Of a stretch of 64,000 nucleotides of DNA, positions 1 through 64,000 are shown piece by piece. The translations under genes were made by a program, and so were the position numbers. Position 1 is the stretch's first letter, and the number at the start of each line of letters is the position of its first letter. The DNA lies in assembly GCF_011493005.1 (NCBI RefSeq), contig NZ_CP049156.1, positions 3,844,001 through 3,908,000 of the forward strand, written 5' to 3'. A model generated the notes under the pieces. It was given only the letters and a program-made list of their open reading frames with translations. It searched no databases and was not told the origin of the DNA. Source of the DNA: Caballeronia sp. SBC1. GTDB lineage: Bacteria > Pseudomonadota > Gammaproteobacteria > Burkholderiales > Burkholderiaceae.

Positions 1-362
1 CCATGACGCGCGGCGTCGCGCCGTTCAAGCAATTCATGTTGCGCCAGACCCGCGAGGCCGATCTCGCGCTGTTCGCCCGGATCGCAAAAGCGCCGCCAAT
101 GAACGGTCCCGAAGACGTGCCACTCTCGCTGCTGGTGCCCTCGTTTGTGACCAGCGAGCTTAAGACGGGTTTCCAGATCGGCTTCACCATCTTTATCCCG
201 TTCCTGATCATCGACATGGTGGTGGCGAGCGTGCTGATGTCGATGGGGATGATGATGGTGTCGCCCACCACCATTTCATTGCCGTTCAAGCTGATGTTGT
301 TCGTGCTGGTGGATGGCTGGCAGTTGCTGATCGGCTCGCTCGCGCAGAGCTTCGTTTCATAG
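1..362 (+). CDS. fliP: Flagellar type III export protein FliP (3' part only)
   Basis: C-terminal part of FliP, an inner-membrane protein of the flagellar export gate that forms a complex with FliQ and FliR. The window starts inside the gene, so the first visible ATG (position 3) is internal: the reading frame is already in the conserved segment [15 protein letters not shown], normally in the middle of the protein. Two hydrophobic segments follow, one with [16 protein letters not shown] and a last one with [15 protein letters not shown], which is the usual FliP ending. It stops with TAG and is followed 22 bases later by fliQ, so fliP-fliQ-fliR form one transcription unit. Function is from family knowledge; identity is secure from sequence and synteny. 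Confidence 0.95.
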
Positions 363-384
363 AGCAGAGAAAGAGACCCCTACG

Positions 385-654
385 ATGACACCCGAATCCG
401 TCATGTCGATCGCGCACCAGGCCATGTATGTGGCGCTGTTGCTAGCGGCTCCGCTGTTGCTGGTCGCGCTCGTGGTCGGCCTGGTGGTGAGCCTGTTCCA
501 GGCCGCTACCCAGATCAACGAAAGCACGCTCTCGTTCATTCCAAAACTGCTCGCGGTGGCGTTGACGCTCGTGATCGCCGGGCCGTGGATGATGGAAACG
601 CTGCTCGACTACATGCGCCACGTTTTCACCATCACGCCCGCCATTACCGGCTAA
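385..654 (+). CDS. fliQ: Flagellar export gate protein FliQ
   Basis: FliQ, an 89-residue protein with two membrane-spanning segments, the usual FliQ length. It is part of the FliPQR export gate at the base of the flagellum. The first hydrophobic segment is around residues 13-38 and the second around 52-75; between them is the conserved loop QAATQINESTLSFIPKL, typical of FliQ and its type III secretion relatives. The start ATG follows GAGAAAGAGA, a purine-rich ribosome site. The stop codon lies 2 bases before the fliR ATG, which suggests translational coupling. Confidence 0.96.
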   Translation: MTPESVMSIAHQAMYVALLLAAPLLLVALVVGLVVSLFQAATQINESTLSFIPKLLAVALTLVIAGPWMMETLLDYMRHVFTITPAITG

Positions 655-656
655 CA

Positions 657-1448
657 ATGTTCTCCGTCACTTACGCGCAGCTCAATGTCTGGCTGACGTC
701 GTTCCTCTGGCCGTTCACGCGCATCCTCGCGCTGATTGCAACGGCGCCAATGCTCAGCCATCAGGCCATTCCGATCCGCGTCAAGGTGGCGATCGCGGCG
801 TTCATCGCGCTGATCGTGGCGCCGACTATCGGCGCAGTGCCGCAGGTGACGGTGTTTTCCGCCGATGGCGTGATGATCATCATCAATCAGTTCCTGGTCG
901 GCGCGGCGCTCGGCATGACCATGCAGATTGCATTCGGTGCCATCGATGCCGCCGGCGAGTTTATCGGCATGCAAATGGGCCTCGGTTTTGCGACGCTTTA
1001 CGACCCGCGCGCCGGGGGCAATTCGGTGGTGATATCGCGGTATTTGAACACGATTGCCATGCTCGCGTTCCTTGTGTTCGACGGCCACCTGCAAATGATC
1101 AGCGCCCTCGTGCAGACGTTCCAGAGCGTGCCGGTGAGCGCAAACGTGCTCGGTTCAGTCACGTTCGCGCGCGGCTGGCAGACACTGGCGACGTATGGCC
1201 TGAGCGTGTTTTCCACTGGCTTGCTGCTGTCGCTGCCGGTGGTTACCGCGCTGCTGATCGCCAATCTGGCGCTGGGCATCCTGAATCGCGCGGCGCCGCA
1301 GATCGGGATTTTCCAGGTGGGCTTCCCGGTCACCATGCTGGTCGGCTTCCTGCTCATCCAGTTGATGATCCCCAACATGATCCCGTTCTTCCAACGCATT
1401 TTCGATAGTGGTATCGACCAGATGGGGCGCGTGGCGGCTGCGCTTTAG
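657..1448 (+). CDS. fliR: Flagellar export gate protein FliR
   Basis: FliR, 263 residues, the usual size. It is the third membrane protein of the export gate and has about six hydrophobic segments across its length, with the conserved segment GEFIGMQMGLGFATLYDP near residue 101. The start at 657 (MFSVTYAQLNVWL) is chosen because it sits 2 bases after the fliQ stop and gives the normal FliR N-terminus. An in-frame ATG at 585 would lie inside fliQ and adds 24 unrelated residues. The gene ends 16 bases from the end of the convergent Fic gene, with no clear terminator between them. Confidence 0.96.
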   Translation: MFSVTYAQLNVWLTSFLWPFTRILALIATAPMLSHQAIPIRVKVAIAAFIALIVAPTIGAVPQVTVFSADGVMIIINQFLVGAALGMTMQIAFGAIDAAGEFIGMQMGLGFATLYDPRAGGNSVVISRYLNTIAMLAFLVFDGHLQMISALVQTFQSVPVSANVLGSVTFARGWQTLATYGLSVFSTGLLLSLPVVTALLIANLALGILNRAAPQIGIFQVGFPVTMLVGFLLIQLMIPNMIPFFQRIFDSGIDQMGRVAAAL

Positions 1449-1463
1449 CAGCCGGTCAGGTAG

Positions 1464-2579
1464 TCAATCAACCAGTTCGTACGCGGTGCTGCGGCCGCCC
1501 GACGCCGATCTCCGCAGCACTCCCAACGCCACCAGTTCGCCGATGTCGCGCAGCGCGGTATCCGGCGAACACTTCGCTATGGCGGCCCACTTGCTGCTGG
1601 TCAGCTTGCCGTCGAAACCATCCAGCAGCCGGTTCAGCAGCTTGATCTGCCGCTCGTTGAATGGCGCGGCGGCCCAGCGCTGCCAGAAACGCGTCTTCAC
1701 CAGCACCGCGTCCACCGTGTGCTGGGCGTTGTCCACTGCACGATGCAGCACGTCCAGGAACCACGTGAGCCACGCGGTGACATCGAGTGATCCGCGCTGA
1801 GTTTGCTCCAGGATGTCGTAATAAGCGCTGCGCTCCGACTGGATCTGCGCTGACAGGCTGTAGAAACGCTGCGGACTGCCGTCGGCGCGGGCGAGCAGCA
1901 AATCGCCTATTGCCCGGGCGATACGGCCGTTGCCGTCATCGAAAGGATGCAGCGTGACGAACCATAGGTGCGCCAGCCCGGCCTTGATCACCGGCGCCAC
2001 AGCCGAGTCGTCATTGAGCCAGTCAAGAAAACGCGTTGTCTCGGCGTTGAGGCGATCGGCCGGAGGCGCCTCGAAATGAACCCGCTGGCGGCCAATGGGG
2101 CCGGAGACAACTTGCATGGCGCCGTTTTCGTCGTTGCGCCATGCGCCGATCTGGATCCGTGACATACCGCTGAAGCCGGTCGGGAACAACGCCGCGTGCC
2201 ACGCGAACAGGCGCTCCCGGGTCAGCGGGGCATCGCAACGCGCGGTAGCGTCGAGCACCATTTCAACCACGCCCTCCACGTGCCGGTCGACCGGTGCAAG
2301 GGCGCCAATATCCACGCCAAGCCGACGGGCAATAGACGATCGGACCGAATCCGCGTTGAGCCTTTCCCCTTCGATCTCGCTGGTTTTGAGCACGTCCTCC
2401 GTGAGCGCGGCCAGGCTTGCCTGATTGCGCAGGGTCAAACCGACGTCGGCGAGCCGGCCGAGCAGCAAACCTTGGGCGCGACTGACCGCGGCCAGCGGCG
2501 CCGCGATCACCGATAGATCGTAGCGCCAGACCGGCCAGTCAGGATCTTCCCAGATAAAAGTCCATTCTCCGCGTTTCAT
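1464..2579 (-). CDS. Fic family protein with N-terminal inhibitory motif
   Basis: Fic-domain protein of 371 residues, probably an AMP-transferase that modifies hydroxyl groups on target proteins. The full active motif HPFDDGNGR is at residues 211-219. Upstream, TSEIEG at residues 66-71 fits the (S/T)xxxE(G/N) inhibitory helix, with Glu70 as the blocking residue, so this is a self-inhibited class II Fic that needs no separate antitoxin. The N-terminal segment WTFIWEDPDWPVWRYD matches the DUF4172 domain found before many Fic domains. The C-terminal third (about 300-371) looks like a winged-helix DNA-binding region (TALRDIGELVALGVLRR). The ATG at 2579 is preferred; another possible start lies at 2624. 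It sits between fliR and flgL and is probably an accessory gene rather than a flagellar one. Its target is unknown. Confidence 0.88.
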   Translation of the reverse strand: MKRGEWTFIWEDPDWPVWRYDLSVIAAPLAAVSRAQGLLLGRLADVGLTLRNQASLAALTEDVLKTSEIEGERLNADSVRSSIARRLGVDIGALAPVDRHVEGVVEMVLDATARCDAPLTRERLFAWHAALFPTGFSGMSRIQIGAWRNDENGAMQVVSGPIGRQRVHFEAPPADRLNAETTRFLDWLNDDSAVAPVIKAGLAHLWFVTLHPFDDGNGRIARAIGDLLLARADGSPQRFYSLSAQIQSERSAYYDILEQTQRGSLDVTAWLTWFLDVLHRAVDNAQHTVDAVLVKTRFWQRWAAAPFNERQIKLLNRLLDGFDGKLTSSKWAAIAKCSPDTALRDIGELVALGVLRRSASGGRSTAYELVD

Positions 2580-2663
2580 GCGGTGATTATGAGGTGTAAT
2601 CGCCGCAAAGGGTGATTTATTCACCGCATAAAATGCAGAGAATAGACCAGCTATTCACCGCAT
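2578..2663 (-). promoter_or_regulatory. Three copies of ATGCGGTGAATA before the Fic gene
   Basis: On the minus strand the 12-mer ATGCGGTGAATA occurs at 2663-2652 and 2629-2618. An inverted copy with one mismatch (TAATCACCGCAT) at 2589-2578 overlaps the fic start codon. The middle copy also forms GGTGA-tttat-TCACC (2611-2625). Spaced direct and inverted copies at a start codon suggest an operator, possibly bound by the winged-helix end of the Fic protein itself. The binding protein is inferred, not shown. Confidence 0.55.
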
Positions 2664-2705
2664 GCCTTCCGCAGAAAGGGTTTCCAGCGCATCCGCATGA
2701 CCCAA

Positions 2706-2736
2706 TAAAAAGGGCCGCCCTTCAAACCGGCGGCCC
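2706..2736 (-). terminator. Rho-independent terminator after flgKL
   Basis: An 8-bp stem GGGCCGCC/GGCGGCCC (2712-2719 and 2729-2736) with a 9-base loop. It is followed on the minus strand by TTTTTATT, 74 bases beyond the flgL stop. It would end the flgK-flgL transcript before the fic operator region. Confidence 0.85.
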
Positions 2737-2809
2737 AAAACACATCCTACAACCCACATCAATTCCTTCCCTACTCGCCCCCCGGCGCTTAGCTGCTCGC
2801 TACTGCTGA

Positions 2810-4084
2810 TTAACTGCTCAGATAGTTGAACAGCGACATCTTCTGAATCTGCGCAAAAGCCTGCTGTGCGGCCTGCAGCGAGTTCTGCATCATCTCGTAC
2901 TGGCTGATCGCAGTGGGCAGATTGACGCTGACCAGATCCGACAGATTGCTGGCGGTTTGCGTCGAGGTCGTCTGCATGGCGGTCTGCGTCGCCGTGACTT
3001 CCTGTTCGCGGCCACCCACCGCCGTCTGCGTCGTCAGCACGTTGTTGTACGTGTTGCCGATTTTCGATCCCGCCGTGGTCAGCGCGTTTTGCAACGTCGC
3101 TTGCTGGGTCGGTGTATCGGCAGGCTGTTTCAACGCATTCACCAACGAATCGAGTGTCGCAAAAATGTCCGTATCGCTGGTGTTGCCGGTGTTCGCCGGC
3201 GCCACAGTAAATGAATCGCCCGATGCCGGCGTGCCGGAAATAGCCACGGTCTGCGAGCCGAGCGCGATATTGGCACCTGCGGTATACGGCGTCGGCGGGG
3301 TCACGGTGGTGGTGGTCCCCGTCGCCGGATCTTGAGCCGTGACCGAGTACGAACTGACGGTCGTGGTCGTGGGCGGCGTGCCGGTGGTCGTGGTCCCGAA
3401 CGTGATGGTGTAGGTCGACGAGTTGGCCGGATCGCTGCTGTTGGTCACGCTGACCGGACCGATCGTGCCAGAACCCTGGTTGCCGGCCGATCCCGCCGAA
3501 ACCGGCGTGCTTTCGTTCGACGAAACGCTTTGGAAAATTGCCGAACCTGGATCGGCTACGTTGATCGTGCGGGTGTCGGAAATCTGCACCTGCCGCTGCC
3601 CAGGCCCGCCCGCGTAAGTCGCACCAACGCCCGAGGGGTTGTCGGTGAATGGCTGCGAACCGCCCTGAAAACCGGCAAAAATGTAGTTGCCGTTGGTGTC
3701 GGTCGTGTTCGCAAGGTTCATCAGCGTGCTGCGATAACCCTGGAGCTGAGTTGCAAGCGAAGTGCGGTCGGTGTCGTTGAGCGTGCCGTTGCCGGCGTTC
3801 ACCACCAGCGACTGGATGCTCTGCATCACGGTCGTCACGTTCGAGAGCGTGGAATCTTCCTGCTGCAGCGAGGTCAGCGCAGACGACTGGTTGGTCGCGT
3901 ATTGCGCGAGGTTGGACGCCTGCGCGGTCAGTGCCACGGCTTGCGCCGCGCCGAGCGGATTGTCTGCGGCGGTCTGCAAGGACTTGCCCGATGAGATCTG
4001 CGCGTACATGTTGGCGAGCGATGCCTGCTGATTGTTCATCGTCTCGACATTCATCGTGAAGTACTGCGAGCTGGAGATGCGCAT
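2810..4084 (-). CDS. flgL: Flagellar hook-filament junction protein FlgL (HAP3)
   Basis: FlgL, 424 residues, the second hook-filament adaptor, exported through the flagellum and placed between FlgK and flagellin. The N-terminus MRISSSQYFTMNVETMNNQQ and following ISSGKSLQTAADNP are flagellin-like coiled regions. The C-terminus (SQYEMMQNSLQAAQQAFAQIQ) is the matching terminal helix. The middle, about residues 130-320, is a Gly/Ser/Thr-rich surface domain that makes it longer than the enteric form (about 317). It has no signal peptide, as expected for an exported substrate. The gene starts 10 bases after flgK and shares its sigma-28 promoter. Confidence 0.95.
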   Translation of the reverse strand: MRISSSQYFTMNVETMNNQQASLANMYAQISSGKSLQTAADNPLGAAQAVALTAQASNLAQYATNQSSALTSLQQEDSTLSNVTTVMQSIQSLVVNAGNGTLNDTDRTSLATQLQGYRSTLMNLANTTDTNGNYIFAGFQGGSQPFTDNPSGVGATYAGGPGQRQVQISDTRTINVADPGSAIFQSVSSNESTPVSAGSAGNQGSGTIGPVSVTNSSDPANSSTYTITFGTTTTGTPPTTTTVSSYSVTAQDPATGTTTTVTPPTPYTAGANIALGSQTVAISGTPASGDSFTVAPANTGNTSDTDIFATLDSLVNALKQPADTPTQQATLQNALTTAGSKIGNTYNNVLTTQTAVGGREQEVTATQTAMQTTSTQTASNLSDLVSVNLPTAISQYEMMQNSLQAAQQAFAQIQKMSLFNYLSS

Positions 4085-4094
4085 CGTGAAAGCC

Positions 4095-6047
4095 TCAGTT
4101 GAAAATGCCGAGCAGCGTTGTGAACAGCGTGGAAGCGGTCTGGATGACCTTGCTGTTGGCCTGGTACAACTGCTGGTACTGAATCAGGTTGGCGGCCTCT
4201 TCATTCAGGTTCACGCCCGACACCGACTGCTGCGCCGACGTAGCCTGCGTGAGCACAGCGGTCGCCGACGTACTCGAACTCTGCAGATTGTTGGTCTCGT
4301 TGCCGATCTGGTTGACGTAGTTCGCATACGCGCTCGTCAACGAGTCCGTGCCGCCGTTCAGCGACTTCGCCGTCCCGAGATTCGCCATCGCGAGTGCGTT
4401 GCTGCCGTCGCTGCTGCCACCTGTGTTCGCCGCGATAGTGAAGGTATCGCCGTTTGCCGGCGTGCCGCTGATCGTTGCGCTGACACCCGCGCCGTTCGAT
4501 ACGGTGAGACCCTGGGCCGGGTTATAGGCGAACGCCGTGCCCGCTGGAACGACCGTGCCGCCCGCCAACGTGACCGGCTGGGTCGACGTCATCTGCTGGG
4601 TGGTCGCGTTGTACGTCAGCGTCATGCTGCTCGGGATCGAATAACCCGCGGTGACGGTCGCTGCCGAGATGTTCGCGGTGCCGGCGTTGCTCGCTCCCGC
4701 CGATGCCACCGCCGGCGACGCTGCTGCGATTGCGGTCGGATTCGTGGTGACCAGCGAGAAGGCGGCGAGCGCGCCGCTCGTCGGCTGGATGTTGAACGAA
4801 TCGCCTGGCTTCATGGTGCCGCTCGCCACGGATATATTCAGTCCCGCAACGGTGCCGCTGACCGCGCCGGTCGTCGGATCGGGCGTGATGGTGCCAAGCG
4901 ACGCGCCGCTCGCGCTGTCGGTGAGCGTGTAGTTCGTGCCGTTGTAGGACAGCGTGTAGTTGCTGTTGGGCGGCTGGGTGGGATTCGCAATCGATACACT
5001 AAGCTGAGCACTGCCCGTATTGCGCGAATTCGCGTAAATGGTCGGGCTTCCGGTCGAGAACAGCGCAGTGCCAGGGTTGCCGTTCAGGTCCACGCCCAGC
5101 GAGTTTTGCTGGTTCAGTTGCGCGGCGAAACTGGTCGCGAGCGAGCCAAGCTGGGCCTGCGCGGGATCGAGCGACTGGCTGCGGAACGCGAGCAATCCGC
5201 CCACCGTACCGCCGCCAAACGTGGAGTCGGGCAGATATTGCGTTTGCGCAGGCGTCTGCGGCGAGCCGTCCGGCGATGCATACGCAATCGACAATTCGCT
5301 CGGGTCCGACGTCGACGTCACCGCCTGCAGTTGATACGCCGACGTACCCGAAACCAGCGGCTGGCCGGTGCCGATAGACACGTTGTACGCGCCGTTGACG
5401 GTGGTGACCTGAACGTTCGTCAACTGGCTCAGGCCCGATACCGCCTGGTCCCGCGCATCGAGCAACTGGTTGGGCGGCTGACCCTGCGCGCTCGCTGAGG
5501 CAATCTGGCCGTTCAGCGTGGCGATCTGGCTGGTGAAGCTGTTGATCTGCGTGACCGCGCTGGTGAGCGACTGATTGACGCCGGAGCGGAGCTGGTTGTA
5601 GTTCGCCGCCGCCGCGTTCATCTGGTCAACGAGCGATTGCCCGCTGCTCATCAGCGACTGCCGCGTTGACGTCGTGGCAGGGCTGTTCGCCACCGACTGC
5701 AAGCCCGTGAAATAGCTCGTCATGCCGGCGCCAATACCCGTGGTCGGATCGCCCACGATGTTGTTCAGCTGCGACAACATCGAGTAGTAGGTGTTCAGCG
5801 AACTGCTGGTGGACTGGGCGGAATTGAGCGCGGTGGTCAGGAACGAGCTGTATGAGCGCGAGACGGTCGCCGTGTTGACGCCGGAGCCCAGATAACCCGA
5901 CGTCGTATATTGCCCCGACGCCTCCTGGTACACCGGCTTCTCCTGGGTATAGCCCGGAGTGGCGGCGTTGGCGATGTTCTGTCCGGTGGTCGTCAAACCC
6001 CATTGGGCTGCATTGAGGCCACTGACGCCGATATCGAATAGGGACAT
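4095..6047 (-). CDS. flgK: Flagellar hook-associated protein FlgK (HAP1)
   Basis: FlgK, 650 residues, the first junction protein between hook and filament. The N-terminus MSLFDIGVSGLNAAQWGLTT carries the rod/hook consensus, followed by TGQNIANAATPGYTQE. The C-terminus GVNLNEEAANLIQYQQLYQA is the conserved terminal helix. A long Ser/Thr/Gly-rich middle (about residues 200-560) is the variable surface domain, which explains a length above the enteric protein (about 550). It is exported through the flagellar channel without a signal peptide. A sigma-28 promoter lies 60 bases upstream, so flgKL are late flagellar genes. Confidence 0.95.
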   Translation of the reverse strand: MSLFDIGVSGLNAAQWGLTTTGQNIANAATPGYTQEKPVYQEASGQYTTSGYLGSGVNTATVSRSYSSFLTTALNSAQSTSSSLNTYYSMLSQLNNIVGDPTTGIGAGMTSYFTGLQSVANSPATTSTRQSLMSSGQSLVDQMNAAAANYNQLRSGVNQSLTSAVTQINSFTSQIATLNGQIASASAQGQPPNQLLDARDQAVSGLSQLTNVQVTTVNGAYNVSIGTGQPLVSGTSAYQLQAVTSTSDPSELSIAYASPDGSPQTPAQTQYLPDSTFGGGTVGGLLAFRSQSLDPAQAQLGSLATSFAAQLNQQNSLGVDLNGNPGTALFSTGSPTIYANSRNTGSAQLSVSIANPTQPPNSNYTLSYNGTNYTLTDSASGASLGTITPDPTTGAVSGTVAGLNISVASGTMKPGDSFNIQPTSGALAAFSLVTTNPTAIAAASPAVASAGASNAGTANISAATVTAGYSIPSSMTLTYNATTQQMTSTQPVTLAGGTVVPAGTAFAYNPAQGLTVSNGAGVSATISGTPANGDTFTIAANTGGSSDGSNALAMANLGTAKSLNGGTDSLTSAYANYVNQIGNETNNLQSSSTSATAVLTQATSAQQSVSGVNLNEEAANLIQYQQLYQANSKVIQTASTLFTTLLGIFN

Positions 6048-6107
6048 GCAAGGAATCCTGGTAAAGGCACGAAGCCCGGGCCGCCGGTGTTTGACGACAA
6101 CTGGTGT

Positions 6108-6134
6108 ATATCGGCCGATTGCAGAAAAAGTTGA
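6108..6134 (-). promoter_or_regulatory. Sigma-28 (FliA) promoter of flgKL
   Basis: On the minus strand TCAACTTT-N11-GCCGATAT (6134-6108) compares with the consensus TAAAGTTT-N11-GCCGATAA: the -10 has one mismatch and the spacing is exact. It lies 60 bases before flgK. The rest of the 330-base gap 6048-6377 holds no gene that I can support. Confidence 0.75.
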
Positions 6135-6344
6135 ATCCCGGCGCGCTGAATCGGTGCGTGTGTGGTTTGAGCGCCGTCCAGCTTCCGCTCAATAAATTCC
6201 GCACGCGCACTGCGCCATGACGGATTATTCACCGGGGTGGATTAGGGCAATTAGCGAAGCAGCGGGGGGATTGGGCGTCAGTTCGCCGAATGGAACGGGC
6301 TACGTTACGGCGTTACCGCGTTACTGAGTTATTGCGGAAGGAGC

Positions 6345-6367
6345 GCGGCGAGCGCGAGGCTCGCCGC
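6345..6367 (-). terminator. GC-rich hairpin after ycgR, possible terminator
   Basis: A perfect 9-bp stem GCGGCGAGC/GCTCGCCGC with a 5-base loop lies 10 bases beyond the YcgR stop. No T-run follows on the minus strand, so this is a stable hairpin rather than a classical terminator. Confidence 0.4.
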
Positions 6368-6377
6368 CGTATCCAGG

Positions 6378-7133
6378 TTACCGCGCCAGCGACCGGCGCT
6401 TCATCTCGAGTTGCGTAATCAAACGCTGCAGCGTGTTTTCGGCTGATCCCGGCAAACTCATGAACTTGAAGCCGAGCGTATAGCGCAGATCTCCACGTGT
6501 ATTCACTGTCTGCCGGTTCGACATCAGTTGCAGGTCGAGCACCACCTTGCCCGGGTTGCTGAAGTGCAGTTCCACGGAACGCAGGATCACGCCGACTTCC
6601 ATCGATGCAACGCGTTCGTCCAGGGTCCGCAGCGCCACGCCACCCAGCGAGAGGTCGTTCACTTCAAAGCGAAAACGTTCGCCATTCGGCAGTTCGCCGC
6701 TGCAGATGTACGGATCGAGCACGGGCGCTTCCACGCGGAAATACTCGCGCCGCTGCATGTAGAACAGCACCGGCGGAAAATCCGCCTCGAACGCCGGATG
6801 CCCTTCGAAGACGACTTCACGCGGCGTACCAGTCGCGAATTCCACGCGGATCCCATCGGGGCTTGCGTGAAACGTCAGGTTTTCCGTGCGCAGCATGGCC
6901 TGGTTCTGCTCGGGAAGGCCGCCCCAGTCAAAGACGAACGTGCGCGCGCCCGGATTCACCGCGAGCAGGCGGGTAACGATCTGCCCCGTGCCGTGATTGA
7001 CGGTCAGAAAATCGGCCCGATTAACGAGGTTGCGAAGGGAGACACCTATTTCCAGCGGATTACGCCGCCCGAAATCGGGAAGATCGGATTCGTCGTCTGG
7101 GATGCCGGAATCGTTTGGCGGATTCATGTTCAT
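6378..7133 (-). CDS. ycgR: Flagellar brake protein YcgR (PilZ domain)
   Basis: YcgR-like protein, about 251 residues. It binds cyclic di-GMP and slows the flagellar motor. The N-terminal YcgR domain contains the segment RRNPLEIGVSLRNLVNR. The PilZ part carries the RxxxR motif (MQRREYFRVEAP) and the second motif as NDLSLGGVAL, both needed for c-di-GMP binding. The start is uncertain: an in-frame GTG at 7217 would leave almost no leader after the sigma-28 promoter at 7231-7257, so the ATG at 7133 (or 7127) is preferred, though neither has a strong ribosome site. The gene sits between flgJ and flgK and has its own promoter, so it is expressed with late flagellar genes. Confidence 0.88.
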   Translation of the reverse strand: MNMNPPNDSGIPDDESDLPDFGRRNPLEIGVSLRNLVNRADFLTVNHGTGQIVTRLLAVNPGARTFVFDWGGLPEQNQAMLRTENLTFHASPDGIRVEFATGTPREVVFEGHPAFEADFPPVLFYMQRREYFRVEAPVLDPYICSGELPNGERFRFEVNDLSLGGVALRTLDERVASMEVGVILRSVELHFSNPGKVVLDLQLMSNRQTVNTRGDLRYTLGFKFMSLPGSAENTLQRLITQLEMKRRSLAR

Positions 7134-7230
7134 GGAGCTTGCCGTGTTCGTTCGCTCGCTCGCGTCCCGAGCCCCGGGACTATTCGAGCTTCCAACCGGA
7201 CCCGGCGGGTCCGGCACTTCGATGTTTCAT

Positions 7231-7257
7231 TTAGCGGCAACCGGGATCGAATATTTA
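7231..7257 (-). promoter_or_regulatory. Sigma-28 promoter of ycgR
   Basis: On the minus strand TAAATATT-N11-GCCGCTAA (7257-7231): exact spacing, TAAA kept in the -35 and seven of eight -10 bases. It lies about 100 bases before the preferred ycgR start. In the whole gap between ycgR and flgJ (7134-7548) I see no other gene, and no strong terminator after flgJ. Confidence 0.7.
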
Positions 7258-7548
7258 GGGTTGGCTGTAAAAAAACTTTCCTAATCCCGTATCCGGCTGC
7301 CGAAAACGTTCGCAAAGCGCGCAAATCGAAACGAACCAGCACTTTCTCTCCATTTCGATGCGTCCCGGCCGGCTGCCTTCCAGGCGCACCATGCGCCCGT
7401 TCCTCGCCGCCAGCCTGCATCGTCTTTTATTGCGACATTGGCCCCGTCGCTTTTGACACCTTACTCGTAATACGTTTTGTCTATCTTATTAGATGCGGTG
7501 AAAGGTGCGCCACTGCGCACTCAGTTTCCCACTCTGCTCCCCACTCGA

Positions 7549-8574
7549 TCAAGCAATGTGCCGCATGATCGAAATCAGCTTTTTAGCGTATTGCGGGTCG
7601 GTTGCGTAGCCCGCTTTCTGCATTCCGTGCGCAAAACCAGCGGCATCGCGCGAGGCTTCCACGACTGGCGCGTAGCGCGGATTGCTCTTGAGCACGCTGG
7701 CGTAGTCGGTGAGCGCGTCTTCGTATGAGTCGTAGGAGCGGAATTTCTCCACCACTTTTTGCGGTTTGCCGTTCACGTATTCCGTGGTCACCGCGTTGGT
7801 GGTCTTGCCGGTCCACTCGCTGGTCGCCTTGATGCCGAACACGTTGTGGCTCGAGCTGCCGTCGGTGTTCTTGATCTCGCGCTTGCCCCAGCCGGACTCG
7901 AGCGCCGCCTGACCGATGATAAACCGCGCCGGAATCCCGGTCGCCGAGCTCGCGGCCTGCGCCGGCGCGGCGAGGCGGTCGACGAACGCTGCCACCTTGT
8001 CCGTGCCCACGCCGCGTGCGGGCGGTGTCAGCGCGCTGTCGGCGCTATAACCGTTGCCGGCGAGCGATGCCTTCGAGGACGCTGCCGACGACCCCGCCGC
8101 GCTCGCATACGCCTTTGCCATCGCGTTCATGGCGGCCATGTTGCCCGCGTTCGCGCTGCTGTCGCCGCTCGCGCTTGCGCCCGCGCCGTCTGCGGAAGAC
8201 GTGGCTCCGGCGTTGCGCATCAGTTGCTTGAGCATCATGTCGGCTACGCCAATGCCCTTCGCGCCCATGTTTTGCGAAAGCTGCTGATCGAGCATCGACG
8301 TGAAGGTCTTGCTGTCGTTCGAATCGAAGGGACTGTCCGACGGCGTGGCTTCCCGCATGCTCTTGAGCATCATCTGCGTGAAAACGGAGTCGAATTGCTT
8401 GGCCGCCGCCTTCAACCCCTGCTGCGGGTTGGCGTTGGCCTGGGCGCGCATGGCGTCGAAGCCCTGCACGTCGAGCGCGAAACGGTTCGACAACGAACCC
8501 AGGCCGCTGCTCGTGTCGGTTGTGTTCGTTGATGCAAGCGCGTTGCTTGTCGTACCGGTCCCGTTCGCGTTCAT
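7549..8574 (-). CDS. flgJ: FlgJ: rod cap and peptidoglycan hydrolase
   Basis: FlgJ, 341 residues, the usual two-domain form. The N-terminal domain (about residues 25-115, LKAAAKQFDSVFTQMMLKSM) caps the growing rod. A linker rich in Ala/Ser (about 118-185) leads to a C-terminal glucosaminidase-type domain that opens the peptidoglycan layer. This domain includes FIIGQAALESGWGKREI, whose Glu in ALESGWG is the expected catalytic acid, and NVFGIKATSEW. It is the last gene of flgBCDEFGHIJ and starts 12 bases after flgI. It is exported by the flagellar system, so it has no signal peptide. Confidence 0.95.
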   Translation of the reverse strand: MNANGTGTTSNALASTNTTDTSSGLGSLSNRFALDVQGFDAMRAQANANPQQGLKAAAKQFDSVFTQMMLKSMREATPSDSPFDSNDSKTFTSMLDQQLSQNMGAKGIGVADMMLKQLMRNAGATSSADGAGASASGDSSANAGNMAAMNAMAKAYASAAGSSAASSKASLAGNGYSADSALTPPARGVGTDKVAAFVDRLAAPAQAASSATGIPARFIIGQAALESGWGKREIKNTDGSSSHNVFGIKATSEWTGKTTNAVTTEYVNGKPQKVVEKFRSYDSYEDALTDYASVLKSNPRYAPVVEASRDAAGFAHGMQKAGYATDPQYAKKLISIMRHIA

Positions 8575-8586
8575 GACCTGTCGCCT

Positions 8587-9717
8587 TTAAATAATTTCAA
8601 GATCGGCGCGCAACGCACCCGCCGCTTTCATCGATTGCAAAATCGAGATCAAATCCGCCGGCGTCGCCCCGAGGGCATTCAGCGCCTTGACCACGTCCGC
8701 GAGCGTCGCGCTGGCCGCGACCTGCTTGAGCGCGCCCGTGTCCTGCTTCAACTGGATACTCGACTGCTTCGCCGCCACGGTTTGTCCGTTGGAAAACGCG
8801 CCCGGCTGGCTCACGGCGGTCGTCGTGTTGATCACCACCGACAAATTGCCGTGTGCGACCGCGCAGTTCTGCAGCGTGACCATCTGGTTCATCACGATAG
8901 AACCCGTGCGCGCATTGACGATCACCTTCGCTGCGGCCTGTGACGGCCTGACATCGATATTCTCAAGCTGCGCCATGAACGACACCACTTGCGACGGGTC
9001 GGTCGGGGCGCGCAGCTGGATCGTGCGGCCATCGAGCGCGATCGCCGTGCCCATGCCGAAATCGTTGTTCACCGCCGCCACGATCTTTTGCGTGGTGTCG
9101 AAGTCGAGCGTGTTCAGTTCCATCGTCATCACGCCGCCGGCCTGCGTCACCGCGGCGGGCACAGCGCGTTCGACCAGCGCGCCGCCCGGAATCCGGCCGA
9201 CCGCAAGCTGGTTGACCTGAACCTTGCTGCCGTTCGCGCTCGCGCCCGCACCGCCGACCGCGAGGTTGCCCTGCGCCATCGCGTAGACCTGGCCGTCGGC
9301 GCCTTTGAGCGGCGCCATCAGCAGCGTGCCGCCGCGCAGGCTCTTGGCATTGCCGAGCGAGGACACCGTCACGTCAATTGCTTCACCTGGCCGCGAAAAT
9401 GGCGGCAACACGGCCGTCACCATCACGGCAGCGACGTTCTTCAACTGCATGTTCTGGGTGGTCGCCGCATTCAGCGTAATGCCGAGGTTGCCGAGCATGT
9501 TCACCAAGCTTTGCGTGGTGAACGGCGTCTGGGTGGTCTGGTCGCCGGTGCCGTCGAGACCGACCACGAGGCCGTAGCCGATCAGCGGATTGTCACGCAC
9601 GCCCTGGAACGAGACCAGGTCCTTGAGGCGTTCCGCCTGCGCGGGCAGTGGGAGTGCGGCAGCGAATGTGGCAACACACGCCAGCGCAATGGAGACGAAG
9701 CGAAGAAAGAGTTTCAT
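8587..9717 (-). CDS. flgI: Flagellar P-ring protein FlgI
   Basis: FlgI, 376 residues, forms the P-ring around the rod in the peptidoglycan layer. A Sec signal peptide is clear: hydrophobic residues about 7-22, then PLPAQA with cleavage likely after Ala28. The mature N-terminus [20 protein letters not shown] and the following [13 protein letters not shown] are the family signature; the C-terminus has [20 protein letters not shown]. The start lies 2 bases after flgH. Assembly requires the periplasmic chaperone FlgA, encoded divergently at 15.4 kb. Confidence 0.97.
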
Positions 9718-9719
9718 GG

Positions 9720-10412
9720 TCAGAAGGGCGCCACGTTAAGAAAGAAGCGCTGGAGCCAGCCCATCTGCTGCGATTCATCGATATATCCCTTCGCCGAATA
9801 TTCGATCTTCGCGTCCGCCACCTGGGTGGAAAAGACCGTGTTGGTGCCGGAGATGGTCGTCGGATTGACGACGCCCGAAAAGCGCACGAATTCGTTGCCC
9901 TGGTTGATGAGCATCTGCTTTTCGCCGCTCACTTGCAGGTTGCCATTGGGCAGGACGCCGGTGACGGTGACGGTCAGCGTACCGTTGAAGGTATTGGCCG
10001 CGCTCGCGCCGCCCGAGCCGTTGAAACCGTTGGAACCGCTGGCGCTCAGGTTGGTGTTGTGGAACAGCCCGCCGAAGATACCCGGCGTGACCGGCACGGC
10101 GAACGCCTCGCTGGCGTTGCGCGCCGCCGCCGCTGCCGACGACTTCGTCGCGTTGACGTTTTCCGCGATCACGATGGTGATGATGTCGCCGGTATTGCGC
10201 GGACGCTGGTCTTCGAACAGCGGCCGTCCCGCGTAGCCCGCGTTGTAGATCGCGCCGGGCGATGCCGAATTGAGCGGCGCCGCTGGCGGGCGCGCGGTCA
10301 TCGGCTGCTGGGTGATCGGCTCTTTGGGCACGAGCGCGCAGGCCGCCAAGGCGACCAGCGCCAGCACCGAGGCGCTGCGGATGCGTGAAAAGCGTGAAAA
10401 TTTTGATGACAT
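9720..10412 (-). CDS. flgH: Flagellar L-ring lipoprotein FlgH
   Basis: FlgH, 230 residues, forms the L-ring in the outer membrane. The signal peptide ends in the lipobox LAAC with Cys25 as the lipidated residue. Conserved segments include [20 protein letters not shown] and [18 protein letters not shown]. The C-terminus ([20 protein letters not shown]) is typical of FlgH. Length and position between flgG and flgI agree with the family. Confidence 0.97.
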
Positions 10413-10466
10413 CTTCGTGGTCCTTCGGAATTACGCTGCTGATGCGGGTGATGCGGTTGGTGCAAC

Positions 10467-11255
10467 TTAAACCTGCATCTGGCTCAGCGTCTGCAGCATC
10501 TGGTCCGACGTGGTCACGGCCTTGCTGTTGATTTCATAGGCACGCTGGGTCTGGATCATGTTCACCAATTCCTGGACCACGTTCACATTCGACGATTCCA
10601 CATACCCCTGCTGCAACTGTCCCGCGCCGTTCAAACCCGGCGTCACGACGTTCGCCGTACCGGACGAAGCCGTTTCAGCAAACAGGTTTTCACCGCGTGC
10701 ATCGAGGCCGGCCGGGTTGACGAAGGTCGCGAGCTGCAACTGGCCGACTGTCGTGTTGGCCGAGCTGCCCTGCGCCGTGGTCGTGACCGTGCCGTCCGAG
10801 CCGATCGTCACGCTGGTCGCACTCGTGGGGATCGTGATGGCCGGGGTGACCTGATAACCGCTCGACGTAACGAGCTGGCCTTGTGCGTTGGTCTGGAACG
10901 AGCCGTCGCGGGTGTAGGCGGTGGTGCCGTCGGGCATCGTCACCTGGAAAAAGCCGTTGCCGTTGATGGCGACGTCCTTCGAGTTGCCGGTCTGCTGCAG
11001 GTTGCCCTGCGTGTAGAGGCGTTCGGTCGCGACTTGTTGTACGCCGGTGCCAATCTGGCTGCCCGACGCCAGTTCGGTCTGCTGCGTGGAGCTCGCGCCC
11101 GGCTGGCGGACGGTTTGATACAGCAAGTCCTCGAACACCGCACGCGAGCCCTTGAAGCCGTTCGTGCTGACGTTGGCGAGATTGTTCGAAATCACGTCCA
11201 TCTGCGACTGCTGCGCATTCATGCCGGTTGCGGCGATGTAGAGAGAGCGGTTCAT
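10467..11255 (-). CDS. flgG: Flagellar distal rod protein FlgG
   Basis: FlgG, 262 residues, builds the distal rod. The N-terminus [20 protein letters not shown] and the motif [19 protein letters not shown] are the rod/hook signature. The middle contains [13 protein letters not shown], and the C-terminus [20 protein letters not shown] and [20 protein letters not shown] is the paired terminal helix. No signal peptide, as expected for a protein exported through the growing rod. Confidence 0.97.
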
Positions 11256-11278
11256 GTTTTTTATCCTGGTCCTGCGGA

Positions 11279-12034
11279 TTAACTGAAGTCGAGCAGCTTG
11301 TTAGCCGACTGATCGTTCGTGCTGGCCGATTCGAGCAACTTGGTCTGCATCTGGAACTGGCGGGCGTTGGTGATCATGTCGACCATCGCGGACACCGCAT
11401 TCACGTTGCTGCCTTCCAGCGAGGCGGGCGCCACCGTCACCGAGGGATCGGCGTCGGCGGGCTGGTTGTCGGCGGTGCGGAACAGACCGTCGTCGCCGCG
11501 TATCAGGGTTCCCGAATCGGGATTGACGAGCTTCAACTGGTCGACCGTCGCAATCGACGTTGGCGGGTCGCCTGGCATCAGCGCGGTCACCGTCCCGTCC
11601 TTGCCGATGGTGACTTCCGCGCCCGGCGGAATCGACATCGGACCGCTGTTGCCGATCACCGGCAAGTTGTTTGCCGTGACCAACTGGCCGTTGGCATCGA
11701 CATGCAGATTGCCGGCGCGCGTGTACGCCTCCGAGCCGTCGCCCGTCTGCACGGAAAGCCAGCCCGGACCCTGGATGGCGACATCGAGAGGATTGCCGGT
11801 CTGCTGGATCGGACCCGGCGTGTAATCGGCGGTCGGCGTGGACGACAGCACGAAGGTACGCGTAGTCGGGTCGCCGGACGCGCTGTTCTCGAAGTTCATC
11901 GGCACCTGTCGAAACGCGGAAAGCTGCGCACGAAACCCCGTCGTCGAAGCATTCGCGAGGTTGTTCGCGGTGACGCTCTGCTGCTCGAGCGCCTGCGCGG
12001 CGCCGCTCATCGCGGTATAGATCAGACGGTCCAT
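11279..12034 (-). CDS. flgF: Flagellar proximal rod protein FlgF
   Basis: FlgF, 251 residues, a proximal rod subunit. The N-terminus [20 protein letters not shown] and [15 protein letters not shown] carry the rod motif. [17 protein letters not shown] is the FlgF version of the core segment, with a Trp where FlgG has Phe. The C-terminus ends [20 protein letters not shown]. It starts 34 bases after flgE. Confidence 0.96.
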
Positions 12035-12068
12035 GTGTAACTCTCTCGTGCCCGGCTAGCGGCTGCGC

Positions 12069-13325
12069 CTACAGGTTGATGAGCGTCTGGTCGACGGTTT
12101 GCTGCGTCTTGATCGTCTGCGCGTTCGCCTGGTAATTGCGCTGCGCCGTGATCAGGTCCACCAGCGAACTGGTCAGGTCGACGTTCGAGTTTTCCACCGC
12201 GCCGCCTTGCAGCGAACCGTGGTTGGTCGAGCCCGGCACCGACACCTGCGCGAGGCCCGATGCCGCGGTCTGCTGGTAGTTGTTGCCGCCGAGATCCTGC
12301 AAGCCGTTCTGGTTAGCGAACGTCGCGAGCGCGATCTGACCGAGCGATTGCGTCTTGCCGTTTGTGTACGTGCCGGTCAGCGTGCCGTCCGTGCCGACCG
12401 AAAAGCCCGCCAGCTCGCTCGATGAATAGCCGTCCTGGCTGCTGCTCACAAGCCCGGTCGTAGCGCCATACTGAGTCGTGCCGGCGAACGACATCGCCAT
12501 GGTCTGCACGCCGCCGGTGTTGGACGCGCCATCCGGAATCGAAAAAGCGTACGGCGCAATGGCGGTGGCGGGCGGCGTCGGGATCAGATTGCCCGACTGG
12601 TCGAACGAGACCGGGCCCAGATCGCCGGGGGTACCGGTCGCCGTTCCCGTAACGGGCGTGTTATTCGTGCCGGTGGTCGCATACGCTTCCCACGAACCCG
12701 TCGCCTGCTTGACGAAGAACACGTTGACCGCATGCGTGCCGCCGAGCGAATCATTGACGTTGATCTGGCTGGTGGCGCTATAGGTATTCGCGTTCGTCGG
12801 ATCGAACGGCGTCTGGGTCGGGAGAGCCTGCTGCGAATTCAGGTTGAACTGAAAACTCACGTTCTTGGTGGCCGACGGCGGCAAATTCGAATTCGGCACG
12901 ACCAGCGGCACGGTCGACGAACTGTTGATCACGCCCTGCGCATTAGCGGCATAACCCATCAGCGTCTGGCCGGCGGCGTTGACAATCGTGCCGTTGGCCG
13001 CGAGGTTGAACACGCCGTTGCGCGAGTACACGTTCGCGCCGTTGCTCGACATCTGGAAGAAGCCGTTGCCGTTGATCGCGACATCCAGCGCCTGGCTGGT
13101 CGTGGTGATCGTGCCCTGGCCGAACTGCTGCTGCACTTCCGACATCTGCGAGCCAATGCCGATCTGGTTGTTCACGGCGGTCGCGACCGAGTTCGCGTAC
13201 ATATCGGCGAATTGCGCCTGGCCTTGCTTGAAGCCGACGGTGTTCGCGTTGGCAATGTTGTTGCCGATCACATCGAGGTCGTTCGACGCGCCGGACAAAC
13301 CAGATAAACCTTGTTGGTAACCCAT
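12069..13325 (-). CDS. flgE: Flagellar hook protein FlgE
   Basis: FlgE, 418 residues, the hook subunit, close to the enteric length of about 402. The N-terminus MGYQQGLSGLSGASNDLDVI and GNNIANANTVGFKQGQAQFA fit. The middle region (about 140-340) is the variable hook surface. The C-terminus VDLTSSLVDLITAQRNYQAN and AQTIKTQQTVDQTLINL is the terminal helix. It is exported through the flagellar channel under the FlgD cap encoded by the preceding gene. Confidence 0.97.
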   Translation of the reverse strand: MGYQQGLSGLSGASNDLDVIGNNIANANTVGFKQGQAQFADMYANSVATAVNNQIGIGSQMSEVQQQFGQGTITTTSQALDVAINGNGFFQMSSNGANVYSRNGVFNLAANGTIVNAAGQTLMGYAANAQGVINSSSTVPLVVPNSNLPPSATKNVSFQFNLNSQQALPTQTPFDPTNANTYSATSQINVNDSLGGTHAVNVFFVKQATGSWEAYATTGTNNTPVTGTATGTPGDLGPVSFDQSGNLIPTPPATAIAPYAFSIPDGASNTGGVQTMAMSFAGTTQYGATTGLVSSSQDGYSSSELAGFSVGTDGTLTGTYTNGKTQSLGQIALATFANQNGLQDLGGNNYQQTAASGLAQVSVPGSTNHGSLQGGAVENSNVDLTSSLVDLITAQRNYQANAQTIKTQQTVDQTLINL

Positions 13326-13367
13326 GACGGTCTCCGCTTCTAGAAGAATGAGCTAATGAATTGGGGC

Positions 13368-14120
13368 TTAGAGAATCGATGCAATGCTGGTCAACGGAAC
13401 CGTCTTGCCAGTCGACAACATCACACCCGCCGTGCCGTCGGCCTGCTGCACCACGCTTTGGACCGTCGATGCAGACAGCGCGGTCGCCGTGGCCGCTGCG
13501 CCATTGACCGTGCCTCCCGCCGTGATGGTGTAGTTGCCGTCGGGCAGCGTCGCACCGGTCGTGTCGGTCGGCGTCCAGCCCGTGACCGGCACCACGCCCG
13601 CAGCCTGCGGCCCGAGGTCGATCGTATTCACCACCTGGCCGGCACTGTTCGTGACACTCACGGTCATGTCGCTGAGCGCGGTGGCCGCCTGCACGCCGAA
13701 GGCGCTGGCCTTGCCGCCGGACACGGTCATCGTGCTGCCCGGGGCGAGCACGGTCGAGCCAATCAGCGACGCAGCCTGCGCGCCCTGCCCAGCCGACAAT
13801 TGCGTCGCGAGCGAGCTGAGCGACGTGTTCAACTGGCCGATACCCGACACCGTGCTGATCTGCGCGAGTTGCGAGGTCATCTGCGAGCTGTCGGTCGGGT
13901 TGGTCGGGTCCTGGTTCTGGAGCTGCGTGACGAGCAGCGTCAGGAAGGTGTTCTGCAGGTCCGCCGGGGACTGCGCGCCGGTTGTGCTTGCGCTCGAGCT
14001 GGCTGTCGAAGTACCCGACGTGCTGGATGTGCCGGATGTGCTCGACGTGCCGTTCATGGTGTTCAGCAGCGTCTGCGACATCGTCGCGCCGTTGTTGCCG
14101 ATCGTGGTGTTGGTTGTCAC
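13368..14120 (-). CDS. flgD: Flagellar hook-cap protein FlgD
   Basis: FlgD, 250 residues, the scaffold cap that guides hook assembly and is then discarded. A Ser/Thr-rich N-terminus is followed by the FlgD signature FLTLLVTQLQNQDPTNPTDS (about residues 61-80). The C-terminal part has an Ig-like fold region with DGNYTITAGGTVNG. Near residue 30 is a short repeat of STSGT units. The gene starts 10 bases after flgC. Confidence 0.95.
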   Translation of the reverse strand: MTTNTTIGNNGATMSQTLLNTMNGTSSTSGTSSTSGTSTASSSASTTGAQSPADLQNTFLTLLVTQLQNQDPTNPTDSSQMTSQLAQISTVSGIGQLNTSLSSLATQLSAGQGAQAASLIGSTVLAPGSTMTVSGGKASAFGVQAATALSDMTVSVTNSAGQVVNTIDLGPQAAGVVPVTGWTPTDTTGATLPDGNYTITAGGTVNGAAATATALSASTVQSVVQQADGTAGVMLSTGKTVPLTSIASIL

Positions 14121-14130
14121 GGGGTTGTCC

Positions 14131-14553
14131 TCAGGTTCCGATCGTCAGGGTCTTAAGCATCAGCTGCTTGGCGGTATTGAGCGTTTCCACATTCGCCTGA
14201 TACGAACGAGACGCCGAAATCATGTTGACCATTTCCTGCACGGGATCGACGTTCGGCATGGTCACGTAGCCGTCCGCGTTTGCTGCGGGATTGCTCGGGT
14301 CGTAGCTGGTCTTCATCGGCGTCGGGTCGTCGATCACGCCCGTCACCTGCACGCCGCCCACTTGCTGACCCGACGCCGTGCGTGCACCGCCAAGCGGATC
14401 GACGCCGAATACCACCTGCTTCGCCTTGTATGGCTGGCCGTCCGGGCCCGTCGTGCTGTCGGCGTTCGCCAGGTTCGAGGCGGTCACGTTCAGGCGCTGG
14501 GCCTGCGCGGACATCGCCGAACCGGCAACGCTGAAGATGTTCATCAAAGACAT
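14131..14553 (-). CDS. flgC: Flagellar proximal rod protein FlgC
   Basis: FlgC, 140 residues, a proximal rod subunit of normal length. The N-terminus [20 protein letters not shown] and [20 protein letters not shown], the [10 protein letters not shown] segment, and the C-terminus [20 protein letters not shown] are all diagnostic. Confidence 0.97.
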
Positions 14554-14604
14554 TCTTTCTCCTCGTTAGCTTGGCTATCAGGCGCTTTGGGCGGTCGGTT
14601 CAGT

Positions 14605-15096
14605 TCAGTTCGACGTGATCGCCGAGAGCATCGTCTTGATCTGCGACGACACCACCGTCATGCCGGCTTCGAAATGCAGCGCGTTGTCGGCGAACTGGAC
14701 GCGCTCCGAATCCATGTCGACCGTATTGCCGTCCAGCGCCGGCTGGCTCGGAATCCGGTACGCGAGACGGCCGTAGTCTTCACTGCTGCCGCCGCTGGCG
14801 GTAAGCGTCGCCTGGCCGGACATATGCCCCGCCGATGTCGTCGCGAGTGCCGCGCCCGTCGACACGCTCACCGGTTGCGCCATCTGCAGCGGCGCGGTGC
14901 CGGAAGCCGTGGTGTCCGCCGCCGTGCCGGTCTTTTTCAGCGCCCCTGCGAGGGCGCTGGAGAAATCGACGTCGCGCGCCTTGTAGCCCGGGGTATCGGC
15001 GTTAGCAATATTCGACGACAACAGTTCCTGCCGGTACGCGCGCACATCCAGCGCTTCGCGGCCAAACGCAAATTCCTGGTCGAGCTTGTCCAGCAT
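14605..15096 (-). CDS. flgB: Flagellar rod protein FlgB
   Basis: FlgB, 163 residues, the first rod subunit, slightly longer than the enteric form (about 138) because of an Ala/Thr-rich stretch around residues 55-85. The N-terminal part has LSSNIANADTPGYKARDVDF; the C-terminus has DNALHFEAGMTVVSSQIKTM. A perfect AGGAGG ribosome site lies 5 bases before the ATG. It is the first gene of the flgBCDEFGHIJ transcription unit. Confidence 0.96.
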   Translation of the reverse strand: MLDKLDQEFAFGREALDVRAYRQELLSSNIANADTPGYKARDVDFSSALAGALKKTGTAADTTASGTAPLQMAQPVSVSTGAALATTSAGHMSGQATLTASGGSSEDYGRLAYRIPSQPALDGNTVDMDSERVQFADNALHFEAGMTVVSSQIKTMLSAITSN

Positions 15097-15431
15097 GGCG
15101 GTCCTCCTTCAGCTTCAGATCTTGTCAGCGGTGTTTCGCGTGTTTCGTGCATTTCGTGCGTCTCTCGGTCAATGACGCCGGGCGATCAAGCAAGCGCCGG
15201 GTTGCCATTGGCTATCGAAGACTTTTGCATGAGACGAATCTTAGGAGCGAGACGCAAGATGCAATCAGACGAATAGCAGGGAAAGCCGGCCTCTATTCGA
15301 CGCTTGCCTTTAGCCGCCGAAATCTAGAATTCGTCTCGTGGGTTGATCGTTTAAGGAATTCATCGACTTTGAATGAGGGGGTTCTCGTTTTTGGTCTGCC
15401 GGATTCGCTGGATTTGTTTGGGAGAAACACA
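15097..15431. promoter_or_regulatory. Divergent promoter region between flgB and flgA
   Basis: These 335 bases separate two divergent flagellar units and must hold both promoters. No sigma-28 consensus is seen, in line with these being middle-class genes switched on by FlhDC or a similar activator. I cannot assign -10 or -35 boxes with confidence. The open frame running into flgA from 15147 has no ribosome site or family similarity and is not called. Confidence 0.5.
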
Positions 15432-16985
15432 ATGCACAGCTTCACTGCGCCTGCTCGCAAGCCGGCGGTTCATCGCCTGGCCGCGAACGGCCTGGTGAAA
15501 GCCCGCGCGCATCTGGCTCGCCGTGTTCGTGTTGCGCCGAGCGGTCCGGTTGCGCTCTGCGTGCTTGCGTTCGCTCTCATGACCGCCGGCGTGACAACGG
15601 CGCGCGCGCAGGAAGCGGGCGGCGGGGGCGGCGGCACGATCATGATTGCCGGTCCCGCCGAAACCAATCCGGCGGCCGTCGTGGCAATGGCGAAAGACGC
15701 GGGCATGACGGTGGACGCCAGCGCGAGCCAGTCGGCGAACCCTGCTCAGCCGGTCAACCCGCAGCCGGTGCGCGCCGCGCGTCCGGTGGGTTACGCCGCG
15801 GCGGCCCATGCAGCCGATGCCGCCATGCGTGCCGCCGCGCTCGCACTCGATGCCCACGCCGACGCCGCCGATGCATCCTCTTCTTCCGCCGATACCAGCG
15901 GTTTCATCGTGATTCCGGGACCGGGCGAAGCGAATGCGGCGAAGCCCATGGCTGCGGCGCCCAGGCTGGCGATGACGCCGAGCCGGACGGCATCGGCATC
16001 GGCATCGGCACCGAACGATGCCCCCGATGCCAACGGAATGATCGAGATCCCCGGTAACGGAGAGCCGAAAGCGCCTACTCCTATTAGTAACGTTAGAAGC
16101 GCCATCCCGGCGCAAGCCGCCGATCCCCTTCCCCGCGTCACCACATCTTCACGCGACGTGATGCCCGTGGTCGTCGCGACGGACGGCAGTGCATCGGCCC
16201 AGGGCATCCCGCGTGTTGCCTCGCGAGGTTTCCAGGCGAGGCCGATCGCCGCTGCGCCGGCCACGCCGGTCGCCGGCATGATGCCCGTTTCGATGCGCAC
16301 CCCGGCGCCCATCCGCGCTCCGCTGCAACCCGCGCCCGCCATGGCCGGTGCGCCCAGCCAGCTCACGCAGGACGGCGACTCGGTGCGTGCCGCCGCGCTC
16401 GTCTTCCTGACGCAGCAGGCGGCGGGGTTGCCCGGCAAGGCCGACATCACCGTGACGCCCGTTTTCCCTCGCGGCCTCGCAGCCTGTTCGACGCTCGAGC
16501 CGTTCCTGCCAGCGGGCTCGCGGGTCTGGGGTCGCACGACCGTCGGTGTGCGTTGCTCTGGCGAACGGCCGTGGACGCTTTATCTGCAAGCACGCGTCTC
16601 GGTGATGGCCACGTATTACCTTGCGGCCCGCGCCGTTGCGCCCGGCGAAGTGCTCACTACCGCCGACCTGATTCCCCGCGAAGGCGATCTCACCGCCATG
16701 CCGCAAGCCATCGTCACGGACCCGTCACAAGCCGTAGGAGCTGTGACGTTGTCGCGACTCGCGGCGGGCCTGCCGCTGCGCACCGACATGCTGCGCGGCG
16801 CCGGCGCCGTCGTGATCGGCCAGAGCGTGCGGGTGGTCACTGCAGGCGCGGGCTTTTCGATATCGGCGGAAGGCAGCGTCATGAATAACGCCGCGCCCGG
16901 TCAGCAGGTTCGAGTCAAAACGGCCGGGGGACAGATCATTTCCGGCATCGTAAAGGACGGTTCGACAGTGGAGATCCAGCTTTGA
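15432..16985 (+). CDS. flgA: FlgA: P-ring assembly chaperone with long N-terminal extension
   Basis: FlgA, 517 residues, the periplasmic chaperone for the P-ring. The start ATG at 15432 has a GGGAGA ribosome site 8 bases upstream. Signal sequence: positively charged residues to about 34, a hydrophobic stretch 37-55, likely cleavage after ARA (residue 59). The real FlgA core is only the last ~200 residues: ADITVTPVFPRGLAACSTLE (337-356), VMATYYLAARAVAPGEVL (391-408) and the SAF-like end with GQSVRVVTAGAGFSISAEGS. Residues 60-310 are an Ala/Pro/Ser-rich extension, making the protein more than twice the enteric size (219). This extension has three imperfect repeats: TIMIAGPAETNP (69), FIVIPGPGEANA (158) and MIEIPGNGEPKA (203). 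The role of the extension is unknown. Confidence 0.92.
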   Translation: MHSFTAPARKPAVHRLAANGLVKARAHLARRVRVAPSGPVALCVLAFALMTAGVTTARAQEAGGGGGGTIMIAGPAETNPAAVVAMAKDAGMTVDASASQSANPAQPVNPQPVRAARPVGYAAAAHAADAAMRAAALALDAHADAADASSSSADTSGFIVIPGPGEANAAKPMAAAPRLAMTPSRTASASASAPNDAPDANGMIEIPGNGEPKAPTPISNVRSAIPAQAADPLPRVTTSSRDVMPVVVATDGSASAQGIPRVASRGFQARPIAAAPATPVAGMMPVSMRTPAPIRAPLQPAPAMAGAPSQLTQDGDSVRAAALVFLTQQAAGLPGKADITVTPVFPRGLAACSTLEPFLPAGSRVWGRTTVGVRCSGERPWTLYLQARVSVMATYYLAARAVAPGEVLTTADLIPREGDLTAMPQAIVTDPSQAVGAVTLSRLAAGLPLRTDMLRGAGAVVIGQSVRVVTAGAGFSISAEGSVMNNAAPGQQVRVKTAGGQIISGIVKDGSTVEIQL

Positions 16986-17119
16986 AGAATGGTCCGGAAT
17001 GGCCCTATGTGGGTTATCCCTCATTTGTTGCAATTTGTTGCAATTCCTTATCGGGCTTATCCGACAAGGCTGAGCGGGAGATAAGGCTGACTGGCGCGTG
17101 GTCTGGGCGGCGGGAAGGT

Positions 17120-17147
17120 TAAAGTTTTTACGTGCGTCCGCCGATAA
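17120..17147 (+). promoter_or_regulatory. Sigma-28 promoter of flgM
   Basis: TAAAGTTT-N12-GCCGATAA: both boxes match the consensus perfectly and the spacer is one base longer than the usual 11. It lies 28 bases before the flgM start, so FliA drives its own anti-sigma factor. Confidence 0.85.
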
Positions 17148-17175
17148 AGGGATCACATCGTCAGGGAAGACCATC

Positions 17176-17505
17176 GTGAAAATCGATTCCAGCAACACCA
17201 GCCAGATCGCAGCTTTGCAGGAAGCTGCACAACAACGTACGGCGCAAGCCGACGCCCAAGCCACCAGCACGACTGGCGGCACAACCAGCAGCACCGGCGC
17301 CTCGAATTCGACGGTGAGTTTGTCGGCGTTGTCGAAGGATTTGCGCACGTCGGGCTCGTCCGACATCGATACGGCGAAAGTCGCGTCGATCAAGGCCGCG
17401 CTGAACGACGGCAGCTACAAGGTCGATTCGGGCAAGATCGCCGACGGCATGCTGAGCAGCGCACGTGAACTGATGCAAACGAACACCCCGCCGGCCGGCG
17501 GCTGA
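17176..17505 (+). CDS. flgM: Anti-sigma-28 factor FlgM
   Basis: FlgM, 109 residues, binds and holds sigma-28 (FliA) until the hook is complete and FlgM is exported. The start is a GTG at 17176, with AGGGAAG upstream and just behind the sigma-28 promoter. It gives the usual N-terminus VKIDSSNTSQ; the in-frame ATG at 17098 lies upstream of the promoter and is rejected. The N-terminal half is Ala/Thr/Ser-rich and probably disordered. The C-terminal half has the sigma-binding helices, ending VDSGKIADGMLSSARELM. Confidence 0.94.
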   Translation: MKIDSSNTSQIAALQEAAQQRTAQADAQATSTTGGTTSSTGASNSTVSLSALSKDLRTSGSSDIDTAKVASIKAALNDGSYKVDSGKIADGMLSSARELMQTNTPPAGG

Positions 17506-17578
17506 GCATAGCGGCCAAGTGTTGCAGGCGGCGCGCAGAGCGAGCCCGCAGCACATGGACGATAAGCTTCAGATAGAC

Positions 17579-17616
17579 GCATCGTTTCCACGATGCAGCG
17601 CCGGGCGGCTTTTTTT
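17579..17616 (+). terminator. Hairpins and T-run after flgM
   Basis: A 6-bp stem GCATCG/CGATGC (17579-17596) is followed by a short GCC/GGC stem and seven T residues (17610-17616), 105 bases before the end of the flgM-flgN gap. It may reduce transcription into flgN. The stem next to the T-run is weak. Confidence 0.4.
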
Positions 17617-17666
17617 GACCTTGGCACCGCTATGAACGCGGGCCGGAGTTTTTTAGCGAGTCGCCC

Positions 17667-18110
17667 ATGAAAGACGCCCTGCTTGCCACTGTTATCGACG
17701 AAACCGCTGCCGTTCATGCGTTCGAGTCGCTCATTGCCCACGAAGAGAAAGCGCTCATTGCGGCCTCGCCGCTCGATACGCTGCCTTCGATCATCGAACA
17801 AAAAACTGCGTTGACCGAGCAGCTTGCCGCACTGGAACGCCAGCGCGACGAGCAACTTGACGCGCTTGGGCTGCCGAAGGGTTTTGTCGGCATGGAACAA
17901 GCCGTCACCGGCGACGAAGCGCTGGCCTCGCGCTGGAAGGAACTGCTGGCGGCGGCGGGACGCGCACGGCGCGGCAACAACAGCATCGGCGTGCTGATCC
18001 GCTCGCGCATGGAATACAACCGCAATGCGCTCGCCGCGTTAACCATGGCTCCGCCCAAGTCGTCGTTCTATGGTCCCGATGGCCGCGTGCCGGGGATCTA
18101 CGGGGTGTAA
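17667..18110 (+). CDS. flgN: Flagellar export chaperone FlgN
   Basis: FlgN, 147 residues, a cytoplasmic helical chaperone for FlgK and FlgL before export. The sequence is almost wholly helical, with heptad-like stretches (IIEQKTALTEQLAALERQRD). The C-terminus has NNSIGVLIRSRMEYNRNAL, the conserved FlgN motif, and ends YGPDGRVPGIYGV. Length and place after flgM are as usual. It is followed by a strong terminator. Confidence 0.93.
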   Translation: MKDALLATVIDETAAVHAFESLIAHEEKALIAASPLDTLPSIIEQKTALTEQLAALERQRDEQLDALGLPKGFVGMEQAVTGDEALASRWKELLAAAGRARRGNNSIGVLIRSRMEYNRNALAALTMAPPKSSFYGPDGRVPGIYGV

Positions 18111-18147
18111 AAACGGTTCCGTCCGACCGATTCAAAACACTGCGCTG

Positions 18148-18183
18148 CGCGCCGCGTCCCAACCCCGGGACCGGCGCGTTTTT
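18148..18183 (+). terminator. Rho-independent terminator after flgN
   Basis: A strong stem pairs CGCGCCG and GTCCC (18148-18160, one bulged C) with GGGAC and CGGCGCG (18167-18178). Five T residues follow. It separates flgMN from flhBA. Confidence 0.88.
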
Positions 18184-18204
18184 CATTGCGCTTGGCCGCG
18201 CGGG

Positions 18205-18300
18205 TTTCGCGCTGGTTCCATCGTCCGAATTACCCCCGTTTCTCCGCCCTGATCACGCGATGGCCGCTGGCTGCTTTTCGTAATAATCGCTCCACTGGAT
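18205..18300 (+). promoter_or_regulatory. flhB promoter region, shared with flhF
   Basis: This stretch, 50-145 bases before flhB, is clearly related to the one before flhF (29485-29590). Shared blocks are CGAATTACCCC, ATCA then CGATGG, AATAAT, and CACTGGA, in the same order and spacing. TAATAAT (18281-18287) is the best -10 candidate, and no good -35 is seen, which suits an activator-dependent flagellar promoter. Confidence 0.65.
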
Positions 18301-18349
18301 CAATGCGTCGGGGTTTCTGTGAAGCCCGGCAGGACTGGAGCACAGCGAA

Positions 18350-19579
18350 GTGGCAGAAGAGAGCGACGTCGAAAAGACCGAATCAGCCACTCCCAAGCGC
18401 CTGGAAAAGGCGCGGGAGGAAGGTCAGGTCGCGCGCTCACGGGAACTCACGTCATTCGCGTTGCTGGCGGCGGGATTCGTCGGCGTCTGGGGCTTCTCCG
18501 GCCCCGTCAGCCAGCATATGCAGGCCATCTTGCGCGGCGCGTTCACGTTCAATCACAACACTGTCCTCGACACCAACCAGATGCTGATTGGCGCAAGCGC
18601 CGCCAGCAAGGAAGGTTTCATGGCCTTGTGGCCGGTGCTCGCGCTGACTGGCCTGGCCGCGGTCGGCGCACCCATGGCGCTGGGCGGCTGGCTGCTCAGC
18701 ACCCAGGTCATGTTGCCGAAGTTCAGCCGCCTGAACCCTATCAGCGGGCTCGGCAAGATCTTCTCGGTGCAAGGGCCGATTGCGCTCGGCATGTCGATCC
18801 TGAAGACCCTGGTGGTCGGCGGACTGGCCGGCTGGGCGATGTGGAGCCGCAAGGAGGAAGTGCTGGGCCTCGTCACGAAACCGCTGGCTCTCGCACTCGC
18901 CGACACCATGCATCTGCTCGTGGTGTGCTGCGGCACGGCGATCGCCGGACTGTTCCTCGTCGCCGCAGTCGATGTCCCCTACCAGCTCTGGACACACGCC
19001 AAGAAGCTGCGCATGAGCAAAGAGGAAGTGAAGCGCGAACATCGTGAAAGCGATGGTGATCCGGCGGTCAAGGCGCGTATTCGTGCGCAGCAACGCGCCG
19101 CTGCCCGCCGCCGGATGATGACCGCGGTGCCCACGGCCGACGTGATCGTCACCAACCCGACCCACTTCGCCGTCGCGCTGAAATATGCCGATGGCGAAAT
19201 GCGCGCGCCCAAGGTAGTCGCGAAGGGCGTGAACCTCGTGGCCACGCGTATCCGTGAAATGGCGCTCGAACATAACGTGCCGCTGCTCGAAGCGCCGCCG
19301 CTTGCACGCGCGCTGTATCACAACGTCGAGATTGACCGCGAGATTCCGGGCGCGCTGTACGGCGCCGTCGCGCAAGTGCTGGCGTGGGTTTATCAGTTGC
19401 GCAAGTTCAAGAAAGACGGCGGCAGTCGACCGGATGAACCCGAGAATCTCGAGGTTCCTCCCGAACTCGATAAAGGCAGCGTCCCCGAATCAGAAGCTGA
19501 CCAGGAAGCCGCCGAGGCGCTGGCACCAGAACAAGCCGGAAATGGCCCAAATGACCCAATGAAAGGAAGCACAGCATGA
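18350..19579 (+). CDS. flhB: Flagellar export switch protein FlhB
   Basis: FlhB, 409 residues, the export apparatus protein that switches substrate from hook to filament. The start is a GTG with GGAG 9 bases upstream, giving MAEESDVEKTESATPKRLEK. Four hydrophobic segments lie between about residues 35 and 210. The cytoplasmic domain holds the self-cleavage motif NPTH at residues 269-272, in VIVTNPTHFAVALKY. The last ~50 residues are an acidic tail (PENLEVPPELDKGS). It overlaps flhA by 4 bases (ATGA), so the two are co-translated. Confidence 0.97.
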   Translation: MAEESDVEKTESATPKRLEKAREEGQVARSRELTSFALLAAGFVGVWGFSGPVSQHMQAILRGAFTFNHNTVLDTNQMLIGASAASKEGFMALWPVLALTGLAAVGAPMALGGWLLSTQVMLPKFSRLNPISGLGKIFSVQGPIALGMSILKTLVVGGLAGWAMWSRKEEVLGLVTKPLALALADTMHLLVVCCGTAIAGLFLVAAVDVPYQLWTHAKKLRMSKEEVKREHRESDGDPAVKARIRAQQRAAARRRMMTAVPTADVIVTNPTHFAVALKYADGEMRAPKVVAKGVNLVATRIREMALEHNVPLLEAPPLARALYHNVEIDREIPGALYGAVAQVLAWVYQLRKFKKDGGSRPDEPENLEVPPELDKGSVPESEADQEAAEALAPEQAGNGPNDPMKGSTA

Positions 19580-21678
19580 ACGCGCGCGCCGGATTTTTCT
19601 CGAAGCGCCCTGACGCGTTGGGATCGCAGAACTTGCGGGCTCTCGCCGGGCCGGTGCTGATCTGCATGATCCTCGGCATGATGATCTTGCCGTTGCCGGC
19701 ATTTCTGCTCGACTTGCTGTTCACGTTCAACATCGCGCTTTCCGTGATGGTGCTGCTGGTCAGCATGTACACGCAGAAGCCGCTCGATTTCGCCGCATTC
19801 CCAAGCGTGCTGCTGTTCTCCACGCTGCTGCGTTTGTCGCTGAACGTGGCGTCCACGCGGATTGTCCTGCTCGAAGGCCATACCGGTCCCGACGCCGCCG
19901 GTCAGGTGATCGAGTCGTTCGGCCACTTCCTGGTGGGCGGAAATTTCGCGGTCGGTATTGTGGTGTTCGTGATCCTGATGATCATCAACTTCATGGTGAT
20001 TACGAAGGGTGCGGGGCGGATTGCCGAAGTGGGCGCACGCTTCACCCTCGACGCGATGCCGGGCAAGCAGATGGCTATCGATGCCGACTTGAACGCCGGC
20101 CTCATCAACGAAGACCAGGCGCGCAAGCGCCGCTTGCAAGTCGCGCAGGAGGCCGAGTTCTACGGCTCCATGGACGGTGCAAGCAAGTTCGTGCGCGGCG
20201 ACGCGATCGCGGGCTTGATGATCATGATCATCAACATTGTGGGCGGCTTGATTGTCGGGATGCTCCAGCACGATATGGACTTCGCGCACGCAGCCACGAA
20301 CTACACGTTGCTGACCATTGGCGATGGCCTCGTCGCGCAGATCCCCTCGCTGATCATCTCGACGGCAGCGGGCGTGATCGTCTCGCGGGTGGCAACCGAA
20401 GAAGATATTGGCACGCAGTTGACGGGGCAACTATTCAACAACCCGCGCGTGTTGATGATTACCGGCGTGATCATCGGCATCATGGGTTTGATTCCAGGCA
20501 TGCCGCACTTCGCGTTCTTGCTGCTGGGCGGTGGTCTCATATACGCCGCGCGTTCGATGAACCAGCGCATCTCGGCGAAGAAGAAAGCGTCCCTCGTAAC
20601 GGATGTTGTGCCTACCGCCGCTGCACCGCTTGAGAATACGGAAGCGAGCTGGGACGACGTCGCGATGATCGATCCGCTCGGGCTTGAGGTGGGGTATCGG
20701 CTGATACCGCTGGTCGACCGGAACGCGGATGGCGAGTTGCTGAAGCGGATCAAGGGCATCCGCAAGAAGTTCGCACAGGAAATCGGCTTCCTGCCGCCGG
20801 TGATCCATATCCGCGACAACCTGGAGTTGCGTCCGAATGGTTATCGGATTGCGCTGAAGGGCGTGGAAGTGGGCGTAGGCGAAGCATTCCCGGGCCAATG
20901 GCTCGCGATCAACCCGGGCCAGGTCTCGGCAACGTTGCCGGGAAATCCGACGCAAGATCCGGCGTTCGGTTTGCCGGCAGTGTGGATCGATACGAACCTG
21001 CGTGAGCAGGCACAGGTCTACGGCTATACCGTGGTCGATGCCAGCACGGTCGTGGCGACTCACCTCAACCATCTGGTCGTGACGCACGCTGCGGAATTGC
21101 TGGGTCGCGTGGAAGTGCAGGCGCTGCTGGAGCGCATTGGCAAGGACACGCCTTCGTTGACTGACGACCTGGTGCCGAAGACGCTGGCGCTGACCACCTT
21201 GCAGAAGGTGCTGCAGAACTTGCTGGAAGAAGGCGTTCCTATCCGCGATATGCGCACGATCCTGGACGCATTGCAGGAACACGCGCCGAAGATATCCGAT
21301 GCCTACGACCTGACCGCGGCGGTACGTCTGGCGCTGGGGCGCGCGATTACGCAGCAGTGGTATCCGGGCAGCGGCGAATTGCAGGTAATGGGACTGGACC
21401 CGACGCTGGAGCGCGTGTTGTCGCAGGCGTTGCAGACGGGCGCGAATCCCGGGCTGGAACCGGGTTTGGCGCAGACGTTGTTGAATTCGACCCAGAACGC
21501 GATTCTGCGTCAGCAGAACATGGGACTGCCGCCGGTCCTTCTGGTGCAGCATTCGTTGCGCGCCATGCTCGCTCGTTTCCTGAGAAGGAGCTTGCCGCAG
21601 TTGAAGGTGCTCTCGTATGCGGAAGTGCCGGATACACGGAACGTCAAAGTGACGAACCTGATCGGAGCGCAGGGATAG
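19576..21678 (+). CDS. flhA: Flagellar export protein FlhA
   Basis: FlhA, 700 residues, the largest membrane protein of the flagellar export gate and the docking site for chaperone-substrate complexes. About eight hydrophobic segments fill residues 20-320. The FHIPEP family signature is in the loop RIAEVGARFTLDAMPGKQMA. The soluble C-terminal half carries GQWLAINPGQVSATLPG and TLQKVLQNLLEEGVPIRDMR. In related bacteria flhF normally follows at once; here the next gene is in antisense and flhF is 8 kb away. Confidence 0.97.
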   Translation: MNARAGFFSKRPDALGSQNLRALAGPVLICMILGMMILPLPAFLLDLLFTFNIALSVMVLLVSMYTQKPLDFAAFPSVLLFSTLLRLSLNVASTRIVLLEGHTGPDAAGQVIESFGHFLVGGNFAVGIVVFVILMIINFMVITKGAGRIAEVGARFTLDAMPGKQMAIDADLNAGLINEDQARKRRLQVAQEAEFYGSMDGASKFVRGDAIAGLMIMIINIVGGLIVGMLQHDMDFAHAATNYTLLTIGDGLVAQIPSLIISTAAGVIVSRVATEEDIGTQLTGQLFNNPRVLMITGVIIGIMGLIPGMPHFAFLLLGGGLIYAARSMNQRISAKKKASLVTDVVPTAAAPLENTEASWDDVAMIDPLGLEVGYRLIPLVDRNADGELLKRIKGIRKKFAQEIGFLPPVIHIRDNLELRPNGYRIALKGVEVGVGEAFPGQWLAINPGQVSATLPGNPTQDPAFGLPAVWIDTNLREQAQVYGYTVVDASTVVATHLNHLVVTHAAELLGRVEVQALLERIGKDTPSLTDDLVPKTLALTTLQKVLQNLLEEGVPIRDMRTILDALQEHAPKISDAYDLTAAVRLALGRAITQQWYPGSGELQVMGLDPTLERVLSQALQTGANPGLEPGLAQTLLNSTQNAILRQQNMGLPPVLLVQHSLRAMLARFLRRSLPQLKVLSYAEVPDTRNVKVTNLIGAQG

Positions 21679-21682
21679 AAGC

Positions 21683-21725
21683 GTCCGCCACACCGCGTGG
21701 CGGACAGGTTCATTGAAATTGAACC
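21683..21725. terminator. Two hairpins between flhA and the permease gene
   Basis: A perfect 9-bp stem GTCCGCCAC/GTGGCGGAC (21683-21705) is followed by GGTTCA/TGAACC (21707-21725). They lie between convergent genes and may end transcription from both sides. No long T-run is present, so efficiency is uncertain. Confidence 0.55.
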
Positions 21726-21731
21726 ACTAAG

Positions 21732-22964
21732 CTACGCGATGCTACGCAAGCGCGTGACCCGGCTGAAGATCGCGTAACAAGCACACGCGACAATAATCGA
21801 ATCGAGCGAAGGGATACTTGTGAGGGAAAACACGCCCTTCACGGTCATGAATCCAACCAGCGATCCGATGATCCACGCAACGAAGGTAAGCGCCTTCACC
21901 TGGGGATCCGTCGCGAGCAAGCGCTCGTCATACCCGCCTCGCCTATACAGCAAAAAGTCTGCGATATAAATCCCGGCCACGGGCGGCGTTGCGATTCCTA
22001 GGAAAAGCAGAAACGGGATAAACCACGCCATGATGTCCATGCTGCCAACAATCACCGCCAGCACGCCAAGCGCAACGGTAATCTGCCATTTCGGAAACCG
22101 CGTGAACAAGGTTGAGACGACCAGCGTGCCTTGAAACATATTCCCGGCATTGCCCGTCACGGTCGCGAAAATAAGCAGCAATGCGGCCGGCAGCACGGCC
22201 CCGAACACGGCCATGGCGCCGAGCAAAGAACCTTTTCCTGATATTCCGCTTGGCGTTGCACCCGCCCAATACAACAACGGATAAGCAATCAGAAACGTCA
22301 GCACCGCGCCAATCAAGGCGTGCTTGCGATCGTGAACGAAACTGCCGAAATCAGGCAGCGTAGCCACCAGCACAATGATCGTCCCGACCACGGTGGAAAC
22401 GGCCACGCCGGTATTCATATCGGTGAAACCGGCTGGTACCGGCACCATTCCGTGAGCCGCGACATAGACGCAATAACAGAGCATCAACGCGATGACGGGT
22501 ATTGCGAACTGAGCCACCTTCCCGAGCAGTTCGAAACCAAAAGCCGTAGCGGCCACAAAGATCACGCAACCTACGGCGACCAGCAGAGGCACGGGTATTT
22601 CGAGGCCCTGTTGCGCCAGCAGATCGTGAACCGAATGCCCGAACATGTTGGCAGTTACCGCAATCCATCCGAACAAACTGATCGCGAGCAGGACGTTGAT
22701 GGCGATCGCGCCTTTTTCGCCGAACGGATACTTGACGATGCCGTACGTTGGAAGCCGCGCCTTCTCGCCAACACAAATGGTGATGCCAGAAAGGATGGTC
22801 AGGATAATGCCGCCGATGACCACCACTTTGATCAACGCCAGACTCGATAGCTGACTACCCAGACTGGAGGAGGAGAGCAAAACCGGCGTAATCGCAATGC
22901 CCAATAAAATCATGGCAATGCGATACCCGGGCGCCGTATTCGGGCGTTCGTCAGTGTTGCGCAT
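21732..22964 (-). CDS. NCS1-family permease (cytosine permease type)
   Basis: A 410-residue membrane protein with about twelve hydrophobic segments, of the NCS1 nucleobase/cation symporter family, nearest in style to CodB. Its substrate is probably a nucleobase-like or ureido compound; the neighbours suggest the substrate of the carbamoyl-transfer operon. The start at 22964 is chosen for AAGGAAC just upstream; an open extension of 33 residues upstream has no ribosome site. Conserved stretches include NMFGHSVHDLL, TATAFGFE-like FVAATAFGFELLGKVAQFA and PDFGSFVHDRKHAL. It is the last gene of the seven-gene operon. Confidence 0.85.
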   Translation of the reverse strand: MRNTDERPNTAPGYRIAMILLGIAITPVLLSSSSLGSQLSSLALIKVVVIGGIILTILSGITICVGEKARLPTYGIVKYPFGEKGAIAINVLLAISLFGWIAVTANMFGHSVHDLLAQQGLEIPVPLLVAVGCVIFVAATAFGFELLGKVAQFAIPVIALMLCYCVYVAAHGMVPVPAGFTDMNTGVAVSTVVGTIIVLVATLPDFGSFVHDRKHALIGAVLTFLIAYPLLYWAGATPSGISGKGSLLGAMAVFGAVLPAALLLIFATVTGNAGNMFQGTLVVSTLFTRFPKWQITVALGVLAVIVGSMDIMAWFIPFLLFLGIATPPVAGIYIADFLLYRRGGYDERLLATDPQVKALTFVAWIIGSLVGFMTVKGVFSLTSIPSLDSIIVACACYAIFSRVTRLRSIA

Positions 22965-22992
22965 ACAAATGTTCCTTGGTGGTTTCAGGCGA

Positions 22993-23385
22993 TCAGGCGG
23001 AGTAGAAATGACCCGTATAGGCACGCCAGCTTCCGTGCGCGGTAATGTCCTTCTGGTCTTCAACCAGCCAGGGTTCGGCCAGCACGCCCAATAGCTGACT
23101 GCCGTCGCGAAGCGTCACCTTGCCGATCGCCAGACCCGCCGGTTCGCTCAACAACAAATCGGCGAATGACGCGAGCGGCAGTTCCCAGATCTCGAGCGCG
23201 ACCGATGTTCCGCCTGTTGCCACGCGGATCATTCCCGGATGCCGATCGCCAATACTCCACAGCCGGTAATGCGGATCGGTGTGATCTTCACGCACGAACA
23301 CGCCGCCCGCCGCGGTCATGTTGCCATTCAGTTCGAGCCCGCGCATGAGCGTGCCGTTGACGGCCAGCAACGTAGTGTTCTTCAT
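22993..23385 (-). CDS. Allophanate hydrolase C-domain-like protein
   Basis: A 130-residue protein that resembles the stand-alone C-terminal domain of allophanate hydrolase (gamma-glutamylcyclotransferase-like fold). It has the start pattern LLAVNGTLMRGLELN and the ending GSWRAYTGHF. In full-length allophanate hydrolase this domain is reported to process the N-carboxycarbamate made by the amidase domain. Here the amidase domain is missing. The ATG at 23385 has AAGG 8 bases upstream. Location between carbamate kinase and permease genes points to handling of a carboxylated or carbamoylated intermediate. Family call from pattern memory; the reaction is inferred. Confidence 0.7.
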   Translation of the reverse strand: MKNTTLLAVNGTLMRGLELNGNMTAAGGVFVREDHTDPHYRLWSIGDRHPGMIRVATGGTSVALEIWELPLASFADLLLSEPAGLAIGKVTLRDGSQLLGVLAEPWLVEDQKDITAHGSWRAYTGHFYSA

Positions 23386-23449
23386 CTGTTTGCCTTCGTT
23401 CTTCAATTAAAATTTGTATTGCTAAATAAAACTCAACCAGCTCGAGCGA

Positions 23450-24409
23450 CTATTGCGTGATCCACGTTCCGGTCTTGCGATCAAGCGCACGCTTGATCGA
23501 TTCCGGACTTGTAATCAGGCCTTTGCCGTGTCCCCCATGCGACCGGCTATAGGTAACGAATCGCATGATTGCTTCCACTTTGGGCAACATGCTGCCCGCG
23601 CCGAACTGATTTTGCGAGATCAATGCCTGCGCTTCGGCCAGGCTTAGCGTGTCGAGCCAGCGCTGCTCCGGCTTGCCGAAATTGATCGCCACCTGTTCAA
23701 CGCCTGTCGGAATCAACAGCAGGTCGGCGCCCAGTTGTTCGGCGAGAAGTGCCGAAGCCAGGTCCTTGTCGATGACCGCTTCCACGCCCGAAATCTGGTG
23801 ATGTTCATCGACTACAACCGGAATACCTCCGCCGCCACATGCGATCACGACGCATCCTTGTGCAAGCAACGTCGAGATCACCTCGCGCTCCATGATCTCC
23901 AGCGGTTGAGGCGATGCCACCGTGCGGCGCCAGCCCCGTCCGGCATCTTCCATGAGCGTCCATCCGAGGGCCTTTTCGCGCTGTCGCGCGGTGGCTTCGT
24001 CGAGGAAAGCGCCTATCGGTTTGCCCGGATTGAGGAACGCCGGATCGTCGCGGCTGACGCGGGTCTGGGTCACAACGGTGACCACGGGCCGATGAATCCC
24101 GCGACGCCGCAGCGCGTTGCTCAGCGCCTTTTGAAACATATAGCCAATCGCGCCCTGCGTATCGCCGACGGCGTAGTCCAGCGGCACCGGCCGGACTTCC
24201 TCGGCGGCAAGTTCTGAGCGGCGCAGGATAAAACCCACTTGCGGTCCGTTACCGTGCGTCAGCACCAGATCCCATCCGGCCTCGATCATGTCGGCAATGT
24301 GCCTCGCACTTTCGACGACGGCGTCGTATTGATCAGGAATGCTATCGTGTTGATCGTCGCGAATCAGCGCGTTGCCGCCAACCGCGACAATTGCCAGAGG
24401 CTTGGTCAT
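23450..24409 (-). CDS. arcC: Carbamate kinase
   Basis: Carbamate kinase, 319 residues, normal size. It converts carbamoyl phosphate plus ADP to ATP, CO2 and ammonia. The N-terminus IVAVGGNAL is the substrate-binding glycine-rich loop. Also visible are VLTHGNGPQVG, the family pattern VIACGGGGIPV and GVEAVIDKDLASALLAEQLG. The ATG at 24409 gives the standard N-terminus; a longer open frame to 24586 runs into the DUF1116 gene and is rejected. It lies 19 bases after that gene. No arginine deiminase or ornithine carbamoyltransferase is nearby, so the carbamoyl phosphate must come from the FdrA/DUF1116/DUF2877 proteins. Confidence 0.93.
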   Translation of the reverse strand: MTKPLAIVAVGGNALIRDDQHDSIPDQYDAVVESARHIADMIEAGWDLVLTHGNGPQVGFILRRSELAAEEVRPVPLDYAVGDTQGAIGYMFQKALSNALRRRGIHRPVVTVVTQTRVSRDDPAFLNPGKPIGAFLDEATARQREKALGWTLMEDAGRGWRRTVASPQPLEIMEREVISTLLAQGCVVIACGGGGIPVVVDEHHQISGVEAVIDKDLASALLAEQLGADLLLIPTGVEQVAINFGKPEQRWLDTLSLAEAQALISQNQFGAGSMLPKVEAIMRFVTYSRSHGGHGKGLITSPESIKRALDRKTGTWITQ

Positions 24410-24428
24410 GATGCGTGTCCCGTATGGT

Positions 24429-25835
24429 TTAGATGTATTCGGCGAGCGCGCGAATCGCGTCAACGAAGCCCGGCATTGGCGCCGTGGTAATGCCCGCGCC
24501 GATCTGCCCGACGCCAGCCTCCTTGTGCGCAATCCCGGTATTGATGATCGGCAGGATGCCGCGATCAACCACCTTGCGGGCATCAATACCCGCGGCGGTC
24601 GGCGCGAAATTCAGCGCGGGGAGAGTGAACGCCGGATTGCCGCCCAGCGTGATGGCCTGCATGCGACGACTGTTGCTGGTGGCGTCCGCCGGCGTGCCGC
24701 CCACGAACTTGACAATGGCCGGCGACGACGCCATGGCGAAGCCGCCCACGCCCGCCGTCTCGGTGATCGCGCTGTCGCCAAGATCGGCAGCGGCGTCTTC
24801 CACGCCATAGCCCGGGAAGAACAAACCCTCCACCGGATTGGCGGGCGCCTGGAACCACCGGTCGCCCGTGCCGGACATGCGAATGCCGAAATTCACGCCG
24901 TTGCGCGCCATGACCGTGATCATTGAACTGAAGGGCACGTTGTGGGCCGCGTCGGTCATTGCCTTGCACGCGGCCATCGAGAGATTCAGGAAGAAGTGAT
25001 CGTTGCTAACAATGAACTCGGTCACGCGTTGAATCCGGTCGATCGGCAATCCGGTCGATAACAACGCGGGAATCAGGCGCTTGATCAAGAGCCCGGTGGC
25101 GGCCGCGTTGCGGTTATGGACTTCGTCGCCCATGTGCAACGCTTGCGCCATCATCGGCTTCAATTCCACTTCGCCCAGCGCCTTCAACGCGGCCTTCAAT
25201 GTCGGCGCGAGTTCTTGCGTCATCCAGTGCAGGCGGTCCAGCACTTCGCGGTTATTGGCGCCGAAACGCAGCACCTTGCCGAGTCCTTCGTTGAAATTGC
25301 TGAAGGCCCGCCGGCCGTTTGTTTTGTTCTCGATCACCCACAGCGGCATGGACGGGCTGATGATGCCCGCCATTGGGCCGACCGCCTGATAGTGGTGACA
25401 CGGCTCGAAGTCAATCGCGCCGTCCGCCGCCAGACGCTCGGCGGCTTCGTGGGTCGTCGCCCATCCTTCAAACAGGATCGCGCCAACAATCGCGCCTTTC
25501 ACCGGTCCGCACATATCGGCCCATTCGATGGGCGGACCCGCATGGAGGATCAGCTTGCGATGCGCCATTGCGCTGATTGCGTGCGACGCGCTCATGACAT
25601 CGACGAGTACCGGCTGGGCCGCGAGATACTGCTGGAACGCCTGTTCGTTGGCCTGATCGACCAGCGGATGGCGAATCAGCGATGCCAGCGCCAGCCCCGC
25701 GCCTACGTCGCCGAGAGCGGGCGGCTGCCAGCGTAAATCAGTGACGTCGCCGCCGGCCAGGGCGAGGTTATCGGCAAAACTGCTCAAGCCTGCGTTCACC
25801 ACGTTCAGTGGCTGGTTAAATAGCGTATTCATCAT
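24429..25835 (-). CDS. DUF1116 protein (YlbE/AllG type)
   Basis: A 468-residue DUF1116 protein, the family of E. coli YlbE (AllG) and YahG. AllG is reported as one of three subunits of oxamate carbamoyltransferase. Conserved patches are VDVMSASHAISAMAHRKLIL, GPMAGIISPSMPLWVIEN and RMSGTGDRWFQAPANPVEG. Two adjacent ATGs at 25835 and 25832 are possible; a TTG at 25910 lies inside fdrA and is rejected. The gene starts 7 bases after fdrA. Substrate cannot be read from sequence. Confidence 0.85.
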   Translation of the reverse strand: MMNTLFNQPLNVVNAGLSSFADNLALAGGDVTDLRWQPPALGDVGAGLALASLIRHPLVDQANEQAFQQYLAAQPVLVDVMSASHAISAMAHRKLILHAGPPIEWADMCGPVKGAIVGAILFEGWATTHEAAERLAADGAIDFEPCHHYQAVGPMAGIISPSMPLWVIENKTNGRRAFSNFNEGLGKVLRFGANNREVLDRLHWMTQELAPTLKAALKALGEVELKPMMAQALHMGDEVHNRNAAATGLLIKRLIPALLSTGLPIDRIQRVTEFIVSNDHFFLNLSMAACKAMTDAAHNVPFSSMITVMARNGVNFGIRMSGTGDRWFQAPANPVEGLFFPGYGVEDAAADLGDSAITETAGVGGFAMASSPAIVKFVGGTPADATSNSRRMQAITLGGNPAFTLPALNFAPTAAGIDARKVVDRGILPIINTGIAHKEAGVGQIGAGITTAPMPGFVDAIRALAEYI

Positions 25836-25842
25836 GGTCCCG

Positions 25843-27399
25843 TTATTTTTGCGCCTGAAGATGGGCAACGTGGCTCGCCCAGAGCGCCGCCTGCGCGTTG
25901 CAACCGGCAACCAGAACGCCGGCTTCGCGCAAGGTATCGACCTGACGGCTTCTGACTTGTGGATCGGCTTCCGTGCCGCAGACGTGGGAAATCAGGACCG
26001 GCAAGTCCTGGCCCGCCGCCTGAAGGCGCGCGTGCTCGATCAGTTCTAACAACTCGCGGGCAGGTTCTGTCGATGCGCCGTAACCCAGCACGAGGTCGAA
26101 TAGCACGACGGCCGTTTGCGGGTCGTTCAGTTCCGCGAGGATTCGCTGGTTGCGCAACGTGGGATCGATCATGGGATGCGGACGGCCGCGCGTGAAATCG
26201 TCATCGCCCATGTCGACGAGTGTGTGACCGGTGCTGTGCCAGATATCCTCGAGCTTGCTGTTGGACGCAACCGGCGTATTCGACGACGCGGCGAAGCCGC
26301 GTTGCCGGCATAACAACTGGCTCTCGTAGCAAAAGGTGCCCCCCGCGAACACCCCGCGGATGAAGCGCCGCATGGGTCGCAAGGTCCGGCTGTAATCGTG
26401 CAGACGGCCTGCGTCCGGTGAGTTGATTTCAGCTACCGTTGGCGGCAGTTTGGCGCCTGAGAGCAATGCGACGGCGAAGCCGGCGGCATCCGCCAGGGTG
26501 TACGCCGGGGTGATCCCCGGCACGTTCATGTCTTCCGGCTTTGCGCCCAGGAAATTGACAACAACCGGCTTGCCCGCCGCGCGCGCCCGCGCCAGGATTT
26601 TTTCCGCCACTGCCGGAGCGGGCGGTTTGGAGATCAGCACGATCACTTGGGTGTCGGGATCCGCAGCCAGCGCATCGAGACCGTACAACATGGAGATCCC
26701 GCCGATCGATTCGTGCAGGTCATGGCCGCCCGTGCCGAGCGCCTGCGAAATCCCGGCGCCCAACTGGTCGATACGGCATGTCACTTCCTGCAATCCGGTG
26801 CCCGATGCCGCCACTACGCCTATCGCCCCGCGCCTCACCACATTGGCGAACCCCAACGGCAACCCATTGATAATGGCCGTCCCACAATCAGGTCCCATCA
26901 CCAGCAGGTTTTTTTCACGCGCGAGTGTCTTGATCTCGAGTTCGTGGGCGAGGCTGACGTTGTCGCTGAAAAGCATGACCGACAGCCCCAGGCGCAGCGC
27001 CTTGATCGCTTCGGCGGCGGCGTAGTCGCCGGGGACCGAAATCAGCGCGAGATTCGATGCTGCCTGTTGTTCCACCGCCATTTCGAGGCTGGCAAGCGGT
27101 GGCGGACGCACGCCGTCGCCGCTTGACTCCTCCGGCTTGCTGTTCAAACGCTCTTCCGCAATAACGAGCGCGCCGTCGCACGCCGCGATCTCTCCGCGTA
27201 CCGCGATCACGAGATCGTTCGGGCCGGCTGTGCAGCCGTCGTCCAGAGCCGCGTCGCGCAGTTGCGCGAGATTGGTGCTCGTTCCCATCACCACCGAGGC
27301 CTGCTCGATGCCGGCAAGTTTGGAGATGTGCGCGGATATCTGCATCAGGGACACGGAGTCCTGATACATGTTCTTGAAGACCTTGGTTCTTATGCTCAT
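25843..27399 (-). CDS. fdrA: FdrA-like protein (AllF type, acyl-CoA synthetase fold)
   Basis: A 518-residue FdrA-like protein with the two-domain fold of succinyl-CoA synthetase. The N-terminus TKVFKNMYQDSVSLMQIS closely matches the family. GPDCGTAIINGLPLGFANVV and AASGTGLQEVTCRIDQLG lie in the phosphate- and ligand-binding halves, and HVCGTEADPQ is near the C-terminus. In E. coli FdrA (AllF) works with AllG and AllH in phosphorolysis of oxalurate to oxamate and carbamoyl phosphate; YahF is a second paralogue of unknown role. Here it is third in the operon, 136 bases after the DUF2877 gene and directly before the DUF1116 gene. Confidence 0.87.
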   Translation of the reverse strand: MSIRTKVFKNMYQDSVSLMQISAHISKLAGIEQASVVMGTSTNLAQLRDAALDDGCTAGPNDLVIAVRGEIAACDGALVIAEERLNSKPEESSGDGVRPPPLASLEMAVEQQAASNLALISVPGDYAAAEAIKALRLGLSVMLFSDNVSLAHELEIKTLAREKNLLVMGPDCGTAIINGLPLGFANVVRRGAIGVVAASGTGLQEVTCRIDQLGAGISQALGTGGHDLHESIGGISMLYGLDALAADPDTQVIVLISKPPAPAVAEKILARARAAGKPVVVNFLGAKPEDMNVPGITPAYTLADAAGFAVALLSGAKLPPTVAEINSPDAGRLHDYSRTLRPMRRFIRGVFAGGTFCYESQLLCRQRGFAASSNTPVASNSKLEDIWHSTGHTLVDMGDDDFTRGRPHPMIDPTLRNQRILAELNDPQTAVVLFDLVLGYGASTEPARELLELIEHARLQAAGQDLPVLISHVCGTEADPQVRSRQVDTLREAGVLVAGCNAQAALWASHVAHLQAQK

Positions 27400-27535
27400 T
27401 TCAGCTTCCGTAATCGTTACACCTTCTTGGTCCAGATTCGGCCGAGTGACCGCCTGGCGAACCCGTCATTGCACGCGGCGGGTGCCATCACTCTGATTAA
27501 TTCGATAATCGTTTTTCGCTAGTCGGTACAATGGA

Positions 27536-28426
27536 TCAGGTCATTTCTTTCTGCTCCACCTTCCCAAGCGCTCTTATTCCGTGCAAGAAGCCGCCGAGAC
27601 AATCTGCTCCAGATGACGAGCCGAATTTCATAACGTTGATTGCCGAAAGTTTCAGCTCCGCCACCGGGACTCCGTGAATCAGGACCGTTGTCAAATGATC
27701 GATCGACTGTGAATAGTGCCCCTGCAACGCGAGCTCCAGATAATGCCTGCTGATACTGGTCGTCCGGTGAAGCTGATTTTTTATGGCCGGGCGCAATAAT
27801 TTCAAATGCGCGGATATAACGCCGAGATGTTGCCACGGCCATAACGACGCCAGATAACCCAGCAGGTAGTCGTCGCCATCCGGCGTCAGCCCCGCTCCGT
27901 ACCCAATCAGTTCGGAGACGCCGCTCTCCAGTTCCGCTTTTTCGTCGCCGAGGTTCAGCCGAGGGTTGCGCCCTCCCGGCGGCCAGCCCGGCACCAGTTG
28001 CAAGCTGCTGCGGACCTCGCGTTCCAGGCAGTACTCCAGCAACTGGCTCGCCAATGCCGGGTAAGCCGCCAGCATCGCGTTCAGCGAATGGCCGCCCCGC
28101 ACCCGATCCGTTCCAGGCCGCCAGCACGGTGCCTGGCTCAGGTTCGCGCGCCAGAGCGTGCCGCGCAACTCGTTGTTCTCGAGCGTGATGGGCTGCCGGG
28201 AGTGCGCTTGATGCCGCCAATCCCAGCCGGGCGGCGTCGAGATCCTTATAGCCGTGGGCAGGTTCTGATAGCGCGGACTCAGCAAGGTCAGCAACTCGCC
28301 ACTCGCCGACGACATGTTCATGGCGTGCTGAAAGCAGCTATGGACCCAGAACCGCTGCGTCTCGCGCGGCCCGTGCTCGGCCATATAGCCGACCGAACAC
28401 ACCGGGAACGTGAGGAGGCGTGCCAT
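27536..28426 (-). CDS. DUF2877 protein (YlbF/AllH type)
   Basis: A 296-residue DUF2877 protein, the third partner of the FdrA/DUF1116 set (E. coli YlbF/AllH, YahE). The family hallmark GYGAGLTPDGDDYLLG is at residues 175-190. ADCLGGFLHGIRAL is near the C-terminus. The start at 28426 lies 17 bases after the amidohydrolase stop, without a strong ribosome site; a TTG at 28465 overlapping that gene is an alternative. GC content and codon use appear similar to the rest of the operon. Confidence 0.8.
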   Translation of the reverse strand: MARLLTFPVCSVGYMAEHGPRETQRFWVHSCFQHAMNMSSASGELLTLLSPRYQNLPTAIRISTPPGWDWRHQAHSRQPITLENNELRGTLWRANLSQAPCWRPGTDRVRGGHSLNAMLAAYPALASQLLEYCLEREVRSSLQLVPGWPPGGRNPRLNLGDEKAELESGVSELIGYGAGLTPDGDDYLLGYLASLWPWQHLGVISAHLKLLRPAIKNQLHRTTSISRHYLELALQGHYSQSIDHLTTVLIHGVPVAELKLSAINVMKFGSSSGADCLGGFLHGIRALGKVEQKEMT

Positions 28427-28442
28427 GGCGGCCCGGCCGGCT

Positions 28443-29111
28443 TCAGCCGCGCAAGCCGTCGACAATCGCCGCGGCGTCGGTGACCCACCCGAAAATTGCG
28501 CCTTGCGCCTTGATCATCTCCAGCGCGGATTTCTGGAATTCCGGGAAATACGACCCGACGCAATCCGCCGGGATAATGCACTCGTAGCCGCGATCATTGG
28601 CTTCGCGAACCGTCGTTGTCACGCAGACCTCGGTCGTCACCCCGCACACGATAAGCGTCTTGATACCGTGGTTTTGCAGAATCAGCTGCAGGTCGGTTTC
28701 GTAGAACGCGCCCTTGCCGGGTTTGTCGATGATGGGTTCGCCCAGCGCCGGATACAGCTCCGGAATGATGTCGTGCCCTGCCTCGCCGCGGACCAGGATG
28801 CGGCCCATGGGGCCGTCGGTGCCAATGAATGTCTTACCGCCGCGCGTCAGTTTCGCAGGCGGGCAATCGGCCAGGTCGGCGCGGTGGCCTTCACGCGTAT
28901 GGATGACCAGCAGCTTCGAATCACGGGCCGCCTTCAGGACTTTCCCGCACGGGACAATCGCGCTGCGCACCAGGGAGACGTCATTTCCCAATGCTTCGCC
29001 AAAGCCTCCCGGTTCAACAAAATCACGCTGCATGTCGATCATGGCCAATGCAGTTGTTTGTGAATCGAACGAGAGCGGGAATGGTTGTGCGCGAAATAGT
29101 TTTTGAGGCAT
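28443..29111 (-). CDS. Isochorismatase-family amidohydrolase, biuret hydrolase-like
   Basis: A 222-residue cysteine hydrolase. The catalytic triad fits Asp26 (MIDMQRDF), Lys130 (IIDKPGKGAF) and Cys163 (GVTTEVCVTT); the Lys-to-Cys distance of 33 residues equals that of the biuret hydrolase BiuH as I recall it. Further likeness includes HTREGHRADLAD, GRILVRGEAGHDIIPELYP and REANDRGYEC. Biuret hydrolase makes allophanate and ammonia; relatives act on ureidoacrylate, N-carbamoylsarcosine and other ureides, so the exact substrate is open. It is the first gene of the operon and probably makes the compound that the FdrA/DUF1116/DUF2877 enzyme splits. The promoter must lie in the AT-rich region upstream. 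Confidence 0.87.
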   Translation of the reverse strand: MPQKLFRAQPFPLSFDSQTTALAMIDMQRDFVEPGGFGEALGNDVSLVRSAIVPCGKVLKAARDSKLLVIHTREGHRADLADCPPAKLTRGGKTFIGTDGPMGRILVRGEAGHDIIPELYPALGEPIIDKPGKGAFYETDLQLILQNHGIKTLIVCGVTTEVCVTTTVREANDRGYECIIPADCVGSYFPEFQKSALEMIKAQGAIFGWVTDAAAIVDGLRG

Positions 29112-29484
29112 TTTGATATTCCTTGATTAATGTCAGGCCCTGAAATGCTTGCTCTGCTATTGCAAATTATCTGAATTGTCCTGCGATTTATTATAGGTAG
29201 GTTCGCCTTGACGGACGATAGAAATTTCATTGACTTGACCATTGTTCATTGATTTTCAAACTTGATTAAAGTCGTTTCTAAAACTTAATAAAATAACTGT
29301 CACGAATTACTCGATACTGTGTTTCGCAATAATAAAACGCCGGGCGAAATAATCACCGCAACCCTGCGACGGAATAACGCGCCGGGCAATGAAACGATTC
29401 ATGAAGTCTATTCACCGTCGTGTCCGCAGAGCATCAATGTAATCGTCTGATGTTTGAACCAGCACGCATTTCCCTGATGCAGCC
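29112..29484. other. AT-rich intergenic region upstream of the amidohydrolase operon
   Basis: About 370 bases without a gene. The part 29130-29400 is far richer in A and T than anything around it (runs such as TTAATAAAATAACT), which suggests imported DNA or a regulator-bound promoter zone. It must hold the promoter of the seven-gene minus-strand operon, but I cannot choose one set of boxes. No regulator gene for the operon is found in the window. Confidence 0.5.
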
Positions 29485-29590
29485 CGTGCGCCGCTTCCGT
29501 CATCGATCTCCCGAATTACCCCGCTTTCCCGGCTCTTATCAGCCGATGGCCCGCCAGCCACCCTTGCAATAATTCATTCACTGGAAAACG
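29485..29590 (+). promoter_or_regulatory. flhF promoter region, paralogous to the flhB promoter
   Basis: CCCGAATTACCCC (29509-29521), ATCAGCCGATGG, AATAAT (29569-29574) and CACTGGA (29579-29585) repeat the block order found before flhB at 18221-18300. The element gives flhF its own start although flhA is 8 kb upstream. Confidence 0.65.
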
Positions 29591-29664
29591 GTACGTCGCT
29601 CAAAACGTGGCGCAACCGGTCAACCGCAACAGATCAGCGTGAGCGCGAGCTCATCGGGGGGTAA

Positions 29665-31404
29665 ATGAACATCCGCAAATTTATCGGTGCCACGAGTCGC
29701 GAAGCGTTTCGGCTTGTCCGTGAGGCACTGGGCCCCGATGCGGTCGTGTTGTCGAACCGGATAACCGAAGACGGCAGCGTCGAGATCGTCGCAGTTGCGG
29801 ACGGCGATCTCGCGAAGATCTCCCCGAAAGCCGCCGCTCAGCACCGCGAAATGAAGCTGAGGGAGTCGGCCGGAAGCCAGTCACATTCGCAGTCACATTC
29901 GCAGTCACTTCAGCAAGCTCATTCGCAGCCGAATTCGCAGCCACAGGCGCATTCTGGTTCGAACCCGTACGCCAGCGGCGATGTCTTTTCGTCGGTGTTC
30001 GGCGCCAATCCCGAGCCGCTGGATGACATGGAACCCACGGCGCTGCCGGATGACCCATCGCGCACGATGGCCGAATCGAATCCCTGGCTGATCGAGCATG
30101 CGCGCCGGGTGGCGCAGTCAGCCGCTGAAAGTGCGCCGCAACGCACGCTGAGCGCATCGGCAGCCATCGCGAAGGGATTGGGCAGTCCGGTGACGGTCAC
30201 GCCGCAGGAATCCGCGCAAGCTCCCGGATGGACACGCGAAGCGGCCCACCTCGCCGCTCGCCGCGCGGAACAAAAAACCGCGCAAATGCTCGCTCAAACC
30301 CAGCCGCAAGCCCACACGTCGGCGGCACAAACCGCCAGTTCGACGCAGGAAGGCGCATTCGCGGGCCTGCCGGCATCGGCGGCCGCCGCGGTGACCGAAG
30401 CCATCCGCACACGCATGGAACAAGTCGTCAACGACACCGTCATGCATGAGCTTTCGTCAATGCGCGGCATGATGGAAGAGCACTTCGCCGGCTTGCTGTG
30501 GGGCGATCGCCAACGCCGCAGCCCGAATCACGCCGCGCTGACCAAGCGCCTGTTCGCCGCCGGTTTCTCCGCGCAGCTGGTCCGTTTGATGATCGACAAC
30601 ATGCCCGAGATCGAACAAGCCGAAGCGTCGATGCAATGGGTTCAGCAAGTGCTCGAAAACAACCTGCCCGTCATGGACAGCGAAGAATCGATGATGAACC
30701 GTGGCGGCGTCTTCGCGCTGATGGGCCCGACGGGCGTGGGCAAGACCACCACCACCGCGAAGCTCGCCGCGCGCTGCGTGATGCGCTTCGGCGCCAGCAA
30801 GGTCGCGCTGCTTACCACCGACAGCTACCGGATCGGCGCACACGAACAACTGCGTATTTTCGGCAAGATCCTCGGGGTGTCGGTGCATGCGGTGAAAGAC
30901 GCGGGCGACCTGCAACTCGCGCTCTCTGAACTGCGCAACAAGCACATCGTGCTGATCGACACGATCGGCATGAGCCAGCGTGACCGTACTGTCGCCGATC
31001 ACATCGCCATGTTGTGCGGCGCCGGCCATCCGGTGCAGCGCCTGCTGCTGCTGAACGCAACCAGCCACGGCGATACGTTGAACGAAGTCGTGCAGGCCTA
31101 CCAGAGCACGCCGGACCAGCCGCCACTCGCGGGCTGCATCCTGACCAAGCTCGACGAAGCCACGAACCTGGGTGGCGTACTCGACACCGTGATCCGCTAC
31201 AAGCTGCCCGTGCACTACGTATCGACGGGTCAGAAGGTGCCGGAAAACCTGTACGTCGCGACCAAGCGCTTCCTGATTAAAAGCGCGTTCTGCATTCCGC
31301 GCGACGGCTCGCCGTTCGTGCCGCAAGACGACGACGTGCCGCCGCTCCTGTCCGCGCTCTCAGCGCGCGCTTCCACCGAACTGCATGAGGTGCACTTTGG
31401 ATAA
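29665..31404 (+). CDS. flhF: Flagellar GTPase FlhF
   Basis: FlhF, 579 residues, an SRP-type GTPase that helps set the place and number of flagella. The N-terminus MNIRKFIGATSREAFRLVRE is the basic B domain. Residues about 70-300 form a low-complexity linker with Ser-His-Gln repeats and Ala-rich stretches. The GTPase core has the P-loop GPTGVGKTTT (354-363), LLTTDSYRIGAHEQL, the DTIGM switch and the specificity motif TKLDEA. Strong G-rich ribosome site before the ATG. It overlaps the start of flhG. Confidence 0.95.
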   Translation: MNIRKFIGATSREAFRLVREALGPDAVVLSNRITEDGSVEIVAVADGDLAKISPKAAAQHREMKLRESAGSQSHSQSHSQSLQQAHSQPNSQPQAHSGSNPYASGDVFSSVFGANPEPLDDMEPTALPDDPSRTMAESNPWLIEHARRVAQSAAESAPQRTLSASAAIAKGLGSPVTVTPQESAQAPGWTREAAHLAARRAEQKTAQMLAQTQPQAHTSAAQTASSTQEGAFAGLPASAAAAVTEAIRTRMEQVVNDTVMHELSSMRGMMEEHFAGLLWGDRQRRSPNHAALTKRLFAAGFSAQLVRLMIDNMPEIEQAEASMQWVQQVLENNLPVMDSEESMMNRGGVFALMGPTGVGKTTTTAKLAARCVMRFGASKVALLTTDSYRIGAHEQLRIFGKILGVSVHAVKDAGDLQLALSELRNKHIVLIDTIGMSQRDRTVADHIAMLCGAGHPVQRLLLLNATSHGDTLNEVVQAYQSTPDQPPLAGCILTKLDEATNLGGVLDTVIRYKLPVHYVSTGQKVPENLYVATKRFLIKSAFCIPRDGSPFVPQDDDVPPLLSALSARASTELHEVHFG

Positions 31405-32329
31405 GTTCGTGTCCGATCAGGCTGAAGGCTTGCGCCGTCTGCTGACACGCAACGGCTCCCGGGTCGTGGCGGTGTGCGGCGCCCCGGCAGGCGGATTAGG
31501 CGGAACCGGCAATACCTCGACGGTCGTCAATCTGGCCTCCGCCCTCGCCGCGCAAGGCAAGGATGTGCTGGTGATCGACGAGCGCCAGAACGCGCTGTCG
31601 GTGAGCCGGCTCGCGAAGGTGCCAGACAACGCCGCACTCGGCGCGGTCCTGTCCGGCAAGCGTTTCTTGCAGGACGCCGTCACACGCACGCCGTTCGGCT
31701 TTTCTGTGATTGCCGCGCCTCGCGACGAACGCATCAGCCAGGACGCCGCGCATTGCCGGGTGCTGCTCGACGGACCCGCCGATATCGTCCTGATCGATAC
31801 CCAGCTCGATCGCAGCGGTGCGCTGTCAAACCTGGCCGTGCAAGCGCACGACTTCGTGATTGTGACCCGCGTTGCGCCGGCCGCGATCACCGAGGCGTAC
31901 GCCTGCATCAAGCGCCTGCATTACGCGCATGCCATCGGGCGGTTCCGGGTGGTTGTGAATCACGTGAAGAACGGCGCCGATGCACAACTCGCCTTCGATA
32001 ACCTCGCCGGGGTCGCCAGCCGCTATCTCGCGGTGCAGCTCATGCCGGCGGGTTGCGTGGCTGAAGATCCGCGCGTGGCGCGGGCGCACGAGCTGTCGCG
32101 TTGCGCAGTGGAAGCTTTTCCGGGGACGGCTGCTGCCCGGGATTATCGGCAGATTGCCGCTGAATTGCAGTACTGGCCGATGCCGCAAGCGTCGCAGTTT
32201 GAATGGCCCGTGCAGACCTTGCGAGCGGAAACGCAGCATGGGATGGAGCGCTCGATCAACTCCGGCGCGGTACGCCGCACCGAAACGCCATTGATGCAGC
32301 TTGCGATGAGCAGCTCCGCGTCCGTGTGA
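31397..32329 (+). CDS. flhG: FlhG/FleN-type ParA-like protein with altered P-loop
   Basis: FlhG-like MinD/ParA protein, about 310 residues, normally an ATPase that limits flagellar number with FlhF. The TTG at 31397, 4 bases after GAGGTG, gives the usual N-terminus DKFVSDQAEGLRRLL; the ATG at 31385 is the alternative. The P-loop position reads GGLGGTGNTS (about residues 32-41) where KGGVGKT would be expected, so both signature lysines are missing. The following VLVIDERQN and IVLIDTQLDRSGALSN keep the fold motifs. ATP binding may be weak or lost. The gene is translationally coupled to flhF and followed by fliA. Confidence 0.9.
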   Translation: MDKFVSDQAEGLRRLLTRNGSRVVAVCGAPAGGLGGTGNTSTVVNLASALAAQGKDVLVIDERQNALSVSRLAKVPDNAALGAVLSGKRFLQDAVTRTPFGFSVIAAPRDERISQDAAHCRVLLDGPADIVLIDTQLDRSGALSNLAVQAHDFVIVTRVAPAAITEAYACIKRLHYAHAIGRFRVVVNHVKNGADAQLAFDNLAGVASRYLAVQLMPAGCVAEDPRVARAHELSRCAVEAFPGTAAARDYRQIAAELQYWPMPQASQFEWPVQTLRAETQHGMERSINSGAVRRTETPLMQLAMSSSASV

Positions 32330-32350
32330 TGCCGCAAGAGAAGGAACAAG

Positions 32351-33091
32351 GTGAATGCGATGTATAACGCCCAAGGAAAACTGTCACAGGACGAGGTCCT
32401 GACCCGCTACGCACCGCTGGTGCGCCGGCTCGGACTGCAGCTCGTGGCAAAAATGCCGGCCAGCGTCGATCTGGACGACCTGATTCAGGCCGGCATGATC
32501 GGCTTGCTGGATGCGGCCAGCCGCTATAAGGAAGATCAGGGCGCTCAGTTCGAGACCTACGCCAGCCAGCGGATTCGCGGCGCGATGCTCGACGAGTTGC
32601 GCGCCAATGACTGGCTGCCGCGCAGCATGCGCAAGACCTCGCGCGAAGTGGAATCCGCGGTGCATAAGGTCGAGCAGCATCTCGGCCGGTCCGCGAGCGA
32701 ACAGGAAGTGGCCGAGCATCTGAGCATGCCGCTCGTTGAATACCAGGCCATGCTGCAGGATCTGCATGGCAGCCAGTTGATCTATTACGAAGACTTCGAC
32801 CGTTCTTCGGATGACGAGCCGTTTCTCGACCGTTATTGCGTCGATAAAGCCGACCCGCTTTCCGCATTGCTCGACGGCAGCTTGCGCTCGGCGCTGGTTG
32901 AAGCCATTGATAAATTGCCTGAGCGCGAAAAGCTGCTGATGAGCCTGTATTACGAGAAGGGGCTGAATCTGCGCGAGATTGGCGCGGTAATGGAAGTCAG
33001 CGAATCACGTGTATGCCAGTTGCATAGCCAGGCCGTCGCGCGGCTGCGGGCGAAGTTGCGGGAACAGGCGTGGTCGGGCGTGGAGGCTTGA
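32351..33091 (+). CDS. fliA: RNA polymerase sigma-28 factor FliA
   Basis: FliA, 246 residues, the flagellar sigma factor. The start is a GTG with AAGGA 6 bases upstream. Region 2 includes DDLIQAGMIGLLDAASRYKE and TYASQRIRGAMLDELR; region 3 has RKTSREVESAVHKVEQHLGR; region 4 has the helix-turn-helix LREIGAVMEVSESRVCQLHS. Its targets include the promoters at 6108, 7231 and 17120, and it is held by FlgM. Confidence 0.97.
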   Translation: MNAMYNAQGKLSQDEVLTRYAPLVRRLGLQLVAKMPASVDLDDLIQAGMIGLLDAASRYKEDQGAQFETYASQRIRGAMLDELRANDWLPRSMRKTSREVESAVHKVEQHLGRSASEQEVAEHLSMPLVEYQAMLQDLHGSQLIYYEDFDRSSDDEPFLDRYCVDKADPLSALLDGSLRSALVEAIDKLPEREKLLMSLYYEKGLNLREIGAVMEVSESRVCQLHSQAVARLRAKLREQAWSGVEA

Positions 33092-33122
33092 CGGCCGTTT
33101 GCTGAAAGTGGATCAGGGCCGA

Positions 33123-34214
33123 TCAGGTTTCGAAATCCGCGCTTTCGGCGAACACCGTCTGGCCTCTGCCGAGCGCCTTGGCGCGATACATCGCGCGATC
33201 GGCTGCGCGCATCAGCACGGCAATATCCCTGTAGCCGGGGCTCAGGTCCGGCGAAATCAGGCAGGCACCAATACTCGCCGATACATTCACCGCCTGGTCC
33301 TGCACCGACGTCATTTCAGCCAGCACCGAGTGCACGCCATTTGCCACCGTCTGCACGGCGTGGTTGCCGGTCACGTGCCGCGCCAGCACGACGAATTCGT
33401 CCCCGCCGAGCCGCGCGACCGTGTCGGTGGTTCTTACTCTTCTTGCCAGCAGCGCCGCGAAAGTTTGCAGCACTATGTCGCCGACTTCGTGGCCGTAGGT
33501 ATCGTTGACTTCCTTGAAGCCGTCGAGATCGATCAGCAGCAGCGCGGTCGCGCCTTCCTGTCCCGTCGATATCGCCATCACCGCCCGGCCGATAGTCTGT
33601 TCCAGCATGTAGCGGTTGCTCAATCCCGTGAGCGGGTCGGTGCCGGCTTTGAGCGCAAGGTCGCGGTTCGCGCTGCCGAGCCGGCCGATCATCACGGCGA
33701 GATATATTGATGCCCCGAGCACACTCAAGCCAATCCCGAGCGCGGCGGACCGATTGATCATCCACCAGGGTTGCAAGACGGACAACGCGACGATTCCCGC
33801 CAGCGCCGTTCCACACGACAACGCCAGCGTACGCTTGCCGTAACGCCCACCCGCGCCGATCAGAAAGAGGAAGACGGCCCATAGCATGGGCAAGGTGAGC
33901 GCCCCACCCGCGCCGAGAATGATGGTGAGCAGAGCCTGATCGGCAACCGTTGTGAATGCGAGGCGCAGAGTCGACTGCCGCTGCATTCTGCTGACGATCA
34001 GCCGGGTCGCCACGCCATAGATCAGATAAAGTGCGAGCGCATGGAAGCTGGCAATGGCGGCGGACGTTGGCGCCGACCACGCCAGCGCGGCGTACGCGAC
34101 CGTCGCAAGGCCGCCCAGTATGACTCGGAGGGTCGCCTGCTCTTTTTCCGGATCGAGATGTGGCGACCACACGTAACCACGCTGCCGGTGGAAGGGGTCA
34201 TTCGACTGCCCCAT
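33123..34214 (-). CDS. Membrane diguanylate cyclase (GGDEF) with 5-TM sensor
   Basis: A 363-residue diguanylate cyclase that makes c-di-GMP. Five to six hydrophobic segments (about residues 28-180) form a membrane sensor. The pattern LPMLWAVFLFLIGAGGRYGK resembles the 5-TM input of RpfC-type sensors. The GGDEF domain follows at about 190-355, with DPLTGLSNR, LLLIDLDGFKEVND and the intact active motif GGDEF at 270-274. An inhibitory-site RTTD (261-264) sits at the right distance of five residues. The ATG at 34214 has AGGAG 8 bases upstream; the longer frame to 34304 does not. It is next to fliA and may feed the YcgR brake; that link is inferred. Confidence 0.92.
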   Translation of the reverse strand: MGQSNDPFHRQRGYVWSPHLDPEKEQATLRVILGGLATVAYAALAWSAPTSAAIASFHALALYLIYGVATRLIVSRMQRQSTLRLAFTTVADQALLTIILGAGGALTLPMLWAVFLFLIGAGGRYGKRTLALSCGTALAGIVALSVLQPWWMINRSAALGIGLSVLGASIYLAVMIGRLGSANRDLALKAGTDPLTGLSNRYMLEQTIGRAVMAISTGQEGATALLLIDLDGFKEVNDTYGHEVGDIVLQTFAALLARRVRTTDTVARLGGDEFVVLARHVTGNHAVQTVANGVHSVLAEMTSVQDQAVNVSASIGACLISPDLSPGYRDIAVLMRAADRAMYRAKALGRGQTVFAESADFET

Positions 34215-34272
34215 TCTGAGTCTCCTGAGGGAACCCGAAGGCGATGCACGAAGTGCAGATTGATGTCGCGTT

Positions 34273-34298
34273 TTCTGCAGTGACTGCATAGTGCAGAA
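34273..34298. promoter_or_regulatory. Palindrome TGCAGTGACTGCA in GGDEF upstream region
   Basis: TGCAGT-G-ACTGCA (34276-34288) is a perfect palindrome nested in a second pair TTCTGCA/TGCAGAA (34273-34279 and 34292-34298). It lies about 60 bases before the GGDEF start and could be an operator. The rest of the gap 34215-34539 shows nothing else I can support. Confidence 0.35.
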
Positions 34299-34539
34299 TC
34301 GCAATCGTACTGCGTCGTTGAAAAATGGCTGAAAATCGCACGATTCCGCTAGATTTCTGGCGGATTAATGCTGACTTGCTGCTATAGATTTCGAGCGGAA
34401 GAGCACGCATGCAGCGCGCCAGGGTGTTTTGGCGGCTTGCGTTTGCGTTTTTGCGCGGCTTGTTTTCGAATTGTGGTTTGGGCCGATAGTCGAATCGGTG
34501 CTTGAATCGTTATCTACTACTCTGGTTTTTCGACGCCCG

Positions 34540-35625
34540 ATGCAACCCTTCGAATCTGCTTCTTCCCCTAGCGACATGCACGCCGCCGATGACACCCACT
34601 CCGCGCCCGATACCGCGTTGCTCGGCGAATGGCTGCCGGTCTGTAATAGCGCCGATGTGGCGGCCGGGCAGTCGCGCGGGTTTCTGGTGGCGGGCGAATG
34701 GCTGGTGGTCTGGCGCAGCGCGTCGGAGGATGACGTTCCGGCAGCGCCGCCCGATATCTCCACCGATGTGCACGTCTGGCGCGATCGCTGTCCGCATCGC
34801 GGGGCGCAGTTGTCGTTGGGCACGGTGACGGGCGGCATGATTGCGTGCCCTTATCACGGCTGGCGCTATGACGTCGATGGCGAATGCATCCACATTCCCG
34901 CCAATCCGTCGTTACGCCCCGCGAAGCGCGCTTGCGCGCGGACGTATCGCGTGAAAGAGAAATACGGCGTGGTCTGGACGTGTCTCGGCGAGCCTTCGCA
35001 TCCGCTTGATTTCTTCCCGGAGTACGACACGCCCGGTGCGCGCCGGGTCAATCTTGCGGCGCAGACGGTGCGTTCATCGGCGCCGCGCGTGGTCGAGAAT
35101 TTCCTCGATATGGCGCACTTTCCGTTCGTGCATACCGGCATTCTCGGCGATACATCGCACGCAGAAGTGCAGGATTACGAAGTGATTGAAACGGAGGGCG
35201 GGCTTGAAACGCGGCGGTGTCGCTTCTGGCAACCCGCGGGGTTGCCGGGACAGGAAGGCGTGGATATTGAATATGTGTATCGCGTGAAACGGCCGTTGGT
35301 GGCGAGTTTGTCGAAGGTGGCGCAGCACGGGGAAGGCGCGTTGCATTTGCTGCTGGTGGCGTCGCCCGTGAGTGAAACGGAGACGCGGGCGTGGATGGTG
35401 TCGGTGTTCAAGGATGAATCCGCGCACTCGGATCAGGCGCTGTATGACTTCAACATGCAGATACTGATGCAGGACACGCCGATTGTGGAATCGCAATGGC
35501 CGAAGCGGCTGCCGCTTGATCCGCAGGCTGAGTTGCATCAGGTTTGTGATCGGTTGTCGGTGGGGTATCGGGGGTATTTGAGGGAGCGCGGGTGGGGGTA
35601 TGGGACGGAGTTGAGCGGGGGCTAG
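34540..35625 (+). CDS. Rieske [2Fe-2S] oxygenase alpha subunit
   Basis: A 361-residue Rieske non-haem iron oxygenase subunit. The Rieske centre is complete: CPHRG (Cys84, His86) and CPYHGW (Cys103, His106). The mononuclear iron site is in ENFLDMAHFPFVHTG, with His193 and His198 as likely ligands. No reductase or ferredoxin gene is adjacent, so the electron donor is encoded elsewhere and the substrate is unknown. The start is uncertain: ATG at 34540 or 34576, both with weak ribosome sites; an in-frame ATG at 34429 adds a non-conserved hydrophobic stretch. Length fits single-component-type members such as vanillate demethylase-like or choline monooxygenase-like proteins. Confidence 0.87.
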   Translation: MQPFESASSPSDMHAADDTHSAPDTALLGEWLPVCNSADVAAGQSRGFLVAGEWLVVWRSASEDDVPAAPPDISTDVHVWRDRCPHRGAQLSLGTVTGGMIACPYHGWRYDVDGECIHIPANPSLRPAKRACARTYRVKEKYGVVWTCLGEPSHPLDFFPEYDTPGARRVNLAAQTVRSSAPRVVENFLDMAHFPFVHTGILGDTSHAEVQDYEVIETEGGLETRRCRFWQPAGLPGQEGVDIEYVYRVKRPLVASLSKVAQHGEGALHLLLVASPVSETETRAWMVSVFKDESAHSDQALYDFNMQILMQDTPIVESQWPKRLPLDPQAELHQVCDRLSVGYRGYLRERGWGYGTELSGG

Positions 35626-35731
35626 AAGCGGTCCCACTTTGCTCATGGACTACAGCGGGATCTGTTCGAATTTTCCACCTCTGTACCGCCATGGCACGCG
35701 AAACGCCGCGCCGCCTTTGACCGCGGGAGGA

Positions 35732-35781
35732 TGTCCGATACTGCAGACCGTAGCTGCGATTAGCGACTGAAGTATCGGACA
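35732..35781. repeat. Inverted repeat TGTCCGATACT / AGTATCGGACA
   Basis: Perfect 11-bp arms (35732-35742 and 35771-35781) separated by 28 bases. They extend to 15 bp with one mismatch. It lies in the 364-base gap between the Rieske gene and the serine-rich gene. It could be a small mobile-element end pair, a repeated intergenic element or an operator; it is not followed by a T-run on either side. No gene is supported in this gap. Confidence 0.6.
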
Positions 35782-35893
35782 AACTGGTGGCAACGACGTC
35801 CGCAAATCAAGCCCGGCCAACGCCTTGGATCGACGCCACCACGCCTTACCAAGTGTCAGAAATATCGCGTAATAAGCGCCCGAGCAAGTTCTC

Positions 35894-35920
35894 AAAAGAT
35901 CTCTAATACAGGGCCGTTAA
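35894..35920 (+). promoter_or_regulatory. Possible sigma-28 promoter before the serine-rich gene
   Basis: AAAAGATC-N11-GCCGTTAA: the -10 has seven of eight consensus bases, the spacing is exact and the -35 matches five of eight. It lies 69 bases before the ATG at 35990. Confidence 0.45.
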
Positions 35921-35989
35921 CGACGGTAGCGGCTACTACACTCATCGGTCGCTTCAGCAAGAATTCACGCTAACCACTCGGAGCAATGC

Positions 35990-36811
35990 ATGTCCATTTC
36001 AGCACTGACAGGATCGGCTGCTAGCGCCGAACCGTGGGCGGTCAACCGCACGCGCGCAAACCAACAGAACGAGAATAGCGGCGATTCTTCGTCGGCCACG
36101 TCGACGGGCAGTACCGGCGGCACGAATCCGATGGCACAGGCTATTGCCGCGGCGTTGTCCCAACTTGGATTGACGTCATCGAGCGATACCTCTTCAACCA
36201 GCTCAAGCACAAGCTCGACACCCGCGACGGATTCAACCTCCAGCGCTTCGGCGCCGGCGGCGACCTCGGTAGCCGCAGCTCTACAGCAATTTCTCGGCTC
36301 GCTGTTCCAGGCGGCTGGGCAGCAGGGAAGCGCGGTCCCGGCATCGACGAGCACCAGCGACAGTGACACCGCCACCAGTGCTGTCTCGGCAACCAGCGCG
36401 ACCAGTGCCGCTTCAACCGCAAACGCGGCGACGACCACGGCCGCGACAACCGCTCCCACCACGCCCACTAGCGCAGCGCCGGCTCATCATCACGGGCATC
36501 ATCGGCACGGAGGTGGAGGTGGTGGTGGTGATCTGGCGTCTCAAATCTCCGACCTGGCTGATTCGTTGACCTCGAGCTCAAGCAGCACCACGCCGACCTC
36601 CAGCTCGACCAGTTCATCGTCCGATTCGAGCAGCGTCAGTGGTTTGACATCGGATTTTCAGAATCTGCTGTCGGCGTTGGGCTCATCGTCCGGTTCATCG
36701 TCGAGCAGCACGAATACCCAGTTGCAGACGTTCCTGCAGAGTCTTGCGAGCAACCTTCAGCAGCAAGGCGCGTCCAGCGCCAGCGGGATGTTCGTCAATA
36801 CGGCGGCTTGA
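35990..36811 (+). CDS. Serine/threonine/alanine-rich protein of unknown function
   Basis: I do not recognise this 273-residue protein. It is dominated by Ser, Thr and Ala, with a histidine-glycine patch at residues 166-180 (HHHGHHRHGGGGGGG). Five short amphipathic segments recur between Ser/Thr linkers: MAQAIAAALSQLG (48-60), VAAALQQFLGSLFQAAG (94-110), LASQISDLADSLTSS, LTSDFQNLLSALGS and LQTFLQSLASNLQQQG. There is no signal peptide or membrane segment. The start has CGGAG 9 bases upstream. A possible sigma-28 promoter and the place after the flagellar cluster suggest coexpression with late flagellar genes, as for an exported or surface protein. This is a guess. The high-GC codon pattern and clear start support a real gene. 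Confidence 0.72.
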   Translation: MSISALTGSAASAEPWAVNRTRANQQNENSGDSSSATSTGSTGGTNPMAQAIAAALSQLGLTSSSDTSSTSSSTSSTPATDSTSSASAPAATSVAAALQQFLGSLFQAAGQQGSAVPASTSTSDSDTATSAVSATSATSAASTANAATTTAATTAPTTPTSAAPAHHHGHHRHGGGGGGGDLASQISDLADSLTSSSSSTTPTSSSTSSSSDSSSVSGLTSDFQNLLSALGSSSGSSSSSTNTQLQTFLQSLASNLQQQGASSASGMFVNTAA

Positions 36812-36835
36812 GCCGGAGACCGGGCGAGGCGCGGG

Positions 36836-37017
36836 AGGGTAGTTCGCCTGCGCCATGCGCGTCATCTCGCGCGCAAGGAACGACGGCCGTGTGCCAATGC
36901 GGTGTGCGAAATCCGTCAGCGCAAATGCGGTGACATCCTCGAGCCGGAAGACGTCGCCATCGCCGTGTCCCGCTCGACGTTCTCCCCGTAAGCGTTGAAA
37001 CGGAGTCACGGGCCGTT
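36836..37017 (-). pseudogene. Possible remnant of a HipA-like kinase toxin (C-terminal scrap)
   Basis: On the minus strand one frame reads GDVFRLEDVTAFALTDFAHR followed by IGTRPSFLAREMTRMAQA, in the style of the C-terminal end of HipA/YjjJ-type kinases. A neighbouring frame upstream reads GENVERDTAMA, which would continue the same pattern after a one-base shift. No catalytic domain is present. It lies directly beyond the pta stop and at the edge of the citrate block. The call is from pattern memory and is tentative. Confidence 0.35.
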
Positions 37018-37019
37018 CC

Positions 37020-39167
37020 CTATTCCTGGCGCGTGCCGCCGACGGCCTCGGTTCCGTGAAGGGTCGCTTCGTCATGTGCCGCCGCCTGAATCGCAGTCAG
37101 TGCGATCGTGTAGATGATGTCGTCAACGAGCGCGCCGCGCGACAGATCGTTGACCGGCTTGCGCAGTCCTTGCAGCATTGGGCCGACCGACACCACATTC
37201 GCGGAGCGCTGCACAGCCTTGTAAGTGGTGTTGCCGGTGTTGAGGTCTGGAAACACGAAGACATTGGCGCGACCGGCCAGCGGGCTATGAGGCGCCTTCT
37301 GCCTGGCAACGCTTTCAACGGAGGCTGCATCGTACTGGATCGGCCCGTCAATCACGAGATCGGGGCGCTGGCGGCGCACGAGCGCGGTTGCATCCGTCAC
37401 CTTCTCCACGTCCCGACCCGCGCCCGAGGTGCCTGTCGAGTACGAAATCATGGCGATGCGCGGATCGAGGCCGAGCGCACGCGCGCTATCGGCGGACTGG
37501 ATGGCGATCTCAGCCAGTTCGGTGGCGCTCGGGTCGGGGTTGATCGCGCAGTCGCCGTAGACCAGCACCTGATCCGGCATCAGCATGAAGAACACGCTGG
37601 AGACGAGCGTGGCACCAGGGGTCGTCTTGATCAGTTGCAGCGCGGGTCGCACCGTATTTGCCGTCGTGTGGACGGCTCCCGAAACGAGGCCATCGACTTC
37701 GCCTGTGGCGAGCATCATTGTGCCCAGCACGACGGGGTCTTCGAGCTGCTGCCGCGCCTGGAGTGCATTCAGGCCCTTTGCCCGGCGCAGTTCGACCATC
37801 GGCGCGACGTAGGTTTCCCGGATGGCGTCCGGGTCCACTATCTCGACGCTCGTGGGCAGATCGATGCCGTGGCTCGCGGCGACGGCGCGCACGGCGTCGG
37901 GCGCGCCGAGCAACACGCAGCGGGCAATGCCGCGTGCGGCGCAAGCGGCCGCCGCCTGGATCGTCCGCGGCTCATCGCCTTCGGGCAGGACAATGCGGCG
38001 GTTCGCGGCCCGAGCGGACTCCACAAGACGCTGACGGAACACGGCCGGCGACATCAGCGGCCGCTCGGGCACGTCGAGGCGGGCCACGAGCGGCGCAGTG
38101 CGGATCTGCCCTGCGATGAAGTCAATCACTTGCTCCATGCGCTGCGCATCGTCGGAACTGACGTGCCGGGACAGATTCGCGAGTTGAGAGGCGGTCGCGA
38201 ATGTGTCGTTGTCCGTGACGAGAACGGGTAGCCGGTCAAGCGGACGGGACTCGAAGAGCTCGGCCAGTTCGCAGGGTAACGCACCACCGCAGGTCAGCAG
38301 CAGCCCCGCAAGCGGCATGCCGCGCAGCGCTGCGACGGCAACTGCGAGGATCGTGTCGGCCCGGTCGAACGGCGTGACGACCAGGGTGCCCGGCCGCAGA
38401 TGCGCGAGGAGCTTTTCCGGCGAGCGCGCTGCGACGAGCACGTTGGCGACCCGGGCCATTTCGCCTTCTCCGCGACGCAGTACATAGAGCCCCAGACTGT
38501 CGACGATATCGACCACTCGCGGTGCAAACAGATGCTGCGCGGTGGGGATAGCCGCGAGCACTGGGATATCGGCGCTACTGCAGTCGGCGAGCGGTCCGCC
38601 ATGCGGAGCCGCATTTGCACCGTGATCGTCGCAGTGATTGAACAGCACGCCGGCGAGCGGGCGGCGCCCAAAATCGCCGTATTGTTCGGCGGCAGCACTG
38701 ACGATGGTGGCTCGCTCAACCGCATCCAGGGCGAGGCCCGCGATCACCGGCACGAGATCCGCGCCAAGCGTACGGATGATTTCGATGTTCAGGCGTGTGG
38801 CGATCTGGAAGTCGACGCTGGGAATCAGCCCTTCAACCACCACGACCTGATTGCGTTCCCGCGCGCGATCGACAAGCGCGACGACCTCTTCCATCAACTG
38901 GGCCAGTTGTCCTGCGCGGACCATGCCGGAGGCGTGTGTGAAGGTGATCGGCTCGGGCGCCGTAGTGCTGCACAAGGTACGTGCGAAATGGGTGGACAGA
39001 TCGCGGTCGCCAGCGGCGACCTCCGGCTGGGCGATTGGTTTGACGAAGCCCACCCGGACGCCGGCGAGTTGCAATGCGCGCACGAGGCCCAGTGCTACTG
39101 ATGTCAGGCCAACGCGACTCGAAACCGGCACAAGGTAGAAAGTGCGTTGCGGGGAAATCACATTCAT
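37020..39167 (-). CDS. pta: Phosphate acetyltransferase (long form)
   Basis: Phosphate acetyltransferase of the long type, 715 residues from the ATG at 39167 (a GTG at 39212 is possible). It interconverts acetyl-CoA and acetyl phosphate. N-terminal part: P-loop-like BioD-type domain (FYLVPVSSRVGLTSVALGLV), then a DRTGG-type middle domain. C-terminal catalytic domain from about residue 385: RIVLPEGDEPRTIQAAAACA, SGAVHTTANTVRPALQLIKT, SYSTGTSGAGRDVEKV and the ending NVFVFPDLNTGNTTYKAVQR. It is followed downstream by the HipA-like scrap and preceded by ackA, so it can turn the acetate of citrate cleavage into acetyl-CoA together with AckA, or the reverse. Confidence 0.94.
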   Translation of the reverse strand: MNVISPQRTFYLVPVSSRVGLTSVALGLVRALQLAGVRVGFVKPIAQPEVAAGDRDLSTHFARTLCSTTAPEPITFTHASGMVRAGQLAQLMEEVVALVDRARERNQVVVVEGLIPSVDFQIATRLNIEIIRTLGADLVPVIAGLALDAVERATIVSAAAEQYGDFGRRPLAGVLFNHCDDHGANAAPHGGPLADCSSADIPVLAAIPTAQHLFAPRVVDIVDSLGLYVLRRGEGEMARVANVLVAARSPEKLLAHLRPGTLVVTPFDRADTILAVAVAALRGMPLAGLLLTCGGALPCELAELFESRPLDRLPVLVTDNDTFATASQLANLSRHVSSDDAQRMEQVIDFIAGQIRTAPLVARLDVPERPLMSPAVFRQRLVESARAANRRIVLPEGDEPRTIQAAAACAARGIARCVLLGAPDAVRAVAASHGIDLPTSVEIVDPDAIRETYVAPMVELRRAKGLNALQARQQLEDPVVLGTMMLATGEVDGLVSGAVHTTANTVRPALQLIKTTPGATLVSSVFFMLMPDQVLVYGDCAINPDPSATELAEIAIQSADSARALGLDPRIAMISYSTGTSGAGRDVEKVTDATALVRRQRPDLVIDGPIQYDAASVESVARQKAPHSPLAGRANVFVFPDLNTGNTTYKAVQRSANVVSVGPMLQGLRKPVNDLSRGALVDDIIYTIALTAIQAAAHDEATLHGTEAVGGTRQE

Positions 39168-39283
39168 GCAGAAAAATCCAATCGGGTGCGAGTGGCACAC
39201 AGGGGTTGTCACCTCTGCGTCTCTTGGTGTTATTTGCTACGAATCAAAAGCCGGCATAACGCTGCTGTGCGAGGTCGCCGGCA

Positions 39284-40506
39284 TCATTCAATGCGCGACT
39301 GGCTCTCGCCCAGGCCAGCCAGCCAAGCCGCATCACGGGCGATCACCGCTTCCTCGTCGGTCGGGATGACCCACGCCTGGGTCCGTAACCCTGGTCGATG
39401 CGGCCGCTCATGCCGCGCACGGCGTACTGGTTGGCCGACTCGTCGAGCACGAGGTTGAAGATACCGAGGTGCCGCAGTGTCATCGCGCGCACCCGGGCCG
39501 AGTTCTCGCCAATGCCTCCGGTGAACACGACGGCGTCGAGCCGGCGCAGCGAGGTGGCGAGCGCGCCGACGTATCGCGCGAGACGATGGACGAACACCTC
39601 CAGCGCCAGCGTGGCGCCGGGGTGTCCCGCTTCGGCCGCCGTTTCGAGCGCGCGGCAGTCGCTGGAAAGCTCTGACACGCCGAGAAGTCCCGACTCCCGG
39701 TTCAGCAGCATTTCGACACCCGCGAGATCAAGCCCCGCGATACGCCCGATCTGCGCCGCCGCCCCGACGTCGAGGTCGCCGCTGCGGGTCCCCATGACGA
39801 GACCTTCGAGCGGAGTCATCCCCATGCTCGTGTCCACGCACTTTCCATCCTCCACGGACGAGGCCGACGCGCCGTTGCCCAGATGAGCGATGACGAGGCC
39901 GTGATCGTCAGGATCAAGCCCGAGCAACTTGACGGCCTTTGCGGACACATAGCGAATTGATGTGCCGTGAAATCCGTAGCGTCGAATCCCATGCTCGCGA
40001 TAAAAACGCTGCGGAATCGAGTACGTGTAGGCGCCGCGCGGCAGGGTTTGGTGGAAGGCCGTGTCGAACACGGCGACCTGCGGTATTGACGGCAGATCCT
40101 CCATGCAGCAGAGGATGCCGAGCAGATTCGCCGTGTTATGCAGGGGTGCAAGTGCCGACACCGCCTCGATGTCGCGGATGACTTCCGGCGTAATGCGCAC
40201 CGACGTGGCAAACCGCTCGCCACCATGCACCACGCGGTGACCGACCACGGCGACGTGAGCGAGCCAACCATTGCGCCGCAAGTGCATCAGGATCATCTGC
40301 AACGCTTGCGCGTGCGTGCCCTCGGCAAGTGGTTCGATGAAGGTGGATGCGCCTCTTTTCAAGGTCAGACTGGCTGTCCCATCGGTGCCGAGACGCTCGG
40401 CTATTCCGCTGAAAAGCGGCCGGTCGCCGTTCGCGGGCAACAGGGTGAATTTCAGTGAGGACGAGCCACTATTGATGACGAGGATAAGAAATTGCGAAAT
40501 AGACAT
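39284..40506 (-). CDS. ackA: Acetate kinase with frameshift near the 3' end
   Basis: Acetate kinase, which makes ATP and acetate from acetyl phosphate. Clear motifs: LVINSGSSSLKFTL (N-terminal), VGHRVVHGGERF, VFDTAFHQTLP, YGFHGTSIRYVS, IAHLGNGASASSVEDGKCVD and VVFTGGIGENSARVRA. As read, the frame ends at 39343 with an abnormal tail after GRIDQGYG. The normal ending VIPTDEEAVIARDAAWLAG is present in the next frame and stops with TGA at 39286-39284. One base is missing at 39381-39392, most simply a third T, so GGTTTACGG became GGTTACGG. It is either a real truncation of about 30 conserved residues or a sequencing error. The ATG at 40506 is preferred over the upstream TTG. pta lies downstream. 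Confidence 0.9.
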
Positions 40507-40651
40507 GGCTTTGATCAAAAGAAGTGCGGTTCCCGCCCTGACCTCACGTACTCACCGATAGAAACAGCGAAGATCCCGTGGAAATCGGCAGGCAGCGCGC
40601 TAACGGCACTCAAGCGCCGGCGCGTAGCGACGCTTCGTGAGAAGCGCCGAT

Positions 40652-41335
40652 TCATGCGGCGGCCCGGACGTACATGCGCTGCGGCCGGCCCACGTGTCCG
40701 TACGAGATTTCCGCGCGCAGAAAGCGGTTTTCCACGCAGAACTCGAGATAGCGGCGCGCCGTGGTCTTGCTGATGCCAACCGCGCGCGCAACGCTGTCAG
40801 CGGTGTGGAGTCCTTCGGGCAACGCGAAGGCTTGACGGACACGCTCGAGAGTGATGGGTTCGATACCCTTGGCATACTTCTCGACACGGAAGTCTTTGGC
40901 CTGCAGGTTGAACAGCTCGTCCACCTGGTGCTGGTTGATACGAGTACTCGCCTGCTGCGAGTTGAACAGGCTGACGAAGCGTTCGAGCGACATTTGCAAG
41001 CGCTCATAGGACACGGGTTTGACGATGTAGTCGAACGCGCCGTGACGGATGGCTCTCGCACATGTTTCCATGTCGGTCGCGGCGGTGATAAAAATGACGC
41101 GCGCTGGCAGATCGGCCGAAACGAGGTCTTCAAGCAACGCGATTCCCTTGCCGTCTGGCAGGTAGTTGTCGAGCAGCACCAGATCCGGCCTGAGTGCACG
41201 GACCAGCGTGCGAGCTGACGCTAGCGTGGCGGCGTGGTTAACCGCGCGGACGCGGGGGTTCTTGCGGGCGATAGCAGCGTGAATGTGTGCGAGCTGCTCC
41301 TCGTCTTCGACGATCAAGACGTCAATGTTCTGCAT
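40652..41335 (-). CDS. CitB/DpiA-type response regulator
   Basis: A 227-residue response regulator of the CitB/DcuR family. The receiver domain (residues 1-120) has acidic pocket VEDEE, phosphorylation site Asp56 in LVLLDNYLPDGKG, Thr in FITAATD, and Lys in IVKPVSY. The C-terminal DNA-binding domain has a helix-turn-helix TADSVARAVGISKTTARRYL. It overlaps the sensor kinase gene by 14 bases, so they are co-translated. By position it probably activates the citT-like gene and the cit operon in response to citrate. Confidence 0.92.
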   Translation of the reverse strand: MQNIDVLIVEDEEQLAHIHAAIARKNPRVRAVNHAATLASARTLVRALRPDLVLLDNYLPDGKGIALLEDLVSADLPARVIFITAATDMETCARAIRHGAFDYIVKPVSYERLQMSLERFVSLFNSQQASTRINQHQVDELFNLQAKDFRVEKYAKGIEPITLERVRQAFALPEGLHTADSVARAVGISKTTARRYLEFCVENRFLRAEISYGHVGRPQRMYVRAAA

Positions 41336-42956
41336 GGCTAATTGACCGGATGGGTGCGAAGACCGAAAAAATCGTACCGTGCGGAATGTTGTCTTCTATT
41401 GTGATGGTTGCGCCCGCCTGTTGAACGTAGCTGTTCACAAGGTAGAGGCCAATGCCGCGACCCGATCCGTCGTGCGAACTGACGCCGCGCTCGAACAGGC
41501 GCTCGCGAAGCGACGGTTCAATGCCACAGCCGAAGTCAGCCACTTCGATGATAAGTTCGTCGCCACGGTCGCAGAGATACAGGATGACCTTCTTTTCCGG
41601 GTGATCGCATGCGATTGTCGCTTCGAGCGCGTTGTCAATCAGGTTGCCGATAATCGACATCCATTCGACGTCAGCGAGCGTGGACGGCAACCGGTCGAGG
41701 CTGCAGCCGGACTCGAATTGCAGCGTCAGTCCAAGCTCTCGCGCACGATAGTACTTGCCGATGAGCAGGCCGCAAACGCGGTAGTCTCCGAAGGTTCTCG
41801 AGATCCGGTCGAGAACCTGTTGCTGAACTGCCGATTGCGTATGGATCAGCCTCTTCGCTTCCTCGAACGCGCCAATATGGAGCAGGCCCGATAGCGTGGA
41901 GATCCAGTTCTGGTGTTCATGACGAATCACCCTCAGGTTGTCGGCATAACGCTTCACTTCGCTCAGTTGAAGGCTGAGCGTGTTGATGTCGTCCTTGCGG
42001 CGAAAGCTGATGACCCAGCCGTGCAACTGGCCACCAATCCGAATGCCGACTCGGCTCGCGATGACCTGCAGGCTGTTGAACCAGCAGATCTCGTCCTTCC
42101 TGTCGTGGTCGTCTTGTCCCTTCGGCATGAATGGGCAGTCAGGCAACAGGCTGTCGATCAGGACGTGCTCGCGTGGCGTCTGCACGTTGAGCATCTCGCG
42201 GGCGGCACGATTGATGGAGGTGAGTCTGGAGTGCGCGTCGATCGATAGCACGCCTTCGTAAATAGAATCGAAAATGGCGTCCTGCTGCTGGACCAGCTGC
42301 GCGATTTCGATGGGATCGAGCCCGCGCATCTGCCGGCGGATACTGCGCGCAAATAGCCAGGTACAGCACAGCAGGAACAGGGTAGTGCCGGCTACCACGA
42401 GCAGAAGCGGCGCGAGCATCGAGTGATTCCATCGATCGATGCTCGAAATAAAATATCCGACCGAGACAACGCCAATAATACGGCCGTGCGGGTCGTGAAC
42501 CGGAGCCTTGCCGCGCCACGACATGCCGTACATGCCGCTACTCAGCGTTACGATGCTCTTGCCGTCGCGGAGCACGCCTTCGTTGTCTCCGCCCCGCATC
42601 GGACTGCCGACGGGTACGGTTGGATCGGTGTGCGCCAGGTGACGACCGTCATCGTCGCCGATTACGATGTAGCTGGCGTCGGTTTTCTCTTTCAGCGGCA
42701 GGATCAGCGCGGCCAGTGCGGTGGCGTCGCGTGTGCCGACTGCGGCGACCAAGGCTGGCATTACCGCGATCTGTTGTGCCTGAACACGGGCACGCAAGCC
42801 GATCTGGCCATACAGGATCGAATGCATGCTGCTATAGACATAGCAGCCCATGCCAAGCAATAGTGCCGACGATACGCAAAACAGCAGGAGAAACGTTCTC
42901 GTCTGAAACGATAATGTCTTAAATTTGGCCCAGCTACATTTGTTGCGAATACACAT
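41322..42956 (-). CDS. CitA/DpiB-type sensor histidine kinase
   Basis: A 544-residue membrane sensor kinase of the CitA/DcuS group. Membrane segments are at about residues 20-43 and 178-203, and between them lies a periplasmic PAS-like sensing domain with ASYIVIGDDDGRHLAHTDP and GSPMRGGDNEGVLRDGKSIV, the pattern of citrate/dicarboxylate sensors. A cytoplasmic PAS domain follows (IFDSIYEGVLSIDAHSRLTS). The kinase core has the H-box RHEHQNWISTLSGLL, N-box NLIDNALEA, and ATP boxes VADFGCGIEP and GRGIGLYLV. Upstream is the 640-base regulatory region shared with the divergent transporter gene. Confidence 0.93.
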   Translation of the reverse strand: MCIRNKCSWAKFKTLSFQTRTFLLLFCVSSALLLGMGCYVYSSMHSILYGQIGLRARVQAQQIAVMPALVAAVGTRDATALAALILPLKEKTDASYIVIGDDDGRHLAHTDPTVPVGSPMRGGDNEGVLRDGKSIVTLSSGMYGMSWRGKAPVHDPHGRIIGVVSVGYFISSIDRWNHSMLAPLLLVVAGTTLFLLCCTWLFARSIRRQMRGLDPIEIAQLVQQQDAIFDSIYEGVLSIDAHSRLTSINRAAREMLNVQTPREHVLIDSLLPDCPFMPKGQDDHDRKDEICWFNSLQVIASRVGIRIGGQLHGWVISFRRKDDINTLSLQLSEVKRYADNLRVIRHEHQNWISTLSGLLHIGAFEEAKRLIHTQSAVQQQVLDRISRTFGDYRVCGLLIGKYYRARELGLTLQFESGCSLDRLPSTLADVEWMSIIGNLIDNALEATIACDHPEKKVILYLCDRGDELIIEVADFGCGIEPSLRERLFERGVSSHDGSGRGIGLYLVNSYVQQAGATITIEDNIPHGTIFSVFAPIRSISHAEH

Positions 42957-43600
42957 GACTTCAACTTTTCAATAACATCCCTGCTCGAGAACGCCTCCAA
43001 GGTTTCCAATAAGATCAGTGTGCTGAAAGCACGGGCTGCCTTTAGCAGTGCGTGTGGTGGAACGCTGTATCCTGGAGAGGACGAGCGGCTCGATCTCGTC
43101 GACACCAATACTCCGCGTAAGAAGGCCATCTCGATGAATCTGCCTTCCAATTGCCACGAACATTGTAGAGCGCACCCGGGCAAGCGTATTGATGTAGTGC
43201 AGAAGCGCGTTGCTGCAAATTGCCGCAGCTGGGGCGAGGTTGAGGCGGGCGCGCATTCCGATGCAATGAAACGCGGGGGCCGAAATGAATCAAAGCCTTT
43301 TAGCCTTTAAAACCTTTAGCGCCATAAACACCGTTAAATAATTGTGTAAGCATAACCACGGCTGTATGACGCGGATCGTGAAAGCGGCAATTTGAAGTAC
43401 AAAAAAGTGCTGTTGATGTCTTAAACCAGACTAATCGATCGATTAGCACTGCTACTAAAATACTTGCCAAAAAGTGCGGCTGGAGCGCCGGCGAACCCAG
43501 TACGGAGGCCTCGTTACGGCCCGGCACGATCCGGTCAACAAGGGTTCACGCGAGGCGACGCACAACATCAAAAAGCATGTCCTTGTTCAGGAAACCTCTC
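42957..43600. promoter_or_regulatory. Divergent regulatory region between citA-like and citT-like genes
   Basis: These 644 bases hold no gene that I can support. The part 43300-43460 is AT-rich and has three near-repeats CCTTTTAG, CCTTTAAA and CCTTTAG (about 43290-43318), runs such as TTAAATAATTGTG and a perfect palindrome at 43431-43446. CitB-type regulators bind AT-rich sites, so this is the likely control region for both sides. Confidence 0.5.
43431..43446. promoter_or_regulatory. 16-bp perfect palindrome CTAATCGATCGATTAG
   Basis: A perfect two-fold palindrome 155 bases before the citT-like start. It is a candidate operator; the binding protein is unknown. Confidence 0.45.
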
Positions 43601-45064
43601 ATGTCCAACCCGAAAGAGAAAATATGGAAGTCGCTTGCGCCTATTGCCCTGATGGTGCTCCTGTGGCTGGTCCCCGTCCCCGGTAGTATGCCTCCACAGG
43701 CGTGGCACTATTTTGCTGTGTTTGTCGCCATGGTGGTCGGCATGATCCTGGAGCCTATCCCGGCAACGGCGGTCAGTTTTATAGCGGTCACGTTGTGCGT
43801 CATCGGAGGCAACTACTTGCTGTTCAGCCCTGCCGAGTTGGCTGCTCCTCACTTCAATGCGGGCAAGGAGGCGCTGAAGTGGGGGCTGGCCGGATTCTCG
43901 AGTACCACGGTATGGCTCGTGTTCGGCGCATTCATCTTTGCGCTAGGTTATGAGGTGAGCGGCCTGGGGCGTCGTATTGCGCTGTATCTAGTCAAATTCA
44001 TGGGCAAACGCACCCTGACGCTGGGGTACGCCATTGTCATCATCGATATCCTGCTGGCGCCGTTTACTCCGTCGAACACAGCCCGGACCGGTGGCACGAT
44101 TTTTCCGGTGATAAAGAACCTGCCGCCGTTGTTCGACTCCCATCCCAACGACCCGTCTTCGCGCAAGATTGGTGGCTATCTGATGTGGATGATGGTGGTC
44201 AGTACCAGCGTGAGCGCCTCCATGTTCGTTACCGGTGCCGCACCGAATGTGCTGGGCATCGAATTTGTCGGCAAGATTGCCGGCGTGCACATTAGCTGGG
44301 GGCAATGGTTTCTGGGATTCCTGCCAGTCGGCCTGATCCTGCTGATCGTTTCGCCCCTTCTCTCTTATGTGCTGTATAAGCCGGGCATCACCCGCAGTAG
44401 TGAGGTTTCCAACTGGGCGAAAAAATCGCTCGATGAAATGGGCAAGCTGAACCGCAAGGAATGCACGTTGATTGTGCTGGTGCTGCTCAGCCTGTGCCTA
44501 TGGGTATTCGGTGACTCGTTCATTGACGCAACCGCTGTCGGCTTGCTGGCGGTTTCCCTAATGCTGGTATTGCGGGTCGTAAGCTGGAGCGACGTCACGA
44601 AATACTCCAGCGCGTGGAACACGCTGGTCAATCTGGCGACCTTGGTCGTGATGGCGAACGGCCTGACCCGTTCCGGATTCATCGACTGGTTTGCCCGTAC
44701 GATGAGCGTACACCTGAACAGTTTTTCGCCTGTCATGGCGGTCATGGTGTTAGTTCTGGTGTTCTATTTTTCCCACTACCTGTTTGCCAGTCTGTCGGCT
44801 CACACCGCCACCATGCTGCCCGTCATTCTGGCCGTGGGTAAAGGGGTGCCCGGCATCCCAATGGCGCACCTCTCCATGCTACTGGTGTTTTCGATTGGGC
44901 TCATGGGTGTCCTGACACCTTATGCCACCGGGCCCGGTGTGATCATCTACGGCTGCGGTTACGTGACGTCCAAAGACTTTTGGCGAATGGGCGCGATACT
45001 CGGGGTGTTCTACATCGCTACGCTGCTGCTGGTGGGCTGGCCGCTGATGTCGCTCTGGATGTAA
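43601..45064 (+). CDS. CitT-type citrate/dicarboxylate exchanger (DASS family)
   Basis: A 487-residue membrane carrier with about twelve hydrophobic segments, of the DASS family in the style of CitT (citrate/succinate antiporter) and TtdT. Conserved parts are NTARTGGTIFPVIKNLPPLF, SASMFVTGAAPNVLG, and near the end SAHTATMLPVILAVGKGVPG and TPYATGPGVIIYGCGYV. The start at 43601 has AGGAAA 8 bases upstream. It is divergent from the CitAB-type pair and convergent with the cit operon. Citrate uptake in exchange for succinate fits, but which dicarboxylate is used is inferred. Confidence 0.87.
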   Translation: MSNPKEKIWKSLAPIALMVLLWLVPVPGSMPPQAWHYFAVFVAMVVGMILEPIPATAVSFIAVTLCVIGGNYLLFSPAELAAPHFNAGKEALKWGLAGFSSTTVWLVFGAFIFALGYEVSGLGRRIALYLVKFMGKRTLTLGYAIVIIDILLAPFTPSNTARTGGTIFPVIKNLPPLFDSHPNDPSSRKIGGYLMWMMVVSTSVSASMFVTGAAPNVLGIEFVGKIAGVHISWGQWFLGFLPVGLILLIVSPLLSYVLYKPGITRSSEVSNWAKKSLDEMGKLNRKECTLIVLVLLSLCLWVFGDSFIDATAVGLLAVSLMLVLRVVSWSDVTKYSSAWNTLVNLATLVVMANGLTRSGFIDWFARTMSVHLNSFSPVMAVMVLVLVFYFSHYLFASLSAHTATMLPVILAVGKGVPGIPMAHLSMLLVFSIGLMGVLTPYATGPGVIIYGCGYVTSKDFWRMGAILGVFYIATLLLVGWPLMSLWM

Positions 45065-45124
45065 TACATCGCTGCCGACGTCTGCGTGGGCCAACACCAT
45101 CGCACTTGAATAAAGGTTCGTAGC

Positions 45125-45694
45125 ATGCCGGGAAATCAGTTTCAATCGATAGAAATGCAACTCGAAAGCGTGGCGGGGCGCTTCGAGCTGGTGCTGGTGC
45201 CGGGTCTCTACGACAGCGATATCGATCATTGGCAGTCACACTGGCATCAGCGCTTTTCAGGCTGGCGGCGCATCGCGCAGCGTGACTGGAATCAGCCGGA
45301 TGTCGAAAGCTGGATCGACGCGATCAGTCGCACGCTTGCGCAATGCGAGCGTCCCGCCATCCTGATAGGACACAGCCTGGGCGCACTCGCTAGTTGTGCG
45401 CTGGTTGCCAGCCGTGATGTGAATGTGGCGGGACTGATGCTCGTTGCGCCAGCGGAGCCCGCCCGGTTCGAGCTCGATGACCGCGTGCCGCATCATCGGC
45501 TGAACGTACCCGGCGTATTGGTCGCCAGTCACGACGATCCGCTGCTGCGATTCGAGCGCGCGCATTTCTGGGCGAATACGTGGGGCTGCCTGTTGGTGGA
45601 CGTGGGCGAAGCGGGGCACATCAACGCGGAGGCGGGTTACGGTCCCTGGCCGCACGGCCTCGTTATCCTTTCTGAATTGATCCGCTCACTTTAA
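45125..45694 (+). CDS. RBBP9/YdeN-type serine hydrolase
   Basis: A small alpha/beta hydrolase, 189 residues. The nucleophile motif GHSLG places Ser84; the acid is probably in VASHDDPL and the histidine in GEAGHINAEAGYG, completing the triad as in the RBBP9/YdeN family. Substrate unknown. It follows the citT-like gene by 60 bases and may be co-transcribed. Its last 32 bases overlap the end of citG on the opposite strand. Confidence 0.85.
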   Translation: MPGNQFQSIEMQLESVAGRFELVLVPGLYDSDIDHWQSHWHQRFSGWRRIAQRDWNQPDVESWIDAISRTLAQCERPAILIGHSLGALASCALVASRDVNVAGLMLVAPAEPARFELDDRVPHHRLNVPGVLVASHDDPLLRFERAHFWANTWGCLLVDVGEAGHINAEAGYGPWPHGLVILSELIRSL

Positions 45695-46640
45695 CGAGAA
45701 TGGGTACGTGACGTTCGGCTGCCGCGCTATAAGCCTGACGCACGGGCGCCAACTCGAAACGCGAGAGAAACCAGGTCACCGCGAGCAGGTCGGCGCTGCC
45801 GCCCGGGCTCAGTTGGCGGGTGATGAGGTCGTCGTCCAGTTCAATCATTCGAGCGCGCCCCAGCCGGTGCGACACGCCGCCAGCTTGCAACAGCCTTTGC
45901 GCGGTCTGCTGGACGTATTCGAGGCCGGCCAGTCCACCGCGTGCAACCAGATTGGTGTCGGCGTTACGGGCCATCAGATGCAGGAGCGCCTGAAGCAACG
46001 CGATCTCATCGCGTGCACCTTGCTGCCGAAGTGCGAGATAGGCGGGTAATGCGTGCTCTCGTACGGTTGCATAGCCCCGCGCGGCTTCGCCGCGTGCGCC
46101 TGTCAAACCGAAACGCTGAAATAGCCGCTCGCCTGCGCTATGCGCATTACCCGCGCTTGCCAGTTCTCGCTCGACCAGGTTACAGGTGATCGCCTTCACC
46201 TCGGCGCACAAGCTGTGTACCCGCAACGGCGTATGTCTCGCTAATAGCCGTCCCGCGGCCGTGCAGAGCAAGCCGAGTGCGAAGATTCCACCTTTGTGCG
46301 TATTGACGCCGCTCGTTGCGAGCAACATGCTCTGTTCGGCGGCGAGCCCAAGAGGGCGAACCAGAGGCAAAATCTCGTCGGCCGGTAGCGCTCCGTAATG
46401 GCAGCCCGCTGCCGCGAAGCGCGGAAAATACGGCGCAAGCGCGTCGGCGCTTGCAGAGAACGTATGCAAATTCATGTCGCGATGCGCGCCGCAATTGCGC
46501 GCGTCGACGAGCCCGGGCTTGGGTGTCAGATACGCTTCGCGCATCAGGGCTTCGTAAGCGAGCGCGCCAGTCAGCGCGCACGTATCGCGCAGCGCGCCAT
46601 CCGTGACCAAGGCGCACGTTTGCAGATCATTCAGATTCAT
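45663..46640 (-). CDS. citG: Triphosphoribosyl-dephospho-CoA synthase CitG
   Basis: CitG, 325 residues, makes the precursor of the citrate lyase prosthetic group from dephospho-CoA and ATP. Diagnostic motifs: LTPKPGLVDARNCGAHRDM, SGVNTHKGGIFALGLLC, and ERLFQRFGLTGARGEAARGY. The ATG at 46640 has GAGGA 4 bases upstream; a longer frame to 46727 lies inside citX. It overlaps the citX end by 14 bases and is the last gene of citCDEFXG. Confidence 0.94.
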   Translation of the reverse strand: MNLNDLQTCALVTDGALRDTCALTGALAYEALMREAYLTPKPGLVDARNCGAHRDMNLHTFSASADALAPYFPRFAAAGCHYGALPADEILPLVRPLGLAAEQSMLLATSGVNTHKGGIFALGLLCTAAGRLLARHTPLRVHSLCAEVKAITCNLVERELASAGNAHSAGERLFQRFGLTGARGEAARGYATVREHALPAYLALRQQGARDEIALLQALLHLMARNADTNLVARGGLAGLEYVQQTAQRLLQAGGVSHRLGRARMIELDDDLITRQLSPGGSADLLAVTWFLSRFELAPVRQAYSAAAERHVPILVKVSGSIQKG

Positions 46641-47151
46641 TGATCCTCGCATCGATAGCGGCAAGCAGTTCCTCAATCGGATGGCGTCGTGCTCTCGCGC
46701 AGGCATGGGCCTCGTCGTCGCAGACAAGGCAGCGTCGCGGCTCCAGCCCGAGGCTCAGGCGCGATAGCGGACGCACTTCATCGATAACGTCGAGATCCCA
46801 CAGACGGCCCCACCGATGCCCGTCTTCGAGTTCCACCATTGCCAGCTTGAGATCGACGGGGTTGGCTCTCACTGCATAGAGCGCTTCCGGACCGGTAGGC
46901 AGCCACAGCGTCGTGCACTCATTGACCGCCCACTGATGCCGGGCCAGTGTGGCAGCGACGGCACTCAGTGCTTCCTGCATGACGCGTCGCCAGGAGGCGC
47001 CGTCTTTCACGGCCCCTGGGCTCACGAGCGTCGTGGAAACGAGTGGCGCGCCGTGGCGCGCGAGCCATTGCGCCTGGTGCTGGGCGCGTGCTTCGCGCGC
47101 GACCAGCACCGCTTCCAGCGTGACCGGCTGCGCGTTGATCGACGGGTTCAC
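46627..47151 (-). CDS. citX: Holo-citrate lyase ACP synthase CitX
   Basis: CitX, 174 residues, transfers the phosphoribosyl-dephospho-CoA group to the serine of CitD. The motifs WGRLWDLDVID and RRCLVCDDEAHACARARRH are typical. The GTG start overlaps the citF stop by 4 bases. The N-terminal part has VLVAREARAQHQAQWLARHG, the family pattern. Confidence 0.94.
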   Translation of the reverse strand: MNPSINAQPVTLEAVLVAREARAQHQAQWLARHGAPLVSTTLVSPGAVKDGASWRRVMQEALSAVAATLARHQWAVNECTTLWLPTGPEALYAVRANPVDLKLAMVELEDGHRWGRLWDLDVIDEVRPLSRLSLGLEPRRCLVCDDEAHACARARRHPIEELLAAIDARINESE

Positions 47152-48665
47152 GTCTTGACCTGGCGGACCACGTCGATAACACTGCCGTCCCGGTAGTGGA
47201 TGATGCCGACCACTCGATCGGTAAACTCGATCGGCTGCGGGAGGCCGGTCTGCGCGACAGCACGCTCATACAGCGATTCGATGCTCATAACAGGCAAGCC
47301 AGCCGCGATCAGACGCTCTGCCACGTCTCCACGGGCCGGATTGACAGCGATGCCCTGATCCGTGACCAACACATCGATCGACTCTCCCGGCGTCACGACC
47401 GTTGTCACGTGCTTGACCACGGTGGGGATGCGGCTGCGGACAAGCGGCGCGACCACGATCGTCAGGTTCGCAGCGGCGGCCACGTCACAGTGCCCGCCGG
47501 AGGCACCACGCATCACTCCATCTGACCCGGTGATCACGTTGACGTTGAAATCGACGTCGATTTCGAGCGCGCTGAGGATCACCAAGTCGACCAGATCGCA
47601 ATACGTTCCCTTCGAAGACGGGTTGGCGTACTCGTTGGTGGACACTTCCTGATGATGCGGGGACTCGGCTAGCGATTGCGCGGCGACCGTATCGAACGAC
47701 TGCGTGTCGATCAGCGTTTTGATCAAGCCCTTCTTGTGCAGATCGACCATGCTGCCAGTAATGCCGCCTAACGCGTAGCTCGCAGTGATGCCCTTTCGGA
47801 TCATGCGCTCTTCGAGGAAGCGCGTGGCAGCGGTGGACGATGCACCCGAGCCGGTCTGCAGCGAGAAGCCGTCGACAAAATAGCCCGAGTGCTCGATCAC
47901 ATCGGCGGCCCGGCGCGCAATCAGCAACTCGCGCGGGTTGCTGGTCATGCGTGCCGCACCCACGCTGATGCGCGAGGGGTCGCCGACTGCGTCGACCTTG
48001 ACGATATAGTCGACCTCGTCTTGCGAGATGCTCGCGGGGACGTTGGGAAAGGGGACCATCTCGTCTGTAAGCAACACCACCTGGCGGGCAAAGCGCGCGT
48101 CGACTTTCGCGTAGCCCAATGATCCACAACGCGATTTGCCGTGCGATCCGTTCGCGTTGCCGAGCGTGTCGCAGCATGGTACGCCGAGAAAGGCGACGTC
48201 GATCTGCAACTGCCCCGACTTGAGCAGATGAACACGGCCGCCGTGCGAATGGACGTGCACGGGATTGTCCATCAGGCCGTGTGAGATCGCATCGGCCAGC
48301 TTGCCGCGCATACCCGACGTGAAGATGCGTGTGATGACGCCGTTGCGGATATGTTTGATCAGCGGCTCATTGACCGACATCAGCGAGCTCGACGCGAGCG
48401 TGAGGTCCCTGAAGCCCATGCGCGCCAGCTCGTCGACGACCATGTTGATCACCTTGTCACCTTCGCGGAACGCGTGGTGAAAGGAAATGGTCATGCCATT
48501 TCTTAGCCCGGTACGCGTGATGGCTTCTTCGAGCGACGCGCACAGCTTGCGCTCGCGCTTCTGCGTGGGGTTCGCTAGGTGAGGGGTGATTGCATTGGCG
48601 CCGGCAAACGGACGCCATGCGGGATTCTTCTGCAATAAGGCCGTCAGAAATTCATTGTGTTTCAT
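47148..48665 (-). CDS. citF: Citrate lyase alpha subunit (citrate CoA-transferase)
   Basis: CitF, 505 residues, exchanges the acetyl group on the acyl carrier CitD for citrate. Recognisable parts: ITRTGLRNGMTISFHHAFRE near the N-terminus, HSHGGRVHLLKSGQLQIDVA, GSHGKSRCGSLGYAKVDARF and EIDVDFNVNVITGSDG. Normal length for the family. It lies 16 bases after citE in a tightly spaced operon. Confidence 0.96.
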   Translation of the reverse strand: MKHNEFLTALLQKNPAWRPFAGANAITPHLANPTQKRERKLCASLEEAITRTGLRNGMTISFHHAFREGDKVINMVVDELARMGFRDLTLASSSLMSVNEPLIKHIRNGVITRIFTSGMRGKLADAISHGLMDNPVHVHSHGGRVHLLKSGQLQIDVAFLGVPCCDTLGNANGSHGKSRCGSLGYAKVDARFARQVVLLTDEMVPFPNVPASISQDEVDYIVKVDAVGDPSRISVGAARMTSNPRELLIARRAADVIEHSGYFVDGFSLQTGSGASSTAATRFLEERMIRKGITASYALGGITGSMVDLHKKGLIKTLIDTQSFDTVAAQSLAESPHHQEVSTNEYANPSSKGTYCDLVDLVILSALEIDVDFNVNVITGSDGVMRGASGGHCDVAAAANLTIVVAPLVRSRIPTVVKHVTTVVTPGESIDVLVTDQGIAVNPARGDVAERLIAAGLPVMSIESLYERAVAQTGLPQPIEFTDRVVGIIHYRDGSVIDVVRQVKT

Positions 48666-48681
48666 CGACAGATCCCTATGG

Positions 48682-49554
48682 TTATCGACGGGTGCCCGAC
48701 GCCTGCGCCAGTTGCAGTGTGCGGCGGGCGTGGTTCACGATGGGCGCGTCGATCATTTTCCCGTTCAGGGCGATCACGCCCAGCCCGTTGCGCTCTGCGG
48801 TTTCGGCGGCGGCGATCACGCGGCGTGCGTAGTCGACGCCCTCCTCGGTGGGGGCATATGCGTTGTGGAGCAGATCGATCTGCCGGGGATTGATCAGCGA
48901 TTTGCCGTTAAACCCCAGGCGCTTGATCAACTCGACTTCTTTCACGAAACCCGCATCGTCGTTGATGTCGGGATATACGACGTCGAACGCATCAATGCCG
49001 GCGGCGCGCGCGGCGTGGAGCACAGCGCAACGGGCATAGAACAGTTCGCTGCCGTCACCTCGTTCGGTTTGCATGTCCATCACGTAGTCGAAGCCGGCCA
49101 GTGCGAGACCGATCAGACGTTTCGATGCGCGCGCAATGTCGAGTGCATTGACGACACCGCTCGCCGATTCGATCGCGGCCATCAGGCGCACGCTGCCGGC
49201 CGCTCGACCCGATGCGCGTTCGATGCGCTCGACCTCGGTTTCCAGCTCATGCACGTCGGCGGCGCGATCGGTCTTCGGCAGGCGGATGACGTTCGCTCCA
49301 CCGCGCACGGCTGCTTCGAGATCGGCGAGACCGAAGGGTGTATTGAGCGGGTTGATACGCACAACCGTTTCGATATCCTCATAAATGGGATTGCGCAGCG
49401 CGTGAAATACCAGCAGACGGGCCGCGTCTTTCTCGCGCAGGCTGACTGCGTCCTCAAGATCGAACATGATGGAGTCGGGCCGGTAGATAAACGCGGTAGA
49501 CAGCATCGCGGCGTTTGACCCGGGCAGGAAGAGCATGCTGCGGCGAAGTTTCAT
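48682..49554 (-). CDS. citE: Citrate lyase beta subunit CitE
   Basis: CitE, 290 residues, cleaves citryl-ACP to oxaloacetate and acetyl-ACP. Typical parts: [40 protein letters not shown] (acidic metal-site region), [11 protein letters not shown] and [19 protein letters not shown]. The ATG at 49554 overlaps the citD stop (ATGA). It belongs to the HpcH/HpaI-like lyase family, but operon context makes it a true citrate lyase subunit. Confidence 0.96.
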
Positions 49555-49847
49555 GACAGTTGCTCCCATGCCAGATGGTCGATGCCGCACGCGCGTAGCG
49601 TAGCGGTCTGCACGCGGGCGCGGATGACGCAGTCCAGCGCACCTTTGTCTTCAATGACGACACTGCCGCTCGTCACGTCCATTCGAGCTAGCGTGTCTTC
49701 GACGACCTGAAGGATTTGTGCACCGAACTGCTTGATGACCGCACTGCGCAAGACGATTTCCAGCTTGCCATCGGGTGCGGGCCCGATATTGACCAGCAGG
49801 TCGCTGGATTCCAGCGAGCCTGCAATGGCTTCCTTGATGATTTGCAT
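49551..49847 (-). CDS. citD: Citrate lyase acyl carrier protein CitD
   Basis: CitD, 98 residues, the acyl carrier subunit. Ser14 in [10 protein letters not shown] is the expected attachment site of the phosphoribosyl-dephospho-CoA group. The rest, [19 protein letters not shown] and [12 protein letters not shown], fits the family. Confidence 0.95.
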
Positions 49848-49895
49848 GATGCGTTTCCTTTTACCGCGAGCAGGGCTGTCAACCCCGTATCCGGC

Positions 49896-50957
49896 TCATC
49901 CCTGCATATGCAGGCTATGGCCGGGGATTGGCGCGCCCTTCATGAGAAAGCGAAATGTGCTGTCCGGAACCAGCGGCCGGATGCGGGCGAAGTCGCCTGT
50001 CGCGAGCAGGCGGCGCACGGCGGATGCGGAGACCGGAATACCCGCCTTCACGTAGCGGGAAATTTCGACCACCCCGACGGGTGAACCAGGCGCTTGCGTG
50101 TGCTGCAACCAGTGCTTCATGTCCTCGTTGTAGCGATTGGTGACCACGCAAAACGGCTCGGTGCCGACGAAGCGGTGCGTGATACCCAGCGCGGGCGCGA
50201 TGTACTGGCGGAACAGCAACAGGTCAATTGCCGTGCGGCAGTGCTCGATCATCCCCTTGTCCTTCAGGAAATACCCGGGGAACGTAGCTTTCGAGATCGT
50301 GTACCTGGAGCCGTAGTGGACCGTGAGCCTTTCCGTGCCAGCGAGACCCTGCGACACCAGCAAGAAGCGGTCGGCGAAACGGAACTGCGAGACGTCCTCG
50401 CTCACGACGAACACGTGCAGCCAGTCACACGCTTCGAGCGCACGACGAACCAGATACTGGTGGCCTACCGTAAACGGATTGGCGTTCATCACGATGCAAC
50501 CGATCCGCGCACCGGGATGCCGGGTCTGACGCAATTGCTCGCAATAGCGGCTGATTCCCACTGGCGTGTTTTCGAAGAGCGTCATGGTGTCCGGCACCTC
50601 GACGAGCGGGTAGAAACCACACCCTCGAAAGAACGGCTCGTTGCAAGGCCGTGCGTAGAGGAATAGATGGAAATGCCCGAGCTCGGCCGCAAGAGTGACA
50701 ACGCGGCTGACGAGTTGCAGACTAAGGGATTCGCCGCGGCATTCCGGGTTAATAGCGACGCACTTGATGACGTTGGCGGCGAGGCCCGCGCATGCAACGA
50801 GCTGCTTTTCTCGATGCGCGACCACGAATACGTCAATGTCGGGATCGGCATCCAGGTGGCAGTTGGCGAGCAACTGCCGTATTGCTAACGCCTGTGCAGG
50901 ATCGTTAGCAGGACACACTGTTTCAAACTCAAATTCAAAATCAAATTCAGCCGTCAT
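49896..50957 (-). CDS. citC: [Citrate lyase] acetate ligase CitC
   Basis: CitC, 353 residues, acetylates the prosthetic group of CitD and so activates the lyase. An N-terminal GNAT-like domain (about 1-130, AHREKQLVACAGLAANVIKC) precedes the nucleotidyl-transferase domain with MNANPFTVGHQYLVRRAL, containing the TVGH nucleotide motif, and SRYVKAGIPVSASAVRRLL. The ATG at 50957 is chosen because the acidic-aromatic N-terminus DFEFEFET follows and AAAGG lies upstream; the open frame continues further upstream without similarity. It is the first gene of citCDEFXG. Confidence 0.94.
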   Translation of the reverse strand: MTAEFDFEFEFETVCPANDPAQALAIRQLLANCHLDADPDIDVFVVAHREKQLVACAGLAANVIKCVAINPECRGESLSLQLVSRVVTLAAELGHFHLFLYARPCNEPFFRGCGFYPLVEVPDTMTLFENTPVGISRYCEQLRQTRHPGARIGCIVMNANPFTVGHQYLVRRALEACDWLHVFVVSEDVSQFRFADRFLLVSQGLAGTERLTVHYGSRYTISKATFPGYFLKDKGMIEHCRTAIDLLLFRQYIAPALGITHRFVGTEPFCVVTNRYNEDMKHWLQHTQAPGSPVGVVEISRYVKAGIPVSASAVRRLLATGDFARIRPLVPDSTFRFLMKGAPIPGHSLHMQG

Positions 50958-51139
50958 AGCCTTTGTCCAGCCGAACAATCCTTGCGACGGAACCAGGCTG
51001 GCATTCAGCCCCCTCAACCGCCACTCCTGTTCCAGCCAGCCTCCTTGTTGTTTCAAATATGCTGCCCATCCTTGAGGGCGACGCGCACGATGGTCCGCCT
51101 GCAAGGCGGCGCCGAGCGCAGCGCTCCCTGAGGATGCGC

Positions 51140-52123
51140 CTAGACCACGCCGGGGATGAAGAGCCGCATCAGCACCAGAAGGGCAGGAAGTACGAAGATC
51201 GAGAGCGCCGTGCTCGCCATGTACAGGCTCGACGCCTCCTGCTCCTGCACGTTCCATTGGTACGCGAGAATGGTGGCGGTCGTGGCGGTTGGCATTGCAA
51301 GCAGGAGGATCATTTCCTCGGCTCGTGTTCCTGTGAGGCCGAACAGCATGACCAGCGCCCAGACGATGACCGGATTGACCGCGCATTTCAGCGCCAGATT
51401 GACCGCGAACCCTCTGGTCAGCGATAGCTTCACCCCGTAGATCGCGACGCCCACGGCGAACAGCGACACAAAATTGCAGGACTTGGCGGCGATATCGAAT
51501 GTCGAGATGACGAACTTCGGCAAGTGCGCGCTCATGCCGGTTACGCTAAACAGCAGGCCCAGCATTACCGAGAAGACGATCGGCTTTTTCAGCGCCTTGA
51601 CGATGGCGGTGGTGAAGATATGCATGCCAGTTGCACGCGACTCGCTGGCGACCGCGGTGGCGCCCAGTTCCAGCAGGAACAGCGTGACCGGGATCACGGT
51701 CACCGCGACGATCACGTTAGCGATCGCAACGGAAATGGCCGAGCTCGCACCGATCAGCAGGGCGAGGAAGGGAATGCCCATGCCACCCATATTCGGAAAG
51801 CTGCACAGCATTGCCAGCATCGCGCTTGCGCGGATGTCCTTGCCTAGAATGATCTTGTTCACTGCGTAGCCGAGTAGCCACATCAGGCACATCGCGATGG
51901 TAAATGCGAGGATCCACTTGCCGTTGAACACTTCGGCAGGCTTTGCCTTGTAGGTCTCGTTGAAAAGCAACGCGGGAAAGACGAATTCCGAAACCATCGC
52001 CGAGCAGACCTTCTTGGCTTGCTTTCCAACCACTTCTTTATGTACGGCCAGCCATCCGGTGAAGATCAGAAGGAATACCGGAGCCATTGAATTGAATATT
52101 TGAAGCGCAATTTCGTAACGCAT
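51140..52123 (-). CDS. AEC-family carrier (malate/malonate transporter type)
   Basis: A 327-residue auxin efflux carrier family protein with about ten hydrophobic segments, in the style of MdcF/MleP organic acid carriers. Recognisable parts are LLIFTGWLAVHKEVVGKQAK, FVFPALLFNET, CSFPNMGGMGIPFLALLIGA and a C-terminal AMPTATTATILAYQW. The ATG at 52123 has GGTGGAG just upstream. It is upstream of citC on the same strand, separated by 182 bases, so it may carry a citrate-pathway acid such as malate or succinate. Substrate is inferred. Confidence 0.86.
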   Translation of the reverse strand: MRYEIALQIFNSMAPVFLLIFTGWLAVHKEVVGKQAKKVCSAMVSEFVFPALLFNETYKAKPAEVFNGKWILAFTIAMCLMWLLGYAVNKIILGKDIRASAMLAMLCSFPNMGGMGIPFLALLIGASSAISVAIANVIVAVTVIPVTLFLLELGATAVASESRATGMHIFTTAIVKALKKPIVFSVMLGLLFSVTGMSAHLPKFVISTFDIAAKSCNFVSLFAVGVAIYGVKLSLTRGFAVNLALKCAVNPVIVWALVMLFGLTGTRAEEMILLLAMPTATTATILAYQWNVQEQEASSLYMASTALSIFVLPALLVLMRLFIPGVV

Positions 52124-52261
52124 GCTCCACCCTGTGGGGAGTGACAATTAAACGTCGGATCGATGCCGATATGCTTGCAGATTGGATGAAGCAGGAGGTG
52201 ACGGCGGTCAACCTGCGTGCGCAGGTTTTATGGTTTAAATGACGTCAAATTTTTTATTCGA

Positions 52262-52390
52262 CTAGGAGGCCAGCAGCGCAGTTGGATTGACGTCGCGCTC
52301 GGCGAGCCAGGTGCGCAGCACGCCGAGCGCAGGGACGGTCAAGAGAGTGATGCGATCCTTGCCGCCCTTGCCCTGGCATGGCAGGCGGGA
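52262..52390 (-). pseudogene. C-terminal-side scrap of a tyrosine recombinase
   Basis: On the minus strand one frame reads GKGGKDRITLLTVPALGVLR and then TWLAERDVNPTALLAS before a TAG at 52264. GKGGKDR followed by TLL is the beta-strand region shared by phage and integron-type tyrosine recombinases. The catalytic His and Tyr regions are absent, and upstream the frame runs into unrelated terminase sequence. It is therefore a broken piece. Confidence 0.6.
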
Positions 52391-52408
52391 TGCGCGCGAA
52401 CGCGGAGG

Positions 52409-52662
52409 CGGCCTTTCACTTCAGGCGAGTAATTGAGCGCGACGGCGTGCGGGTAGAACTGGCGCACGAGCTGATAAACGCCCTGGCCGATGCCTGTCGT
52501 ATCGATGGCCATATACGTCACGTTGTATTGCTGCTTGACTTGGCGAATCGCCTCGGCCTGGGCCTCGAAATCCATGGGTGCCATTGGCACTTATGCAGCA
52601 CGTGGAACTTGCCATCAGGCACGGCCGGCGCAACGTCTCCGCCGATCCTTCCCGTGATCGAC
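52409..52662 (-). pseudogene. Scrap of a P2-type terminase large subunit
   Basis: On the minus strand one frame reads PAVPDGKFHVLHKCQW and, after a one-base shift near 52575, MDFEAQAEAIRQVKQQYNVT, then YMAIDTTGIGQGVYQLVRQF and ALNYSPEVKGRL. This is the nuclease-side region of P2 gpP-like terminases, which normally continue VLKA. The match stops at about 52409, where the recombinase scrap begins. No other phage structural gene is present. Confidence 0.7.
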
Positions 52663-52683
52663 GGCCAAGCTTTCACGTAGTCT

Positions 52684-52712
52684 CTGTCGCTATAAACATT
52701 TTTGCTTATACT
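52684..52712 (+). promoter_or_regulatory. Possible hicAB promoter
   Basis: TATACT (52707-52712) is a good -10, 17 bases after CTGTCG (52684-52689), a weak -35. It lies 29 bases before the hicA GTG. Confidence 0.4.
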
Positions 52713-52740
52713 CGAGCTCCTGTAACGACTCAGGAAGCCA

Positions 52741-52918
52741 GTGAAGCAGAGCGAATTCAAACGATGGCTGTCCAAACAAGGGGCGACTTTTACCGATGGC
52801 ACCCGACACATAAAAGTCTACTTAAATGGACGACAAACCACGCTGCCAAAGGCACCCGAGCCAAGAAATATCCGAACCTCTCCGGAAGGCGATTCTTAAA
52901 CAGCTAGGCATCAAATGA
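52741..52918 (+). pseudogene. hicA: HicA toxin gene, broken by one extra base
   Basis: HicA is a small mRNA-cleaving toxin. The GTG at 52741 follows AGGAAG and starts KQSEFKRWLSKQGATF, the HicA N-terminus; the active-site region TDGTRHIKVYLNGRQTTLP follows. The conserved end RHPSQEISEPLRKAILKQLG is in the next frame, ending with TGA at 52916. The shift lies at AAA (52848-52850): removing one A restores a 58-residue HicA. As read, the frame closes after 52 residues with an abnormal tail. The stop lies 50 bases before hicB. Confidence 0.85.
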
Positions 52919-52968
52919 TTGCAAGCCCGTACGGGGTTTGCATCTTGCGACAAAAACAGGAAAACACA

Positions 52969-53391
52969 ATGTTCCGCTACCCTGCCCGACTCAAGGCCGA
53001 CGAAGTCGGTTTTACGGTTACGTTCCGCGATATTCCCGAAGCCATAACGGCTGGCGCGACTCGCGAGGAAGCTATCGAGATGGCCATCGATGCGCTGGCT
53101 ACCGCAATGGATTTTTATTTCGAAGATAAACGCCCGGTTCCGCTGCCGTCCGCCCCAAAGCGCGGCGATACCTTGATCGAGCTACGCGCTAGCGTTGCGG
53201 CGAAGGTGCTGCTGCTTAATGCAATGCTGGCGCAGCACGTCACACCCGCCGAATTGGCCCGACGCATGCATACGCGTCCACAGGAAGTGAACCGCGTCAT
53301 TGACCTCGGACATGCGACGAAGATCGATACGATCGCCTCGGCGCTGGCCGCGCTCGGCATGCGCTTGGAGTTGAACGTGATCCCGGCATAA
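52969..53391 (+). CDS. hicB: HicB antitoxin
   Basis: HicB, 140 residues, the antitoxin of the HicAB pair. The N-terminal half has the partial RNase H-like fold (FRYPARLKADEVGFTVTFRD, then AITAGATREEAIEMAIDALA). The C-terminal half has an Xre-type helix-turn-helix (TPAELARRMHTRPQEVNRVI) that can bind the operon promoter. The ATG at 52969 follows AGGAAAA; an earlier in-frame ATG at 52915 overlaps the hicA stop. With hicA broken, this may be an orphan antitoxin. Confidence 0.9.
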   Translation: MFRYPARLKADEVGFTVTFRDIPEAITAGATREEAIEMAIDALATAMDFYFEDKRPVPLPSAPKRGDTLIELRASVAAKVLLLNAMLAQHVTPAELARRMHTRPQEVNRVIDLGHATKIDTIASALAALGMRLELNVIPA

Positions 53392-53662
53392 GGGGTATCT
53401 GGAGATTGGGCGTTTCGAACGCGTCGCTAAGGAAAGCGCCACGACCAGCGGGGCGCAAACTGCGCTATGGAACGCGACACGGCCGGACGCCTACTGCGCA
53501 CTGATATCGCTAAAACAATCGTTTCGGAATTAGGGGCCACATTTCGATCGCGCATTTTTGACGACGAAAAGCAGCCGAAGCTGAAATCGGCAACTAACTG
53601 GATAGATGGAATCGAAGAAAGTACGAGAACCGGCTAAAACCCTCGGAACCCCTGCTAAATCT

Positions 53663-53738
53663 TGGTGCGCCCGGCTGGGATCGAACCAGCAACCCCTGCC
53701 TTCGGAGGGCAGTACTCTATCCATTGAGCTACGGGCGC
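53663..53738 (-). tRNA. tRNA-Arg (anticodon CCG)
   Basis: A complete 76-base cloverleaf on the minus strand. Acceptor stem GCGCCCG/CGGGCGC, D-arm AGCTCAATGGATAGAGT, anticodon arm CTGCC-CTCCGAA-GGCAG with anticodon CCG at 53705-53703, T-arm GGTTCGATCC, and CCA encoded at 53665-53663. It reads CGG codons. tRNA 3' ends are common integration sites and mobile-element scraps lie just beyond this one at 52.2-53.4 kb. Confidence 0.97.
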
Positions 53739-53953
53739 GTATGACCGAGGGCACCGCGTTCCATATACAAAACAATGGAGGCAGGGCCGCTGCGAGTCCG
53801 AAACAATACCTGTTTTCCGTCGATCCGTCCACCGCAAGGACCACGCCAACCAATAACCCGTCCCTCGAACACCCTCGCCCACCGCACCGAAATCCGGGTT
53901 AACACGCGCTGCGACAGGCCTTTGCGGGCATGCCGCCACGTAAACGTTCCGTC

Positions 53954-53959
53954 TATAAT
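53954..53959 (+). promoter_or_regulatory. -10 box for the cytochrome c gene
   Basis: A perfect TATAAT about 100 bases before the cytochrome start. The -35 region is poor. The rest of the gap 53739-54060 shows no gene. Confidence 0.45.
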
Positions 53960-54060
53960 CGACCGTGCTGGTGAAAACGATCACGAACACCCCAGAAAGT
54001 CGTTGTTGCTGTCACGCTGTTGCTGAACCGACTCACAAATAAAAGGGAGACGAGACGAGC

Positions 54061-54966
54061 ATGAGTGAAGCACCCCACGGAGTCCCGATCAAAACGCCTG
54101 GCCAACTCATTGCGGCAATAGTCGCCGGGTTCGCCGTTCCGATCGTCGTGATCGTGCTGCTGGCCGTCTACGTCAACAACACGACGCGCACCGGCGCCGG
54201 CACCGATTCCCTCTCCGACGCAGAAGTGGCCGCGCGCATCGCCCCGGTTGCACAGGTCGACATACGCGATGCCAACGCCCCCCACGTGTACAAAACCGGC
54301 GAAGAAGTCTTCAAGGCGGTTTGCACGACCTGTCACACGGCCGGCGTAGCGGGCGCACCCAAGTTCGGCAATGCCGGCGACTGGGCGCCCCGCATTGCGG
54401 AAGGCTACGACACCCTGCTCCACAACGCGCTCAACGGCAAAGGCGGCATGCCCGCACGCGGCGGCACGAGCCCCGATGACTATAGCGACTTCGAAATTTC
54501 CCGGGCAGTCGTCTATATGGCTAACGACGCTGGCGCAAAATTCGCCGAGCCCGCGCAACCAGCAGCGGGCGCGGCAGCTGGCGCATCGGCTGCAGCACCG
54601 GCCAGCGGCGCCGCAGCAGGCGCGGCCTCGACCGACAACGCCCAGGCCGCCGCCGCAGTCGCGGCCCTGGCGAACGTCCCGCAGGCAAGTTCGGGCGCTG
54701 CGGCCGGCACAGAAAGCGCGGACGCATCGCAAGCCGGCAAGACGCTGTACACGCAGGTCTGTCAGGCCTGTCACGCGGCCGGCGTGCTCAATGCGCCGAA
54801 ATACGGCGACAAAGACGCGTGGGCGCCGCGCCTGAAAGAGCCGATGGACACCGTCTACAACTACGCGCTGCACGGCAAGGGCGCGATGCCGCCCAAGGGC
54901 GGATCGAATGCATCCGATGCCGACGTGAAAGCCGCCGTCGATTACATGGTCGCAGCCGTCAAATAG
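54061..54966 (+). CDS. Membrane-anchored di-haem cytochrome c (c5 type)
   Basis: A 301-residue cytochrome with two haem sites. A single N-terminal membrane anchor (about residues 16-38) keeps it on the periplasmic side. Haem site one is CTTCH at 88-92 with Met130 as likely axial ligand (GGMPARGG). Haem site two is CQACH at 234-238 with Met276 (GAMPPKGG). The two c5-like domains are joined by an Ala-rich linker (about 165-222). Each domain has the family pattern KFGNAGDWAPR or KYGDKDAWAPR. It probably shuttles electrons to a terminal oxidase; partners are not in the window. Confidence 0.92.
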   Translation: MSEAPHGVPIKTPGQLIAAIVAGFAVPIVVIVLLAVYVNNTTRTGAGTDSLSDAEVAARIAPVAQVDIRDANAPHVYKTGEEVFKAVCTTCHTAGVAGAPKFGNAGDWAPRIAEGYDTLLHNALNGKGGMPARGGTSPDDYSDFEISRAVVYMANDAGAKFAEPAQPAAGAAAGASAAAPASGAAAGAASTDNAQAAAAVAALANVPQASSGAAAGTESADASQAGKTLYTQVCQACHAAGVLNAPKYGDKDAWAPRLKEPMDTVYNYALHGKGAMPPKGGSNASDADVKAAVDYMVAAVK

Positions 54967-54994
54967 CCGCTCGCCATCACCCGATGCCAACAAA

Positions 54995-55024
54995 AAACCC
55001 TGCGCAAAGCAACACGCAGGGTTT
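54995..55024. terminator. Bidirectional terminator between cytochrome c and rep
   Basis: AAACCCTGCG/CGCAGGGTTT forms a 10-bp stem with a 10-base loop. T residues follow on both strands (TTTCTT on plus, TTTTTTG on minus). It serves two convergent genes. Confidence 0.88.
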
Positions 55025-55053
55025 CTTAATGCATCCGAGTCCGACCAAAACAA

Positions 55054-57159
55054 TCAAGCCGGCTTCTGCAGCAACTCTTTGAGCCGCGCCATCCGGTCCT
55101 TCGGCGACATCGGCGCTTCCTCCTCGGTTGGCGGCGGGGCATCGTCGAGAAGCATTTCCGGGATAAACCGCGACGCCTCGCACACCACCGTCTCGCGCGC
55201 CCGCTTGCGCTTCTTGCACCAGTTCACATGAAGGCTGCGCTGCGCCCGCGTGATCGCGACGTACATCAGCCGCCGCTCTTCCTCGATCCGGCCGGTGTCG
55301 ACGGGAGCGTCCGCGTCTGCATCGGGATTGCCCCGGTGCGGCATGATCCCCTCCTCCACGCCGACCAGAAACACGTGCGGATATTCGAGCCCCTTAGACG
55401 CATGCACTGTCGTCAGCCGCACGGCATCAGGGTTTTCGTCCTTGCCTTCGAGCATGGACATCAGCGCGACGGTCTGGATCAGGCCAAGCAGGTTCTTGCC
55501 TTCATCGCCCAAACCATCTGCGTTGTCATAACCCGTGGCCTCTGAATCCTCGGACGGCTCCGCCTCGGGCTTCGTGCCCTTTTTCTTCAGCCACTCGCAG
55601 AATTCAAGCACGTTCTGCCACTTCGATTGCGCCTGACGTTCGTCGTGGGCATCGTAGAGATACGCCTCGTAATGGATCGCCTCCATCATGTCGTCGAGCA
55701 CCTGGGTGGCCGGATCGCGCCCCGCCCGATCGGACAGGCGCTGCATCCACTCGCAAAACGCGCGCAACGGTTCGACCTGTCGCGCCGACAACCGCGCCTC
55801 AATGCCGCCCATGAACACGGCTTCGAACAGCGACACTTTCGCCTGCCCGGCGAACGAACCCAGCGCCTCGAGCGTTGTGTTGCCGACGCCCCGCCGCGGC
55901 GTGGTGATCGCGCGGATGAACGCGGGATCGTCGTCGGGATTCGCGATCAGCCGCAAATACGAGACGATGTCCTTGATCTCGGCTTTATCGAAGAATGACT
56001 GGCCGCCCGACAACACGTAGGGAATCCGCTCGCGCCGCAAAACCTGTTCGAAGATCCGCGCCTGAAAATTCCCACGATACAAAATGGCGTAATCGCGAAA
56101 CGCCGCGCGCCGCTCGAACTTATGTGCCGACAGCCGGAACACCACAGACTCCGCTTCGTGCTCTTCGTCGTTGCAAGCGGTCACGGTAATGGAGTCGCCC
56201 ATTCCGTGTTCCGACCACAATTTCTTCTCGAACAGCTTCGGATTGTTCGCGATTACGTTGTTGGCAGCCGTCAGGATGCGCACCGTCGACCGATAGTTCT
56301 GCTCGAGCTTCACCACATGCAGCTTCGGAAAGTCCTTGCCCAACTGCGCCAGGTTCTCCAACGTCGCGCCGCGCCAGCCGTAGATGGCCTGGTCGTCATC
56401 GCCCACGGCCGTAAACGCCGCGCGCGGACCGGCCAGCAGCTTCAGCAGTTCGTACTGGCAGGTATTCGTGTCCTGATATTCGTCGATCAGCAGATAGCGC
56501 AGCCGGTTCTGCCACTTTTCGCGAACTTGCTCGTTCTCCGCGAAAAGCTGCGCGGGCTTCAGGATCAGATCATCGAAATCGAGCGCCTGGTAAGCGTGCA
56601 GCGTTGCCACGTAGCTGCGAAACACAATAGCCGCCTGCATCTCGTCCTCGTTCGACGCGCTCGCCGACGCCTGATCCGGCGACATCATGCCGTTTTTCCA
56701 CAGCGAGATAATGGACTGGACCTTGCGAATCAAGCCTTTGTCGGTGGTTCCGAGCTGTTCCTGGACCAAGCCGAAACAATCGCTGGAATCCATGATCGAG
56801 AACTGCGGTTTCAGGCCGACGTGCTCGGCCTCCTGCCGCATGATCTGCACGCCAAGCGAGTGAAACGTGGAGATGGTCAACTGGTTCACCGGCACGCGGC
56901 GGCCTTCCTTCCCGGGCGTGGTGAGCGTTTTGCCTTCGAGCAGCTTGGCCGTGCGCTCGCGCATTTCGAGCGCGGCCTTGTTCGTGAAGGTCAGCGCGGC
57001 AATGTGCTTCGGCTCGAAACCCTTGCCTTCGATCAGATGGGCAATCTTCTGGGTGATCACGCGTGTCTTGCCGCTGCCAGCGCCTGCAAGCACAAGACAT
57101 GGGCCATCGAGATAGCGCACCGCTTCGGCTTGCGCGGCGTTCATACCTGCTGCGGACAT
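55054..57159 (-). CDS. rep: ATP-dependent DNA helicase Rep (UvrD family)
   Basis: Rep helicase, 701 residues, a 3'-5' DNA motor that clears proteins ahead of replication forks. Motifs in order: AGAGSGKTRVI (Walker A, 25-35), ALTFTNKAALEMRER, STFHSLG, LLIDEYQDTN (Walker B), AVGDDDQAIYGWRGA, LEQNYRST, VHASKGLEYPHVFLVG, and EEERRLMYVAITRAQ. Length is close to E. coli Rep (673). The start may be at residue 6 (57144). Confidence 0.95.
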   Translation of the reverse strand: MSAAGMNAAQAEAVRYLDGPCLVLAGAGSGKTRVITQKIAHLIEGKGFEPKHIAALTFTNKAALEMRERTAKLLEGKTLTTPGKEGRRVPVNQLTISTFHSLGVQIMRQEAEHVGLKPQFSIMDSSDCFGLVQEQLGTTDKGLIRKVQSIISLWKNGMMSPDQASASASNEDEMQAAIVFRSYVATLHAYQALDFDDLILKPAQLFAENEQVREKWQNRLRYLLIDEYQDTNTCQYELLKLLAGPRAAFTAVGDDDQAIYGWRGATLENLAQLGKDFPKLHVVKLEQNYRSTVRILTAANNVIANNPKLFEKKLWSEHGMGDSITVTACNDEEHEAESVVFRLSAHKFERRAAFRDYAILYRGNFQARIFEQVLRRERIPYVLSGGQSFFDKAEIKDIVSYLRLIANPDDDPAFIRAITTPRRGVGNTTLEALGSFAGQAKVSLFEAVFMGGIEARLSARQVEPLRAFCEWMQRLSDRAGRDPATQVLDDMMEAIHYEAYLYDAHDERQAQSKWQNVLEFCEWLKKKGTKPEAEPSEDSEATGYDNADGLGDEGKNLLGLIQTVALMSMLEGKDENPDAVRLTTVHASKGLEYPHVFLVGVEEGIMPHRGNPDADADAPVDTGRIEEERRLMYVAITRAQRSLHVNWCKKRKRARETVVCEASRFIPEMLLDDAPPPTEEEAPMSPKDRMARLKELLQKPA

Positions 57160-57399
57160 CGTTCGGACACTTTGAGATGCGTAAATCGGGCGGATGTTTC
57201 AGCTGCCGGAAGTACGCGGTGGTGAGCAAGATGGTGAGCAAATTTGCGCACGCCGAAGCGGGCGCAATTTCGAGAGCGCGATGTTAACACGGGTTTCTAT
57301 CCACGCGCCTGTGAGGCGCGACGCCGGCGTGACCACCGCCCAACATCGCCAGCGGCCCATGCCACAATACCGGCACCGCCAAAACAACAGGATGCCCGC

Positions 57400-58443
57400 A
57401 TGACAGCACTTCTAAAAGTAGGCCTGATGGGCTATGGCTTTGCCGGCGAAACGTTTCACGCGCCGGTAATCGAGCATTGTGGCCGCGCGGTTGTATCCGC
57501 CATTGCAACGGGCAAACCCGAGCGGGCGCAGGCCGATTACCCGAACGCGACAATCGTCGAAGATTTCGATGCTTTGCTCGCCCTCGACGAACTCGATTGC
57601 ATCGTCATCGCAACGCCCAACGACACCCATTTCGATCTCGCCAGGAAAGCCCTGGAAGCGGGCCGGAACGTGGTAGTCGACAAGCCGGTTACCCTCTCCG
57701 GCGCCGACGCAAAAACCCTCACCGAGTTGGCCAAAACGCGCGGACTGTTGTTCGCGCCGTTCCACAACCGTCGCTGGGATGGCGATTTCATGACGGTGCG
57801 CGCGTTGATCGAAAGCGGCCGGCTTGGGCGCGTGACGCACTACGAGTCGCATTTCGACCGCTTCCGGCCGAAAGTGCCGCAACGCTGGCGCGAGGAAGCG
57901 TCGCGTGGCGGCGGCTTGTTGTTTGATCTCGGGCCGCATCTTATCGATCAGGCGCTGGCGCTCTTCGGCCGGCCGCAAACCATATTCGCCAGCGTCAACG
58001 CGCACCGCGACCACGCGAGCGCACCGGATTACGTTCATCTGCTGCTGGGCTACGAAGACAAGGAAATCGTGCTGCACGCCACCGCCCTGGCCGCGCTGGA
58101 GCCGCCGCGCTTCGCCATTCACGGCACGCGTGGCAGCTATGTAAAAACGGGGCTCGATGTGCAGGAAGACCAGCTCAAAGCCGGTTTGCGTCCGGGGAAC
58201 CCCGACTTCGGCCACAATCCGCCCGGCCTGCTTCGCGAAGTCGACGGCGACCACGACTTGCGCCAGGAATTCGCCACTCGCGATGGCGCTTACGTAGAGT
58301 TTTATCGAGCGCTGGCGGCATCGGTGCTCGAGGGCAAGCCGTTCCCAATCTCGTCGCAAGATGCCGTCGATGTCATGACCATTATCGACATCGCGATTCG
58401 CAGTAACGCAGAAGGTCGTCGGCTGGATTTCACGCCGATTTAA
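57400..58443 (+). CDS. Gfo/Idh/MocA-family oxidoreductase (YdgJ-like)
   Basis: A 347-residue NAD(P)-dependent oxidoreductase. The nucleotide-binding motif is VGLMGYGFAGETFHAPVI at the N-terminus, the typical pattern of the YdgJ/YvaA subgroup. CIVIATPNDTHFDLARKALE and VVDKPVTLSG follow, with the conserved Lys of DKP. The C-terminal domain has GGGLLFDLGPHLIDQALALF, with the catalytic His. Substrate probably a polyol or sugar; not known. The ATG at 57400 has AGGA 9 bases upstream. Confidence 0.9.
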   Translation: MTALLKVGLMGYGFAGETFHAPVIEHCGRAVVSAIATGKPERAQADYPNATIVEDFDALLALDELDCIVIATPNDTHFDLARKALEAGRNVVVDKPVTLSGADAKTLTELAKTRGLLFAPFHNRRWDGDFMTVRALIESGRLGRVTHYESHFDRFRPKVPQRWREEASRGGGLLFDLGPHLIDQALALFGRPQTIFASVNAHRDHASAPDYVHLLLGYEDKEIVLHATALAALEPPRFAIHGTRGSYVKTGLDVQEDQLKAGLRPGNPDFGHNPPGLLREVDGDHDLRQEFATRDGAYVEFYRALAASVLEGKPFPISSQDAVDVMTIIDIAIRSNAEGRRLDFTPI

Positions 58444-58448
58444 TAACA

Positions 58449-58531
58449 AACGGCCCACGCCAGACTTTCAAACACACAGCGTTACATTTGAGCGCGGCTC
58501 CGGCGTCAGCCGGGGCGGTGCGTGGGCCGTT
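58449..58531 (+). terminator. Long-armed hairpin after the oxidoreductase gene
   Basis: Perfect 12-bp arms AACGGCCCACGC/GCGTGGGCCGTT (58449-58460 and 58520-58531) enclose 59 bases that contain a second small GC-rich hairpin. TTCTT overlaps and follows the second arm. It is probably a structured terminator. Confidence 0.45.
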
Positions 58532-58576
58532 CTTCTCCAGTCGCCTTATCTTAAAAACCAAAAGAGGAGAACTTCA

Positions 58577-58954
58577 ATGCTGACGCTTAAAGCAGGTTTT
58601 ACCCGCGCCCTGATTGGCGTGGCGCTCGCGGGATCGCTGGCGGCGTGTGTCGTCCAGCCGACGCGCCAGGTCGATGTCGTCCAGGAAGCACCGGCGCGCC
58701 CTGACCCGCATATGGAAGCGGTGCATCGGATGGATCAGGTCAACGGACGAATCAATTCGCTTTGGCATCACGTCGATCAGCGTGTGAGCCAAGGCTTTTA
58801 CCCGCCGCCACAAGGCGATGCGTTCCATCATCGGCTGGATGTAGTGCGTCAGGAATCGCGTGACATGGCTTCCCAGCATGGCGGCGGTTTGTCGGGTGAA
58901 GAGCAGCACACGTTGAACGGCGAGCTGGACGGTTTGCAGCGCGCAATTCAATAA
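58577..58954 (+). CDS. Small lipoprotein of unknown function
   Basis: A 125-residue predicted lipoprotein. The signal peptide ends in LAAC with Cys24 as lipidation site. The mature part is charged and helical (MEAVHRMDQVNGRINSLWHH) with no domain that I recognise. GAGGAG lies 9 bases before the ATG. Stand-alone gene between two hairpins. Confidence 0.8.
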   Translation: MLTLKAGFTRALIGVALAGSLAACVVQPTRQVDVVQEAPARPDPHMEAVHRMDQVNGRINSLWHHVDQRVSQGFYPPPQGDAFHHRLDVVRQESRDMASQHGGGLSGEEQHTLNGELDGLQRAIQ

Positions 58955-58966
58955 GCACTTTTATGC

Positions 58967-59010
58967 GCCGAACGACAACAGGCCTGTTCTGCAGCTGTTC
59001 GTCGTTCGGC
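58967..59010. terminator. Convergent hairpin between lipoprotein and TetR genes
   Basis: GCCGAACGAC/GTCGTTCGGC (58967-58976, 59001-59010) plus an inner ACAG/CTGT pair give a stable stem of about 14 bp. T-rich bases follow on the plus strand (TTAAATT). It probably ends both convergent genes. Confidence 0.6.
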
Positions 59011-59019
59011 TTAAATTGC

Positions 59020-59619
59020 TCATAGCTCAAGAGCTTTGAGCTCGAACCGCAACACCATCTCCGCTACTTCCACGACCTCCTCCAGCGCGGCCTCCGCGGC
59101 TTCGGCCGAGGGTTGCAGCAGCAAATCATCGGCGTAACCCATCGCCATCGCGAAGATTTGCCGCGCGCCACGTTCCGGCGATGCACAGCGAAATACCTTC
59201 GCCTCCACACCCTTTTCGATAATTCCGCGAAGCATGCCTTGCCAGCGACTGATCTCGCTTAAATAAGCGCGCGCGAGTTCTGCGTCGTGCATGGCCTCGT
59301 CCCAGGCATCCAGCCACAGCCCCCAACCATCACCCTTACTGGCCGGAAGGCATTCGCGGATAAAACCGAGCAACGCTTCGACCGGGGGTTTATCGGCCAG
59401 ATGCGCGCCGGTTTCTTCAAGCTGCTCGTCGGCAAAGTGCACGAACGCCTCGCGGCGCAGCTCGTTCCAGTCGCCGAAGTAGTGATAGATGTGACTGCGC
59501 GACAACCCCGCGTGCTCCGCGAGATCGCGCGTGGAAACGTCGGCGAAACCCTTCTGGCGAAACAACTCCAGGGCGGCCGTAATGATCTGACTTTTGCGTT
59601 CGGGTGACGACCGCGACAT
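59020..59619 (-). CDS. TetR-family repressor
   Basis: A 199-residue TetR regulator. The helix-turn-helix is at about residues 28-50 (STRDLAEHAGLSRSHIYHYF). The C-terminal ligand domain is helical (GWGLWLDAWDEAMHDAELAR) with no recognisable ligand. It is divergent from the ABC-type membrane protein gene. Two copies of a 16-bp palindrome lie between them, so it very likely represses itself and that gene. Confidence 0.92.
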   Translation of the reverse strand: MSRSSPERKSQIITAALELFRQKGFADVSTRDLAEHAGLSRSHIYHYFGDWNELRREAFVHFADEQLEETGAHLADKPPVEALLGFIRECLPASKGDGWGLWLDAWDEAMHDAELARAYLSEISRWQGMLRGIIEKGVEAKVFRCASPERGARQIFAMAMGYADDLLLQPSAEAAEAALEEVVEVAEMVLRFELKALEL

Positions 59620-59666
59620 GTTCGATTCCTTTTTTCAAGCGTGAACGAATTAGCTGTGCTTGCGCT

Positions 59667-59705
59667 TTGAGCGACTGCTCAATTATAATTTGAGCAGTCG
59701 CTCAA
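59667..59705. promoter_or_regulatory. Double TetR operator around a shared -10
   Basis: TTGAGCGACTGCTCAA (59667-59682) and TTGAGCAGTCGCTCAA (59690-59705) are each near-perfect palindromes and are also inverted copies of each other over 17 bp. Between them is TATAAT (59684-59689), read on plus, and its overlapping minus-strand twin (59687-59682). The repressor bound here would block both divergent promoters. Confidence 0.85.
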
Positions 59706-59737
59706 ATTATAGCGTCGATTTTACCCAAGGTACGGTC

Positions 59738-60652
59738 ATGTCATTCGTCACACCAGAAATCCGGATAGTTGAGAGCGAAAAGGTCGCTCAGCAATCCGCC
59801 GCATCAACACTTAAAGCCATTGCCCGGGCCTATCCGGGCAAGCTGTTCTGCACGCTGTCGCTCGTCGCACTGGAGAACGCGCTGTTACTCGCCTATCCGT
59901 TGTTCGCCGGATTCGCCGTCGATTCGATCATGCGCGGCGACGCTCACCACGCGTTGTTCTACGCTGCGATTGTATTGGCGTTCTGGGCGGTCGGTGCCGC
60001 GCGCCGGGCCGTGGATACGCGCACCTTCACGCGGATATACGCCGATCTGGCGGTGCCGGTGATCCTCAATCAGCGGCTGCAAAACCAAAGCACGTCGACG
60101 GCTGCGGCGCGCGTGGTATTGGCCCGAGAGTTTGTCGATTTCTTCGAAAAACACGTGCCGACCATGGTCACCGCGTTTGTATCCATAGTGGGCGCCGTGG
60201 CGATGTTGCTGGCAATCGAGCCGTGGATCGGCGTGGCCAGCCTGATTGGATTGATGCTGTGCATCGCCTTGCTGCCGCGTTTTGCACGACGCAACCAGAG
60301 CTTGCATCAGCGGCTGAATGACCGGCTGGAAAAGGAAATCGGCTTGGTCGCGAAGGTCGGTACGCTCACCTTGAAACGGCACTATCGTGTGCTTTCCAAG
60401 CTGCGAATCCATCTGTCGAACCGTGAAGCCGCGGCGTTTCTCTTTGTCGGTTCCGTGGCGGCCGTGTTGTTTGTCATCGCCATCAGCCAGTTGGCCTTGG
60501 CGCCGGCGGTCAAGGCCGGGCATGTCTATGCGGTGATGACGTATCTCTGGACCTTTGTCAGCAGCCTCGACGAAGCACCGTACATGGTCGATCAACTCGC
60601 GCGCTTGCGTGACATCGGGAAGCGCGTGGATCCTGGGCTCAGCAAGGATTAA
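59738..60652 (+). CDS. ABC-type six-TM membrane protein without ATPase domain
   Basis: A 304-residue membrane protein resembling the transmembrane half of ABC exporters (ABC_membrane_3 type). About six hydrophobic segments are seen, including LVALENALLLAYPLFAGFAV, FYAAIVLAFWAVGAARR, and pairs around 140-180 and 235-280. There is no Walker A, signature or Walker B motif, and no separate ATPase gene is adjacent. The ATG at 59738 is used because an earlier in-frame start lies inside the TetR operators. Substrate unknown; TetR control suggests efflux or envelope stress. Confidence 0.82.
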   Translation: MSFVTPEIRIVESEKVAQQSAASTLKAIARAYPGKLFCTLSLVALENALLLAYPLFAGFAVDSIMRGDAHHALFYAAIVLAFWAVGAARRAVDTRTFTRIYADLAVPVILNQRLQNQSTSTAAARVVLAREFVDFFEKHVPTMVTAFVSIVGAVAMLLAIEPWIGVASLIGLMLCIALLPRFARRNQSLHQRLNDRLEKEIGLVAKVGTLTLKRHYRVLSKLRIHLSNREAAAFLFVGSVAAVLFVIAISQLALAPAVKAGHVYAVMTYLWTFVSSLDEAPYMVDQLARLRDIGKRVDPGLSKD

Positions 60653-60702
60653 GGGCCGCTGCCGTTTGACAAGGTGAATTCGGTCGCGTAAATTCGCCGC
60701 AC

Positions 60703-60993
60703 GCGTCGGGAGAGAGCGCTGGCTTCGGTCGTTGGTGTTCAAAACGACATAAAAACGAAGCCGCGCCGCCGAAGGGGCACACCCACAAACTCTCAGGCAA
60801 AAGGACCGGCCGCGTCGAAGTTCCGTATTTGAATTGCGCCTTGGTTGGGCGCCAAAAACGGAAAGTCGAACTCTGGAGAGCGGCATCGGCTGATCAGGAA
60901 GTACCAGCCAGATGCCCACCGAAGGGGCGCGCGTTGGACGTCGGATTATCGGCGAACAGCGTGCAATCTCTCAGGTACCGAGGACAGAGGGGT
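60703..60993 (+). ncRNA. Tandem glycine riboswitch
   Basis: Two glycine aptamers in series before gcvT. Aptamer one (about 60703-60815) has CGGGAGAGAGC, GCCGCCGAAGGGGCA and ACTCTCAGGCAAAAGGACCG. Aptamer two (about 60867-60993) has CTCTGGAGAGCGGC, CACCGAAGGGGCG and AATCTCTCAGG followed by GAGGACAGAGG. These are the standard glycine aptamer blocks. Glycine binding turns on the downstream glycine cleavage genes. Confidence 0.95.
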
Positions 60994-61058
60994 CATGTAC
61001 CGGATCGCTACGCGGTTTGGGCTTTGCATGTTGCATTGCGTTATTCAATGCAGCAGGA

Positions 61059-61104
61059 AAAAGCCGAAACCCCGAGCGGGTTCGACGCATGGCCTTTTTT
61101 GTTT
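61059..61104 (+). terminator. Riboswitch-controlled terminator before gcvT
   Basis: A stem around CCCGAGCGGG with flanking CGAA/TTCG and outer GCC/GGC pairs is followed by TTTTTT (61095-61100), 25 bases before the gcvT ATG. A competing small hairpin GCATTG/CAATGC (61033-61051) lies between the aptamers and this stem and could act as part of the switch. Confidence 0.65.
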
Positions 61105-61128
61105 TCGCGCACGCCCGAGGCCCGCTCC

Positions 61129-62253
61129 ATGTCTGATCTTCAACACACGCCCTTGCACGCCGCTCACCTTGCGCTCAACGCACGCATGGTGGATTTCGGC
61201 GGCTGGGACATGCCCGTCAATTACGGTTCGCAGATCGACGAACACCACGCGGTGCGCACCGATGCCGGCATGTTCGACGTGTCGCACATGCGCGTCGTCG
61301 ATTTCACTGGCGACAAAGCACGCGAGTTCTTCAAGTACGCGATCGCCAACAACGTCGACAAACTCACCGTTCCCGGCAAGGCGCTGTATTCCTGCCTGCT
61401 GAACCCGGAAGGCGGCGTGATCGACGACCTGATCGTCTATTACTTCGCCGATGACAACTACCGCGTTGTCGTGAACGCCGGCACGGCCGAGAAAGACATC
61501 GCGTGGTTCGGCCATCTGAACGCTGAAGGCGGTTTTGGACTGACCATCACGCCGCGCCGCGATTTCGCGATCGTCGCCGTGCAAGGACCGAACGCACGCG
61601 AAAAAGTCTGGCAAGTGCTGCCGGAAACGCGCGACGCGACCGCAGAACTCAAACCCTTCAACGCCGTGCAATTCCCGGCCAGCTCGTTCGGCGACGTCAT
61701 GCTCGCGCGCACCGGCTACACGGGCGAGGACGGTTTCGAAATCGTGGTTCCGGCTACGCAGGTAGAAAAGTTCTGGAACGCGCTGATCGCGCAAGGCGTG
61801 AAGCCCGCCGGCCTTGGCGCGCGCGACACACTGCGTCTCGAAGCCGGCATGAACCTCTACGGTCAGGACATGGACGACACGGTGTCACCGCTCGACGCCG
61901 GTCTCGCCTGGACTGTCGACCTGAACGATGCGAACCGCGCATTCGTCGGCCGTTCGGCGCTGGAAAAAAATGGATCGAAGGCGCGCTTTGTCGGCTTGAT
62001 TCTGCAGAAGGAAAACGGCCGCGCCGGCGGCGTGCTTCGTGCTCACCAAAAAGTCGTCACAGCCGACGGCGAAGGCGAGATCACGAGCGGCACTTTCTCG
62101 CCGTCGATGCAGGAATCCATCGCGTTCGCCCGGGTGCCGGCGAGCGTGAAACCGGGCGACAAAGTGCACGTGGTGATCCGCGACAAACAACTGCCGGCAA
62201 GCGTGGTAAAACTGCCTTTCGTGCGCAACGGCAAGGTGTTGGCGGCGCTTTGA
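61129..62253 (+). CDS. gcvT: Glycine cleavage system T protein (aminomethyltransferase)
   Basis: GcvT, 374 residues, transfers the aminomethyl carbon from the H protein to tetrahydrofolate. Motifs: [55 protein letters not shown] and [20 protein letters not shown]. The ATG at 61129 gives the standard N-terminus ([17 protein letters not shown]), although its ribosome site is weak. The open frame upstream runs through the riboswitch and is not coding. Confidence 0.97.
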
Positions 62254-62321
62254 AGCGCCCTTAACAACCTGTTGAAACAGCCGCGCACGTCCCACCCTTA
62301 TAGACCAACTGGAGCATCCGC

Positions 62322-62702
62322 ATGAGCATCCCGGCCGACCTCAAATACACCGAATCGCACGAATGGGTGCGCACCGAATCCGACGGCACCCTGACGATCG
62401 GTATTACGGATCACGCGCAGGAAGCACTGGGCGATGTCGTGTTCATCGAATTGCCGCCGGTAGGTAAGACGGTTGCCGCTGGCGATGCCGTCGCGGTGAT
62501 CGAATCGGTGAAAGCAGCATCCGATATCTACGCTCCCGTGGCCGGTGAAATCGTCGGCGCGAACGATGCGCTGACCGGCACGCCGGACCAGATCAACGGC
62601 ACGCCGTACGAAAGCTGGCTCTTCAAGATCAAGCCCGCCGCCGACGCCAAGACGGATCGGTTGATCGATGCCGCTGCATACGGCGCCTCGATCGGCGAGT
62701 AA
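62322..62702 (+). CDS. gcvH: Glycine cleavage system H protein
   Basis: GcvH, 126 residues, the lipoyl carrier of the glycine cleavage system. The lipoylated lysine is Lys64 in [15 protein letters not shown]. The N-terminus ([14 protein letters not shown]) and [19 protein letters not shown] are typical. It sits 68 bases after gcvT. Confidence 0.98.
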
Positions 62703-62771
62703 AACTTCTCAACGAACGTGCGGCGCGTTTAGCGCTCAATAGCAAACCACGCCGCACCAGCAGGAACTCTC

Positions 62772-64000
62772 ATGAAGCTCGAACACCCGGACCGTCTGAT
62801 GAACCGCTCATCCTTGTCCCTCGCCGCACTCGAATGCCACGATGCGTTCGCCCAGCGGCACATTGGCCCGGATGCGGCCGACCAGCACGCCATGCTCGAA
62901 ACGCTCGGCTTCGCGTCGCGTGCGGCGTTCATCGATGCGGTGATTCCCGAGTCCATCCGACGCCACGAAACGCTGCCGCTCGGCGCGTTCACGCAGCCGA
63001 AAAGCGAGGCGGAAGCGCTGGCATCGCTGAGGAAACTCGCGGATCAGAACCTGGTGTTCAGAAACTATATTGGGCAGGGTTATTACGGCACGCATACGCC
63101 GGCCGTGATCCTGCGTAACGTGCTTGAAAACCCGGCGTGGTACACGGCTTACACGCCGTATCAGCCGGAGATTTCGCAGGGGCGCCTGGAAGCGTTGCTC
63201 AACTTCCAGCAGATGGTTATTGACCTGACGGGTCTCGCGATTTCGAACGCATCATTGCTCGATGAAGCTACCGCCGCCGCCGAAGCCATGACGCTGCTGC
63301 AACGCGCGGGCAAGCCGAAATCGAACCTGTTTTATGTCGCCGACGACGTGCTGCCGCAGACTATCGAAGTCGTGCGCACGCGTGCAAAACCGGCGGGGAT
63401 CGAAGTAAAAGTCGGTCCTGCCGCGGATGCCGCCACGGCGAACGCGTTCGGCGTGCTCCTGCAATACCCGGGCGCGAACGGCGACGTGCATGACTATCGC
63501 GCGTTGACTGAAGCGGTCCATGCGGCCGGTGGTTTCGTGATCGCTGCCGCTGATCTGCTCGCGCTCACACTGCTAACGCCGCCGGGTGAATGGGGCGCGG
63601 ACGTGGCTATCGGCAATACGCAGCGCTTTGGCGTGCCGGTTGGTTTCGGCGGTCCACACGCGGCGTACATGGCCGTACGCGATGACTTCAAACGTCAGAT
63701 GCCGGGTCGTCTGGTCGGCGTCACTGTGGATGCCCAAGGCAAGCACGCGCTGCGTCTCGCGCTGCAAACCCGCGAGCAACATATCCGCCGCGAAAAGGCA
63801 ACATCGAATGTATGTACGGCGCAGGCGTTGCTCGCGATCATGGCCAGCATGTACGCCGTGTATCACGGGCCGCAGGGCCTGAAGACCATCGCGTTGCGCG
63901 TGAATCGCGTGGCGTCGATCTTCGCCGCCGGCGTGCAAAAACTCGGCTACACGCTCGCGAACAAAACGTTCTTCGATACCGTCACCATCGTCAGCGGCAC
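62772..64000 (+). CDS. gcvP: Glycine dehydrogenase GcvP (5' part, cut by window end)
   Basis: GcvP is the pyridoxal phosphate enzyme that decarboxylates glycine. The first 409 residues are visible, of about 950-980 expected. [20 protein letters not shown] at the start, [40 protein letters not shown] and [20 protein letters not shown] are family hallmarks. The pyridoxal lysine is beyond the window. AGGA lies 9 bases before the ATG. It completes gcvTHP under riboswitch control. Confidence 0.97.

Follow-up and report, generated by a model that had tools for sequence, protein, structure and literature searches.

Triuret, a small molecule of linked urea units, occurs in human urine, and carboxybiuret decays by itself to biuret. 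A triuret pathway consisting of TrtA, TrtB, BiuH and AtzF has been described, and both triuret hydrolase (TrtA) and cyanuric acid hydrolase yield carboxybiuret (PMC7948467). AllFGH, the oxamic transcarbamylase of E. coli K-12, was proven on carbamoyl phosphate and oxamate (PMC11326118). In nitrifiers, biuH is found beside allFGHK (PMC12625717), and an operon in E. coli genomic region GR 29 was described in 2026 and compared with the Rut pyrimidine pathway (PMC12928451). What is said here of these four reports refers to the available part of each.

The window, a stretch of 64,000 nucleotides from Caballeronia sp. SBC1, holds an operon of seven genes related to these systems. It probably serves the catabolism of a urea oligomer, triuret being the likeliest, and would act via AllFGH phosphorolysis of biuret or carboxybiuret to ATP.

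Layout and spread of the operon

The seven open reading frames all lie on the minus strand, spanning 29111 to 21732 (Table 1), in the order and place given by the sequence-only reading. With the chosen starts, the gaps between them are 16, 136, 7, 19, 64 and 28 bases, in agreement with the 7-136 bases claimed there. A Pfam scan returned, in gene order, Isochorismatase, AllH (DUF2877), CoA_binding plus Ligase_CoA (FdrA), AllG (DUF1116), AA_kinase, AH_C and Transp_cyt_pur, every family above its cut-off. The scores in Table 1 bear out the earlier assignment of FdrA, DUF1116 and DUF2877 to an AllFGH-type carbamoyl transfer set, as well as those of the carbamate kinase and the NCS1 permease.

Table 1. 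Features of the operon and its upstream stretch in the window.
Feature	Position	Strand	Chosen start	Profile match (cut-off)
TrtA-like cysteine hydrolase, isochorismatase-like family	28443..29111	-		PF00857
AllH-like subunit (DUF2877)	27536..28426	-	ATG 28426	PF11392, 73.9 bits (25)
AllF/FdrA-like subunit	25843..27399	-		NF004760, 489.6 bits (433)
AllG-like subunit (DUF1116)	24429..25835	-	ATG 25835	PF06545, 323.7 bits (27)
Carbamate kinase	23450..24409	-	ATG 24409	TIGR00746, 364.2 bits (358.25)
Stand-alone allophanate-hydrolase C-domain (AH_C) protein	22993..23385	-	ATG 23385	PF21986, 142.4 bits (27)
NCS1 permease, CodB-like	21732..22964	-	ATG 22964	PF02133, 42.5 bits (23.5)
Intergenic stretch ahead of flhF, presumed promoter region	29112..29664	.

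The operon is placed between flhA and flhF (these genes, and the amidases of Rokubacteria, were named via a family scan). Scans for sigma-70-like and sigma-54-like sites gave no convincing promoter in the intergenic stretch: the former had no match in 29080-29700, and matches to the latter across the whole window showed no excess over shuffles. A defence role was rejected, PADLOC having given no match for the five proteins tried.

The gene order is not due to chance. At all 16 other loci of the genus with a high-scoring AllG, the hydrolase, AllF, AllG, the kinase and AH_C were matched (16/16). So was the permease (16/16, at L095 and L101 over only about 60% of its length), and AllH was matched at 12, its absence from the remaining 4 referring to the locus only. 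In E. coli SMS-3-5 all seven genes recur in identical order, and a Photobacterium locus reads hydrolase, AllH, AllF, AllG, kinase and AH_C, then permease. Among 5426 complete E. coli genomes, 1543 had matches to the operon's last two genes, some of them plasmid-borne, and many E. coli strains seem to carry the operon. The set is thus not confined to Caballeronia sp. SBC1; in E. coli it has been described before and interpreted differently; no functional test of the E. coli operon was found in the literature searched.

The TrtA-like hydrolase and its exchange for cyanuric acid hydrolase

The product of the first gene is predicted to be a TrtA-like enzyme and not BiuH. Its best PDB match is 6xix (TrtA, 254.5 bits), followed by the BiuH entries 6xjm (233.6) and 6azo (220.9), and it is 55% identical to the assayed TrtA and 50% to BiuH. 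At the six positions chosen to tell TrtA from BiuH (PMC7948467, available part), it reads FNAEYI (F35, N41, A134, E160, Y187 and I205), the TrtA state at 6/6; the controls read YYSDTV (BiuH 6azo), YYADTV (Rhodococcus BiuH) and YMADGI (guanylurea hydrolase), and row L097 of this comparison was read only in part. Eight of eight active-site residues are identical to those of TrtA, namely the triad D24, K129 and C162 plus F29, E72, K132, T158 and Q202. In a tree of 34 chosen rows, with the distant homologue L083_3276 and a guanylurea hydrolase as outside rows, the protein is sister to the characterised TrtA clade (97/91) and BiuH stands apart. These residues, the tree and a score of 264.3 bits, under the 370 cut-off of the BiuH equivalog NF050097, led us to reject the biuret hydrolase-like enzyme proposed from sequence alone in favour of one of the triuret hydrolase kind. 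The expected product is therefore carboxybiuret, then biuret. No other BiuH/TrtA-type enzyme was found in the Caballeronia sp. SBC1 genome.

Among the six positions, A134 is not exclusive to TrtA, as Rhodococcus BiuH has it too. In TrtA, A134S is harmless and E160D is still half active (PMC7948467, available part). His160 is found in eight Bacillota hydrolases, whose substrate may be a different one.

The nearest AllFGH relatives found outside the operon adjoin cyanuric acid hydrolase, not TrtA. On the Klebsiella plasmid L005, AllG and AllF are 77.5% and 64.7% identical to those of the window, and the cyanuric acid hydrolase scores 580 bits (curated cut-off, 360). This plasmid, the K. michiganensis plasmid contig L016 and the Huaxiibacter contig L014 combine AllH-AllF-AllG-kinase with cyanuric acid hydrolase, and a TrtA gene is missing from all three loci. 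The AllG tree places these three within the TrtA-linked clade (14 rows, 100/100; inner set of five, 98/86). The tree left out near copies and interrupted or truncated sequences (L003, L008, L009, L095, L096, L097, L099, L102, L104, L105 and L107), as well as L031 and L052, which were too short. TrtA and cyanuric acid hydrolase thus take each other's place before the same AllFGH-kinase set. In an Aminobacter operon with AllF/AllG, the ring-opening enzyme is PDB 5t13, a crystallised cyanuric acid amidohydrolase, with zero differences over 370 residues. AllF and/or AllG lie within 10 kb of cyanuric acid hydrolase at 33 of 80 loci, and AllF, AllG and kinase together at 22; the 80 are the best of 540, and the sample is therefore biased toward that clade. 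Elsewhere AllG is uncommon, occurring in 6 of 369 genomes from the class to which the window belongs.

Since carboxybiuret, from which biuret forms, is the product of TrtA and of cyanuric acid hydrolase alike, AllFGH most likely splits biuret or carboxybiuret and not oxalurate. AllG and AllF are 49% and 40% identical to those of the E. coli K-12 allantoin set. The operon's AllG carries a signature (K226, N278-x-H280 and S286) that recurs in the linked sequences (N278 and H280 in 44/44, S286 in 43/44 and K226 in 41/44), and the K-12 allantoin AllG differs at all four positions. No allantoin genes are among the seven, as noted earlier, and the best match to the oxalurate maker AllD in the whole Caballeronia sp. 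SBC1 genome reached 156.7 bits (cut-off, 496.2); among 24 genomes or records, a single one, not this genome, had AllD above the cut-off. An oxalurate or allantoin role of the operon is disfavoured.

Nineteen genomes have cyanuric acid hydrolase with AllF/AllG and no cysteine hydrolase at the locus, and 17 of them lack a BiuH/TrtA-type enzyme. With five more genomes showing the linkage, a Peptoclostridium plasmid and Caballeronia sp. SBC1, they form a set of 26, several of them drafts or MAGs in which absence is weak evidence. AH_C is absent from 23, stand-alone only in two (Caballeronia sp. SBC1 and Melaminivora) and present as full-length copies in K. michiganensis, which means that 25 of the 26 have no ordinary allophanate hydrolase (with an AH_C domain). 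Plasmid pA708-3 carries BiuH-type, TrtA-type and AtzF genes as well, so its AllFGH may be supernumerary.

The AH_C protein of the operon, from an open reading frame of 137 residues, is the sole AH_C match in its genome. It has no amidase match and so falls outside AtzF, which joins amidase and AH_C. It shares 75.6% identity with the E. coli copy and matches PDB 5c5z (c4763) with 211.7 bits. The family named by the sequence-only reading is right, and its allophanate assignment is not upheld; the protein, which has no amidase part, may be a carboxybiuret decarboxylase. AH_C-only genes directly follow cyanuric acid hydrolase in two Rokubacteria loci, and in Melaminivora such a gene lies on one contig with a kinase gene whose product has 97% identity to the Aminobacter operon's kinase. 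AH_C is absent at 33/33 cyanuric acid hydrolase-AllF/AllG loci, so its link to the carboxybiuret step depends on the TrtA-linked loci together with these three other contexts. A search for AH_C alone in 274 genomes of the class, used only to choose further loci, gave 32 matches, of which five lay in open frames shorter than 180 residues.

A predicted route from triuret to ATP and its alternatives

In the proposed route, the permease would take up triuret and the TrtA-like hydrolase would convert it to carboxybiuret and one ammonia. Carboxybiuret would lose CO2 to give biuret, spontaneously or by the AH_C protein. With phosphate, AllF-AllG-AllH would cleave biuret to carbamoyl phosphate and urea or, alternatively, carboxybiuret to carbamoyl phosphate and allophanate. 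Carbamate kinase would then make ATP and carbamate from carbamoyl phosphate and ADP, and the carbamate would fall to CO2 and ammonia. The outline of uptake, amide hydrolysis, phosphorolysis and ATP formation offered earlier is kept, with triuret and carboxybiuret replacing its biuret/allophanate type. A new substrate for the AllFGH enzyme group, also put forward there, is supported by genomic context and is probably new.

It is possible, though rather unlikely, that AllFGH keeps its carboxylate preference and acts stepwise, converting carboxybiuret to allophanate and this in turn to carbamate, so that two carbamoyl phosphates but no urea would result; this overlaps with the triuret route where carboxybiuret is named as substrate. 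By chemical reasoning, allophanate and carboxybiuret, with a carboxylate end and a carbamoyl end, mimic oxalurate more closely than biuret does. A BiuH-type enzyme at five cyanuric acid hydrolase-AllF/AllG loci would suit allophanate as AllFGH substrate, as it would turn spontaneously formed biuret back to allophanate; L017, L023 and L049, the three searched among those five genomes, are without AH_C and so without an ordinary allophanate hydrolase. Urea as a product would need urease to be used, and the few urease matches count against it: in the set of 26 they are strong in three (Caballeronia sp. SBC1 and two enterobacteria), weak (23-27 bits) in four and missing from 19, which leaves 23 with no strong match. 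The lack of AH_C at the 33 loci also favours stepwise cleavage. Against it, the operon's AH_C looks like a decarboxylase and would waste carboxybiuret, which in any case decays unaided.

It is improbable that oxalurate arises from an amide, for example oxaluramide, through the hydrolase and is then split by AllFGH into oxamate and carbamoyl phosphate. The operon does encode AllF, AllG and AllH, and the K-12 enzyme is proven (PMC11326118, available part). However, the TrtA-type residues of the hydrolase, its replacement by cyanuric acid hydrolase at related loci, the low AllD score and the AllG signature altered from that of K-12 argue against oxalurate, which would also leave AH_C without a role.

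Very doubtful, too, are two separate jobs, with the cysteine hydrolase cleaving a ureide and AllFGHK consuming oxalurate, although such neighbourhoods are described in nitrifiers (PMC12625717, available part); the operon is compact and fixed in order, has a single hydrolase gene upstream and none for making oxalurate, and the kinase-AllFGH set accompanies two different carboxybiuret makers. Least credible is the Rut-like pyrimidine nitrogen use proposed for E. coli genomic region GR 29 (PMC12928451, available part), since the resemblance of the hydrolase to RutB (TIGR03614, 102 bits, cut-off 377.95) and of the permease to cytosine permease (NF008241, 138.6 bits, cut-off 326) is distant, TrtA is much nearer than RutB (254.5 versus 96.6 bits), and AllFGH and AH_C would have no clear substrate.

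Beyond this locus, we consider it an evenly balanced prospect that a widespread, energy-saving route for urea oligomers exists, in which AllFGH phosphorolyses biuret-type compounds from TrtA or cyanuric acid hydrolase and the kinase makes ATP, serving cyanuric-acid bacteria, many of them anaerobes, and, for triuret, E. coli with chromosomal or plasmid copies. If true, AllFGH, so far known only from allantoin breakdown, would gain a second substrate class. The route would complete cyanuric acid degradation with the lower half that is missing where the ring-opening enzyme is present and no biuret hydrolase or ordinary allophanate hydrolase is found. An operon with its last two genes matched in more than one in four complete E. 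coli genomes would also gain a function that can be tested.

Comparison with known systems

E. coli carries the same seven-gene operon in genomic region GR 29, judged by gene order and by identity to SMS-3-5 (80% for AllG, 84% for the hydrolase and 76% for AH_C). The SMS-3-5 copy is followed by a LysR gene and lies between ysgA and metE, whereas that of Caballeronia lies between flhA and flhF. In E. coli K-12 MG1655 the operon is absent from the ysgA-metE site. In the nitrifier clusters, an isochorismatase-like hydrolase adjoins allFGHK as in the operon, but these clusters, with atzF or a gatA-like amidohydrolase, are read as separate biuret and oxalurate pathways (PMC12625717, available part). 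With AllFGH and AllK of E. coli K-12 (PMC11326118, available part), the operon has the three subunit families and carbamate kinase in common, and carbamoyl phosphate would be expected to serve for ATP; it differs in having no allantoin genes, in its TrtA-like and AH_C partners and in an AllG changed at K226, N278, H280 and S286.

The first enzyme is of the TrtA kind both here and in the TrtA-TrtB-BiuH-AtzF pathway (PMC7948467, available part), and carboxybiuret is expected in the operon, which has AllFGH and carbamate kinase instead of the later hydrolases. The cyanuric acid hydrolase operons L004, L005 and L015 likewise have AllF-AllG-(AllH)-carbamate kinase, with entry at carboxybiuret in both; they have a ring-opening amidohydrolase in place of TrtA, other transporters and no AH_C.

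The operon and its first enzyme

Seven ORFs encode, in transcription order, an isochorismatase-like hydrolase, AllH (DUF2877), AllF (FdrA), AllG (DUF1116), carbamate kinase, a protein consisting of the allophanate-hydrolase C-domain (AH_C) and an NCS1 permease, with intergenic gaps of 16, 136, 7, 19, 64 and 28 bases given the chosen start codons. All seven products exceeded their own Pfam cut-offs in the family scan of the window. The stretch is present once in the genome (8.85 Mb, 5 contigs), and a genome search found one AllG copy.

Coordinates of the operon and of features at related loci
Locus	Coordinates	Strand	Feature
Window	29111 to 21732	-	seven ORFs of the operon
Window	21679-29664		operon as insertion between flhA and flhF (genes named by family scan)
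pAPEC-O2-ColV (L003)	4812-8126		hydrolase, AllH and AllF matches, each broken into two or more pieces
L004	8608-9972		putative membrane protein, 36% alike to that of L005; candidate transporter
Klebsiella plasmid (L005)	3012-4247		putative membrane protein, 36% alike to that of L004; candidate transporter
Methylocystis (L007)	7659-12283		AllF-like and AllG-like genes inside a nitrilase/radical-SAM cluster, another context
Paenarthrobacter pTC1 (L009)	9986-12782		truncated AllG (60%) and carbamate-kinase-like gene (48%) in front of atzC
Genus relative (L097)	7700-13831		interrupted hydrolase and kinase frames
Klebsiella pA708-3 (L123)	5616-15239		cluster of AtzF, BMP/ABC transporter, BiuH-type, TrtA-type and GntR genes

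Against solved structures, the hydrolase scored 254.5 bits with the triuret hydrolase TrtA (6xix, identified as such in PMC7948467), 233.6 and 220.9 bits with biuret hydrolases (BiuH) and 96.6 bits with RutB. The same paper names F35, N41, A134, E160, Y187 and I205 as chosen motif differences between TrtA and BiuH; it reports that F35Y, N41Y or Y187T left less than 10% activity, E160D left about half and A134S caused no loss. The window hydrolase carries the TrtA residue at all six positions. The controls read YYSDTV in BiuH 6azo, YYADTV in Rhodococcus BiuH (for BiuH residues, PMC5806882) and YMADGI in an IHL of plasmid pMET-2, the sole cysteine hydrolase in the stretch read, which we equate with the guanylurea hydrolase described in PMC9800807. 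FNAEYI recurs in 117 of the 120 homologues listed (at least 77% identity; best of 8000). Eight Bacillota hydrolases carry His160 (FN[AS]HFI), unlike TrtA and BiuH alike, which counts against the favoured reading. A tree built from 34 selected rows made the clade of the window hydrolase and the TrtA clade sisters (97/91) and kept BiuH separate. The overall identities, 55% to TrtA and 50% to BiuH, were counted against this assignment. Judged from its sequence, the window hydrolase is TrtA-like.

Exchange of the first enzyme

The closest relatives found of the window AllFGH and kinase outside this operon lie on enterobacterial plasmids. On a Klebsiella plasmid, AllG, AllF and kinase are 77.5%, 64.7% and 68.8% identical to those of the window, one of the upstream genes encodes a cyanuric acid hydrolase (580 bits against a cut-off of 360) and an NCS2 permease is also present; equally good sequence matches came from plasmids of Citrobacter, Enterobacter and Leclercia. 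The operon of Aminobacter pSR8 reads hypothetical-FdrA-DUF1116-hydrolase-kinase, and 370 residues of its hydrolase align with zero differences to the cyanuric acid amidohydrolase of PDB 5t13, known as TrzD. The truncated AllG and the kinase-like gene on pTC1 suggest that its atrazine gene atzC derived from such an operon.

A scan of species genomes for cyanuric acid hydrolase gave 540 relatives, and the best 80 were used. Among these, AllF and/or AllG lay within 10 kb at 33 loci, on the strand of the hydrolase in 32 (exception, L052), and AllF, AllG and kinase occurred together at 22. Neither was found at 47, and at 19 of these one flank is shorter than 5 kb. Most of the 33 linked loci are from Bacillota, and the rest from Mycoplasmatota, Eggerthellaceae, Chloroflexota and, in a few cases, Pseudomonadota; AllF/AllG are lacking at the loci of Bradyrhizobium, Reyranella and Roseomonas. 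For comparison, AllG was found in 6 genomes (5 above cut-off) among 369 from the window's class, in taxa that differ from those of the 80-locus set. At 32 of the 33 linked loci there is also a putative membrane protein that matched no Pfam family.

An AllG tree of 52 rows groups three enterobacterial cyanuric-acid rows with E. coli and Photobacterium (inner five, 98/86); this group nests within the clade of the window AllG (14 rows, 100/100), whereas K-12 AllG, from the allantoin pathway, falls outside it. The first enzyme has thus been swapped within one clade, with AllFGH and kinase kept. TrtA and cyanuric acid hydrolase have carboxybiuret as their common product, and this compound loses CO2 to become biuret (PMC7948467). 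Swapped first enzymes, one common product and a constant AllFGH with kinase form the core of our argument.

AllG of operons with TrtA-like or cyanuric acid hydrolase has N278 and H280 in 44/44 sequences, S286 in 43/44 and K226 in 41/44, versus T, Q, A and T in K-12 AllG (reference for AllFGH, PMC11326118). Among eight unlinked AllG sequences, of which K-12 alone has proven function, N and H also occur in one (L010).

Genome content supports this argument. No BiuH/TrtA-type enzyme was found in 17 of 19 genomes with cyanuric acid hydrolase and AllF/AllG and without a cysteine hydrolase at the locus; two carry one at 49% identity, and two others have just a homologue at 28% or 35%. The AH_C domain, which belongs to ordinary allophanate hydrolase, was missing from 23 of 26 genomes or records searched; the window's genome and Melaminivora have it in stand-alone form and Klebsiella michiganensis at full length. 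AllD, which makes oxalurate, exceeded its cut-off in one of 24 genomes or records, Enterococcus aquimarinus.

The AH_C protein and the predicted fate of carboxybiuret

Stand-alone AH_C proteins occur in the window operon and in E. coli (75.6% identity); directly behind cyanuric acid hydrolase and followed by an amidase in two Rokubacteria loci (family scan); and in Melaminivora, where the contig also carries a kinase sharing 97% identity with that of Aminobacter, a Bmp fragment and an aminohydrolase. An AH_C gene was found at none of the 33 linked loci. The compound common to the AH_C contexts is again carboxybiuret and, to our knowledge, all known or supposed AH_C-domain ligands bear an N-carboxy group, so that a role as candidate decarboxylase is plausible.

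We think it reasonably probable that the operon is of triuret type and that biuret or carboxybiuret is phosphorolysed with a gain of ATP. Our first choice within this reading is that AllFGH would phosphorolyse biuret to urea, because the decarboxylase candidate lies in the operon. Urease matches were strong in 3 of 26 genomes or records (the window's genome and two enterobacteria) and weak or absent in 23, so urea would often be a waste product; this counts against the favoured reading.

A serious alternative is stepwise attack by AllFGH on the carboxylated forms, carboxybiuret and then allophanate. It is entertained because five cyanuric acid hydrolase loci have a BiuH-type enzyme, which would fit allophanate as the AllFGH substrate, or else a salvage role. 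Also counted against the favoured reading is pA708-3, on which BiuH-type, TrtA-type and atzF genes lie about 15 kb from the cyanuric acid operon, with a second, split atzF closer.

Distribution of the proposed triuret-type operon

AllG was found in 24 of 58 genus genomes, 17 of them, the window's included, with the high-scoring type (313-330 bits). Every one of the other 16 high-scoring loci was retrieved, along with four lower-scoring ones. Hydrolase, AllF, AllG, kinase and AH_C matched in all 16, as did the permease (in L095 and L101 the match spans about 60% of it), and AllH in 12. The remaining four (L098, L100, L105, L106) have no ORF of at least 150 residues between hydrolase and AllF and no AllH match on the fetched stretch; AllF-AllG may be active there without AllH, or the subunit may be supplied from elsewhere. 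A LysR gene follows the permease in both AllH-less loci scanned (L098, L106). As in the window, flhF adjoins the operon at 9 of the 16 loci; neither flhA nor flhF is on the fetched stretch at the other 7, so the operon seems to have been relocated or acquired repeatedly. At L097, either the copy has decayed or the assembly is wrong. Four loci of the same genus (L110-L113) hold very distant AllG-like genes (32-37% identity) without matches to partner genes.

In E. coli SMS-3-5 the same seven-gene set, identically ordered and accompanied by LysR, lies between ysgA and metE; in K-12 these two adjoin and the operon is absent from that site. A DNA query of the last two genes gave matches of 60-80% identity in 1543 of the 5426 complete E. 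coli genomes, covering at least 80% of the query in 1541, and 125 match places were on plasmids. We read one chromosomal and two plasmid copies: the pAPEC-O2-ColV operon may not be whole, and P707_1 matches six genes at full length and the permease over 80%. In L114, from a less closely related gammaproteobacterium, the genes run AH_C-hydrolase-AllH-AllF-AllG-kinase, with AllG 60% identical to that of E. coli.

No paper on biuret phosphorolysis was found among the open-access literature matches listed. PMC12928451 places the operon in E. coli and compares it with the Rut pathway, and PMC12625717 describes nitrifier biuH beside allFGHK, treated as two pathways.
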